From Elephas maximus indicus (taxonomy: Eukaryota > Chordata > Mammalia > Proboscidea > Elephantidae): a stretch of DNA of 64,000 nucleotides. The notes under the pieces were generated by a model. That model saw only the letters and a program-made list of their open reading frames with translations. It was not told where the DNA came from and did no database searches. The number at the start of each line of letters is the position of its first letter. The first letter of the stretch is position 1. The position numbers and the translations under genes are program-made. Positions 1-64,000 of the stretch are shown piece after piece. The DNA lies in NCBI RefSeq assembly GCF_024166365.1, contig NC_064837.1, positions 78,983,553-79,047,552 on the forward strand, written 5' to 3'.

Positions 1-533
1 GATGGTGGTGTGAGACGCCCAGAACAGACTTATGTTTTGTTGGTTTGTTTTTAAATAAATCGTCTATTAGAAGGAGGGAAAAAACATGTGGACATCCTTG
101 TTTTTATTCCAAGCAGAGCTAAACTAAATGCTGATTGTAATTAGCACTGGCAGGCCCAATGCCTGAGAGCAGGTACTCAATGAATACTTCTCAGATATAA
201 CAGAATGGATGAGTGGGTAGATGGGTGAATTAATTAATAACTATTATTGGTGGGTTTTTTTTATTTATTTAAACAATGCAGTAACACACAAAAAGTTAAA
301 AATTACCATTTAAAAACTATATGAATTAGAAAATGAATGTCTCCTCTGTTTTTCAGAGACAATGTTATATTTTGTCCACATCCTTTCTTTTTGCCATATT
401 TTTATACAAGCATTGTGTATTTAACTATCATTAATTTTCCCTAAATTATAACCATAATGTCCATAAATGATCTATATCCTTTTTTTTCCACTTTGCTGTA
501 TCAGGACATCTGTTCATGTCAATGTAAGTATGT
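1..533. other. AT-rich stretch with no recognised feature
   Basis: No open frame of note, RNA gene or repeat family could be recognised. Confidence 0.5.
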
Positions 534-915
534 TTTAGTCTGCTAGTGCTGCTGTAACAAAAATACCACAAGTAAAACAAAAAATAAAGAACAGAAATTT
601 ATTTTTGTTCACAGTTATGGAAGCTAAAAGTCCAATTCAGGGTCTTGGTTATATGCGATTCCTTCTGTGAGCCTGTTTCCTAGTTTCTGGTGCCTGCCAG
701 GCATCCTTGGCACTCTGTCATTCCTTCATCTTCCTTGGCTTCTATTCTGCTCCTTTTTTTAACTCAGAAGTGACTAGGTTTAGGACCCACCTTATTTGGT
801 TATGACCTAATTAACATAACAAAGAAACCCTATTTCCAAATAGAATCACATCCACAGGTACAGTGGCCAGGACTTCAGTAAAAATCTTGGGGGGACACAA
901 TTCAACCCATAACAA
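534..915 (-). repeat. ERVL-MaLR LTR, MLT1-like, reverse orientation
   Basis: The block opens with TTTAGTCTGCTAGTGCTGCTG and closes with GGGGGGACACAATTCAACCC followed by ATAACA, the reverse-complement ends of MLT1-type LTRs. Between them is the usual 'attcacagtt..ggaagctaaaagtcc' segment. It is a non-coding old retroviral LTR. Confidence 0.7.
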
Positions 916-1540
916 TATAGATCTAGATTGTTCTCTTTTAATGACTGTATCATATCTTGTTTTTTACATACACTAAGCGATTCAGTCTGACACTTATTGA
1001 AAACTATCTTGTGTTCAATTTTTATGCCATTACCAACAAGGCTGTAATATACATCAATTAACTTCCATTCTAGCAATGCCTGAATGCATATACTGCTATG
1101 GTCCAGTGAGGTTACAATAGAGTTCAGAAATCCCAATGGGAAAACAGGATGTAGCAGAAGTACTTCGCTCAGTATGGAAATCTGATGTGTATCTCACTAG
1201 CTCTCCGGGTCCTGCATTCACCCAAGCCCTGAGGCAGCAGGGGGAAGGGGTTCTGGTACCCATCTGCAGCTGCCTGTCCCACTGTGCTCTCCTCAGGTAG
1301 AGATCGTGCAGACACCACCAGAGCCACCAAGCAGGATGCACTGTGAGGCTGCTACCCCACTCAACCAGGACACCCTGCTCGTGATGCCCAGGCCCAAGGC
1401 CAAAACTCCTCCCAAGGTGCTGGTCGCCTAATGGTCCAGGCTGTAGTGGTGGCAGGAGGAGGAGCGGGAAGGGCAGAGGGGGAGAAGGGGAGGTGAAAGA
1501 GGAAGTGGAGGAGCAGTGGGCAGGGGTGGAAGAGTTTAAA
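916..1540. other. No recognised feature
   Basis: The part 1,200-1,500 is GC-richer and includes a purine-rich run (GGAGGAGGAGCGGGAAGGG) just before the RTE element. Neither a gene nor a repeat family is evident. Confidence 0.4.
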
Positions 1541-3428
1541 ACCCATGAAGTCTACATTCTACCATTTCAGGAGGTAGCATATGATCGAGAACTGATGGTA
1601 CTGAAGGAAGGGGCCCAAGATGCACTGAAAGCATTGGTGAAAAACAAGACTTCAGGAATTGACAGAATTCCAGTTTAGATGTTTCAACAAAGGGATAAAG
1701 CACTGAAAGTGCTCACTTGTCTATGCCAAGAAATTTGGAAGACTGACTGGAAGAGATCCATATTTGTATCCATCCCAAAGAAAGGTGATCCAACAGAATG
1801 TAGAAATTAATATTACTATCACACACAAAATTTTGCTGGAAGATCATTCAAAAGTGGTTGCAGCAGCATATCAACAGGGAACTTCCAGAAATTCAAGCTG
1901 GATTCAGAAGAGGAAATAGAACGAAGGCTATCACTGCTGATGTCAGATCAATCCTGGGTGGAGACTTACTGGTCTGAGACTGGAGGGACCCCAGAGGTCA
2001 TGGCCCCCTGACTGTCTGTTAGCCCAAAACTAAAACCACTCCAGAAGCCAACTCTTCAGACAAAGATTAGGCTGGACTATAAGACAAAATGATACCGGTG
2101 AGGAGTGTGCTTCTTAGTTCAAGTAGACACATGAGACTATGTGGACAGCTACTGTCTGGAGGTGAGATGAGAAGGCAGAGGAGGGCAAGAGCTTGTTGAA
2201 TGGACATGGGAAATAGAGGGTAGAGAGAAGGAGTGTGCTGTCACATTATAGGGAGAGGAACTAGGGTCACATAACAATATAAGTTTTTGTATGAGAAACT
2301 GACTTGAATTATAAACTTTCACTTAGAGCACAATAAAAAAAATTAAAAAAAAAAAGAATGATCCTGGCTAAAAGCAGGGAATACCAGAAAGATGTTTACC
2401 TGTGTATTATTGACTATGCTAAGGCATTCCACTGTGTGGATCATAATAAATTATGGATAACGTTACAAAGGATGGAAATTCCAGAGTACTTAATTGTGCT
2501 TATGAGGAAACTGTACTTAGACCAAGAGACAGTCATTCAGAAAGAACAAGGGGAGATACAGCATGGTTTGAAGGCAAAAAAGGTGTCTGTGAGGATTGTA
2601 TCCTTTCACCACACTTATTCAATCTGTAAGCTCAGCAAATAATACAAGAAGCTGGACTATATGAAGAACAGAGTATGAGGATTGGAGGAAGACTCATTAA
2701 CAACCTGTGATATGCAGATGACACAACTTTGTTTGCTGAAAGTGAAGAGGACTTGAAACACTTACTGATGAAGACCAAAGACTACAGTCTTCAGTATGGA
2801 TTACACCTCAACACAACAAAACAAAAATCCTCACAACTGGACCAATAAGCAACATCATGACATACAGAGAGAAGTTTGAAGTTGTAAAGGATTTCATTTT
2901 ACTTGGATCCACAATCAATGCCCATGGAAGCAGCAGTCGAGAAATCAAACAACATAGTGCATTGGTCAAATCTGCTGCAAAAGACCTCTTTAAAGTGTTA
3001 AAAAGCAAAGATATAACTTTAAGGACTAAGGTGTGCCTGACCCAAGCCCTTTTTGATCGTCTCATATGCATGTGAAAGCTGGACAATGAATAAGTAAAAC
3101 CAAAGGATTGATGCCTTTGAATATGGTGTTGGTGAAGAATACTGAATATACCATGGACTGCCAGAAGAACTACCAAATCTGTCTTGGAAGAAGTACGACC
3201 GGAATGCTCATTAGAAGCGAGGATGTCAAAACTTCGTTCCACATACTTTGGACATGTTATCAGGAGGGACCAGTCAAGCTTGGTAGAGTAGAGGATCAGC
3301 AAAAAAAGAGAAAGACCCTTAACAAAATAGATTGACACAGTGGCTGCAACAATGGGCTCAAGTGTTTCTTTTTCTTGAACATAGGGTCACTATGAGTTAG
3401 AACCAACTAGATAGTACCTAACAACAAC
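1541..3428 (+). mobile_element. RTE-clade LINE, 5'-truncated, interrupted by an L1
   Basis: This is the reverse-transcriptase half of an RTE element in forward orientation. Recognisable pieces are the 'KNKTSGIDRIPV' region, the motif-A segment IDYAKAFHCVDHNKL, the YADDTT catalytic box at 2,711-2,722, and the downstream region with repeated 'LFKVLKSKDITLRTKV'. The 3' end (CACTATGAGTTAGAACCAAC then CTAACAACAACAA) matches other RTE copies here. Frames are broken by many stops and by the inserted L1 at 1,958-2,355, so it is dead. Confidence 0.88.
1958..2355 (+). mobile_element. 5'-truncated L1 (3' UTR only) inside the RTE
   Basis: The block matches, in the opposite orientation, the 3' part of the L1 at 30,329 (the 'GGTCTGAGACT..AGAGGTCATGG' and 'GAAACTGACTTGAATTATAA' parts). 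It ends in 'agagcacaataaaaaaaatt' plus A-tail. ATCCTGG at 1,951-1,957 and 2,361-2,367 is the probable target-site duplication, and RTE reading resumes directly after it. Confidence 0.85.
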
Positions 3429-3429
3429 A

Positions 3430-3790
3430 ATGAGGGGACAGGAAAAGCAGGCAGGGAGGAAGGAAGGCAAAGGAGCTGGCAGCATAGAGGGGCCGGCCTA
3501 CCATCTGGACAGCAGGCTGCTGGCTCACGAGGCTACAGAAACTGGCAAATCCCAAAATCTGCAGGTCAGGCAGAGGCTGTTGGTTCGCATCCCAAGAACT
3601 GGAGGTCAGATGATGATAAGTCAGATGCAGGATCAAGAAACAGAGAAAGCTTTGCCAGAACATGCATATATATTGGATGCAGGCCACACCCCTAAGGAAA
3701 CGCCCCTTACATCAGACAGCAAAATAGAGGATAATTGTGTAATACAGAGAATCATGGCCTAGTCAAATTGACACATAGCATTAACCATCA
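3430..3790. repeat. LTR-like interspersed repeat (family uncertain)
   Basis: It shares with 18,127-18,630 the segments 'gcaggccacacccc' and 'gaatcatggcctagtcaaattgacacata', and with 6,219-6,330 (inverted) the segment around GAACTGGAGGTCAGATGATG. It is probably part of a MaLR-like or other ERV LTR fragment. Any coding frame here (3,430-3,762) is fortuitous. Confidence 0.45.
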
Positions 3791-4694
3791 CAATCCACCC
3801 CTTGTCAACTTGGCAACTATATGCATCTCCTTAAACCATACATAATCTCTAAATAAGGACAATTATAAAGCTATACTTGTACCTAACATGATATATCTGA
3901 TATGCATACATCCAAAACTGCCCTAGTCCCGTTTACATCTTATGTAAGTAATGGAATAAGAGAGGGAAGAAAATAAAAATATTGCTATGTGTAGCAAAGA
4001 TATTTGCTATGTATAGCAAATAATATTTATGCACACATACATGAATAATAAAACATGGAAGAAATACTCATAACAACCACATTCCTCGTTTCTGCAACTG
4101 GTCACGTGGTCGTAACTAGTATTTAGAACTTCGTCTTCCACCACTCATTCCATACTCCCTTTGCCCTCAGCAAGCACCTCAGCTTGTTGTGGTTCTTTGC
4201 CTGGTGGGGTAAGCCAAAACTTCACTCCTGAAGGTTCTGGGCCATTAGTAGTCATGTCAGAATTTGGACGCTATAGTCTTCCCTTGACTTTAATCACAGG
4301 ACATGGTAGTACTAAGAGATGCCCTAAGGGATCTCCTGCATTCCAGACATACTCTTCTTAAACTCCATTATGTAATATCAAACCAATGTCCTCTTGATAA
4401 TCAGCACTGATCACACCAGCCAATATGGTAACTCCCTTCTTTGCTTGTTGATCCAGAGACATGAGGACTCCAGAGCGGCCGGGTGGCATCTTTAACTTTC
4501 AGTTCAAGGGAATCAGTGTTGTGTCTCCACGTAGGAGCATTCCTCCCTTTGGAACTAAGACCTCTATGACTGCAGAGCATAGGATTGCGGGGACAAGGAG
4601 CAAAATTTTTGCAAATGAGTCACTAGGGGTAATAGTAAGTGGTGTCACTCCCATTTCCACGGCTTCATTCCTGGAATCGTGAATCTTGGCTATG

Positions 4695-4795
4695 GGAATT
4701 GTTGTTGTTAGGTGCTATCAAGTCAGTTCTGACTCATAGTGATCCTATGTACAACAGAACAAAACACTGCCCGGTCCTCACAATCGACTATGGGA
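4695..4795 (-). mobile_element. RTE 3'-end fragment inside the ERV
   Basis: 'GTTGTTGTTAGGTGCTATCA' followed by AGTCAGTTCTGACTCATAGT and 'acaacagaacaaaacactgcc' matches the terminal ~100 bp of RTE copies at 8,029 and 20,233. This looks like a severely 5'-truncated insertion. Confidence 0.8.
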
Positions 4796-5989
4796 ATAGC
4801 ATCATATATTGGACACTGGTTTAGAGCATACACAGCCTCTTGGAGAACATTGCCCCAACTCTACAAAGTATTGCCACCTAGCTGGCACTGTAACAGAGTC
4901 TGTGGAAGACCAGTTCCATCATTCTATGAAGCCAGCTACTTCAGGATGATGGAGAGCGTGGTAAGTCCAGTGAATTCCACAAGCATGGGCCTGTTGCCTC
5001 ATTTCGTTTACTTTGAAGTGAGTCCCTTGATCTGAGGCAATGCTGTGTGGGATACCAACTTGGTGGATAAGACATTCTGTAAGCCCACAGACGATATTTT
5101 GGCAGAAGCATTGTATACAGGGAAGGCAAATCCATATCCAGAGTAAGCATCTATCCCAGTAAGAATGAAATGCTGCCCCTACCCTAATGGAAGAAGTTCA
5201 AAGTAATCAGCCTGCCATCAGGTTGCTGGTTATCACCTTGAGGAGTAGTGCCATATCTGGGACTTAGTGTTGGTCTCTGTGGCTGGCAGATTGGGTACTC
5301 AGAAGTATTTGTAGCCAAATCAGCCTTAGTGAGTGGAAATCCGTGTTGCTGATCCCATGCATAACCTCCATCCCTGTCACCATGTCCACTTTGTTCATGA
5401 GCCCATTGGGCAATGACAGCAGTAGCTGGGGAAAGAGGATGACTGGTTTCCACAGAACAATCATCCTATCCACTTGATTGTTAAAATTTTCCTCTGCCGG
5501 GATTCACGTGCGACACAAATATCTTCACTTCTTTGGCTTATTCAGAGAGGTCTAGCCACATATCTCTTCCCCATACCTCCTTATCACCAGTTTTCCAGTC
5601 ATGTTCCTTCCAAGTCCCTGACCATCCAGCCAAACCATGGGCCACAGCCCATGGATCAACATACAATTGCACATCTTGCTATTTCTTCTTCCAACCAAAG
5701 TGAACAATTAGGTTCATCCTCGATGTTCTGCCCATTGGGAGAATTTCCCTACACCACTGTGCTTCAGGGAGATCCCAGAAAGGGGCTGCAGCGCTGCCAC
5801 TATCCACTTTTGAGCGGTCCCTGCAGAACTATCTGTAAACCAGGCACGAGTTTTATCTTCCTCAGTCAACCAATCATAAGGAACTCCCCATGAGGCCATA
5901 GATACAGACTGAGAGAGGGAAGGTGTGATGATTAAGGTCATCTTGGCTGGACCGTGATTCTCAGTGGTTTAGAAGTTATGATGTAGTTT

Positions 5990-6145
5990 AGCCCTGGTGG
6001 CACAGTGGTTAAGAGCTTGGTTTCTCACCAAAAGGTTGGCAGTTCAAATCCACCAGCCACTTCTTAGGAAGCCTATGGGGCAGTTCTACTCTGTCATATG
6101 GGGTCACTATGAATCAGAATCAACTTGACAGCAATGGGTTTTGGC
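5990..6145 (+). mobile_element. AfroSINE
   Basis: A full tRNA-derived SINE: head GCCCTGGTGGCACAGTGGTT with A/B-box-like 'ggttggcagttcaaatcc', body CAGTTCTACTCTGTCATATG, and tail AATCAGAATCAACTTGACAG. It is inserted in the ERV-L remnant. Confidence 0.93.
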
Positions 6146-6218
6146 CATTTTGTAATGACGTGATCACCTCCATAATGAGATCTGACACGAACAGCAAATC
6201 AGTTAAAATGGAGTTTCC

Positions 6219-6560
6219 TTACGGATGTGGTCTGCATCCAATACATATGGACTTACTGACAAAGTTTCCTGGCATTGGCTTGCTCTGTCCAGATGCTGCA
6301 TCGCTCATCATCATCTGACCTCTGGTTCTTGAAACTTGAGTCAGCAGCTTGTCATATTGCATGCCAATCATGGAATTCATCAGCCTCCACACCCCATGAT
6401 CCAGGAGCCTACCATCTGACCTGCAGATCTGGGGTTCATAAGCCCCTGCAGCTATGTGAGTTAAGAGAAGCCTCCAGCCTAATGCCTGATCCACGAAGTT
6501 GGGACTTGCCAGCCTCTACAGCTGTGTGAGCCATTTCTTTAAGATATTTGTGTCTCTAGA
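6219..6560. repeat. LTR-like fragments within the ERV region
   Basis: The first ~110 bp are an inverted match to 3,590-3,690. The remainder ('ctacagctgtgtgagccatttctttaagatatt') resembles the tail of a MaLR or other old LTR. It interrupts the pol reading. Family not resolved. Confidence 0.4.
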
Positions 6561-7660
6561 GAACCAAGCCTAAGACATTAGGTAACTTGACAGGAGTGGA
6601 GGCCATGGGCATTTGAGCCACTTCCTCATGCAATTTACTTGTGCCTTGAGGTCCTACTCTAGCCCGATCCCGTATATAACACTTTCATTTAATGATGGAG
6701 TGCTGCTGTGACCATACAACTTTACGACTCTGTGGAACAAACAACACTCAGTTTCTGATGGGCAGCTCAGGCCGCATGGTGACTTGGTGGCCTACAGTTA
6801 AGCATTCAGTCTCTACTAAGGCCCAGTAAGTAGCCGAAAGCTGTTTCTCAAAAGGAGAGTAGTTATCTGCAGAAGATGGCAGGCTTTGCTCCAAAATCCT
6901 AACGGTCTGAGCTGTAATTCACCAACAGAGACCTGCCAAACACTCCAAACAGCATCTCTATCTGCCACAGACACTTCAAGCACCACTCATTCAGCCTGAT
7001 CCTATGGCCCAGTGGCACAGCTGCTTGCATTGCAGCCTGAACCTGTTGCAAAGCTTTCTCTTGTTCGGGGCCCCACTCAAAACTAGCAGCCTTTTGAGTC
7101 ACTTGATAAATAGGCCAGAGTAGCACACCCAAATGGGGGATATGTTGCCTCCAAAATCCAAAGAGGAGGGATCAGATGCAACAACTTACCCTTCATTTAA
7201 GAAGAAATATCTTGACATGCCCCACACCACTGGCCCCTAGAAATTTCACTGAGGTGGAAAATGCCTGGATTTTTCTTGAGTTAATTTCCCATCCTCTGGC
7301 ATTTAAATGTCTCACCAATAAGTCTAGGGTCATTGATACTTCTTCCTTAGTATGTCCAACAGCATAATGTCATCCATGTAATGAACCAGTGTAACACCTG
7401 TGGAAGGGAAAGGCAATCAAGGTTCCCGCAGACTAAATTATGGCATAGGGTGGACAGTTGATATACCTCTGAAGTGAGCCAGTGAAGGTGTAGTACCAGC
7501 CTTGCCAGCTAACTGCTTCTGGCGGTCCTTTGTCACAGGTATGAAAAAAAAGGCATTAGCTAGGTCAATACTGCATACCAGGTACCAGGAGATGTATTCA
7601 TTTGCTTGAGCAATGAAACCACATCTGAAACAGCAGCTGCAATTAATATCAACCATCGCA

Positions 7661-8028
7661 ATTACCTTGATGGATTTTTTAATACAAATCAGCCTTGCAT
7701 CCCCAGAGTAAACCCCAGTTGGTCATATTGTATGGTGCCTTTTATATATTGTTGGGTTCTATTCTCTCATATTTTGTTAAGGATTTCATGTCTATAGTCA
7801 TGAGGGATATGGGTCTATTGTCTTATTTTTTGTACTGTCTTTGTCTGGTTTTGATATCAGGGTAATACTGGCTTCATAAAATGAATTCAGGAGTCTTCCC
7901 TCATTTTCTGGAAGACATTGTGTACTATTAGCAATACTTCGTTTTCAAATGTTTCATCAAATTCGCCAGTGAAACAGCCTGGACCTGGCCTGAGAGTTTT
8001 AAATTACAGATTCAATTTTCGTAACAGG
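7661..8028 (-). mobile_element. L1 ORF2 fragment
   Basis: 'tttgttaaggatttc..atgtctatagtcatgagggatatgggtct' and 'ggtttTGATATCAGGGTAATACTGG' are the antisense of the L1 reverse-transcriptase region. They parallel 33,500-33,610 in the larger L1. Confidence 0.8.
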
Positions 8029-8660
8029 TGTGTTGTTGTTTGGTGCCATGGAGACAGTTCCAGCTCACAGTAAATCTATGTAAACCAGAATGAAACACTG
8101 CCCAGTCCTGCACCATCTCACAGTTGTGGCTGTGTCTGAGCCCATTGTTGCAGCCACTGCATCAACCCATCTCATTGAGGGTCTTCTTCTTTTTCACTAA
8201 CCTCTACTTTACCAAGCATGATGTCCTTCTCCAGGGACTGGTCCCTCCTGACAACATGTCCAAAGTGTGTAATATGAAATCTCGCCATACTCCCTTCTAA
8301 GGAGCATTCTGGCTGTACTTCTTCCAAGACAGATTTGTCCATTTTTCTGGCAGTCCATGGAATATTCAGTATTCTTTGCCAACACCGTAATCCAAAGGCA
8401 TCAATTCTTCTTCGGTCTTCCTTATTCATTATCCAGCTTCTGCATGCATGTGAAGTGGCTGAAAATATCATGGCTTGGGTCAGGTACATCTTAGTCTGTA
8501 AAGTGACATCTTTGCTTTTTAACACTTTAAAGAGGTCTTTCGTGGTAGATTTGCGCAATGCAATTTGTCATTTGATTCCTTGACTGCTGCTTCCATGGGT
8601 GTTGATTATGGATCTAAGTAAAATGAAATTCTTAACAACTTCAATATTTTCTCCATTTAG
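8029..8660 (-). mobile_element. 5'-truncated RTE LINE
   Basis: The minus strand carries the RTE C-terminal region (KSTTKDLFKVLKSKDVTLQT, then MARFHITHFGHVVRRDQSLE) and the standard RTE 3' end at 8,029. It is broken and lacks the catalytic domain. Confidence 0.88.
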
Positions 8661-11468
8661 GCATAGGGGTATTAAACTTATCTATTCAATTAAATAGGTA
8701 TAGGGCTATTCAAATTATTTGTTTTTATCGGGTGAGGTGTGTGTGGTAATTTGTACCCTTAAATGAATTGTTCTATATCATCTATGTCGTCAAACATACG
8801 GGAGAGGGAGGGGCTCCTCACTATTGCTCAAATGAGGTCTGCATGGCCACAGCGGGTAGGCGGGTGGCCTCGTTACCACTGAACAGTGTGAGAGGCCCGA
8901 CTCTACTATTTTTTCCCTGATACCACTCCCATGAAGAAGGGAAAGGGGAAGTCCAGACATTCCGGTGGCCTCTGCTGACACTCCAGGATGAGGGCCTTCT
9001 TACTGCCCAGGAAGGATGAAAGTTCCAACTCCCTACTCAGTCTTCACTGAAACCACGCAAGTGGGTGGGGACACCTTATTACAGCATGTGAAGGTGGATG
9101 CTAAGCTCTTCACTTCACCTTTGCTGGTAGGGTTGAGAATAGGACTGCAGTTTTTTCTGTGGTGTTTGGTTGGAGTAGAAAGGATAGCGTCTAAAAGTTT
9201 TCTTGCTCACTGCCTTTTTCTTGGTCCTTCAGCTACACAGAGCAGATTTTTCTTGGAATTATTTTTTTTTATGTGTGCCCACTGGTGTTTCCAGATTGCT
9301 GGTTTCTTCAATACCCAATTTGTGAATTATGAGACAAAATGAAAACCCAGGGAACCCACTGTCATGTCATTCCTTAAGTCCCAAGGTCCCTAACCAGTCT
9401 GCCTTCTTTGCTGCATCTTCCAGAGTCTAATAATATCCAGAGTTTCTAGCTGTAGTTAGCGAGAAGAACAGAGAAATGTTTGTCTATTCCATTTTTCTGG
9501 AAGCAGATGTTAAGATGGATTGTGTTTTATAATTTTCAAATGACCTCATCTTTAAAGTCTATGCTCTCAGAGGCTAATGTAAAATTGTTTTCCATAATAA
9601 CAATAAATATAATGAGCCCACGTCTTCAATGCTTATCATTTTAAGTTTTTCCTCTCTTTTCATATACAGCACCTTCAATAAGAGATGCGAAGGTCTTATA
9701 ACAGTATATGCAACTTTTGAATGCTCATTGTGGCTTTTTTTTTAAAAAACAAAATAAAATTTTTTATTTAAATAGCAATACAGGACATGTATTTTATGTT
9801 CACACAAGATATCATATGTAGCCACTAGGAAAATGAAGTATAAATTTATGTATTAAAAAGTCTAGGATATATTGCTATGGGGTCAAAAAAATTAAATTGC
9901 ATATGATTTTTAAAAATGTTTTGTTCTTTCTGTTTTGAATTTTTTTTAACTTTAAAAATAAATAAGTGATTCTTGAGCTGAAGGAATAATACTTCAGTTT
10001 TTCAATAGCTATGTTGTAGAAGCAATTTCATATGGCTTATCTCATTGATGTTCTTTCTCTCTCTCTACATACATATATTTTTTTGTGGGGGGCGGGGGTG
10101 TAGGTAGGTAGTCCCAGTTTACAAATGAGTAAATTAAAACTCAAATTCCAACTTCTAGTCTAATGCAGTTTCCAAAAACCACTCAAATTTTTTTTATTTC
10201 TTAGATTCCAGATGGAACCATATTTTCCTCTTTAAGACCATGTATCCACAAATATTAGGAAAGTAGCTTATGATGTAGGGTGATAAACAAATGTGACACT
10301 GTACAGAGAATCAAAGCTTGTGAAGTTCTGCTCCTTAATTCCTCACAGTCCATTTTGAACAAACAGGTGCTTCTCCTTTTCCATGTACTCTACGTACACA
10401 TTAGAGAAACAACCTTAAATCTGCTAATCACAAGAGGGTCTATGACATACGACTTTTCTACTTCAAAGGGGTATAATAATAGCACACACTTAGAAATATA
10501 GCTCTCCGAGCAGAGTAAACAAACACTTCTCTCTCCAGAGAGAGATCAGATGAATCCGTTTATGTCAGATCTCTCCCAGAATTCCATTGTTGTCTCTCCA
10601 AACAGGCTTTAAGGAAAACCACTGAATCTGGGACTGGGAGCTTTGCTCAAACGTGTTTCCTTTAAAAACACAGGGAAACAGGATTCTTTGCCACAGGAGA
10701 TCAAGGTCAGCAATCTAACAGAATCGGTCCTTTTGAACTTCCTTTCTAAGAAACACATCATGTTATCTGATGAAAGCTGTTACCCTGGAAATTTGGTCTG
10801 ACACGTAAGCAATGATCAATTTTGTTTACTGCATAATGGATGATTTCCGGAAGCTCACCTATAAAATCTGCAAGTCCGTCTAATGATGCCAAAATGAAAA
10901 TTATCATGAGAATGTGAAGAATGTCTGTTCTGTGAGGGCTGGAGCAGTGTTTTATCATTTTTTTGGGCAGCCCACAAAGAATTGTAAAGGGCTTTACACA
11001 TAGTAAGAATCTAGTTAATGAATAATTATATTTTTAATAATTTAAAAAAGCAACTTACGAAAAAGCACAGAATTAAGGATGCAAAAAAGTGCAAATATAA
11101 CACTCAAACTGGACACCTCGGATATTGTGTTGCTTTCAGAGATCTGAGTTTATATGGAATTATTTGCAAATATGTACATTGTTGTAAAGTATAATAGAAA
11201 TATATTTTACTACAACTGTTCTAGTACCACTGTCATAGTTTGTACAATATTTTTTAAGAATTTAAGAAAATTTCCAATAAAATATCTCACTATAGCTTTA
11301 AGAAAAATTTCAGTGTCATTATCTCCATCATAAAGATGGAAAAATTGAGATGAGATTTACCTAAAAGTACGTAATGAGTCATCTACCTGTGTCAGCTTGT
11401 TATACAGCAATGGATTGTGTGTTGCTATGATCCTGGAAGCTATGCCACAGGTATTTCAAATGCCACCC
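8661..11468. other. Noncoding DNA without recognised features
   Basis: AT-rich, with simple A/T runs. 8,780-9,010 is GC-richer but unassigned. No exon-like frame, tRNA or clear repeat was found; ancient degraded repeats may be hidden. Confidence 0.4.
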
Positions 11469-11938
11469 AGGTTTCAACAGAGCTTCTAGACTAAGACAGA
11501 GTAGGAGGAAATGCCTGGCAATCTACTTCTGATAATTCACCAGTGAAAACCCTATGGAGCACGATAGAATATTGTCCAATATAGTGCTAAAAGATGAACC
11601 CCCTAGGTTGGAAGTCACTCATAAAACACAGCGGCTGTAACAATGAACTCAAGCATACCAGCAATCATGAAGATGGTACCAAAAAAAACCCAAAAACCCA
11701 TTGCCATCAAGTCAATTCTGACTCATAGCGGCCCTATGGGACATAGTAGAACTGCCCCATAGAGTTTCAAAGGAGCGCCTGGTGGATTTGAACTGCCGAC
11801 CTTTTGGTTAGGAGCCATGGCACTTAACCACTATGCCACCAGGGTTTCCACGAAGATGTACAGGATGGATAAATCGTTCTGTTGTACATAGGGTCGCCGT
11901 GAGTCAGAGTCTACCCAACGGCAACTAGCAACGACCTA
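11469..11938 (+). mobile_element. Internally deleted (non-autonomous) RTE carrying an AfroSINE
   Basis: 11,469-11,610 matches the 5' region of the large RTE (antisense of about 23,220-23,345: 'gcaatctacttctga', 'gtgaaaaccctatgg'). It then jumps directly to the RTE 3' terminus ('cacagcggctgtaacaatgaa', then CATAGGGTCGCCGTGAGTCA). The roughly 2.8 kb of coding sequence is missing. An AfroSINE lies in the 3' part. Confidence 0.75.
11681..11849 (-). mobile_element. AfroSINE
   Basis: Complete reversed SINE with A-rich start and 'CCACCAGGGTTTCC' end. Probable target-site duplication GAAGATGGTAC (11,669-11,679) and GAAGATGTAC (11,852-11,861). Confidence 0.93.
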
Positions 11939-11939
11939 A

Positions 11940-12721
11940 GTGAACTAGTAAGCAACTGTCATCTAACCTTTTAGATGAAAGCTGGGCTGTCACCTAACCT
12001 TCTCTCCCATGGATGGGGCTGTCTTCAGGTGCTGCAAAGGAAGGCAGCTACTGATGCTTTTATCTCAGTAAGAAGGGCCTGGTCTGGCTTTGTACAGGCA
12101 GCTCACTCCCTAATCACTTTCAGTTGTATTTTGACCTGCTTTCTCCCTGATACTGAAGTGCCACTAAGCTTTTAGTTTCTAAGTTAGGAACAACAAAGAA
12201 CAAGAAAACACATCAAGTAGGGGAGGGAGATAAATGTGGTCATGCTGGCAGGTTTTTCCTCCTTTCCAATGGCCATGTTTTTGACACTGTCCATTTCCTG
12301 CACAGAAGGAGAATGTTCAAGGAAAATGTCTGAAGCACGTTTCCTTTTGCTTTAAACTGAACCCTGAGAGCTCATAAAGACTTCTCATTCTACAGCAGAA
12401 AATGAGAATTCCTGGATATTGTCACAATTCTAAATTAGCAAATCAGAAGCATTAAATAATAGTAGTTTGTTTACGTGAAATACCACAATATTGTTATTCA
12501 TCATTTGGCCTAAAGCCTAATCTGGGCCATTTCCATTTAATATGAGGAAACTTCTAGTTTCTCTTTTTGAAATTTCAATTCAGTGAGAATCAATTTTGGG
12601 TCTGCCCTTTTTTTTTTTTTTAAGAGTTATGACATCTATCATCTACTTACGTTTGAAAAGCATAGTGAGAAGAAAGGTAACGATGATTAGTAAAAAAAAA
12701 ATTGTGCTCTAAACATCTGGA
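11940..12721. other. No recognised feature
   Basis: AT-rich noncoding DNA with a T-run at about 12,608-12,621. Confidence 0.4.
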
Positions 12722-12893
12722 GGAAACCCTGGTGGTGTAGTGGTTAAGAGCTACAGCTGCTGCCCAAAAGGTCGGCAGCTCAAATCCACGAAGCGCTCCT
12801 TGGAAACCCTACGGGGCAGTTCTACTCTGTCTTATAAGGTTACTATGAGTCAGAATCGACTTGATGACAATGGGTTTCATTTTTTTTTTTTAA
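12722..12893 (+). mobile_element. AfroSINE
   Basis: Full-length: head GGAAACCCTGGTGGTGTAGT, tail GAGTCAGAATCGACTTGATG and a T-rich end. Confidence 0.93.
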
Positions 12894-14159
12894 ACACCCA
12901 GAATACTCATTGAAGAGGCAGATTTTGCCTAATGATATGTTCATTAGGGATTAAGTTAAAAATGCTTTCTAGAAGGCCTCAAAATATCTAACCACTAATG
13001 ATACCCACTGTACCCAAATGCTAAAAGCAGTTAGCATCATAACAGACGGTCTACTCCAAGTTGCCAATGCAATGGTCATATACATGCCACCTTACACTGT
13101 TAAAAAACAAGGTGTCCCTGGGGGACCTTATTTTATAGCTGTCTCCAGTCTTGGCACCATATACAAGGCAGGCCACAAGCAAAACACAGCAGATAGCCTC
13201 ACAGGAAGTTCTGCTCTCTATAAGGGCTTGGGCTTCCTCTCCTGTCCCAAACTCACAATTCCCATGGGCAGCAATGGGAGTTTGAGTCCTAAGGAAATGC
13301 GACCCTGCAGTAAATGTATCACCACTTGAATAATATATAACGTTTATTAGCAGCCATGAAAATAAATGAGAATCTATAGATTCTCATAGAACTGCATCTG
13401 GAACATGTTAACTACTCAAACAAAGCATGGCCAAGTGAGTAAACAGAACTTAGATTGGACAGCATTGTATCCCTTTTGTTACAAGTTCTGATAATCTCAT
13501 ATTTAGAAATTCTTCCTTAACGTGACATTTTGATTTGAGAAACATCTACGTTTTTCAACTTTCAAAACAAAAGCAATGGCTAGACTCTTAGAATTTTAGA
13601 GCTTCTGGGGACCAATAACTGCATGTTGTTCAGTAATTCCCAAAAGGTAGGTTCCCTCTCAGACACTTGGAAGGTATAGGCCAACAGCCCGGACCTGCGA
13701 ATAGGAAGACATCAGGACTCCAGCTTCAACTTCCTCCCACTGCACTGCAGGGGACACCCAGAGCAGGAACGGCCTTGCCACCCCCAGCCAGCCCCCAGAA
13801 CTGTGGAAATAATAATGATAATAAGTGATTATTTTATGCCACTAATATAAATATAAAAATGCACACACACACACACACACACACACATCCCTGGGCTCCA
13901 CTGCAAGGGATTCTCATTCAGTCCCTAGGGACTTGGGGTGGGGACAGTGGCAGGAAGGTATGTCTGAAGGATCGGTAGTTATCACAAGAATTCTTGGGCC
14001 TCTCATCAGATCTGGAAACAACTAATCACCTCCTAATCCCTCATTCTTAAAATGAGATTAAGTGGTTTTCCCTCTGCTCTCAAGGTCATTCAACAGCAAA
14101 GCAACATTAGAACCCACAGACATGACTCATGACTCCTGGTATGATTTCTAGTTCCCAAA
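12894..14159. other. Noncoding DNA with a CA repeat and a possible MER5 fragment
   Basis: Apart from the (CA)n tract and a sequence resembling the hAT element MER5 (about 13,625-13,680 and 13,888-13,945, 'ggattctcattcag..tccctagggacttggggtggg') there is nothing recognisable. The 103-codon frame at 13,018-13,329 has no known features. Confidence 0.35.
13861..13888. repeat. (CA)n microsatellite
   Basis: Thirteen or so uninterrupted CA dinucleotides. Confidence 0.95.
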
Positions 14160-14317
14160 ACATAAAACCCATTGCCATCAAGTCAATTCTGACTCATTGC
14201 AACTCTACAGGACAGAGTAGAACTGCCCCTTAGGGTTTCCAAGAAGCAGCCAGTGGATTCTAACTGCCAACCTTTTAGTTAGCAGCCAAGCAGTTAATCA
14301 CTACTCTACCAGGAGCG
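14160..14317 (-). mobile_element. AfroSINE
   Basis: Reversed SINE: 'aaaacccattgccatcaag' start, CAGAGTAGAACTGCCCC body, 'ctaccaggag' end. Confidence 0.92.
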
Positions 14318-15390
14318 TAAAAGCAGAGGCTAGGGTGCATCTCAAAGACCTGCCAACCTACGTGTTCACACTCTTATCCCACCTGCTGTTTTGAGATCAG
14401 GGGCTCAGGAGTAAGAGCCATTGCCTTCCATGAGTTGAGGAGGGTGAATCAGAAAGGCAGGTACTTGAACACCCAATACCTATACTGGAAACTTCTACAA
14501 GGCTAACTCATCGTTAATACAGCTTAATAAGCAGCAGCTTTTGGAATATTTCCCACTCAAATTCTCTCCTGAAACCAAACAGCACATTTTTTAAATGCTC
14601 ACCAAAAGTTAAGTGGATGTGAGAATGCATGCCAAAAAGAGACTGGGCTCCAACAGGAAGAGGCCGAGTGCACTTCATTCTGCCGGCTTCCTCCCTGGCA
14701 GCAGAGGCACGGCTGCCAGGGCCTCTGGTCATCAGAAGTAACAGAACTTTCTATTTTACCATCCCTTTTCCCTAGGTGTCTCCATCACTCTGTATCACCT
14801 GGAAATTTAATTCTGATACTCTTTCTCAGGACACAAGAAATCTGAAGGCCTCACTCATCAAATACATGAAGTCCTAGGTGTGTATATCCATAATTATGCA
14901 CCAGTTAAATTTGAAACAGGGCTTCTACTTGAAGACCATACAGTGCAAAGATAGTGAGGAATTATCAAGTCAGAAAACACATAAGGTTGGTGGACCAGGG
15001 AATTAAGCCTTGCCCTGGGGCACTTTTCCCCTTGGGAAGGTTGCCAGTTTCAGAGAGAGAGGTGAAGAGGCTGAAGTGCTGAGGTGCAATTTCGAAAGGC
15101 TCATGGGACTGGAGGAAAAAGTATGAGTCCAGGCCCTACTGGGGTACAGCCTAACGAACCCACCATGTGTTGGGTTTGAACTCCAAAGAGAATAAGGAGA
15201 AACTGGAGGGCTCTGGAGGCACTGAAGAAGCTCAGTTTTAAATCTTCTTAATTCCGGAAATTGAACTAAGATGACTCAAAGTGTTATTTTCTCAGGTTCC
15301 TTGAAGAAGTAACATAAACTGCATCTGAGGGAAAAAAATTACTGAGGCCTCAAATTATTTCTACAAACTATTTTAAAAATATTGTACAAT
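14318..15390. other. No recognised feature
   Basis: Noncoding, no family recognised. Confidence 0.35.
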
Positions 15391-16330
15391 GTCATGTATA
15401 CAATAAACAATAATCTGGCAAAGAAAGTAACACAAACATATGCACAAAAATTAGCAAAAAAAACCCTCTAGATATTGGGCATTTTAAAATCACTATGCTA
15501 ATCATGTGGAAATAAAAAGTAAGATTGAAAATATTAGCAGAGAATTGGAAATTATTTTTTTAAAAAACAAAAATTCTGGGACTGAAAAATGTAGTAACTG
15601 AAGTTAAGAACTCAACATATGGTTTAATGATAGATTAGAGCAGTTGAAAATAGAAATAACAATCTCACAAAACCTTTTCCAGATAATAGAAAAAGAGGGA
15701 ACTAGTCCTATGAGACTGATTTAGCATTGATTCCAAACCTGACAAGGACATTATGAATAATGAAAGTAAGGTCAATCTACTCAAGAGCAGAAACGAAAAA
15801 TCCTCAGCAAAATGTCAGGAAATGGAATCTAGTAACGTATATGTTACAAACCAATTAAAAAAAAACTTTTATTTTTTTTTATGCTTATCTGGGGAATGCG
15901 AGGTTAGTTTATTATTTGAAAATCAATGGATATAATTCACTACTTAAAGAAAAATCACATGATCTCTTAAAAGATGCACAAAAAGTTTTATAAAATTCAA
16001 TACTCTTTCATGATCTAAAAGTAAAAATTGCTGGAAAATTAGAAGTAGAAAGAAACTAACATAATATGATGCAGCCATTTATATAAACTATAACAACCCT
16101 AAAGTAAGCACCATGTTAAAGGTAAAATGTTGAAAACTTTCCTTTTGAGATTGGAAACAACCCAAATATTCACAGAATGGCAAAGAAACAAAAGGGTTAA
16201 GGATTAGAGAGAAAAATATAAAACCATCACTATAAACTGATGATATCACTGAAGTACATAGACAATTCAAAAGACAAGCTAAATAATGAAAAAGAGATAC
16301 TGCACAGACAAAAAACCACTGATGTCTTCT
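15391..16330 (+). mobile_element. Old L1 fragments
   Basis: 'gactgaaaaatgtagtaactg' resembles L1 ORF1-type sequence, and 'CAATACTCTTTCATGATCTAAA' with 'ctaacataatatgatg' is the ORF2 palm region. Heavily decayed; boundaries are approximate. Confidence 0.65.
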
Positions 16331-16363
16331 AAGGGTAAAAAAAAAAAAAAAAAGTTGCTCATT

Positions 16364-16537
16364 AAAACAAACAAACAAACAAAAAAAACCCAAACCCATT
16401 GTGGTCAAGTCAATTTCAACTCATAGTGACCCTACAGAACAGAGTAGAACTGCCCCGTTGGGTTTCCAAGGAGTGGCTGGTGGATTCAAACTGCCAACCT
16501 TGTGGTTGGCAACCAAGCTCTTAACCACTGTGCCAAA
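16364..16537 (-). mobile_element. AfroSINE
   Basis: Reversed SINE with an (AAAC)n-rich start, interrupting the old L1. Confidence 0.92.
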
Positions 16538-16960
16538 ACAATAATGAGATACCATTGCATACCTATTAGAATAGATAAAATTAAATCAACTGACCACACC
16601 AAGTATTGTTGGCAAGCTGTGAGGAACTAGAACTCTTATACCCTGCTGGCAAAAATGAAAAAGGGTGTAACCACGTTGGAAAACAGTTTGTCAGTTTCTT
16701 AAAAAGCTGATCATATACTATCTTGTCATCCAGCCTTTTCCCTTCTAGGTATTTACCCTGGAGAAAACAAAATATATGCCTACACAAAGATTTATACATA
16801 AATGGTTACAGCAGCATTATTCATAATAGCCAAACTGAAAGCAATCAAAATGTCCTTCAACAGATAAATGGATTTAAAAAAAATTATGCTTTATCCATGC
16901 AATGGAATATTATTCAGCTATAAAGTAATCCCAACAGACAATAAGACCTGCCTCATGGAG
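16538..16960 (+). mobile_element. Old L1, 3' part of ORF2
   Basis: 'aatgagataccattgcatacc', 'gcagcattattcataatagcc' and 'caatggaatattattcagc' are hallmark sequences of the L1 ORF2 end. Confidence 0.85.
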
Positions 16961-17427
16961 TGATATTATACCAAGGAATGATCAGAACATAAACAAGCAA
17001 ACAATATACACCTTAGCAGTTGATGTGGAGTTCTACAAAGGAAAGTAAGGGCTGAGGCAAAGGGCAGTTGCTTCAAGTGTCTTTGTAGAGGGGCCTGAGT
17101 TGATCTGAGTCAATGAGGATGGCAGGCAGAAGCTGGGACCAAGGCAATCCCGGCCAAGGAAACAGCAAACAAAAGCCTGAGGCTAGAACTTCTGCCTCTA
17201 CATAGGAAGGAGAAACTGTCACAGGGCTTGCCCTCCCACCATGAACAGCTAGAGAACTGGACAACTGTAGGAAACAAGGGTTTTCAGACTCTGAACCTTG
17301 AGAGAAGGGGACCAATGAGTTGCAAGTCCACAGGGCCTGATTTCCAGACAGTGGCACAGGGTTGGGGGTGCCAGCCGAGTCAGCTGTTTTGCTGAGTTAG
17401 GAAGACAGAGACTGGTGTTTGGGAGGC
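16961..17427. other. No recognised feature
   Basis: Noncoding DNA, unassigned. Confidence 0.35.
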
Positions 17428-17630
17428 TGTTTACCCATTGCCACGGAGCCTATTCCAACTTAGGCAACCCCGTGTATGTCAAAGTAGAACTGTGCTTCAT
17501 AGGGTTTTCAATGATTTTTGAAAGTAGACGACCAGGCCTTTCCTTTGAAGGGTGCCTGTGGAGGACTCCAACCTCCAGTCATCAGTTAGCAGAGAGCGTG
17601 TTGACCGTTTGCACCATCCACGGACTTTGG
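17428..17630 (-). mobile_element. Old, divergent AfroSINE-type SINE
   Basis: 'ccattgccacggagcctattcc', 'AGTAGAACTGTGCTTCATAGGG' (partial) and 'TTTTCAATGATTTTTGAAAGTAG' match the SINE variant also seen at 57,592. It is more diverged than the others. Confidence 0.75.
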
Positions 17631-18126
17631 GGGGCTGAAGTGACTGGGATTGGTGGAACAGGGGGAAATATCTAGGAAAGCGCTATGGAAATTTGTAAAA
17701 GAATTTCTTTGAGTCTGTGGCTGCATACTAATCTGTGTATGTGTAGAAATAAAATCCATGAACAATTCTGGGGAAGAGCAACAGCTACCAGGGAGCTGGA
17801 AGAGGAGCCATTCTCCACGCTCACAGCAGTTAGTGGAGGCTCCCATTGACCACGGGGCTTTCTATAGAAACAGGGCTTCTGACACACTTCCACACGCATG
17901 TGCACTTTTGCTTTTCTTGTAGCAACTTGTGCCTCATGCTGTGCATCTGTGACGCTTGCCTTAGTCACAATGACAGCCCACTCTGGGTGCCCCATTCGGG
18001 ATTCTGGCTTTCACTTCCAGATTTATCCTTTTAATAGTGCCTACCTCCACAACATTCTCAAAGCACTTCTCCTTCCAGCTCACCTCAGTCCTCCCTGGCT
18101 TCGAGGACAATTTGACAAGTAGGAGT
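17631..18126. other. No recognised feature
   Basis: Noncoding, no family recognised. Confidence 0.35.
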
Positions 18127-18632
18127 TTGTCTTAGTCATCCAGTGCTGCCATAAGAGAAATACCACAAGCGGATGGATTTAACAAAGAGAAATTGATTTC
18201 CTCACAGTAAAGTATGCTAAAAGTCCAAATTCAAGGCGTCAGCTCCAGAGGAAGGCTTTCTCTCTCTGTCAGCCTTCTCATCAATGTTCCCCCGAACTAC
18301 GGGCCTCTCTGCACAGGGACCCCAGGTTCACAGGATGCGCTCTGCTTCCAGCACTGCTTCTTGGTGGTACGAGATTCCCCCTCTCTGCTCACTTCCCTTT
18401 CCTTTTTATCTCTTGAGAGATAAAAGGCGGTGCAGGCCACACCCCAGGGAAACTCCCTTTACATTGATTGGATCAGAGATGTGACCTGGGTAAGGGTGTT
18501 ACAATTCCACCCTAAACCTCTTTAACATAAGATTACAATCACAAAATGAAGGACAACCACACAATACTGGGAATCATGGCCTAACCAAGTTGACACATAT
18601 TTTGGGGGACACAATTCAATCCATGACAGAGT
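18127..18632 (-). repeat. LTR-like repeat related to MLT1
   Basis: It begins CTTAGTCATCCAGTGCTGCC and ends 'GGGGGACACAATTCAATCC', the same end structure as 534-915. Its interior is shared with 3,430-3,790 and 30,070-30,330. Probable MaLR-type LTR. Confidence 0.6.
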
Positions 18633-18717
18633 TCCTGGGAGTTTCAGTGGTGTGATGGTGACAGAAGCCCCGGTAAGGAGAGGAAAGTGAGAAACCGGGG
18701 ACAGAGAGAAAAGGAAA

Positions 18718-19352
18718 CTTTTTTTTTTAAGAGTATCTTTTTTTATTGTGCTTTAAGTGAAAGTTTACAAATCAAGTCAGTCTCTCGTACAAAAACTTAT
18801 ACATAACTTGCTATGTACTCCCAGCTGCTCTCCCCCAATGAGACAGCACACTTCTCCCCACCTTGTATTCCCCATGACCGTTAAAGCAGCTCCTGTCCCC
18901 CTCTGTCTTCTCATCTTACCTCCAGACAGGAGCTGCCCATATAGTCTCATGTGTCTACTTGAGCCAAGAAGCTCACTCCTCACCAGTATCATTTTCTGTC
19001 TTATAGTCCAGTCCAATCCCTGCTTGAAGAGTTGGCTTCAGGGATGGTTCCAGTCTTGGGTTAACAGAGGGTCCAGGGACCATGACCCCCAGGATCCCTC
19101 TAGTCTCAGTCAGACCATAAGCCTGGTCTTTTTATGAGAATTTGAGGACTGCATCCCACTGTTCTCCAGCTCCATCAGGGATTCTCTGTTGTGTTCCCTG
19201 TCAGGGTAGTCATTGGCGGTAGCCAGGCACCATCTAGTTCTTCAGGTCCCAGGCTGATGTAGTCTCTGGTTTATGTGGCCCTTTCTGTCTCTTTACCTGG
19301 TGTCTTTGGTGTTCTTCATTCTCGTTTGCTCCAGGTGGTTTGAGGCCAATTG
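18718..19352 (-). mobile_element. 5'-truncated L1 (3' UTR)
   Basis: T-run followed by 'ATTGTGCTTTAAGTGAAAG' and 'GTCAGTCTCTCGTACAAAAA', collinear with 30,340-30,970. Confidence 0.9.
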
Positions 19353-19594
19353 AAGGGCAACTCTTTAGAACAGGTAATAAAGGGAGAGAAATAGTACACT
19401 ATCGTGAGGAGGAAGGATACTGGCTTACAGAAGTGGGCCGACCTTAGAGTGGGGAAGACTTGAAGTGTGTGAAGACCAGAAGAGCCCTAGAGTGGAAGGG
19501 ACAAGAGAAACAATATCAGAGGACAGGCTCTGTGGTGGTGGCCCAGGGCACCTTCTCCTTGGCAACACGTTTGCTTTATGGAAACTGCATCTGA

Positions 19595-19775
19595 GATCTG
19601 GTCTTGCATCCCAATTTGCCATTCACTCACTGAAAGGCCTTAGGCAAGTCACCTAGCTCCAGTGGAATTTATTTTCCCACCTATAAAATGGGTACCACAT
19701 TGCTCCCCAGAGCTGTCTTATGGATGAAATACACTACCATGTGAAAGCTTCTCAAGCAATGCATCAGACATGCTC
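19595..19775 (+). mobile_element. MIR SINE
   Basis: 'CTTAGGCAAGTCACCTAGCT' and 'cccacctataaaatgggtac' are the MIR core in forward orientation. Confidence 0.75.
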
Positions 19776-20189
19776 GAGCATTATTTACTTATTTAAGGGA
19801 GTACTTTAAAGTAATTCTTAGTCACTGAGGGAAAAGTAGATAGTCTCTTGTAAAATCAGTTATGATGTCATGACCAGGACCCATGCCTGGAGAGGCCTCC
19901 AATGAAGAAAGCCTATTGGTCTTGTAGATGCTTGTCAGATCTCAGCATGGAGGCTCCATCACAGGGCTATGCAATGTGATATCCAAGCTCGGCTCCAAAC
20001 CACAAACTTTGATAAAGGTTCCTATGACATGTGACCTCTCTGCCCTGCAACATCGGTGAGAAACCCCTCCCCACTCAGTCCCTCCTCACTCACGTTAGCA
20101 GCCCCGCTTCAAACTAAGGAGCAGATGTATCGTCAAGAGAGGGACAAGGGAGCCAGCCCGTGCAGCCCTCAGCCCCAGTGTGGGCAGGT
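19776..20189. other. No recognised feature
   Basis: Noncoding, no family recognised. Confidence 0.35.
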
Positions 20190-23100
20190 CTGAACAAGTA
20201 AACAAATTATGTTATGTTTATACAATGGAATGTTGTTGTTATTGTTCTTGTTAGGTGCCGTCAAGTCAGCTCCGACTCATAGCGACCCCATGGCACAACA
20301 GAACAAAACACTACTCTATCCCCCGCCATCCTTACAATCGTTGTTATGCTTGAGCTCATTGTTGCAGCCACTGTGTCAATCCACCTCGTTGAGGGTCTTC
20401 CTCTTCTCCGCTGACCGTGTACTCTGCCAAGCATGATGTCCTTCTCCAGGTACTGATCCCTCCTGACAACATGTCCAAAGTATGTAAGATGCAGTCTCGC
20501 CATCCTTGCTTCTAAGGAGCATTCTCACCGCACTTCTTCCGAGACAGATTTGTTCATTCTTTTGGCAGTCCATGGTATAATCAATATTCTTCGCCAACAC
20601 CACAATGCAAAGGCGTCAACTCTTCTTCGGTCTTCCTTATTCATTGTCCAGCTTTCACATGCATATGATGCGATTGAAAATACCATGGCTTGGGTCAGGT
20701 GCACCTTAGTCTTCAGGGTGACATCTTTGCTCTTCAACACTTTGAAGAGGTCCTTTGCAGCAGATTTGCCCAATGCAATGCGTCTTTTGATTTCTTGACT
20801 GCTGCTTCCAAGGCTGTTGATTGTGGATCCAAATAAAACGAAATCCTTGACAACTTCAATCTTTTCTCCGTTTATCATGATGTTGCTCATTGGTCCAGTT
20901 GTGAGGATTTTTGTTTTCTTTATGTTGAGGTGTAATCCATACTGAAGGCTGTGGTCTTAAATCTTCATTAGTAAGTGCTTCAAGTCCTCTTCACTTTCAG
21001 CAAGCAAGGTTGTGTCATCTGCATAACGCAGGTTGTTAAGGAGTCTTCCTCCAATCCTGGTGCCCCATTCTTCTTCATATAGTCCAGCTTCTCATATTAT
21101 TTGTTCAGCATACAGATTAAATAGGTATGGTGAAAGAATACAACCCTGACACACACCTTTCCTGACTTTAAACCAATCAGTATCCCTTTGTCCTGTCCAA
21201 ACAACTGCCTCTTGATCTATGTAAAGGTTCCTCATGAGCACAATTAAGTGTTCTGGAATTCCCATTCTTCACAATGTTATCCATAATTTGTTATGATCCA
21301 CACAGCCGAACGCCTTTGCATAGTCAATAAAACACAGGTAAACGTTCTTCTGGTATTCTCTGCTTTCAGCCAGGATCCATCTGACATCAGCAATGATATC
21401 CCTGGTTCCATGTCCTCTTCTGAAACCAGCCTGAACTTCTGGAATTTCCCTGTCAATATACTGCTGTAACCGTTTTTGAATGATCTTCAGCAGAATTTTG
21501 CTTGTGTGTTTTTTTGTGATATTAATTAATGATATTGTTCTATAATTTCCACATTCAGTTGGATCACCTTTCTTGGGAATAGGCATAAATATGGACCTCT
21601 TCCAGTCAGTTGGCCAGGAAGCTGTCTTCCATATTTCTTGGCATAGATGAGTGAGCACCTCCAGCGCTGCATCTGTTTGTTGAAACATCTCAATTGATAT
21701 TCCATCAATTCCTGGAGGCTTGTTTCTCACCAATGCCTTCGGACCAGCTTGGATGGTTCCTGATCATATGCCACCTCTTGAAATGCTTGAATATCGACTA
21801 ATTCTTTTTGGTATAATGACTCTGTGTATTCCTTCCATCTTCTTTTGATGCTACTCTGAGGAGGCAGCTCATTTAGTATTTTCCCCATGGAATCCTTCAC
21901 TATTGCAACTCGAAGCTTGAATTTTTTCTTCAGTTCTTTCAGCTTGAGAAACACCGAGTGTGTTCTTCCCTTTTGGTTTTCCATCTCCAGCTCTTTGCAC
22001 ATGTCATTATAATACTTTACCTTGTCTTCTCGAGAGGCCCTTTGAAATCTTTTGTTCAGTTCTTTTACTTCATCAATTCTTTCTTTTGCTTTAGCTGCTC
22101 AATGTTCGAGAGCAAGTTTCAGAGTCTCCTCTGACATCCATCCTGGTCTTTTCTTTCTTTCCTGTCTTTTCAGTGACCTCTTGCTTTCTTCATGGATGAT
22201 GTCCTTGATGTCATTCCACAACTCAGCTGGTCTTCGGTCACTAGTGTTCAACGCATCAGATCTATTCTTCAGATGGTCTCTAAATTCAGGTGGGATATAC
22301 TCAAGGTCATATTTTGGCTCTCGTGGACTTGCTCTGATTTTCTTCAATTTCAGCTTGAACTTGCATATGAGCAATTGATGGTCTGTTCCACGGTCGGCCC
22401 CGGCCTTGTTCCGACTGATGATATTGAGCTTTTCCATTGTCTCTTTCCACAGATGTAGTCAATTTGAATTTTGTGTGCTCCATCTGGCAAGGTCCACGTG
22501 TATAGTCGCTGTTTATGTTGGTGAAAGAAGGTATTTGCAATGAAGAAGTCGTTGGTCTTGCAAAATTCTATCATTTGATCTCCGTCATTGTTTCTATCAC
22601 CAAGGCCATATTTTCCAACTACTGATCCTTCCTCTTTGTTTCCAACTTTCGCATTCCAATCACCAGTAATTATCAATGCATCTTTGATTGCATGTTCAAT
22701 CAATTTCAGACTGCAGCAGCTGATAAAGATCTTCAATTTCTTCATCTTTGGCCCAGTGGTTGGTGTGTAAATTTGAATAATAGCCTTACTAACTGGTCTT
22801 CCTTGTAGGCATATTGATATTATCCTATCACTGACAGCGTTGTACTTCAGGATAGATCTTGAAACATTCTTTTTGACGATGAATGTGACACCATTCCTCT
22901 CTGAGTTGTCACTCCCAGCATAGTAGACTATATGATTGTCTGATTCAAAATGGCCAATACCAATCCATTTCAGCTCACTATTGTCTAGGATATCAATGTT
23001 TATGCATTCTCTTTCATTTTTGACGATTTCCAATTTTCCTAGATTCATACTTTGTACATTCCAGGTTGCAGTTATTAATGGATGTTTGCAGCTGTTTCTT

Positions 23101-23645
23101 CTCATTTTGAGTCATGCCGTGTCAGCAAACGAAGGTCCCAAAAGCTTTACTCCATCCACTTCATTAAGGTCGACTCTACTTTGAGGAGGCAGCTCTTCCC
23201 CAGTGATCTTTTGAGTGCCTTCTAACCTGGGGTGGGGGGGCCCATCTTCCAGCACTATATCTGACAATGTTCCGCTGCTACTCATAAGGTTTTCACTGGC
23301 TAATGCTTTTCAGAAGTAGACTTCTGGGTCCTTCTTCCTAGTCTGTCTTAGTCTGGAAGCTCAGCTGAAACCTGTCCTCCATGGATGACCCTGCTGGTAT
23401 CTGAATACTGTTGGCATAGCTTCCAGCATCACAGCAACACACAAGCCCCCACAGTATGACAAACTGACAGACACATGGGGGCAACAGAATGCTACTCAGT
23501 AATAAAGAAAAGACTAACAGATAGGTGTAACAACACAGATGAATCTCAAAAACATTATGTTGAGCAAAAGAAGCCAGGTCTAAAAAAGTGGATTTCATAT
23601 GATTCCACATATATGAAAGTCTAGCAAGACATACAACTTTTAGAC
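20190..23645 (+). mobile_element. Old L1 3' end, split by the RTE insertion
   Basis: 'acaaattatgttatgtttatacaatggaatg' ends at 20,232 and is continued by 'gctactcagtaataaagaaaag..gaatctcaaaaacattatg' from 23,491. The two halves together make the familiar L1 end region. Confidence 0.85.
20233..23486 (-). mobile_element. Nearly full-length RTE-clade LINE (BovB-like)
   Basis: About 3.25 kb on the minus strand, flanked by GAATG (20,228-20,232 and 23,487-23,491). The endonuclease lies in 23,105-22,350, with ATWNVQSMN, a glutamate in NSELKWIGIG, TGDWNAKVG and QIDYICG as the expected apurinic-endonuclease-like motifs. A linker follows (22,437-21,727). The reverse transcriptase starts at 21,733 (KPPGIDGIS, QAGFRRGHGTRD, motif A FIDYAKAFGCVD) and has YADD at 21,025-21,014. 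The C-terminal region is 20,890-20,261. Several frameshifts and stops split the single ORF expected, so it is inactive although structurally nearly complete. Confidence 0.93.
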
Positions 23646-24334
23646 AATAATTGCTCTACTCCAGCCAAATACCACAGAAAACACTTAGGCTTCGCCCCCA
23701 ACATGCAATCAAAGGCCAAGTGAGGAGCCTAGGCCTCTACCCTCACCAGGCTGTGAGGCTATGGGTTTTGTCAAAAGGCCAAGTAGAAAGCCAGGGCTTT
23801 CATACTTCTCAGCTGGTAACATGCCCCCTTTCCAATGGTGTCAGTGGAGACAACATGGTGAGCCTGGACTTGCACTCCCAACCAGCAGTAATAAGGCAAC
23901 CCTCCCACACTGGGGTGGTGTCAAAGGAGGCCTAGTGGAGAGTCAGGACTTTCAAAATTATCCAACAGTAATAATAACTACAGTATCAGTGAAAATAATA
24001 TAAGAAGTGAGAACTTGCACCCCCATCCAGCAGTAATAAGGAACAGCCACTTCGGTGTCAATGGAGACCAAATGGGAAATCTGGACTTAAAACTATACCT
24101 GTCATTCTCCTTTCCCCTGCCAGAGCAGTATCAAAAAAGCTAGCTGAAACAGAAAGTTTAAATAATATCCTGAGGCTCACAATACAATATGAAAATACCA
24201 AGGTTTCAATTATTTATTAAAACTGAATAAATAAAACCAATGAAGTGATGACAACACCAAGATAACAGAGATGTTAGAATTATCTGGTCAAAATTTTCAA
24301 ATAGCCACTATAAAAAAATATTTTAGACAGCTAT
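23646..24334 (+). mobile_element. Old L1, 5' UTR with internal repeats and start of ORF1
   Basis: Degenerate repeating phrases ('ggtgtcagtggagacaacatgg..', 'ccagcagtaataaggcaaccctcccac', 'ggtgtcaatggagaccaaatggg') are typical of the repeated 5' UTR of old L1 families. They are followed by ORF1-like 'GTTAGAATTATCTGGTCAAA'. L1 ORF1-like sequence resumes at about 25,635. Confidence 0.65.
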
Positions 24335-24374
24335 TGTATGTTTTCTGTATGGTCTCAAATCACATTTGATTCTG

Positions 24375-24715
24375 TAATGCTCTTAAACCACATATGTATA
24401 AGTCACCATTATGCATGTTTCTATAATGCTTTTTGCAATGTTATGATGTTTTCTTAATGCTTTTAAACACCTATGTATAAGTTACTATTATATAAATTTC
24501 TTTACTGCTTTTTACACTGTTATCATGTTTTTATAATGCTTTTTAAAGACCTATGTATAAGTTGTATGAGTCAGAATCAACTTGACAGCAGTGGGTTTGG
24601 TTTTGGTTTCATGTGTAAGTCACTTGTAAAGTTAGAAACAGAGAATTTCTTAACTTGAGAAATAAAAATATAAGTATTTCCATAATGCTCTTTAGCCATT
24701 ATCCGTAAGTCGTTA
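24375..24715. repeat. Diverged ~80-bp tandem repeat
   Basis: TAATGC.CTTAAACC.. followed by TATGTATAAGT recurs at 24,375, 24,455 and 24,534 (spacing 80 and 79). A further partial unit at about 24,683 follows the SINE-tail insertion. Confidence 0.85.
24562..24610 (+). mobile_element. AfroSINE tail fragment
   Basis: Only 'GTATGAGTCAGAATCAACTT' and 'GACAGCAGTGGGTTTGGTTTT', the terminal part of the SINE, is present inside the third tandem unit. Confidence 0.8.
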
Positions 24716-24818
24716 GAAAGTTGTTCTAACCTTAAAAATAGATAAAATATGTTGTAAAAAATTTTCTGAAATTGGGCCATGCACCTGCACTCTGTGATAA
24801 GGAAATGCAACATTAATC

Positions 24819-25031
24819 TAAACCAAAACCAAACCCGTTGCCGCCAAGTCAATTTCGACTCATAGCAACCCTATAGGACAGAGTAGAACTGCCCCATAGG
24901 GTTTCTAAGGCTATAAATCTTTATAGGAGAAGGCTTCCACACCTGTCTCCCATGGAACAGCTAGTGGGATCGAACCGCCAACATTTTGGTTAGCAGCCAA
25001 GCTCTTATTCACTGTACCACCAGGGATCCTT
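24819..25031 (-). mobile_element. AfroSINE with internal extension
   Basis: Reversed SINE ('CCGTTGCCGCCAAGTCAATT' to 'CACCAGGGATCC') with an extra ~45 bp ('ctataaatctttataggagaagg..ctgtctccc'). Clean 10-bp target-site duplication AACATTAATC at 24,809-24,818 and 25,032-25,041. Confidence 0.93.
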
Positions 25032-26409
25032 AACATTAATCAAATCTCTATAAATTAATAAAACATAAATATGTCACTAAACAATACCCATAATTTTTAA
25101 CTAATTAACTTAGAATTGAAACATATGTAGTAAACAAGAACATAAATATGCCATGCTCTAATTGGCAATAGTTCAAATCTCCATAAATTAGCAAAACAAT
25201 GCCCTTTACTGGCAATAAATCATAGCAATTATAGTTGAACATGAGAGCACACATGGTATATAAAACCATGGGTTTCTGCTCATTTTCAGAGAAGAAGACA
25301 GAAGCAAAAGTTCTCTCTGGATCTCTGTCTGAAGACTGCGAAGCCCACTGAGATACTACTCACCACAACTGACCTCATACCCTAGTTACAGTTCAAGCGA
25401 TGGTCAAGTCTCCTCCCAGAAACCAACCGTTAAAGGTGAAAGCCCGAGGTCTAAGGATTTGGACTCTAACATTTAAACTAACATTGCAATTTCAATTCTG
25501 ATTCTCCAATGCTAAATGAATGTCATGAGGTCTTACTTATGTGCCTTGCTATGACTACCTTTTAACAAACTGATTTATGTATGACAAACTTGGGTATTTC
25601 TTTATTCTTAAGATAAAATCCTCCAGGACAGACACACCTGAAACAAATGAAAAAATATAAAGCCTCAGAAAATAAGTTAAAAGTCACAACAAAGAAATAG
25701 AAGATGTAAAGAAGGATCAAAACAAAAATTTGGAACTGAAAAAAAAAAAAAAACAAAATAAAAAGTTCAGTGGTTGGGTTTAACAGCAGAATGAAAGAAA
25801 CAGAGTAAATAATCAGTGAACAGGAAGATAGACCAATAGAAATTGTCCAGTTTGAACAACAGAGAGAAAATAGACTAAACTAAAATGAACTGAGTCTCAG
25901 GGACCTGTGGGACTGTCTCAGAAGAGATAAGATTCATGTAATCAGAGTCCCAAAAGGAGAGGAGAAAGAAGAAAGGACTATGTAATAAACTGAAGAAATA
26001 GTAGCTGAAGACTTCTCAAACTTTTCAAGAGACATGAATCTACAGATTCAAAAAGGTAAGCCAACCCCAAACAGGATAAACCCAAAGAAATTCAGGTCAA
26101 AACACATCATAAATAACATATGAAAATAAGGCAAATTCTTGGAAAGAATGATATCTTACCTACAGGGGAAAAACAGAACATCAAAGAAATTGAAACTCAA
26201 AAAACAATACAGGAAATCAGTGAAAAGTGTCTATCAAGACTGACAAAGAGAGAAGACAGAAACTACCAATACCAGCAATGAAACAGAAGCTATCTACAGA
26301 CCACGCAGACGTCAAAAGGATAACAAGACAATACTATGACCAAGTCTACAAATGTAAATTTTCCAATTTAGATGAAATGGACTACTTCCTCAAAAACATG
26401 AACTACTCA

Positions 26410-26529
26410 GTCACCCTATAAAACAGAGTAGAACAGTCCCATAGGATTTCCAAGGAGTGGCTGGTGGATTTCAACTGCTGACCTTTTGGTTTGCAGCTAA
26501 GCTCTTAACCACTGTGTTACCAGGGCTCC
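26410..26529 (-). mobile_element. Truncated AfroSINE
   Basis: Reversed SINE starting at 'caccctataaaacagagtag' and ending 'TTACCAGGGCTCC'. The RTE-like tail is missing. Confidence 0.85.
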
Positions 26530-26582
26530 AATCATCTATTTTACATATTTTTTTAAAATATATATATATAAAATAGATGATT
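26530..26582. repeat. AT-rich inverted repeat
   Basis: AATCATCTATTTTA (26,530-26,543) is perfectly inverted as TAAAATAGATGATT (26,569-26,582) around an AT-rich loop containing (TA)n. Confidence 0.9.
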
Positions 26583-27027
26583 TAAATAGCATTACAACTA
26601 TTAAGGAAATTGAATTCATAATTTAAAACATCCCCATAAAGAAATACCCTGATACATACGGTGTCACTGGAGACATCTACCAAATAATTAAAGAATTAAC
26701 AGCAATTCTAAAGAATCTCTTCCAGAAAATAGAAGAGAAGGAAACAAATCCTAATTCATTTTATGAAACTAATATTATCATGGTTCTAAAATCAAAGACA
26801 GTACCAAAAAAAAAAAAAAATCCGGAACTACACATCCATACTCTTTATGGATGTAAATATACAATCTTTAGCAAAATACAATCAAATAGAATTCAGCAAT
26901 ACATAAAAAGAATCATATACCCTGACCAAATGGAGTTTATTCCAGGGATACAATGCTGGTTCAGCATTCTAAAATCAATCAATGTAATCCACCAAATTAA
27001 CAGGCTAAGGAAGTAAAAGCAGATGGT

Positions 27028-27028
<1 letters not shown>

Positions 27029-27079
<51 letters not shown>

Positions 27080-27080
27080 T
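27029..27080. repeat. (TA)n/(CA)n microsatellite
   Basis: About 19 TA units followed by a short CA tract, within the L1. Confidence 0.95.
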
Positions 27081-29165
27081 CAATGCAGAAAAAACACTTA
27101 ACAAAATTCAACACCAATTTATGATAAAAACTCTCAGAAAACCAGAAATAGAGGGGAACTTCCTCACCTTGATAAAGAACATCTATATAAAACCTACAGT
27201 TAACATTATCCTTAATGGTGAATGACAAGGATATTTGTGATCACCACTCTTATTCAACTTAGTGCTGAAAGTTCTAGCCAGTACAATAAGGCAAGAAAAG
27301 GAAATAAAGGCATACAAATTGGAAAGAAGAAATAAAGCTGTCCCTACTTGCAGATGACATGGTTGCCTACGTAGAAAATTCCAAAGAATCTACAAAAAAA
27401 AAAAAGATTCTAAAGCTAATAAGGGAGTCCATCAAGGTCACAAGACATAGGTAACATACAAAAATAAATTGTATTTCTATACACTACACAGGAACACAAA
27501 AATAAAAAATTCAGTATCGTTTACAACCACTCAATAAACAATGAGATACTTAGATATAAATAGAACAAAACCTGTACAAAACTAAACAGCACTGATGAAA
27601 GAAATCAAAGATCTAAATAAATGGAGAGATATGCCATTCTTGGATAGGAACACTCAGTATAATAAAGATATTAATTCTCCCCAAATTGATATATAGGTTT
27701 AATGCAATTCCTATAAAAGTCACAACAAGTGTTTTATAAATATAGACTAAGTTTATGTAGAAAGGTAAAGGAACTGGAATAGCTCAAATAAATTTTAAAA
27801 GAAGAATAAAGTGGGAAGAAGGATTCTACCCAGTTTCAAGACTTACTTTACAGCTACGGTAACCAAGTTATGTGATGTTAGCAAAGGAATAAACGCATAG
27901 ATCAGTGGAACAAGATAATGTATCCAGAAGTAGCCCCACACAAGTACGGCCAACTGATTTTTTACGAAAGTGAAAAAGCAATTCAACAGAGAAAAGGTAG
28001 CACGTTCAAAAAAAGGATACTGGAGCAACTGGACACACTTAGGCAAAAAAAACTTCAACCTAAGTCTCACACATTATGCAAAAATTAACTCAAAATAGTC
28101 CATGGGTTTAGGTGTAAAATGTAAAACTATTTAAGATATATATATATATATGTATGTATCTTCAAGATCAAGTGCTAGGCAAAGAGGTCATAAACTTGCC
28201 ATCAAAATCACAGCTCCTAAAATGAACATTGATAAATTGTACCTTATCAAAATTTATAACTTTTGCTCTGTGAAAGACCCTGGTAAAAGGATGAAAAGAG
28301 AAGCTACAGACTGGGAGAAAATATTTGCAAGCCACAAATTTGACAAGGACTAGTATCTAAAGCATATGCTCTCAAAACTCAACAGTAAAAAAAATAGACT
28401 ACCCAATTAGAACATGGGCAAAAGACAGGAAGAGACATTTCACTGAAGAGTATATACATACAGACGGTAAACAAACACATGAAAAACATTCAACATCATT
28501 AGCCATTAGGGAAATGCAAATTAAACCGCAATGAGGTATCACTACACATCTATCAGAATGGCTAAAATAAAAAAAGGCGGCAACACCAGATGCTGGTGAA
28601 GATGCGGAATGGCTGGGTACACTGCAGGTGCAACGTAAAACGGTACAGCCGCTGGGGGAACAGTTTGGCAGTTTCTTAAAAAACTAAATATGCAACTACC
28701 ATATGACCCAGCAATTGGACTCCTGGGCATTTATTCCAAAGAAATGAAAACTTAATGTTCACACAAAAGCCTGTACATGCCTGTTTATAGGAGCTTTATT
28801 CATAATAGCTAAACACTGGCAACAGTCCAGGTGTTAAACTAACTGGTACATCTGTATGATGGAATACTTCTGAGCAAAGAAAAGGAATTCGCTATTGATA
28901 ATGCTAAAATCTGGACTGTATGACCACATTTATAGGACATTCTTGAAAAGACAAATTAATGAAATAAAGAACAGGGTAGTGATTGCCTGAGTTCAAGGAA
29001 GGGGTAATGTGAGAAGGAAACGGATATGGACAACTGCAGGTTGCTTATATCAATGTCACTATCAGGCTGTAGTATTATATTACAGTTTTGCACAAAGTTA
29101 CCATTGGAGGAACTAGGCAAAGAGGACACATGATCTCTCTGGGTTCTTTGTTTCTTTTTTTTAAA

Positions 29166-30065
29166 GTGGAATCTTTTTTTTTTTAATTGAGATATAATTC
29201 ACATACCATAATATTCACCCCTTTAAAGTGTACATTTAGTAGATTTCCTGAATATTCACAAAGTCAGGCAACCATCGCCATTATCTAATTCCAAAACATT
29301 TTCATCATTCTCCCCCCGCCCCCACAAAATCATAAAAATTAGCAGGCACTTCACCTTTCTCCCTCCTGCTAGACCCTGGCAACGCCTGATCTACTTTCTG
29401 TCTCTATTATACAGACTTGCCTATTGTGATCATTTCATAATTGGAACATACGACGTGTGGTCTTTCATGTTTGGGTCTTTCATGTAGCATGATTTTTTCA
29501 AGGTTTACCCATGTTGCATCATGTAATGATTGTCCTTCCTTCTTTTTAATGACTGAATAATATTCCATTGTGTGAATCTCCCACATTCTATTTCTCCATT
29601 CATCAGTTGACATTTGGGTTGTTTCCGCTTCCTGGCTATTATGACTAGTACTTCTGTGAACAATTTTGCACATGCTTATATGTGAACATGTTTTCACTTC
29701 TCTTAAGTGTACACTCATGAGTGGAATTGAGTCAAAATCAACTCAGTGGTAACTAACAACTTTAACCTATGTTTAACCTTTTGAGAAACTGCCAGGATGT
29801 TTTCCACAGTGGTTGTGGCATATTGTATTCCCACCAGCAATGTATGAGGGTTCCAATTTCTCCACATCCTTGCCAACGTTATTTTCAAGTGTTTTTTTTT
29901 TTAATTGTCGTCTTTTGGGGGATAGTGGTATCTCTTATTTATTTTGATTTGCATTTACCTAATGACTAAGGATGTTGAGCATCTTTTCGTGTGTTTTTTG
30001 GTCATTTATTTATCTCCTTTGGAGAAATGTCCACTCAAATCCTCTGTTCATTTTAAAATTGGGCT
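29166..30065 (-). mobile_element. Old L1 3' part, reverse orientation (continues at 37,809)
   Basis: 'AATTGAGATATAATTCACAT' and 'TTTAATGACTGAATAATATTCC' are antisense sequences of an old L1 end. They break off near 'aaaattgggctgtttctc' and resume at 37,809. Confidence 0.85.
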
Positions 30066-30069
30066 GTTT

Positions 30070-30328
30070 CTCTCTCTCTTTCTTTTTTTAACCAAAGAGA
30101 AATTTATTCTATCACACTATAGTAGGCTAGAAGTCAAAATTCAGGGTGCCAGCTCCAAGGGATGGCTTTCTCTCTCTCTATAGGCTCTGGAGGAATGCCC
30201 TTCTCATCAGTCTTCTCTTGGTCTAGGAGCTCTCAGAGCAGGAATCTTGAATTCAAAGAATCCATTCTGCTCCTGGTGCTGCTTTCTTGGTGGTACGAGG
30301 TCCCCCACTCTCTGTTAACATCATTTTC
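30070..30328 (-). repeat. LTR-like fragment, cut by the L1
   Basis: Matches 18,190-18,400 ('gaaattgattt..', 'GGCTTTCTCTCTCTCT', 'TTCTTGGTGGTACGAG'). Its distal part is absent. Confidence 0.6.
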
Positions 30329-33300
30329 CTTTTTTTTTTTTTTTTTTTACTGTGCTTTAAGTGAAAGCTTACAAATCCAGTCAGTGTCTCATACAAAAAT
30401 TTATGTACATCTTGCTATATACTCCTAATTGCTCTCCCCCTAATGAGACAGCCCACTCCTTCCCTCCACTCTCTGTTTTCGTGTCCATTCTGCCAGCTTC
30501 TGAATACCTCTGCCCTCTAATCTCCCCTCCAAATAGGAGATGCCAAAATAGTCTCAAGTGTCTACTTGATCCAGGAAGCTCATTCTTCACCAGCATCTTT
30601 TTCTATCCCATTATCCAGTCCAATCCCTGTCTGAAGGGTTGGCTTTAGGAACAGTTCCTGTCTTGGGCTAACAGAAGGTCTGGGAACCATGACCACCGGG
30701 GTCCTTCTAGTCTCACTCAGACCATTAAGTCTGGGCTTTTTACAAGAATTTGGGGTGGCATCCCATTGCTCTCCTGCTCCCTCGAGGGTTCTCTGTTGTG
30801 TTCCCTGTCAGGGCTGTCTTCGGTTGTAGCTGGGCACCATGTAGTTCTTCTGGTCTCAGGCTGGTGTAGTCTCAGGTTTATGTGGCCCTTTCTGTCTCTT
30901 GGGCTCATAATTACCTTGTGTCCTTGGTGTTCTTCATTCTCCTTTGCTCCAGGTGGGCTGAGACCAATGGATGCATCTTAGATGGCCACTTGCTAGTGTT
31001 TAAGACCCCAGATGCCACTCTCCAAAGTGGGATGCAGAATGTTTTCTTAATAGATTTTATTATGCCAATTGACTTAGCCGTCCCCTGAAACCATATTCCC
31101 CAAACCCCTGCCTCTGCTATGCTGGCTTTCGAAGCATCCAGTTTATTCAGGAAACTTCTTTACTCTTGGTTTAGCCCAGTTGTGCTGACGTCTACTGTAT
31201 TGTGTGTTGTCTTTCCCTTCACCTAAAGTAGTTCTTATCTACTATCTAATTAGTGAGTACCCCTCTCCCACCCTCCCTCCCCCTCTCGTAACCATCAAAG
31301 AATATTTTCTTCTCTGTTTAAACTATTTTTCAAGTTCTTATAATAGTGGTCTTACACAATACTTGTCCTTTTGCAATTGACTAATTTCACTCATCCTAAT
31401 GCCTTCCAGATTCCTCCATGTTATGACGTTTCACAGATTCATCACTGTTCTTTATCGATATGTAGTATCCCATTGTGTGACTATACCATACTTTATTTAT
31501 CCATTTATCCGTTGATGGGAACCTTGGTTGCTTCCACCTTTTTGCTATTGTAAACAATGCTGCAATAAACATGGGTGTGCATATATCTATTCGTGTGAAG
31601 GCTCTTATTTCTCTAGGATATATTCCAAGGAGTGGGATTGCTGGATAGTATGGTGGTTCTGTTTCTAGCTTTTTAAGGAAGCACCAAATCGATTTCCAAA
31701 GTGGTTGTACCATTTTACATTCCCACCAGCAGTCTCTCCACAGCCTCTCCAACATTTAATACTTTGTGTTTTTTTGGATTAATGCCAGCCTTGCTGGAGT
31801 GAGGTGGAATCTCATTCTAGTTTTGATTTGCATTTCTCCAATGGCTAATGATTGTGAGCATTTCCTCATGTATCTGTTAGTTACCCGAATGCCTTCTTTA
31901 ATGAAGTGTCTGTTCATATTTTTGCCCATTTTTTAATTGGGTTATTTGTCTTTTTTAGTTGGGTTTTTGCAGTATCATGTAGATTTTAGAGATCAGGTGC
32001 TGATTGGAAATGTCATAGCTAAAAACTTTTTCCCAGTCTATAGGTAATCTTTTTACTCTTTTGGTGAAGTCTCTGGGTGAGCACAGGTGTTTGATTTTTA
32101 GGAGCTCCCACTTATCTAGTTTCTTTTCTGCATTGTTGGTAATGTTTTGTATACTGTTTATGCCCTGTATTAGCACTCCTAAAGTTATCCCTATTTTTTC
32201 TTCTATGATCTTTACCGTCTTAGATTTTATAATTAGGTCTTTGATCTATTTTGAGTTCATTTTTGTACATGGTGTGAGGTATGGATCTTGTTTCATTTTT
32301 TTGCAGATGGATATCCAGTTATTCCAGCACCGTTTGTTAAAAAGACTGTCTTTTCCCCATTTAACTGATTTCAGCCTTTGTCAAATATCAGCTGCTTCTA
32401 TGTGGATGGATTTGTGTCTAGATTCTCAATTCTGTTGCATTGGTCTATGCATCTGTTGTTGTACCACTCCCAGGCTGTTTTGACTACTCTGGCGGTATAA
32501 TAAGTTCTAAAATCAGGTAGAGTGAGGCGTCCCACTGTTCTTCTTCTTCAGTAATGCTTTACTTATACAGGGCCTCTTTCACTTCCATATGAAGTTGGTG
32601 ATTTGTTTCTCCATCTCATTAGAGAATGTCGTTGGAATTTGGATCAGAATTGCATTAAATCTATAGATCGCTTTTGGTAGAATAGACATTTTTACAATGT
32701 TAAGTCTTCCTATCCATGAGCAAGGTATGTTTTTCCACTTATGTAGGTCTCTTTTGGTTCCTTGCAGAAGTGTTTTGTAGTTTTCTTTGTATAAGTCTTT
32801 TACATCTCTGGTAAGATTTATTCCTAAGTATTTTATCTTCTTGGGGGCTACTGTAAATGGTATTGATTTGGTGATTTCCTCTTCAATGTACTTTTTGTTG
32901 GTGTAGAGAAACCCAACTGATTTTTGTATGTTTATCTTGTATCCTGAGGCTCTGCTGAACTCTTCTATTAGTTTCAGTAGTTTTCTGGAGGATTCCTTAG
33001 GGTTTTTTGTGTATAAGATCATGTCATCTGCAAATAGAGATACTTCTACTTCTTCCTTGCCAATCCGGATGCCCTTTATTTCTTTATCTAGCCTAATTGC
33101 TCTGGCTAGGACCTCCAGCACGATGTTGAATAAGAGTGGTGATAAAGGGCATCCTTCCTTGTCTGGTTCCCAGTCTCAAGGGGGAATGCTTTCAAACTCC
33201 ATTTAGGATGATCTTGGCTATTGGCTTTGTATAAATGCCATTTATTATGTTGAGGAATTTTCCTTCTATTTCTATTTTGCTGAGAGTTTTTATTATGAAT

Positions 33301-36300
33301 GGGTGTTGAACTTTGTCAAATGTCTTTTCTGCATCAATTGATTAAATCATGTGATTCTTGTCTTTTGTTGTATTTATATGATAATTACATTGTTTTTCTA
33401 ATGTTGAACCATCCCTGCATAACCCTGCATAGCTGATATAAATCCCACTTGGTCATGGTGGATTATTTTTTTGATATGTTGTTGAATTGTATTGGCTAGA
33501 ATTTTGTTGAGGATTTTTGCATCTAAGTTCATGAGGGATATAGGTCTGTAATTTTCTTTTTTTGTGGAGTCTTTACCTGGTTTTGGCATCAGGGATATTC
33601 TGGCTTCCTAGAATGAGTTTGGGAGTATTCTGTCCTTTTCTATGCTCTGAAAGACCTTTGGTAGTAGTGGTGTTAACTCTTCTCTGAATGTTTGGTAGAA
33701 CTCTGCAGTGAAGCCGTTCAGGCCAGGGCTTTTTTTTGTTCAGAGTTTTTTGACTACTTTTTCAATCTCTTCTTTTGTTATGGGTCTATTTAGTTGTTCT
33801 ATTTCTGTTTGTGTTAGTTTAGGTAGGTAGTGTGTTTCTAGAAATTCATCCATTTCTTCTAGGTTTTCATATTTGTTAGAGTACAATTTTTCATAGTAAT
33901 CTGATATTATTCTTTTAATTTCAGTTGGGTCTGTTGTAATATCACCCATCTCATTTCTTATTGGGGTTATTTGCTTCCTCTCCTGCTTTTCCTTTGTCAG
34001 TTTGGCCAATGGTTTATCAATTTTGTTAATTTTTTCAAAGAACCATCTTTTGGTCTTGTTAATTCTTTCAATTGTTTTTCTGTTTTCTATTTCATTTAAT
34101 TCTGCTCTAATTTTTATTATTTGCTTTCTTCTAGTGCCTGTGGGTTTCTTTTGTTACTCACTTTCTATTTGTTCAAGGTGTAGGGATAATTCTTTGATTT
34201 CGGCTTTTCTTCTTTTTGTATGTGTGCATTTATTGATATAAATTGACCTCTGAGCACTGCTTTCACTGTGTCCCAAGGGTTCTGACAAGAACCGTTTTTA
34301 ATCCCATTGGATTCTATGAATTTCTTTATTCCATCCTTAATGTCTTCTATAACCCAGTCTTTTTTGAGCAGGGTACTGTTCAGTTTCCAAGTGTTTGATT
34401 TCTTTTCAATGCTTTTTTTTTGTTATTGATTTCTACCTTTATGGCCTTATGGTCAAGAGAAGATGCTTTGCAATATTTCAATGTTTTGGATTCTGCTAAG
34501 GCTTGCTTTATGACCTAATACATGGTCTCTTCTAGAGAATGTTCCATGTGCACTAGAAAAGAAAGTATACTTGCCTGCTGTTGGGTGGAGTGTTCTGTAT
34601 ATGGCTATGAGGTCAATTTGGTTGATTGTGGCATTTAGATCTTCCATGTCTCTGTTGAGCTTCTTTCTGGATGTCCTGTCCTTCACCGAAATGTATCTTG
34701 CAACCCTGTCATTGGGTGTATAGTATTTAATATGGTTATATCTTCTTGGTATATTGTCCCTTTAACCATTATATAGTGTCCTTCCTTATCCTTTAAGATG
34801 GATTTAAATTTAAAGTCTATTTTGTTAGAAATTAAGATTGCCACTCCTGTTCTTTTTTGATTGTTGTTTGCTTGATATATTTTTTCCATCCTTTGAATTT
34901 TAGTTTGTTTGTGCCTTTGAGTCTATGGTGCATCTCTTGTAGGCAGCATATAGATGGATCATGTTTTTAATCCATTCTGCCACCCTCTGTCTCTTTATTG
35001 ATGCATTTAGTCCATTTACATTCACCGTAACTATGGATAGGTATGAATTTAGTGCTATCACTTTGATGTCTTTTTTTGTGTGTTGTTGACAGTTTCTTTT
35101 TCCCACTTAATTTTTTGTGCTGAGTAGTTTATATATTGTCTTTTCCTCATAGTCATTGTTGTTCATTTTGTTTCTGCTGAGTCTCTATTTTTTTCTTTTT
35201 TTTGATATGCAGGATAGTTTGTCTCCTTTGTGGTTACCTTAATATTTATCCCTATTTTTCTAAATTTAAACCTAACTTGTATTTCTTTGTATCACCTTGT
35301 CTTCCTCTCCATAGGCAAGATCCAAGACTACATTTTTTAGTCTCTCTTTATTGTTTTAATGTTGTTTTCTTTTACATAATAACATTGCTGTTTACCTGTT
35401 TTGAGCATTTTTTTTAATCTTGATTTATTTTTGTGATTTCCCTGTCTGGGTTGACATCTGATTGTTCTGTCCAGTGTTCTAGTCTTGGGTTGATACCTGA
35501 TATTATTGATTTCCTAACCAAAGAACTCCCTTTAGTATTTCTTGTAGCTTTGGTTTGGTTTTTACGAGTTCCCTGAACTTCTGTTTATCTGGAAATGTCT
35601 TAATTTCACCTTCATATTTGAGAGACAGTTTTGCTGGATATGTGATTCTTGGCTGGCTATTTTTTTCCGTCAATGCTTTTTATATAATTGATCCCATTGC
35701 CTTCTTGCCTGCATGGTTTCTGCTGAGTAGTCCGAGCTTATTCTTATTGACTCTCCTTTGTAGGTGACTTTTCACTTATCCCTAGCTGCTTTTAAAATTC
35801 TCTCTTTATCTTTGGTTTTGGCAAGTTTGATTATAATATGTCTCGGTGACTTTCTTTTAAAATCTACCTTGTGTGGAGTTCAACGAGTATCTTGGATAGA
35901 TATTTTCTCATCCTTCATGATATCAGGGAAGTTTTCTGCCAACAAATCTTCAACAATTCTCTCTGTATTTTCTGTTATCCCTCCCTGTTCTGGCACTCTA
36001 ACCACTTGTAGGCTATTTCTCTTGATCGAGTCCCACATGATTCTTGAGGTTTCTTCTTTTTTTTTTTTTTTTAATTTTTTTTTTTTCTGATTTTTCTTCA
36101 AATATGTTGGTGCCAAGTACATTATCTTCAAGTTCACAAATTCTGCCTTCCACTTGGTCTATTCTACTCCTCTGACTTTCTATTGTGTTGTCTACTTCTG
36201 TAATTTTATTGTTAATCTTCTGAATTTCTGATTGCTGCCTGTCTATGGATTTTCCAGCTTATTAAATTTTTCACTGTGTTCCTGAAAAACCTTTTTAATT

Positions 36301-37808
36301 TCTTCAACTGATTTATCTGTGTGTTTCTTGGCTTGTTCTGCATATTGCCTGATTTCCTTCCTGATATCTTGAAGGATTCTGTATATTAATCTTTTGTATC
36401 CTGCATCTGGTAATTCCAGGAAAGCACTTTCATCTAGAAGATCCCTCGATTCTTTGTTTTGAGAGCTTGTTGAGGTGATCATAGTCTGTTTCTTTATGTG
36501 ACTTGATATCGACTGTTGTCTCCGAGCCATGTATAAGTTATTGTATTAGTTTATTTTATGTTTGCTTACTGTATCATAGCTTTCTTGCTTTGTTTTGTTT
36601 TGATATGCCCAGATGGGTTACTTGAGTGAGCTAGCTTGATTATTTTTGCCTTTGGAGTTCTGACGTCCTGTCTCCAGATGGCTAGAGCTGTTATCAGGTA
36701 TATCAGCCTAGGAGTCTATTCATTTTGCTTGTATGAATTCAGCTCAGGTGTCCAGGTAGCTGATCATCAACTGCGTGGTACGGGTTCTGTCCTACAGTCT
36801 TCGAGGTGCAGAGGTGATTGGTGTAGGTACCGGTATCTGGTTGCAGCAGGGGGTCATTCTCTGAACAAAGCAGGAGGCTGAGAATCATCCCCCAAGTGTC
36901 TCTAAGGAAAGCATGTCTCTCTTCCCTACAGCATACAGATGAGTGGGTTCTGCAGATGGACCGTGGGCACCCAATGTGTTTGGTTGTAAGGAGTGGGAGG
37001 TACCAGTTGTCCTTGGACCCCTGTTGTGGGTGGCTGGGTGACATGAGTGGAGCCACCAGTCCTTAGGCTCCTGCTGTTAGTAGGTGAGGACCTTATTTAA
37101 TAGGCAAAGCAGTGTCAAACATCAAACACCCACCTCTCCACCGCACAGCTGAAACAGTTGTAGTCCACCAACAAGGGCCTATTCTCCTGAAATAGGCCCA
37201 CACAGGTCCATGCAGGGGGGACAGGTACTGAAAGTCCATGGACTGTTTATGCCTGGACAGGAGCTGCTTCTGTCCTGAGCTCCCCCGGTTAGTGGAGCTG
37301 GCAAATTATTTTTTCCCCAAATTGCAAATTTATTCCTTCTCCAAGGCGTGGAGGATGGCTGTAGGTGCTCAATATGGCCTATCTCAGGCCCAGGGAAATC
37401 AACAGCTACTGAAACTGGCTTGGGGGCGAGGGGCGTGATAAAATATACTCAAGTACTTAGGTTTTGCTGAGAGCACCGTTCTTCTCTGGTTCTGGAGGTA
37501 TGAGTAGGCTGTGCAACTGGCTGCTTCTCCCTGAGGAAACTGTGGCCGAATGCTAGTATCAGCCTGCCACAGCTGCTTCCAGGAATGGTGCCTGAGGGCT
37601 CCCAGTGATTCAGGCCCAGTAACTCCTCTCCGCTTCTGAACCATCTCTTCCTCCCCTGGCTACTCGGTTTGTTTTCTAACTTTCTCTTTGATGGTCAAGG
37701 CTCCTAGCCCATCACAAATATACTCATTTCACTTGTTTTTTTGGATCTTTGCTGTAAGAGGGCTCACAGGAAGCACCTGTCTATTCCGCCATCTTGGCCC
37801 TGCCTCCC
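30329..37808 (-). mobile_element. Nearly full-length L1 (about 7.5 kb), inactive
   Basis: The minus strand starts at 37,808 with GGGAGGCAGGGCCAAGATGG, a canonical L1 5' end including a YY1-type CAAGATGGC, and ends with a ~20-nt T-run at 30,329. The GC-richer 5' UTR occupies about 36,540-37,808. ORF1 starts near 36,530 (MARRQQSISSHIKKQ), with a coiled-coil-like heptad region RKEIRQYAEQAKKHTDKSVE, and is broken by frameshifts. ORF2 remnants run from about 35,106 to 31,390. They include endonuclease (VTVNVNGLNASIKRQRVAEW, 35,106-34,900), a reverse transcriptase with [17 protein letters not shown] in 33,121-32,579, and the C-terminal cysteine-region area (31,755-31,396, PLWKSIWCFLKKLETEPPYY). The 3' UTR family is shared with copies at 1,958, 18,718 and 61,821. 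Confidence 0.92.
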
Positions 37809-38022
37809 TTCAGGTTGTTTGTCTTTTTATTGTTGAGCTTTAAAATTTCTTCATATATTGTGGATGCTAGACCTTATCAGATATATGGCTTCCAAATATT
37901 TTGTTCTGGAGTGTGTTTTCATTTTCTTGATGGTGTCCTTTGATAGAGAAAAGTTTTTAATTTTGATGAAGTACAAGTTATGTATTTTTTCTTTGGTTGC
38001 TTGTCTTTTTAGTCATATCTAT
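37809..38022 (-). mobile_element. Old L1, continuation of 29,166-30,065
   Basis: 'CAGGTTGTTTGTCTTTTTAT' and 'AAAGTTTTTAATTTTGATGA' are the next antisense L1 ORF2 sequences, picking up about where 30,065 stops. Confidence 0.85.
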
Positions 38023-38188
38023 GGAGTCCTGGTGGTGCTGTGGTTAAGAACTAAAGCTGCTAACTGAAAAGCCAGCAGTTCGAATCTACCAGCCATTCCT
38101 TGGAAACCCCATTGGGGCAGTTCTACTCTGTCCTATATGGTCACTATGAGTCGGAATCGACTTGAAACAATGGGTTTGGTTTTTTTTA
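38023..38188 (+). mobile_element. AfroSINE
   Basis: Full-length: GGAGTCCTGGTGGTGCTGTG head and TATGAGTCGGAATCGACTTG tail. Confidence 0.93.
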
Positions 38189-40559
38189 TTTTCTCTTTTT
38201 AAGAAGCTGTTGGCTATTGCAAGTTCACACACAAGGGCTCCTGTCTCCTTCCCGACTCTTGTTGGCCCCCTTGCCCACCTTCACTCAGAGAGTTTTCAAC
38301 TCCCACTTCTACCACGATGTTTCTTCCAACTGGACTCACACTGATCCTTCTACTTTCAAATCTTCAATCTCCCAATCCAATCCAATATGTTTGATCTGTT
38401 ATGGAAAGAGCTGAGGAAACACTTCTCAGGGAACCCATGAAACCAAAACACAATTGAATCTCAGCTTGAGGAAGTGGGATGGATTGGACAGAAAGGATGT
38501 TGATCCCATGAGTCAGGCAAGAGAGGAGGCCCCCTGGCAGAGGGCAGTGAAAACAAGGAGTGCCTGGAAGAGATTGTTCACACTTTAAACCAGAGCCAAA
38601 CAGAATGAGTAATGAGATAGTGTTTGATGTACCTCGTTATATATAGCCAAATCTAGAGATTCCCTACCATGGGGATAAACAGTCATCTGCACTTAAACAG
38701 TCTTAAAGCCTATCAGAGGCAAGGACCCAAAGATACATAACACAAGGAGAAGAACTGGGAAAAAACTGAGAACCCAATCTTCAGAGAAGAAGACCTTCCC
38801 CTTTTGGGATTCCCCTGAATGGTGTCAGTGGGAACAGGATGTAGCATCCACTTAGGGAAGAGGAAGGCCTCTCTTCCGTTGCAGACATGGACATCTCAGC
38901 CATTAGTAATAAAGTCCTAAGTGAGACTGGACTCCTGCCTTCAAACAAGCTCCAGGCTCAGAGGGTTCAGGCATTCCCAGGCGTTCTTCTGTCTTTGGAG
39001 GTCTTCTTGTGACTCTGTCTCTTCTGAATAGAGGGTTCTCCTTGCATGATCTCTAAAGCTCTATTTGTGGAGTTAAACTTCCCTGCAGAAGGATTCTGGG
39101 AGGACTCTAACTGACCCTTTTCCATGGTCACGTACAGCTCTCCTCCCCCCATGGGGAATTCTGGGAAAGCCAGCATCTCCTGGAGTTTCAGTTATATCTC
39201 TGGTCAAATAACACCCTTCTTAACACAGGGAGTTGTCCTTCTGCCTGGAGGGGGCGGGTAAAGAACCTGGTCATATTGCTCAGTAATAGGATAAAGAGAG
39301 ATCTCTAGGATATGGGGGAGGGGAGGGAACAGTCAAGTACTGGGAGACAGGTACCGTTCCAAGCTGAGCAGAACCCTAACTAATGCTAAGTAAATGGGGT
39401 TTTGCCTCATGGTGTCAATATTGAGCTAACCCCCACCCCCCCCCAAAAAAACAGCTTTTTCATATAATGATTTTTAATGTTTAGTGATAAAAAGTAATTC
39501 AAATAGGAAGTTCTCTGAAGCAGTGCATTGCTAATAAGGCTTATCTGTGAACCCTACCATGAATTACAAAGTTGATAAGAGGTCCACTCTTGTTTGGCCT
39601 TGAACTGCTAGTCACAGTTCTGCTGTTGCAGCCAGCAACGTTTCTGAACTCTAGATCTTTTAGCCCTAAACTAAAAAAAAAATCCACACCCAGACTTCCA
39701 GATGGATGTGTAAGACTTCCTTTTCCTTCCTTCCTTTTCCTCCTAGGAAGGTCTGCCTCTTCTTCCCCAATATTTCCTAATCTCAGTGGACTTTTGTGTT
39801 TTGCCATTGCTCAACCTGTGTTGCATTTCAGTGGCATGACCCTTGCCTAACCCGCTTCCTTGCTATCCTAAATGGCTTGTTCATGTCCATTCCCACTGAA
39901 CCGTATGTGGGCCCACTGGCAGCATGTCTCATGGAATGTGTACAGAAAGTCTCCCAGGCTTCCACCCTCCCCACCTCTCCTAGTGCCACAGGGCTTCAGT
40001 ATCCATGTGGGAGTCCATCTACCACCTGAACACCTGAGCTCCACATTCCTTCACCTCAGCCCCTTCAGCAGCCCTGCCCTGCCACATCCAGCAGGTTATG
40101 CCACCCACACCCACTTCATCTCTGAAATCCCACTGGTAAATTCCCCTATCTTTCTGGTTTCCTCTGTTACTAAATCCACTCTCCAACTTCCACCAGATCA
40201 CCATTCCCTGCCTTTTCCCAATTCTAACTGCTCTCTGCAGTGGTCATTTATTTCATACCCACACTCTCCCAACACACCTGCTCACAGGCACACCTGTCTG
40301 GCCTTCACCATCGCTCAAGTAAACCCCAGCTCGGCACCAAACTTCTGTTTCTAAGTGGGAGCTTCTGAACATCCAACCCTGCAAACGGAAACCAATCTGT
40401 GAAGTCCAATCTATCTGGGCCTTCACAGTGTGCTGAGGACTCCCTACCTGTTTTCTCAAGTCCCCAGTTTCACCCTGCCTCCCATCCCATCTGACAGCCC
40501 ACTGCCTCCAGGTCATGACTCGCCATGATTTTACAAAGAAAACAGAAGCACGGCTCCCT
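38189..40559. other. Noncoding, no recognised gene
   Basis: Includes C- and A-runs at about 39,430-39,450 and a 160-codon frame at 39,872-40,354 with low-complexity composition and no family features. Confidence 0.4.
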
Positions 40560-40975
40560 CAGTTTCTCATGCTCTCACCCTAAAGTTGACCCAGACATAC
40601 TGTCCCTCACCCTCTTCGCCCCACCCTCTACAGCACTTGGTTCTCTCCTCCTCTTGAAGGCCTCACACAGCATCAGCATTTCTCTGAGGCCTTCTTAATT
40701 CATAGTAAGTGCTCAATAAATGTCAGTTACTATTATTTTTGTTTCCATGCCCATCGTCCAAAATCATTCACTCTGCTTTCTGCCAGAAATAGTACTATTT
40801 ATACTTTATATTACTACACGGAACATTGCAATTATTTATCCGCCTATCTTCCCCTTGTATAAGACAACAAGCTCCTTGAGGTCAAGAAATACGCCTTTTT
40901 TTTTTTTGGAGACAATTCGCAGTGTCTGGCATTTAATAGATGCTCAATAAACCTTTGATGAAATACATAAATAGC
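40560..40975 (+). mobile_element. L2/MIR-type LINE 3' end
   Basis: 'catagtaagtgctcaataaatgtcagttactatt' and 'aagctccttgaggtc..ctggcatttaatagatgctcaataaa' are L2/MIR 3'-end consensus phrases. Confidence 0.6.
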
Positions 40976-41679
40976 TTTGTGACATCGATATCTTCATCTG
41001 TTTAAGGGCTACACATTATAGAGTTTCCTCAGAAGATTTTAAAAACTAAATTGCCCTGACAGCAAGCTAGACCAATTCAGTAAAATCTCAGAGGGGGACC
41101 AGGCCTCCGTCTTTTATAAAGTGGTGCTGATTACCATGGACAGCCTTGTCTGAGACTCATTGACTAATTATAATACTTTGTTTTATAGGAAGCACCTAAC
41201 TCCAACCTAGTATAAGAGACAAGAGTTTCAGGAAAAGTGAACCATGAAGAAGTTGGTGTTAAGGTCAAGTAAAGGCCCCACATACAAACACTGCTCACTG
41301 GGTAACGAATGACAATATGAACATTTTGACTCGAACCAGAGGTTCAGATGCATAGTGTTCACCCCCCTACTTCCTCCTCTCAGGGCATTATAGTTTCCTG
41401 TGCCCTAACTCCTGTAGTTCTAACGTGAGTTTATAGGATGTTAGGGAAAGGAAAGGTGTTATAGGAGGGAATTGTGAAGGCAGGTTTTGGGGAAGAGGTG
41501 GCACAGCAGGAAAGAGATGGTAGGAAGGCAAGAAATGACCAAAAACTGTAGTCTCGTAGGTTTTCCTAAAAACCTTTGGTGTCTCTTGCTGAATTTGGTA
41601 TGTATTAGGTCAAGCATGTCCCTAAGAAGTCAGTGCAGATAAGGGCTCTAGGACCTTGTACTCAGAGTTTGGCTGTGGG

Positions 41680-41815
41680 CCAGTCAGAGCGTCAGAATCA
41701 CCTGGGAACTTGTTAGAAACAGAATCTTAGCTCTGCTCTATCCGAAACTGCATTTTAGCAAGATCCCCTGATGAAGTGTGTGCATATTAAAGTTTGAGAA
41801 GCACTGTTCGAGACC
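41680..41815. mobile_element. MER5-like hAT-Charlie DNA transposon
   Basis: 'CAGAATCACCTGGGAACTTG' with 'TTAGAAAC' and 'TATTAAAGTTTGAGAAGCACTG' match MER5A/B termini and core. Confidence 0.75.
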
Positions 41816-42824
41816 AGAATCTAATGTGGAAGGTGGCCTAGAGATTCTATATTTCAGTCACTCTCAGGCAATTCAAATACTGGAGATCTGAGGATACCCC
41901 ATATTAGATAGCTTCTTCTGCCAACCAAAGCATTTAGCAATTTCTTCCATGGCCTACGCTGCCCATGAGGCTGGCCATCCATCTCTTATGAATCCCTGTT
42001 GCAAGCAAGGAAACCAGATTCAAAGGGGCTTAAACAGTAAATGAAATGTATTTGCTCACGTAACTGAAGAGCTCAGAGGTAGGGCTCACCTCTGAGAGGC
42101 TTGATTCAGAGGCTCAGGTAATACCACCTGGATCCAGGTACTCTCCTGTCTCTGCCTTCCACCTCAGTGACTTCTGTCCCTGTGCTCCACACTGGCCTCC
42201 AGGCTCCCTTTGTGAGCACAATGGGTGCAGTAGCCAGGGACCACCAGCACACTTTATTTGAGAGCCTCTCCCAGTAACTGTTCTCCCCTCTGCTCTGAAT
42301 GGGATCAAGTGCCTCCGTGAACTGTACATCATTGGGGTAGGGGAATGATGACAGGCTTAAGGCATTCAAAGGAAGACCAGAGTTGTGCTGGGGGAGAAGG
42401 AAGAAAAGGGCCTGGGAGGAGAGGCAACAAGTGCTGTGTCCTATCCTACCTGGGGGACAAGGGCAGGGCTCTGCAGTGCTGCAATAGGATGCTCACCATG
42501 TGGTTGGTCTAGTATTTTATACCTGAGATTTATTTAACTAGCATCGAGCTATCTGAGCCTTTGACTGCAGAAATAATTTTTAGGATCCTCTACAATAATC
42601 ATTCATCCAGCCTCCATACCACTGATTCAAACAGGAAGCACACAAATGTTGCAAGGCTCTTGAGAAAAATCACTGCTTTCTTGTCTGGAAATAGCCAAAC
42701 CCATTCAAAATCTTAAGTAGCATCATGATAAACTGCAAGATTTGAACTCTACATTTCCTAGGGAGAATGGCATTTGTGAGACAATTGTATCTGAATGTGG
42801 GCATCAAGTACTAATCTACCCCAT

Positions 42825-42909
42825 AAGCTTAGGAATTAGAAACATTGGTTTTCTTTGGAAATAAATAATTGGTTTTCTTTGGAAACCAATGTTTCTAATT
42901 CCTAAACTT
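42825..42909. repeat. Near-perfect inverted repeat (hairpin)
   Basis: A 27-nt arm at 42,825-42,851 is repeated in reverse complement at 42,883-42,909 with one mismatch. The loop includes a direct repeat of TTGGTTTTCTTTGGAAA (also overlapping the arms). Confidence 0.93.
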
Positions 42910-43989
42910 GTAAGGGATGAAAGGCAAGCAGCTGGTAGGACCTCAACCTGAGCTTTCTAGGAAGCCATCAGCCAGAGACGTGGGGGAGGAGGCTTCGGCC
43001 TGGCAGTGCTGTGTCGTCACTCGTTTCTTCCAGGTCCCCACGGGGACTGTAACCTTCCCGAGGAGCAGGGACTCCAACTCCCCCCTACCATGATGGTCCT
43101 TCAGCGCAGAAGTCAAGTTTACTCAGCCTGACTTGCTGTGCTAAACTCCCTCCCGCGGAAGTGTTCTGTAGGAAAGCCTGGCCTTTTCCGACCTCGGTGC
43201 TCCCCCGCCCATACACACTTCATCCTCTCCGCCCTCTATGCGGGGCTTAGGTTTGGCCAGTGAGAGGCACTGTCAGGAAATCAGCAGGGCAACAGTATTC
43301 TTCGTCCTGGGCCCTGAGGAGGCTTCATTCCTCTTCCTGCAGGACCCCATAAAGCCACATCTCCCTAGGTTCCTTGCCCTTCCCATTCAGGGCGGATGGG
43401 TGGTGCTTTGGGGGGCTATTTTTTGCCTTAAGGTGCTTCCAGACCCCTGTCGGATTCCCTTTATAGTCTGCTCATTGGTCTTTCTTCAATCACCCATTTT
43501 AGGTAGTTTCCTGCATGATCCTGCCTGACACAGGCACATCTCATTTAATTTTGCAGAAGAATATAAAATCCACAAATGCCCAGAAATTGTGTTACAATCT
43601 TTATTTTCAAGCTCACAAAGATGTCAACATCCAAGAACTACAGAAAGCGTGACCTGAAATGTAGACTATGATGAATAAATGTTAGCTAATTTTTTTGTTT
43701 TTAATAGTTAGAATGAGATAACTTTTGCAGAAAAAAAAGGCCCTTTCTACCAAGGTCCATTAGTTTTCCACGTTATAAAAACAATCTATTTTAATGCAAA
43801 AATAACTTGCATAAGTAGAAAAATGAAATAGATTTGCCTTGTATACGCTTAAGCAGGGCACATTTTGCATTGCCTCGTTTGAGATGTTAACGTTAAACCT
43901 TGATCTTACTGGGATGTTCGTTCTGAGAAAGATAGGAACATTTCCCGTCCTGGGATTTGTAAACGGTCTCAACTCTGCGAACTGGCAAT

Positions 43990-44660
43990 GGAACTTACAG
44001 GGGACAGACGGAGAGGTGAAATCCAGCGCCAGCACCTGAGTCCGCAGTTTCTCTTTTTGGAGCTGTCCCCTTCCTAGGAGAAGGCTGTATCTGGAAGCCG
44101 CGCGCGCAGCCCGCTGCCGGAGAGCCCAGGGCGCCCTCGTACGTGTGCAGGGCGCTGCAAGGCGCCAAGAGGCTCGGCAGAGCGGGGCCTGCGGACTCCC
44201 GGCGGAGCTGGGCGTGCAGGGGTCCGGCAGGCTGTTCCGGGAGCCCTGCGTCGTCTGAGGCCTGCGGGTAGTTACAGGCGCCGCGAGGCAGTCCGCAGAC
44301 AGCCAGGCGGCGAAGAAGGCCGGATCCGGCTCCACGCGGTCCAGCGGGGTCGTCGTGAGGGGGCGCGCCCAAGCCCTGGCAGTTGCACAAGTGGCCGCTG
44401 CAGTGCCGGGGCAGCTGCATCGGATCCGGAGGGAGGCGGGACGGAAAACCTGCTTGGTAAAGGCCGCTGGCCCTGCAGGGCCGGCCGCAGCGCCGCGGTC
44501 TCCATAAGGCCGCTCCTCCGCGGGCCCTCCACGCCAGGCAACGCGTTGCTTTCCCTCTCGCTCGCGCAGCACATGCACCCCACAGGCTGGCTTGAAGCCC
44601 GCAAAACGGTGCCCGTCGAGGGGCGCATACATGGGTGGCCCCACACTAAACGAAGACGTT
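43990..44660. other. CpG-rich patch over pseudogene exon 2
   Basis: The block is visibly rich in CpG (CGCGCGCGC runs near 44,100) and abuts AT-rich DNA on both sides. It coincides with the SOX17 exon-2 homology. CpGs in an old pseudogene are normally lost by methylation-driven decay, so their persistence is notable. Confidence 0.7.
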
Positions 44661-45600
44661 TAGTATTAATAGTATTAACCAATAACCAAGAACAGGGACC
44701 TCATAGCGTGTAATACTGGGGAACTTCTCACCACCTCACGACCAAGCCCGCCCCTTGGGAGGCCCTCTCAGCCTTGTGGTATTAGGGTCCTAAGAGTGCA
44801 AAGGGGTCATCCTGCCAGGCCAATACCTGCTCATAGGAAAGAAGGCGACTTCCTGGCAGTTCCAGGGGACCGCATACAGCCAACGGAGTTTTCTAGCTCT
44901 GCAGCCAGCGCTCATGAGATAAACTACAGGAAGAACTGGTCTTGTACGAAGATTGCACTTGGCGGTGCACAGTTTCTACCCCTTTGTTTCTCGAGTGAAA
45001 TGCGCTCCCCAACATAGAAATGCTGAAATGCAGGCACTGAGTGTGTGCGCATGAGTGTGAGGGAGTCTGACTGAAGGCTTTAACTGCACAGAAAGGATTA
45101 AATTACAGATACAAACGCACACCGGAGGGGAGATGGGACAAGAAATCGAGGTCCATCCTCTCGGGATAGAAAACGCCAAACATACTGTTAATTGAAAAAG
45201 CAAGTTGCAGAAAAATAGGAACACCTTGATCCCACTGGTGAAAAAAAAAGAAAAAAGAAAAAGCAAGTTCTATATGCTTGTATGACTGCAGACGCAGAGA
45301 AAATGTGTGCCAAGGAGCCCAGGAGGATGTAAGCATCATTAGCTTAGAAGCTTGAATTCTGTAGGGTTGTGCTGCTTAAATTTTTATGAAAAAAAATATA
45401 TAAAATTTTTTTAAATAAGGCTATTCACGCCGAAGACATGATTTTACATTGGTGTGACAGAAATCAAGTCTGGTGATTTTATTCCTTCTTCGAGAAAAAC
45501 AACTGTCCCCTCAGAACGCTCCGGAAGTTCAATGGGCACTAAATATCCACAATTACGTAGAGGCCTCTAGGTCCGGCTTTCCTAACACAAACTTTAACCA

Positions 45601-45619
45601 AAAAAAAAAAAAAAAAAAG
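45601..45619. repeat. A-run
   Basis: About 18 consecutive A inside the pseudogene intron region. No flanking SINE was recognised. Confidence 0.9.
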
Positions 45620-46039
45620 GGAACGGTAGACTGCCACTCCGGTGTGTGCAGGCAGCAGCCAGGCTAACTTGAAATCCCGACGCTTTAAGCGTTTCTCTTA
45701 AAGGTGCTGATGACAGCATTTCCAGCTCCACAGACGATGAGCAGCCTTACAGAGTAGGTCCCTACCCTCCGTCTCTTGGTTTCTAACCTCGAGAACCGAA
45801 AAAGAAATTTGGTTTTTCTTTTTACTTGAAATTAGAGCATTCGAGATTTCTTTTATAAAGAGCCTTGCTTGATCACACGACACCTTAAAACCTGTTCCCA
45901 AACCGCAATATTTCGTGGATCATTTATACCAGAAAACGGTTAACAATCTGGTTTAGAACCTTCAACTGAATTTCATCTCCCGCCCCATTGGCCCGTCAAT
46001 TGTTCCTCCAGAGGAAAAACTGGGGACGGAGAAAGCTGC

Positions 46040-47260
46040 CTGGAAGTAGAGACGCTGCCCCACCACAGCGGATTTCCCGAGCCCGGCGACTGGGCGCCGG
46101 CGCCCGGCCGAAGCCCCGCGCCCCACGGAAGCCCATCCTTCGCTGTCCTGGCTCTCTCGCCCGGACCCGGCGCCCCGCCTCCCTGGCCTCGGGCTCAGTG
46201 CAATGCCCTGCAGTCCGGGGTCTCTGCTCCAGCCGCTGGTACCCGGTCTCAGCCACACCTAAAGACATGAGATGCGAGGCTCGCCCGAGGCCAGGTCGGA
46301 GGTCCAGGCCGGCACGCTACCTTGACCTTCGCCTTCACCTCCCGAAAGGGCCTCAGCAGCTGGGTCCAGGGGCAAGGCTCTAGCCTGGCCATCACCGCGG
46401 GCAGCACGCCCCGGGCCTGGCTCTGGTGGTGGCTGGCGTATCCCGCATCCGGCCTGCTCATGGCGCTCCAGGTTAATCCCGCACCCAGCAGCCCTCGGCC
46501 GGACACGCCAGCTCCTCCGACACAGAGATGCCAGCGCTTGGTAGTGGGGAGAGGAAACGCTGGCTGCGACGGTCACCCTGGGCTCGACCCCGCCCCCTGC
46601 GTTCGGGTCTAGTCCTGACCGCAGCGCAGCCTTGCGTTCTGGCCGGCCCAGTGACACAATGGCGCCCCCGAACCACGGGGTTTTCTGCCCAGGTCCAGTG
46701 CAGAAAACTGCAGCCTGCTGCCCAGCTCCACCGCGAGGTCGAGAACTCAGGTGCCGAGGATCCACCCATCCAAAGGACTCGGTGGCTTTTGGGTTTGTGT
46801 CCGCTCAGAGAAAATACCCGGCTAATCCCTCCACCCATGCACACCTAGGATGAAAGAGCTTTCCGGATCCCGCGTGTGCACCGGCTGGAGCGTCGGTGCA
46901 GCTACCGGTCGGATCCTGGAGCGCACCGCCTCACAGCAGGAGGCGAGCCTTCAGACCGCTCCGGCTGAGCTTGTGCGCCGGCTTGGGCTCCAGCGCCGGA
47001 CCTGGCGGGCCTGGCTCATGCCAGGCAGGAGGTGCAGCTCCGGGAGCTGCGCTTCCTGCGCTGGGCGGCCTCGAAACGCCAGGAGGCAAGCGCTGTGCTT
47101 CACGGTCACTCCGTCCTCTTTACCGGGCGCTGGCCTAGCGGGTCGGGGCGACCTGCGCACGACGCCGCCGTCCCGGAGTGGGGCTTTGGGGCGGCCCCTA
47201 TTGCCCGGCGAGGTCCGGGGTTAGGTGCTGGCCGCGCTATCCTGGACTCTGGCTGTGCCT
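46040..47260. other. CpG-rich block over and upstream of pseudogene exon 1
   Basis: GC- and CpG-rich sequence begins near 46,040 inside the decayed exon-1/intron region and continues past the pseudogene start to about 47,260, where AT-rich sequence begins abruptly. The part from 46,690 to 47,260 has no visible SOX17 homology. It holds overlapping open frames on both strands (for example 46,850-47,224 and 47,032-47,385), none of which I recognise. Confidence 0.65.
46470..46690 (-). promoter_or_regulatory. Duplicated SOX17 5' UTR/promoter segment of the pseudogene
   Basis: Upstream of the pseudogene ATG the sequence still follows the SOX17 5' flank. GGCGCTCCAGG next to the ATG, the GACCGCAGCGCAG block and the GGCCGGCCCAGTGACAC block all recur at 55,680-55,890. 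Homology fades near TTTTCTGCCC (46,680 against 55,915). The CCAAT at 55,935 in SOX17 appears to correspond to CCAGT here, but that alignment is weak. Whether the segment has any residual promoter activity cannot be told from sequence. Confidence 0.7.
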
Positions 47261-50200
47261 TGTCCCAACACACTACCCGACTTTTATTTTTTCTTTTTAA
47301 ACACCAAACCCACGATCTTTTACTTTCTAAGTTAAAGTCTATCCAGAGTCTTGTTAAAATGCTCCCCTGCTTTACTAACAGCTGAGGCCGTGTCTGGGCG
47401 AGGAAAGCATTGCGCGCGCCCAGCGTGGGTGGGGACCGTCGCAGTTTACCCCGAACTCAGAAGGGTGCTGGAGTGTGGTGGGAGTACTGAGCTTGGAGTC
47501 TGCCCCTTTTAAATGATTCGTGTGCCTGAGTGTAAAGATTTAGGGCGACTACTTACCTTGCCTACTGGATGTACCAAGTGAGTGAATTAAAAATCACCGT
47601 GGGACACTGCGGTTAACAGTCCGGACTGCCTGGGATTGATTAAGATGCTGTGAAAATGGGCTCCTTTCGCAGGATGCAGGCATCAGTGTTCAGTCTGCTC
47701 CACCCCTCTTCCACCAAACATGGGCACGAAATCAGTCAAAAAAAAAAAAAAAAAAAAAAAAGCCCAACTTCGCAGCAAGGGGGAGGAGCGACGCGGGGAA
47801 GGGTGGGGCCCGAATGGTCTCACCTTACGCAGTGAGGAGTCAAGACATTGCGCCATTGTGAGGGAACAAGTAAAAGGTGTGAAATCCTAACACTTTAAAT
47901 GACAGTGGTTATCAATAGGATTGCCCAAATGGAAATAAGGATAGCATTACATTCGGAAAATAGAGGCGGGCAGAAAATTCTTAGCTACCAGAGCGGGAAG
48001 TCAATGTCTAAAGATGATAAATCTAGAATTAGTTGCGCGAGCATATTTATTAGCCACCGGACGAACAGAATTTCTACTGATATTAATGCAGGTGATGCCC
48101 AGAAGAACAAAAATGGCCCGTGGAGCTGGTGCTGGGGAGGGATGGGACCTTCTCCGACTTTTCGTTTAAATTATACACCTACTGTAATGTATGAATCTTG
48201 TAAGCTTGCGCATCCCTTAAAATTCGGATTATTTGAACAGTGAATAAATAAAAAGTATACAATTTCCGTATTGAATCCACACTCCTTTTTACTCAAACTA
48301 CAAACCTGAGTACTTTTTTATTTCTCCCCCTGTACTCTCACTAAGCCTTCTGTAGTTTAATGTTCTGGGCACGTGTGGGTGTGCACATGCAATTCCCACT
48401 AGCTTTTTAAACAGCCAAATAGATTTGTGAAAACGAGCAGAAGCATTTGCCATATAGGGAACAACTATCAAAGTGTCCCTTCGTTTTGCCAGTGTCTCAG
48501 AATTTTCTTCTCTTCACCAGTCCACTAGCTGCCCTGGTGAAAGAAATCACTTCTGAGGACTGAGTGAACCTCGAACCGCTGGAAGCCAGAATTTATTTCC
48601 TCATGTGCTGGCCTCTCGCATTCCACTCTGCCTATTCATCTTCAGGAATTCAGGCTCTGTTCAGATTCAGGATCTGAGAAGCTGACTGACTGGTGGGGGA
48701 AAGGGCTGAACTGAAAAGTGTTAGCAGAGCTGACATTATCTTCAGTGTGTCCCAATTGATGGACTTTTTATAAGCCCTTGGAGCCTTCATTCTAAATGAG
48801 AGTTCATATGAACTGAGGCGTTCTATATATAAAGTCCTTCTGCCAAACAGGGAAGAAGGTAGTCTGATTCCTTCAAGTGACAATTATTTCTATTCTCATT
48901 TTATAATCAAAGAGGCCGAGGTGTCCAAAGCTCAGACTAAAACGCAGATGATCCCTAGCTCCAGCAAATATGGACAACCTTTACCAGGCTGTAAACTTCT
49001 CAACCCACTATGCAAAGAACCCAGGGAAGGCAAGTTATTCCTGTCTTCTCTTTCCCAACGGGAGAGTGAAATTAAATCCCTGAGGATTTAATTAGATAAA
49101 AAGATTAAAAAGATGAGTTAGATAAAAAGAGACATAAAATCAAGACAGAGATGGGGAGAGAATTCCCTTTCTGTGGCACTGAAGCCCATCCTCATTTGAT
49201 CCCTACAACAATTCAGTGAGGCAGGCAGGGCTTTTTTTACTATCCCTGCTTTCTACAGATGAGCAGGCTGGAGTTCAGAAAAGGCTAGTGATGTGTCCAA
49301 AATCACAAAGCTAAGTGACTGAGCAAGATGAACTTCATAACTCCAAGTGCAGAGGGTCTCTTCTTCTGGGACACTGCCACTTGTGGTATTATTCAGCCAT
49401 TTTCTACTCCCTGCTCCCACAGCTCAGTCTCTGGCATTAACTTCCAGTGTTCTGACACACATTATTCAGGGGAAAGGAATTCAGCCACTGGATCATCATC
49501 TCAAAATAGAAAAAAGGCAAAGCAAGAACTCTTAAGTTCTCACTGGAACCCCCCAGTGAAAACTGAGATAACAAGTGAGTTATTCAGTAAAGGTTTGCTG
49601 AGCACTTGTAGGGTGCCAGGTCAAGCGATTTAGAAGGAAAAGTCAGACCATCCATGTCCAGGTAGCTCTCCATCTAGCCAGAAAAGACTGACCAGAACCT
49701 GCTGAGCTCTCACTGTGTGCTGGCCACTTACCTTTTCATCTAACCAAGGACAGCAGAGACGAATGGGTCTAAGCCACAGGCGGGTCCAGGCTTGTGTATT
49801 AACCCGCACCAGAATCTCAACTCAGAGAGCAAGACTTCAAAAAAATCATATATTCGAGCCAAATCAGTTTTAGGAATACTTGTTAGGAAGTCAGTTTGGC
49901 AAAATATTTAAGGCTTGGGTTAAAGTGACAACAAGATCCTCAAAGCTAGAATTCTTCAGTGAGCTGTCATATGTAGATGTTTTTTTTTTAATTCAAACTG
50001 TTGTGTGGACCTGCGTTGTAGAGGAATTTTACATCAAAAACACCATTGTATCATAACAATTTATTCGGCATTGGCCGTATACTTGGCACTGCATTAAGAA
50101 AAATGAATGAATTTTTTTTTCCACTTTCTAGAACAAAGCTGGGAGAATCCCTTGCGGTGAGGGTTCAGGGTTTATATAGGAGAAATGGGTGCAAACTGAA

Positions 50201-50626
50201 TTGCTGATTCACGTAAAGCTGTCTGAAAGCGCAAAAGAAAGTACAAGGAAAACTTTCCACTAGAGGGAGGACGGGGAAGGATGTGGATCGGGTCCCAGAG
50301 CCAGGGGACTTGAAATGCCGAACTGACCACAGGCTCAGTATGTTGAGAAACTTGAGCTGAAACTTGGTTCCTCATCCTACACCAGAAGAGGACTTGGTAG
50401 GGACATCATTGCCCCCCCGCCTCCCCCGGGCCGCTCCCGGCCAAATATTCCGGACTCAGAAGGAAGCATCTTTTAAGCAGAAAGAATAAATTTCTGCTGA
50501 AATAATGGACATGAAATAACTGATATTGTCAAAATCAATCAAAGGGCATGGGGGAGGAAGGGAGTGTTGAACATTACGTGACGGGCATGGTTCTGAGTAT
50601 TAAAACTGAATGAAAGGGGCATTTAA
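47261..50626. other. Noncoding DNA between pseudogene and SOX17
   Basis: No gene. Contains an A-run at about 47,739-47,761 and a MIR at 49,190. The 114-codon frame at 47,899-48,243 has no recognised features. Confidence 0.4.
49190..49325 (-). mobile_element. MIR SINE
   Basis: 'CTACAGATGAGCAGGCTGGA' and 'TCCAAAATCACAAAGCTAAG' match the reverse MIR core. Confidence 0.7.
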
Positions 50627-50694
50627 AAATGCTAGACTGAAGAAATAAATAAATAAAGCACAATAAAAAAAATAAAACACAAATGCTAGACTGA
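50627..50694 (+). mobile_element. Minute L1 insertion with target-site duplication
   Basis: AAATGCTAGACTGA occurs at 50,627-50,640 and 50,681-50,694. Between them lie 40 nt including AAAGCACAATAAAAAAAATA, the terminal sequence of the L1 3' UTR seen at 2,325 and (reversed) at 30,350. Confidence 0.75.
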
Positions 50695-53474
50695 GGTGAT
50701 GTGTTTTGGTCTATAGCCTCCCATCCCATTTTCTCTGAGTAGCTTTGGCTTGAATGTGCTTTTCCTGACGCCAACACTGATTTAAAGAGCAGCCTGATAC
50801 TTTTTTTCAAACTGAAAGAACAGTAATCTCCAGAGATAAGAATAAAAAGTAAAAGCAATTGTGGCACTGCGAAGTCACTTCTTAGCTGCTTGTCTGAGTA
50901 ACGACGTAAAAGCTTAGATAACTTATTAGACCCACTCTGGCCCCTTCAATAGAGATCTAGTCAGGGTCCTAGTGGGGAAGAAAATGCCCTCTGTCTCTCT
51001 GGGTCTCTCAAAGTTGTATAGACCCTATGCTGGCCTCCAGTCAGGAAATCTCACCCCAGGAAAGGGGAGACTGGTATCCTTTAGATGATGTCATGCATCG
51101 TTCATCCTGGTCCATGCTTTACACTCCATCACCTTAAAACTAAAACCTCTGACCCCAAAGTTCTTTCCCTGATTTTTGCCACCAGTGCCCAAGTTCTTGC
51201 GCTTCAAAATAAATGATTTAAGGATAACAGCTGTTTCAGTAATTTGTTGCTGCATAACAAACCACCCCAAAACTTAGTGGCTTATAAACAACCCCTTGAT
51301 TTTTTCTCATTCCTGTCAGTGGATGGCCTGGGCTCATCTGGGCTGTTTACTCTGCTGGCCTCCCTTGAGTTACAATCAGATAGTAGCTGGGACTAGGTCA
51401 TCCTGGGGGAAAGGCTGAGCTCCTCCCCCTTTCAGGGAGTCTCAGGGCCACTTCTCTCCACATGGTCTCTCCACCAAGGTAACTGGTAACTGGACTTTTC
51501 ACAGCATCCAGGGACTTTGAGAGCAATAAACACAATCTGCCAAGCCTCCTTAAGGTTCAGTATTTGGACTGGCTCAGGATCCCTTCTACTGCATTTTGTT
51601 GGGTTAAAGCAGTAAGTCAAATATGCATTAAATGTGGGAGGGGATGATAAAAGGATATAAATATCAAAGGCATGGATTCACCACGCCATCCTTGGAAACT
51701 AGCTACGAGCATTACAACAGCTGCAGAAAGGAAAAGATCCTGTATTCGCCTTCGCAGGGCATCACAGGTTTCCTTTATATTTTGAGTGAGGGACAGACTA
51801 CTATTCCCCATAGTCCTTGATTCAAATCCCACGAGAAGTGAGACCCAACAATAGGGAGGGCTCCTGAGATGCTGCAGGGTGTTTTCAGCTAGAGAAACTG
51901 CCTTTTGGTGGGGTGCAATCCTTCCCACAAACCTTTCTCTCTATCGGGGCTTCCTGGGAACTCTTGCCCTGGGGAAGGACTTAGGCTGGGCAGAACCACC
52001 TATCTGGGACAAAGGAAGAGCATGGGGAAGGTAGAGCTCTAGAGGCAAACAACCTGGATTAAGTGGTAGAAATCAGCCTAGTGTGAATTTTGTAATTTCA
52101 AATTTTAAGGTAGCCTCCATAGTGTCTTACAAAATGAACTTCCCTTTCCTTGCTGAAACCCTCTTTCCCTTATATTCCTAGCATTCAGGAAGCCCGTCTT
52201 AAAAAACAAACAAACAAAAAAAACCCCTACTGTTTCTCCAGAGAATCCAGCCAAATATTTCAGCTCCAATAGCCCTCCCACACCCATCTTCAGGACAAAT
52301 GCTTGACCCTATCTTCCTACCCTTTCCTTTTCCTTATGGCACTTAACATTAGGGAGCAATTCGTATGTCCACCACAATGCAAGTTCTCCAGGTGCCCACA
52401 GATACAAATGTGTTGGAAGAACTCACAATATCAAGCCTTCCCCATCCACTGGTCAGGCTGAGAGTTTGTGCCTTCTTTTCTCACTTGCAGAATGGGAGAA
52501 TAGCTTCTGTGCTCACTGGCTGGTTCAGGCTCAAGCTCTACGGATAGAATGGGATGAAGAAACACTGGGCACTGGGAATGCCCAACTGCATCAGGATTTG
52601 TGTCTCCATCTGAAACATTCATGAAAACACCACAGCAATTCAGAGCACTGCAGCAGACTGCAAGGCCCAACACCCTACTCACAATTCTGGGACCATTTCT
52701 TCCCCATAAAGGCATGAATGACAGTGATGCTTTCTGGCTGCAGAGTAAGTATTTGTAAAGCACACTACACACCAACCGCAGACTCTTCCCAAAGATCAAG
52801 AACTTCAGGTGTCAGAAAATGTCACATATGCAGTTAACATACAAGATCAAAACACTATTGAAATGAGCTGCTCAGGTTCATTTAAAGTCACAATACAAGT
52901 TTTATTTTGATTAGTTCCTGTAACTCCTTCAAATTATTTTTAACCCAGCAATTGTACTTCCCCCAAGGTTTAGAAATGCGAGAATTAAAGGCAAGTTCAG
53001 TGTTGAGGAGGTGGGTGTTGGGGTAAAGACTCCTGGTGGAATACAAACAACCAAAAATTTCCAAAAAGCCCCTGTAAGCAAGTCTCAACATTACTATCCA
53101 ACAACCAAAAAACCAGAAACACTCGGGTACTCTCCTTCGATTAAAGCAATAGGCCAGAATTGAAAATACTTACATAAGATTAACCATTACTTCACAGAGA
53201 ATAAGATCACTTGGAATGGATGACGTGGTGCCTTCCACAAGGTTTCTTTTTTCTAGCAAAATCAATTAGGGACACACGTGGGTATCCTGATATTCACTTT
53301 CGGGGATTCTCTTTGAAGCCATTTAGGTCTACTATTATAAAAGAATGATAAATCTACAGGAACTGTACATTTAAGGTCACCACTGAAGTATTTTATGTCT
53401 TAATATTAACACTGACTTTAAGACTCAGCTCTTAATAAAACACTGACTTAGTGTGACAAGGCACCGGCAGAGTG
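50695..53474. other. Noncoding DNA directly downstream of SOX17
   Basis: 51,230-51,600 ('ttgttgctgcataacaaaccaccccaaaac') is an old interspersed repeat of unresolved family. Nothing else was recognised. Confidence 0.4.
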
Positions 53475-53851
53475 AAAAAGCAGAAATCCAGATTTTATTT
53501 TCAAAAGATTAAAAAACAAAAAACAAACACACCCGCGACAAAATTTCTTTGATCAATAAACTTTCAGGAAACAGAGCCAGTTATTTTGGGGCACATTCAA
53601 ACCTGGCAAACTTGGAAATGCAGTTTTGACCATGCAATCGTGAGGAACAAGTCTCTGAACAAATCTTAAACCCCAACCTCACATTCCTCCCAAAGGTTCA
53701 AGTGGTAGTCAAAATAAATTACCATAAATTATACGCCAAGGCAATTTACAAACAAAAACAGAACATGAGGCTGAGGGTTTTCTTAGCTCCTCCAGGAACT
53801 GTGTAACACTGTTTGTGCCTCTGGCCTGCAGGCTCGCCTCTCGGGCATCGG
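53475..53851 (-). other. SOX17: SOX17 3' UTR with polyadenylation signal
   Basis: Directly after the SOX17 stop, the minus strand runs through an AT-rich 3' UTR of about 375 nt. A canonical AATAAA lies at 53,499-53,494 on the minus strand (TTTATT on plus), followed by a T-rich stretch and TGCCGGTGCC, so cleavage near 53,475 is likely. A similar GAAAATAAA motif near 43,600 may mark the equivalent end of the downstream pseudogene copy. Confidence 0.75.
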
Positions 53852-56110
<2,259 letters not shown>

Positions 56111-56900
56111 TGCCCTCTACCCGGGAAGGGGGACTCTAGAAAACTTTGCTGAGGTGCTTGCCGCACGGCAGTTCTCATTAACATACTAAGTACCCACTTA
56201 CTCTCTTTTAAATCAAATCTTTATTACAGGAGCAAAGTGTTTCAGAGTTGGGTGATCTGCCTTTCTTCTAAGGAACCACATGAGTGTCTTCTTCAAATGA
56301 GTTCTTAAAGAATGCAAAAGGCACTTGATAAAAAATAGAAAATAAATCTCTCTCCACGGACTCAAATTACTTTTTGTATTATATTCGAAATGCTCTGTCC
56401 AGGGCGAATTCGACTTTTTGTACCAAAAAGATTGAATATGGAATGATGCCTTGTAGGCAATATCCAGTCACCCACCTGAAGAACTTAAAGGCTTTACTCA
56501 TATTGATAAACCAATCCTTGAACGTCTGTACAAGAAATGTATAATAGACACAGCAAAACTGTTTTCCATATGTCTTTAATAAGAGGCGATTTATTTTTTA
56601 TTTCTAAAATGTGGTTTAAAAAGAGCCAAAAAACAAAAACTGCAGCAATATTTATCTAAATGCCAATAGTATTTAGAGCTGAAAAACCTTCTCAGTGGGA
56701 TTTTTAAACAAGCCGTTATATAGCACGTACAGCATGCCCTTCCTTCCAAACATTAGCAAACTAGTTTTGGGGCATAACAAGTGATGCAGACACTGTTGTA
56801 TCTTACAGGAGGGGAAACTGAGGCACAAAGGTTAAGAAACTCCACGGAGACCACAAGATGGGGCAGGGTTCAGGTGGAATTCACACCTCCTAGTCTGCCT

Positions 56901-57095
56901 CCAGGAGCTCTGGTGGTGCAACGGTTAAAGCGCTCAGCTGCGGCCGTTGGGAACCCACCAGCGCTCACTGCTGACAGGGAGAAAGATGTGGCCGTCTGCT
57001 TCCGCAAAGATTACAGCCTACGAAACCCTATGGGGCAGTTCTCCTCTGCTACAGGGTCACTGTGAGTGGTAATCCACTCCACCGCACACGATTAC
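56901..57095 (+). mobile_element. AfroSINE, extended variant
   Basis: 'GGAGCTCTGGTGGTGCAACG' head, an internal 'gacagggagaaagatgtggccgtctgcttcc' segment and 'GGGGCAGTTCTCCTCTGCTA' body. The tail is diverged. Confidence 0.88.
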
Positions 57096-57591
57096 AGTCA
57101 GCCTTAATCACTGGGACAGGCGAATCGTGTTCTGTGCGTTTGTGTTGTTTTCTAAGGCAACTAACAGTCATTCCTGCATAATTAGAGACAACTTTGCAGA
57201 AGAAATCAATACACCAATCTCCAGATCTTTGTTTACTATGAAGGGGTGATGAAAAAGTGGTGCTTACATCCAAGATGTGAGAGGCCAACCGGACAGCTTT
57301 TGGTGTGATGTTACAGTGACAGTCATCTGTCAAGTCCGATTAGTGCCATCCATAAAAACAAAGAAACACTGGAGCCTTGCAAATCAGTTTCTTGGTCATA
57401 GCTTTTTCTCCAGAAAACACCTACACACTTGTTTTAAACCAACTTTTCTTCAACTCTTGCAGTAACTGTGAAGCATTGGCCCTCCCTTACCCTCACCAGC
57501 CACCTAAGAAAATAGTTGTAGTTCCCCGGCATCTCAGGTTCAGACAAAAAAAGATTTAAAATCTGTTTAAGGGAATTATCCTCCCCCCCCC

Positions 57592-57732
57592 CAAAAAAAC
57601 ACCATTCGCTGTGGAGTCAATTCCAGCTCATGGCGACCCCTTGTGTGCCAGAGTACAACGGAGTTCCACAGGATTTTCAATGGCTTTTGAGAAGTAGTTG
57701 GGCAGGACTTTCTTTCCAGGGCCTCTGGAAAT
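57592..57732 (-). mobile_element. Old AfroSINE-type SINE
   Basis: 'GGAGTCAATTCCAGCTCATG' and 'ACAGGATTTTCAATGGCTTT' match the variant at 17,428; the tRNA-like head is lost. Confidence 0.8.
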
Positions 57733-58559
57733 TATAGACGGGTATTATTCTTAATCAATCGTTTTAAATAAAAAAAAGTTGCTCTTAAATTGAATTATGT
57801 ACTTTTCTTTTAAAGCTTCATTTTCTGGGGAAAAAAGGGGGGCTTTAAAATAAAGCACAAATGTAATGCAAGTGGTATAAAAGTAAGAAAACTTCTAATA
57901 GTATTTCAAATTAATCCCATAGCTCCTTTTTCCGTGCCGTTTCTTAGAGATCTTTTCTAATTTTCCGGGATAGTAATAAATATCTTTACAAAAGTCTCAG
58001 AGCAGAATTTCTATTAGCACAAAAGCATCTTACGAACTAACAGTTTTCTTAGGAATGGAATTGAAAATTAAACAAAACCAATGCCCATTCCAGAATCCAG
58101 TTTATCTGTCTAAATTAATCCACTTGACTAATTCCTTAAAAATAAAAATAGTACAATAAATAAAATCCACATGTGAATAAAAAATGTATACCCACGGATT
58201 TATCCTTGGACACGTTCTCCATCCTTATTCTTCCTCATCCACCCCATTACAGGCACAGATGTGTTGGGGAGCCAAAGAGGGAGAAGGAATATTGAGAAGA
58301 AAGCCCGAGGGTGCCCCCTTATTACTCCCATTGTTCCTGGAGCCTAGCTACCGATCTTTGTCCGGTGAGGTTATTGAGAGCGGAGGAAGCCTAGGATGCA
58401 GTTCGGAGTCAGAGCTTGGCGCCCTTCCCCCCACTTCTTATAACACCCTCCCCGGGAGACGTAAGGCAGTAGTTTATTTTATCATAATTCCAGGAAGGAA
58501 TTATGGTGCCTTCCCAAGACTAGTCCCTTTTACATACGGTTATCTTGATCTATTTTTTT

Positions 58560-60200
58560 CTCTTATTTCTCTTGTCATGTATTTGGGGCGCGACGGCCAA
58601 GCAGACCCTGCCGCACTGTGCCGGACTCTCCTATTTCAGTCTCTCCACCAAGCGCGGCGCTGAAGCCGAGCTCCCGGCGTTATCAGACTCGGCCACAAAC
58701 GCCACATGAAAAGCAGCAAACATCCGGAACGGCTTCCTGCAAGCCTTGCTTTTCTCAACAGGAGAGACTGACGCGCGGGGGGAGGGGGGAACTTCCCCGA
58801 ATAAGAGCCTTGTACACCGCCCGGGTCGCGGGGACCTCTGGGCTCCCGGCTCCTAAGGGCGCTAACGTCCCGGTCCCAGGTCGCCCTCGGGGCTCCAGGG
58901 GCTGGCCGAGTTGGTGACTACACTTCGGAGCCTTTTAACCCGGGTAGTGACGAACTGTGGCTCAGGCCCCAGGAGTCAGATACACGCTTTCCCTTGGCCT
59001 CTGAGTGACCAGCCAGGGCTGAGGGATTTCCTGCAGGCTTTTGTGCTTTTGATGCTCGGAAAACCGGGCCGCACGAAAGACACTCTAGGCGATCGGGAAG
59101 GACCTCTGGGCCCCCAGACAGACCCGGGTTGGCTCCGGAGAGCAAGTCCGTGGGGGCGGGGAGGAGAAAAATGCGTCGCAAAGCCCGCGAAAACTCCCGG
59201 GAGGCCCGCCGAGTGGACAATAGTGTTCCAGGAACAATGAACAACAATAATAATAATAATAATAAAAGGCCTTTGCATTTGTAAATCGGGCTCCAAAGCT
59301 GACCTCGGGGAGCCGAGAGGGAGGGAACCGGTGCGGCAGCCGCGAGCGCGTCCGAAGGCTTCACACCTCCCAGGTAGGGCCCCGCACTCGCAGGTGGGGC
59401 GTCTGCACTTCCCAGGCTGGGTCCTCGCACCTCCCAGGCGGCTCCCCTCACCTCCCGGGGAGGGGGGCCCTCGCATCATCTCCCAGGTGGGACCCACTAG
59501 CCTTGGCGTCGAATGGGTGGCGGCGCCGCGCCTTTCGCTACCTTTCGCGTCTCCTCCCGTGGGTCCAGAATGAGAGGTCGAAGGTCGCGGGCGGGTGGGG
59601 AGGAAGGAGTGGCTCGGAAGATAGCGGCTGCCCCGTCCTGCCCACGCGCGGCGCCGCACAGACCCCAGGCAGGGGAGGCATCTACCCCCCAGACCCTGCC
59701 CTGGCCCTGCCCTCACTGGCAGCCGCCTCTCGGCAGTGGCGGCGGGAAACCGTGACCGAGAGAGCGACTTTGGGGATGCCCGTTACGCACGAAGATACTA
59801 GAAGTGCAGTCGGTTTTCACTCCCCCTCCCGCTCTCTCGCCCGCGTCCCTCCCCGGGCCAGGGGTTTGCACGGCGAATCAGAAAATGTGTGGTTCCGGGT
59901 TCACGTTTCTGCTCTGAAGCTCGCGCGCCGAGATGTTTCTTATTCCCCTCCCAGCCAGTGGCCCCGGGGTTGAGGTGTGGGCGCCGCGCCTTTCTTGCCT
60001 GGCTTTATAGAACCTTAGAGTCGGGAAGAGAGGGTGTTGTCGGGGATGAGGGAGTCACAGCCCAGCCCCGTCCACCAGGGCAAGTTACGTGCACGTACTG
60101 TTTTGCAGTCCCCCTTAGCTCGGCCTCGCACCTTTAAGTGGCATTTCAGTAGTGGCGGGGCTTCTCCGCACTCAGCGCCACTGACCTCCAGCTCCTGCCT
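58560..60200. other. Second CpG island upstream of SOX17
   Basis: A GC- and CpG-rich block lies about 2.9-4.5 kb upstream of the SOX17 ATG, separated from the SOX17 island by AT-rich DNA with two SINEs. It contains GGGCGG/CCGCCC-type boxes and a short (AAT)n tract at 59,245-59,264. The long open frames (for example minus 58,976-59,716, 246 codons) show no family features. It could be an alternative SOX17 promoter or first exon, a divergent noncoding-RNA promoter, or an enhancer. Confidence 0.65.
59240..59266. repeat. (AAT)n microsatellite
   Basis: About eight consecutive ATA/AAT trinucleotides sit inside otherwise GC-rich island sequence. Confidence 0.9.
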
Positions 60201-61548
60201 ACCCACGCCCTGGGAGAGGCCAGAGCTTTCCCTGCAGAGTTGTATCCTCCGCTGACAGCCTTATCGTCAGCGCGTTCTCTGGGAGCAGAAGGATTGCACT
60301 CTCCACCAGAGAGCAGACACGGTCTCCGCCCCGCAGGAATGTACAGTGCGGTATCATTCGTCCTCCTCCCTGATTTATTAACCTCCAGCTGGGGGGTTCT
60401 AGGCCTGTTCTCCTGTAATCATTTGTCCCTGGCATGTGGAGGGGGTGCTGACGTCAGTAGACCATTCGCTTTCAGATATTTGTTCTAGTCGCGGTAATAG
60501 GTTGCCGTTCCTCCCCCAAAACTCTGTATTGCCAAGTTTCCCTGGTAAACAGGGCTGGATTTCGCCAGGTGGTTGCTTAGGGCAAGGTGTTCATTCTGTG
60601 ATCAGGGACTCAGGTCAACAGGACTCATTACCAGCACTTCCATGTCACTTTAGCGACAAGCATATCAGATTTTGAACTGTACCTGAGTTGGTGTCTAAAG
60701 TTCCCAAACAGGAGAGAAAACATTAAGTGTCCTGGCTGGATTCCTCAGAGCCCTACCTTTGGGGTCAGTCTTCCGTTGAGTCATGTTACCTAAATTTTCT
60801 TTTCTGTCCATTTCTTCAGTCTTACCAGCAATTTTGTCAGTACTCTTTAACAGAATGTAGGGTATTTGTTCATTTTTGTCTTTATATTCCTGGAGCACAC
60901 ATAATTCACTGGTATTTAATAAATACTTATTGATACTATAAATAACTATCCTTCTTATTCAAGTCATTTCAAGGTGAGACACTGAGGATTATCCCCATAA
61001 AGCTCAGCAAGGACCCTGTTCTTACATCAGACACATCTGTATAAACCATGTGGTCACCTGATTCGCCCCCTCATTCACCAGGAGTTCAGTCTCCAGTCAT
61101 TAAGCACCTGAAACCACCACCTCTTCTGAGGATTAACTCAAGCCCCATTGCTTTCTGACCCCATTCAACCTGGATTTCTTCTACCAGCTCCAGGCCAAAA
61201 ATGTGTACGGATAATTTTGCAGGTAGATACAATGCAAAAGCAAATATCTCTTTATGTGGGATTTTTCAAAATCAAAATCTTCAGTTACTTTCTTAATATT
61301 CCTGGAGTACACTTTTACAAAGCAGTTTCAGTAGACTAACTCACCAGACCCTACAGAGAGCCTGGAGTAGGCAGAGCAGCCTTTGAGATTATCGCCATTT
61401 TTCAGAAGAGGAGGCAGACACTGAGGGGGATCCTTGAGTTACTCAGGGTCACATGACAAGGGTGCTTGGACCATCTATTTGCCCTAACAGTCTATTGTTT
61501 TGAATTTCTTTTCATCCCAAGTCTACGGACAGGCCCAGTGGGTTAAAA
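60201..61548. other. Noncoding DNA, MIR fragment at its end
   Basis: 61,385-61,470 looks like a reversed MIR ('tcgccatttttcagaagagg'). No gene recognised. Confidence 0.4.
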
Positions 61549-61718
61549 AAAACAAAAACAAAAACCCATTGCAGTTGAGTGGATTCTGACTCAGAGCGAC
61601 CCTATAGCACAGATTAGAACTGCCGCATAGGGTTTCCAGGGAGGGCCTAGTGGATTCAAACTGTCCACCTTTTGGTTAACAGCTGTAGCACTTAACCACT
61701 ATGCCACCGAGTCTTCCA
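61549..61718 (-). mobile_element. AfroSINE
   Basis: Reversed SINE, 'AAAACCCATTGCAGTTGAGT' to 'TATGCCACCGAGTCTTCC'. Confidence 0.92.
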
Positions 61719-61820
61719 AAAAATATGGAAGGCATCACGAAGGGATATAAATAAAGAGAGTGGATAGAGACGGAGTAAAGCACAGAAACTTCCAGTGTGG
61801 TCCCTAAGCAGATCATGAGG

Positions 61821-62332
61821 TTTTTTTGTTTTGTTTTGTTTTTTAATTAGTTTTTATTGTGCTTTAAGTGCAAGTTTACAAATCAGGTCAGTCTCTCATA
61901 CAAAAATTTATATACACCTTGCCATACACTCCTAATTGCTCTCCCTGCAATGAGACAGCACAGTTCTTCCCTCTACTCTCTCTCCTCTGTGTCTATTCTG
62001 CCAGCTTCTGGCCCCCTCTGGCCTCTCATCCCACCTCCAGACGGGAGATGACAACATAGTCTCATGTGTCCACTTGATCCAAGAGGCTCACTCTTCACCA
62101 GTATCATTTTCCGTCTCCTTCTTTTTTTTATTCCAGTCCAATCTCTGTCTGAAGCGTTAGCTTTGGGAATGGTTCCTGTCTTGGGCTAGCAGAGGGTCTG
62201 GGGACCATGGCCTCCAGGGTCCCTCCAGTACCAGTCTGACCATTAAGTCTGGTCTTTTTACAAGAATTTGGGGTTTGCATCCCACATCTCTCCTGCTCCC
62301 TCAGGGGGTCTCTGTTGAGTTCCCTGTCAGAC
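61821..62332 (-). mobile_element. 5'-truncated L1 (3' UTR)
   Basis: T-rich start then 'TTATTGTGCTTTAAGTGCAA', collinear with 30,340-30,810; ends near 'GTTGAGTTCCCTGTCAGAC'. Confidence 0.9.
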
Positions 62333-62889
62333 CGGTCACATGATGATTTTTAATATCAGAGACACAGAGCTGCAAGAAAGCATATATTTAGGTATTTTTA
62401 TTAGATCACACAATCTAAACCCTAGATGATATCTCATTTAGTTTGTGTATTATTCCATACAAATTCTAATTTAGATGCAAAAAAAATGAGGACAGTCCAA
62501 AGTCATATGGTGATAAAGGTCAGATATAAGGAAGGTGACTTAGATGTTCTGCCTCTGTGAGTACTTTGCTCTCATTTGGACTGAAAAAGACGAGTTACTC
62601 AAGCTCAATCGTCGTGGTCTCTTCTGTGTTTAAGGTCTACAACTGGCCTGCTCAGGGCCCAGTGCTGACCAAGTCCTAAGACATGAAGACATGCTCACAG
62701 CAGCTGGGTAAAGTGAATCCTCTTCAGTCCTACTGTTGTCTGGGAGGAAATGGATGGCAAACATTATCAACTCTGTTTCACAAAGTGAAAAATTAAGAGA
62801 CAAAGCAGTGGGTAATTTGCTTAACACTTCCAAAGCAGTCTAAGAGGCAAGAGAATAATCTATTCACATAGTCAGCAAATAATTACCCA
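62333..62889. other. No recognised feature
   Basis: Noncoding, no family recognised. Confidence 0.35.
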
Positions 62890-63145
62890 GCACTCAGGAG
62901 TCTGAGGGTCACTGCAGCACAGACCGGGAGTTGAACTGCCGGGGGAGGAATCCCAGTTCTGCTCTGTGTCCTTGCAGATCTTACCTCGCCTCTCTGGACC
63001 TCGGTTTCCTCATAGATAAAGTGAAGGATAATAATGATACCGACCTCAGGGGGGTTTATGAGGATGAAGTGAGTTAATTGTCCATAAACTGTTTAGAGCA
63101 GACATACTAAGTGCTACACAGGCATTTAATAAATAGAATAAAATG
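62890..63145 (+). mobile_element. MIR SINE
   Basis: 'CTCTCTGGACCTCGGTTTCC', 'ggataataatgataccgacctca' and 'aagtgctacacaggcatttaataaat' span most of a forward MIR. Confidence 0.85.
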
Positions 63146-64000
63146 TAATTTCATAATGTTTTAACATCTATTACACCTAGTAATAACTAACATCATATTT
63201 TAATCAAAAATGCCTATTACATTTCAAAAGTTTTTAAAGAGAAGGTCTCAACAAATTATTGTGCATTTTCCAATTACATTTGAATGTGAACATTTTTACT
63301 CTGGTGGTAAAAAAAAATCTTTATTCTGTGCACTTTACCCTCCTAAATCTCTATTATTTTCGAGGAAAAAGGACACAATTGTAAAACATTCAATATTCTA
63401 TTAGAAAATCTTTGAAATGCAGAGACATATTGCAAATTATCTGGTTAGGCCTAGATTATTCTTCGAAAGGAATAGAGCCAAAGTTCAGTTTTGATAACTG
63501 TGCCTGGTACACATGTATTTCAATGGAAGAATAACCACACAAATGTATAAACTCAGCCTAGATCCTTCAACTTAGCCTAGTGAAAAGATTCTAATTCTAG
63601 TCTTGGTTTTTCAATAACTTGCTACCAGGTAAATTGCAAGCCGCTTATTTTTTCAAAAAATGAAGGAGAAAATTCCTGATGTTTCCCCAACTTTTTCAGA
63701 TAAAGCAAACAAACAATCACAAAGACTTTGGCGAGGTAATGGTGCTGAGGAACGGAGTGCCAGCGTCTGTGTGTCTGAGTATGTGTGCCTGCGATATCTG
63801 ATGTGTAAGGATTCACAGATGGTACCTTAAGCAGAAGAAGTAGTCACCTGAGATAAAATGGAAGTAGGGGTTTCAAAGAAGACTGTACTCTCTGTTCTTT
63901 TGGTTATAATGTCATGTCACTCTGTTTAGAGCAAAAGCTATTTTTTTTTTAATTAGTTACTGCCCAGAGAGTTTCACCTTTGGTCCAGGGTAAAGCATAT
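63146..64000. other. No recognised feature
   Basis: AT-rich noncoding DNA to the window end. Confidence 0.35.

What the first reader, a model, noticed from the sequence alone, without database searches (positions are those of the whole stretch)
43590..46690. A broken second copy of SOX17 lies 9-10 kb downstream in tandem
Seen: the 5' UTR, start codon, first 49 codons (30/49 identical), an HMG-box scrap and exon-2 blocks occur in order on the same strand as SOX17, with noncoding DNA between the exons. SOX17 is, as far as I know, single-copy in placentals. Inference: a local genomic duplication once produced two SoxF genes side by side, and the downstream copy then lost its splice donor, HMG-box frame and C-terminus. 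This is a lineage-level gene gain and loss at a dosage-sensitive developmental regulator.
Basis: partly seen in the sequence, partly recalled or inferred. Interest (0 to 1): 0.85.

Follow-up and report, generated by a model that had tools for sequence, protein, structure and literature searches.

The report
Decayed second SOX17 beside elephant SOX17
Next to the working SOX17 developmental gene in what looks like an elephant genome lies an old, broken second copy of it, a dead tandem duplicate whose well-kept CpG-rich DNA and possible counterpart in another mammal make its age worth checking.

Summary
Intact SOX17 (minus strand, 53,852-55,679) has a degraded copy 9.2 kb away on the same strand. 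Two blocks are secure: upstream DNA, start codon and exon 1 (46,148-46,703) and mid exon 2 (44,083-44,523), 69% identity, E 1e-74 and 9e-65. They match SOX17, not the other SOX loci fetched. Frame-breaking indels, a mostly missing HMG box, no splice donor, no recognisable C-terminus and equal divergence at the codon positions (p 0.64) make it a dead, unprocessed tandem duplicate. It keeps two codons that elephant SOX17 lacks and falls among afrotherian/xenarthran SOX17, so it predates elephant-specific changes; the exact branch is unresolved. Placement with marsupial SOX17 is rejected, gene conversion aside. And an unnamed boreoeutherian-looking protein, P0137, is a SOX17 exon 2 whose C-terminus is replaced by a tail resembling the relic's own 3' flank (p 7e-5 to 4e-4; plain tblastn only E 0.21), a hint of an older, shared copy.

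The parts
55373..55679 (-). Intact SOX17 exon 1, coding part (ATG to the donor G|GTGAGT)
   Evidence: translation; donor located; exon hits of 100% and 99% identity
53852..54765 (-). Intact SOX17 exon 2 to the stop codon; with exon 1 it encodes 406 aa
   Evidence: 95% identical to manatee SOX17, 92% to the Loxodonta model
46462..46703 (-). Relic copy: DNA upstream of the start codon (5' UTR/proximal upstream region)
   Evidence: 241 aligned bases, 24% different from SOX17; alignment
46148..46461 (-). Relic copy of exon 1, ATG at 46,461-46,459, broken first HMG-box half, and the start of the intron without a GT donor
   Evidence: blastn E 1.2e-74 together with the upstream part; in the coding part deletions of 13, 12, 1, 1, 1, 1 and 3 bases and insertions of 1 and 3
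44083..44523 (-). Relic copy of the middle of exon 2; includes six bases (two codons, A-S) that elephant SOX17 lacks; ends before the C-terminus
   Evidence: blastn E 9.2e-65; alignment; deletions of 20, 6, 7, 3 and insertions of 4, 2, 11, 6 bases
44468..44533 (-). Possible scrap of the second HMG-box half (weak; overlaps the exon-2 block, so the two alignments compete)
   Evidence: score 20; 2 of 500 shuffles as high
43763..43884 (-). 3' flank of the relic that resembles the tail of protein P0137
   Evidence: frameshift-tolerant score 64; 0 of 1500 shuffles, 0 of 520 window tiles, 0 of 700 shuffled tails and 0 of 1714 pieces of 136 other proteins as high; plain tblastn E 0.21
43600..43697 (-). 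Possible remnant of the SOX17 3' UTR end (suggestive only)
   Evidence: 3 of 500 shuffles but 15 of 610 real tiles reach the local score

Best explanation
It is an unprocessed pseudogene. A segment that held SOX17 with its upstream region was duplicated in tandem, and the downstream copy decayed. Shown: common origin with SOX17, same strand, upstream and intron-start DNA included, disabling indels, a mostly missing HMG box and C-terminus, no measurable difference in divergence between codon positions, and presence of two codons that SOX17 of this genome and of the Loxodonta model lacks. Inferred: the event came before the elephant-specific changes, on the afrotherian stem or near it, possibly earlier; the copy did not serve for long as a second SOX17, so dosage returned to one; its CpG-rich DNA stayed largely unmethylated in the germline because it lies in the open chromatin domain of SOX17, where it may act as a CpG-island element but not as a protein gene.
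For: Two collinear matches at E 1.2e-74 and 9.2e-65; eight other SOX loci of this genome (seven distinct places, two of them overlapping fetches) reach E 0.017 at best. The whole-genome search with SOX17 protein lists both relic pieces (E 1.8e-17 and 3.1e-10). Divergence at codon positions 1, 2, 3 is 52/232, 46/231, 54/230 (chi-square p 0.64). Of 7 elephant-only changes the relic has the state of other placentals at 5, shares 1 (T33) and has a third state at 1 (positions 54 and 175 lie outside the well-aligned blocks). Afrotheria-only residues shared 4 of 5, Afrotheria+Tamandua residues 3 of 3, two of these also found in marsupials and so perhaps ancestral. Tree: relic with Afrotheria 88/71, with Afrotheria+Tamandua 95/95. 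CpG observed/expected 0.69 and 0.89 in the two blocks against a window median of 0.24 and 90th percentile of 0.70; CpG transitions 18 of 108 against 17 of 142 for GpC.
Against: The relic row is very long (0.9 changes per column). Placements from the elephant tip to stem Atlantogenata are not separated; stem Placentalia is 5 to 8 log units worse with AU p 0.03-0.11 on a fixed tree and p 0.34 in the free-tree test. T33 is shared with elephant alone, and C310, found in all 6 afrotherians, is absent. Of 3 paenungulate-type residues 1 is shared. P0137 may mean that the copy is older than Afrotheria. The flanks beyond the gene and most of the intron show no homology, so the extent of the duplicated block is unknown. 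Total change at CpG is higher than at GpC (54 of 108 against 39 of 142), and methylation was not measured.
Confidence: 0.85

Rival explanations
1. The downstream copy is older than Afrotheria: the placental ancestor already had two SOX17 genes in tandem, gene conversion kept the copies alike within each lineage, and the elephant relic and P0137 are leftovers of the same second copy.
For: P0137 was picked by a query that did not contain the relic's 3' flank, yet its tail resembles that flank: 41 residues, one frameshift, score 64, Gumbel p 7e-5 to 4e-4 against three backgrounds, and 0 of 1714 pieces of 136 other SOX17-family proteins come near (max 47). P0137 carries N253 (0 of 29 boreoeutherian rows) and L299 (1 of 29) like the relic. 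Opossum and the frog Ascaphus have pairs of SOX17 proteins on one contig, alike except for the C-terminus.
Against: By plain tblastn the flank match has E 0.21 and three other places of the window score better with other parts of the tail (E 0.024, 0.084, 0.12). P0137 comes from a 1,108-base contig of an unnamed sample with 2 members; its SOX17 part is 93% identical to hippopotamus SOX17, too fresh for an old dead copy unless it was converted or is young. The substitution data prefer Atlantogenata. No DNA of P0137 could be read.
Confidence: 0.2
2. It is the elephant remnant of the second SOX17 that marsupials still have (an old therian pair).
For: Opossum has SOX17 and SOX17-like on contigs of one and the same length, hence probably one chromosome, and a fused gene model (P0024) suggests that the -like gene lies downstream on the same strand, the layout seen here.
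Against: Holding the relic with marsupials costs 30.5 log units (AU p 0.016) and 35-42 in fixed-tree placement (AU p < 0.001). At 38 placental-versus-marsupial sites the relic has the placental residue at 24, the marsupial one at 1, another at 13. The divergent marsupial C-terminus does not match the relic's 3' flank (130 of 200 shuffles as high). Conversion could mask a common origin, and the C-terminus that would tell is missing.
Confidence: 0.05
3. A retrocopied (processed) SOX17 that landed near its parent.
For: No intron homology beyond the first aligned bases past the donor.
Against: Exon blocks are 1.6 kb apart instead of joined, about 34 bases past the donor align, 241 bases before the ATG align, and it lies 9.2 kb away on the same strand.
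Confidence: 0.04
4. Assembly artefact or recent allelic duplication.
For: None found.
Against: The copies differ at 129 of 550 and 89 of 418 aligned bases and the relic keeps codons that SOX17 lacks.
Confidence: 0.01

Closest known systems
Unprocessed (duplicated) pseudogenes
   Same: Tandem copy beside the parent gene, exons apart, upstream DNA copied, disabling indels
   Different: Old, with well preserved CpG content, and of a developmental regulator held to be single-copy in placentals (recalled)
sox32, the tandem sox17 duplicate of ray-finned fishes
   Same: Small tandem duplication of sox17, adjacent (PMC12648240, passages seen)
   Different: sox32 is a living gene with a changed role; this copy is dead and of placental type
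SOX17 / SOX17-like pair of marsupials
   Same: Two SOX17 genes, apparently in tandem on one strand
   Different: Grouping with them is rejected; both opossum proteins are full-length
Afrotherian gene duplications linked to cancer resistance (TP53 retrogenes, LIF6)
   Same: Extra gene copies in elephants
   Different: The main text of the survey PMC7952090 holds no word beginning with 'SOX' (passages seen, supplements not seen); this copy is not a retrogene and cannot encode a SoxF protein

Membership tests
Unprocessed pseudogene of SOX17 | Significant, collinear similarity to the parent over exon and non-exon DNA | tested here: met
Unprocessed pseudogene of SOX17 | Disabling changes in the coding sequence | tested here: met
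   frame-breaking indels in both exons; donor GT absent; most of the HMG box and the C-terminus not found
Unprocessed pseudogene of SOX17 | No coding constraint | tested here: met
   no measurable difference between codon positions (p 0.64)
Unprocessed pseudogene of SOX17 | Copied intron | tested here: inconclusive
   about 34 aligned bases past the donor; no match for the rest
Unprocessed pseudogene of SOX17 | No protein product | not testable with these tools
   no elephant RNA or protein data here
SOX7 or SOX18 remnant | Better match to SOX7/SOX18 than to SOX17 | tested here: not met
   SOX17 E 2.7e-74 and 2.1e-64; eight other SOX loci fetched from this genome E 0.017 at best; which of them are SOX7 and SOX18 is my reading of the exon layout, not a test
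Processed retrocopy | Exons joined, no upstream or intron DNA | tested here: not met
Ortholog of marsupial SOX17-like | Groups with marsupial SOX17-like proteins | tested here: not met
Ortholog of the P0137 copy | Shared truncation and shared 3' flank | tested here: inconclusive
   tail-flank score p 7e-5 to 4e-4, plain tblastn E 0.21; DNA of P0137 not readable

The most novel reading that the evidence does not exclude
Placental mammals began with two SOX17 genes in tandem, as marsupials and some frogs seem to have today. The downstream copy, shortened at its C-terminus and kept similar by gene conversion, was lost line by line; elephant DNA keeps a dead remnant, and at least one unnamed boreoeutherian mammal (P0137) still carries a SOX17 exon 2 with an intact HMG part and without the C-terminal domain. 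Single-copy SOX17 would then be a derived state of placentals.
Probability: 0.17. Interest if true: 0.75.

Novelty: new member of a known kind. Interest (0 to 1): 0.45.

Why it matters
SOX17 sets endoderm, germ-cell and vascular fates and is held to be single-copy in placentals (recalled). A dead tandem copy shows that a second dose once arose and was not kept, and its CpG content asks whether a dead developmental gene can remain a living CpG-island element. If the second copy turns out to be shared across placentals, the single-copy state itself becomes something to explain.

Tried and rejected
Homology beyond the gene (55,927-64,000 against 46,691-53,300; 49,000-53,851 against 39,000-44,082; intron against the gap region): nothing collinear and significant. 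SOX17 C-terminus of manatee in the relic's 3' part: 14 of 200 shuffles as high. Marsupial C-termini there: 130 and 189 of 200. 3' UTR: suggestive only. Clade tests gave no resolution: relic+elephant p 0.39, relic+elephant+manatee 0.43, Atlantogenata without relic 0.41, all placentals without relic 0.34, relic+Boreoeutheria 0.32. A bird SOX17 (P0076) matched the first 60 bases of the relic's 3' flank at E 7e-4, better than P0137's tail (0.005) in that same plain search of 137 proteins, which I read as chance and as a warning about such E-values; in the frameshift-tolerant score it reaches 47 against 64. Papers: six searches for a SOX17 pseudogene or second copy in mammals or elephants (listings seen) showed none in the titles and abstracts listed; only open-licence papers are held. 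Two more searches were on AfroSINE and on methylation valleys (listings). Passages were seen of PMC6523956, PMC12648240, PMC9604385, PMC9223172 and PMC7952090; no paper was read whole. Rows dropped: Xenopus, Sphenodon, Struthio and Carettochelys from the trees (35 of 39 rows kept); 26 of 39 rows.

Full report
What is there. The window lies at G000:C26:78,983,553-79,047,552 of a 3.40-Gb assembly in 64 contigs. Its SOX17 protein is 95% identical to manatee SOX17 and 92% to a Loxodonta model that, by eye, has out-of-frame stretches; with Loxodonta it shares private features such as the missing A-S pair. I take it to be an elephant; the genus was not tested. SOX17 is intact: 406 aa, coding exon 1 55,373-55,679 and exon 2 53,852-54,765, minus strand.

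The observation. BLASTN finds two collinear, same-strand matches downstream of SOX17, E 1.2e-74 and 9.2e-65. They cover about 242 bases before the ATG, exon 1 with about 34 aligned bases of intron, and the middle of exon 2. Aligned bases agree at 421/550 and 329/418. Codon positions 1, 2 and 3 differ at 52/232, 46/231 and 54/230 sites: no sign of coding constraint. Frame-breaking indels, the mostly missing HMG box, the missing donor GT and the missing C-terminus leave no readable SoxF protein.

How old. I projected the relic on SOX17 codons (225 columns) and compared it with 38 SOX17 proteins. Identities: elephant 137/223, manatee and tenrec 137/225 each, marsupials 91-99 of 222-223. The maximum-likelihood tree puts it with Afrotheria (88/71) inside Afrotheria+Tamandua (95/95). 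On a fixed species tree with 26 rows, marsupial and turtle placements are rejected (AU p < 0.001), stem Placentalia and stem Boreoeutheria are 5-8 log units worse (AU p 0.03-0.11), and the Atlantogenata placements, elephant tip included, are not separated. The free-tree tests reject only the marsupial grouping (p 0.016); stem Placentalia has p 0.34. Private states point to an origin before the elephant's own changes: the relic keeps A-S at 256 and A22, P280, F311, but shares T33 with elephant and lacks C310, which all 6 afrotherians have. Nine AfroSINE-like copies in the window (identified from recall; PMC9223172 passages describe AfroSINE and put the divergence of Afrotheria at 80 million years) lie 0.08-0.16 non-CpG substitutions from their consensus, while relic and SOX17 differ by 0.21-0.23. 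Part of that lies on the SOX17 side, so this is a rough yardstick only.

CpG content. Methylated dead DNA should lose CpG fast. The relic blocks keep CpG observed/expected ratios of 0.69 and 0.89; over 440-base tiles the window median is 0.24 and the 90th percentile 0.70. Of 108 aligned SOX17 CpGs, 54 are CpG in the relic, 18 became TpG or CpA, 36 something else; of 142 GpCs the counts are 103, 17 and 22. The transition rate is thus near the control, although total change is higher at CpG. From 43,561 to about 48,400, 10 of 11 tiles are at 0.6 or above, some of them low in GC and so noisy. I infer that the domain was largely spared germline methylation and belongs to the open domain of SOX17; this was not measured.

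A possible counterpart. The search with the relic read-through, which ended at the exon-2 block, returned two proteins at E <= 1e-3 among 870 candidates. The first, P0137 (244 aa, unnamed lgn contig of 1,108 bases), is a SOX17 exon 2 with an intact second HMG half, 93% identical to hippopotamus SOX17 over 181 columns, that loses the SOX17 C-terminus after GALGS. Its new tail resembles the relic's 3' flank at 43,884-43,763 with one frameshift: score 64 against maxima of 60 (1500 shuffles), 51 (520 window tiles) and 54 (700 shuffled tails), Gumbel p 7e-5, 4e-4 and 1e-4; 1714 pieces of 136 other proteins reach 47 at most. I noticed the likeness by eye before testing it. Plain tblastn gives only E 0.21 and 34% identity for the main piece, and three other places of the window score better with other parts of the tail. 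SOX17's own 3' region scores 34 by a single-frame measure in which the relic flank scores 48, other windows up to 46 (820) and shuffles up to 44 (300). P0137 carries boreoeutherian residues but N253 and L299 like the relic. It may be a sister remnant of an old second copy, an independent young duplicate at the same place, or a chimera; its DNA is not in reach.

Known relatives. sox32 of ray-finned fishes is a tandem sox17 duplicate (PMC12648240, passages). Opossum has two SOX17 proteins from one chromosome-sized contig, 308 of the first 320 alignment columns identical and then 29/40 and 22/40; the frog Ascaphus pair has 200 identical residues and then diverges. SOX17 thus seems to duplicate repeatedly in tandem, with conversion keeping copies alike (inference). 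Six paper searches showed no SOX17 pseudogene of mammals (listings).

Verdict. A confirmed, ordinary kind of object (a dead tandem duplicate) at an unusual gene, with an open and testable question about its age.

Noticed in passing
proteins P0035, P0042, P0024: Opossum carries SOX17 and SOX17-like on what is probably one chromosome, near-identical except for the last 90 residues; a fused gene model suggests tandem order on one strand. Six further marsupials' proteins share the divergent C-terminus (by eye).
   Followed up: partly
proteins P0085/P0127, P0057/P0058, P0071/P0073: Pairs of SOX17 proteins on one contig in a frog (200 identical residues, then a diverging C-terminus) and in two birds (nearly identical; could be assembly duplicates).
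   Followed up: partly
proteins P0018 and P0047: The titi monkey Plecturocebus cupreus has a second SOX17-like protein on another contig, with changed HMG residues, perhaps a retrocopy.
   Followed up: no
58,521-60,280: CpG-rich stretch (observed/expected 0.74-0.90) 3-5 kb upstream of SOX17, without homology to the DNA upstream of the relic.
   Followed up: partly
5,990-6,144 and eight other places: Nine AfroSINE-like repeats, 0.08-0.16 non-CpG substitutions from their consensus; the name is recalled.
   Followed up: partly
2,360-3,362 ~ 20,349-21,377 and others: Several longer dispersed repeats (79-82% alike), probably transposon pieces.
   Followed up: no
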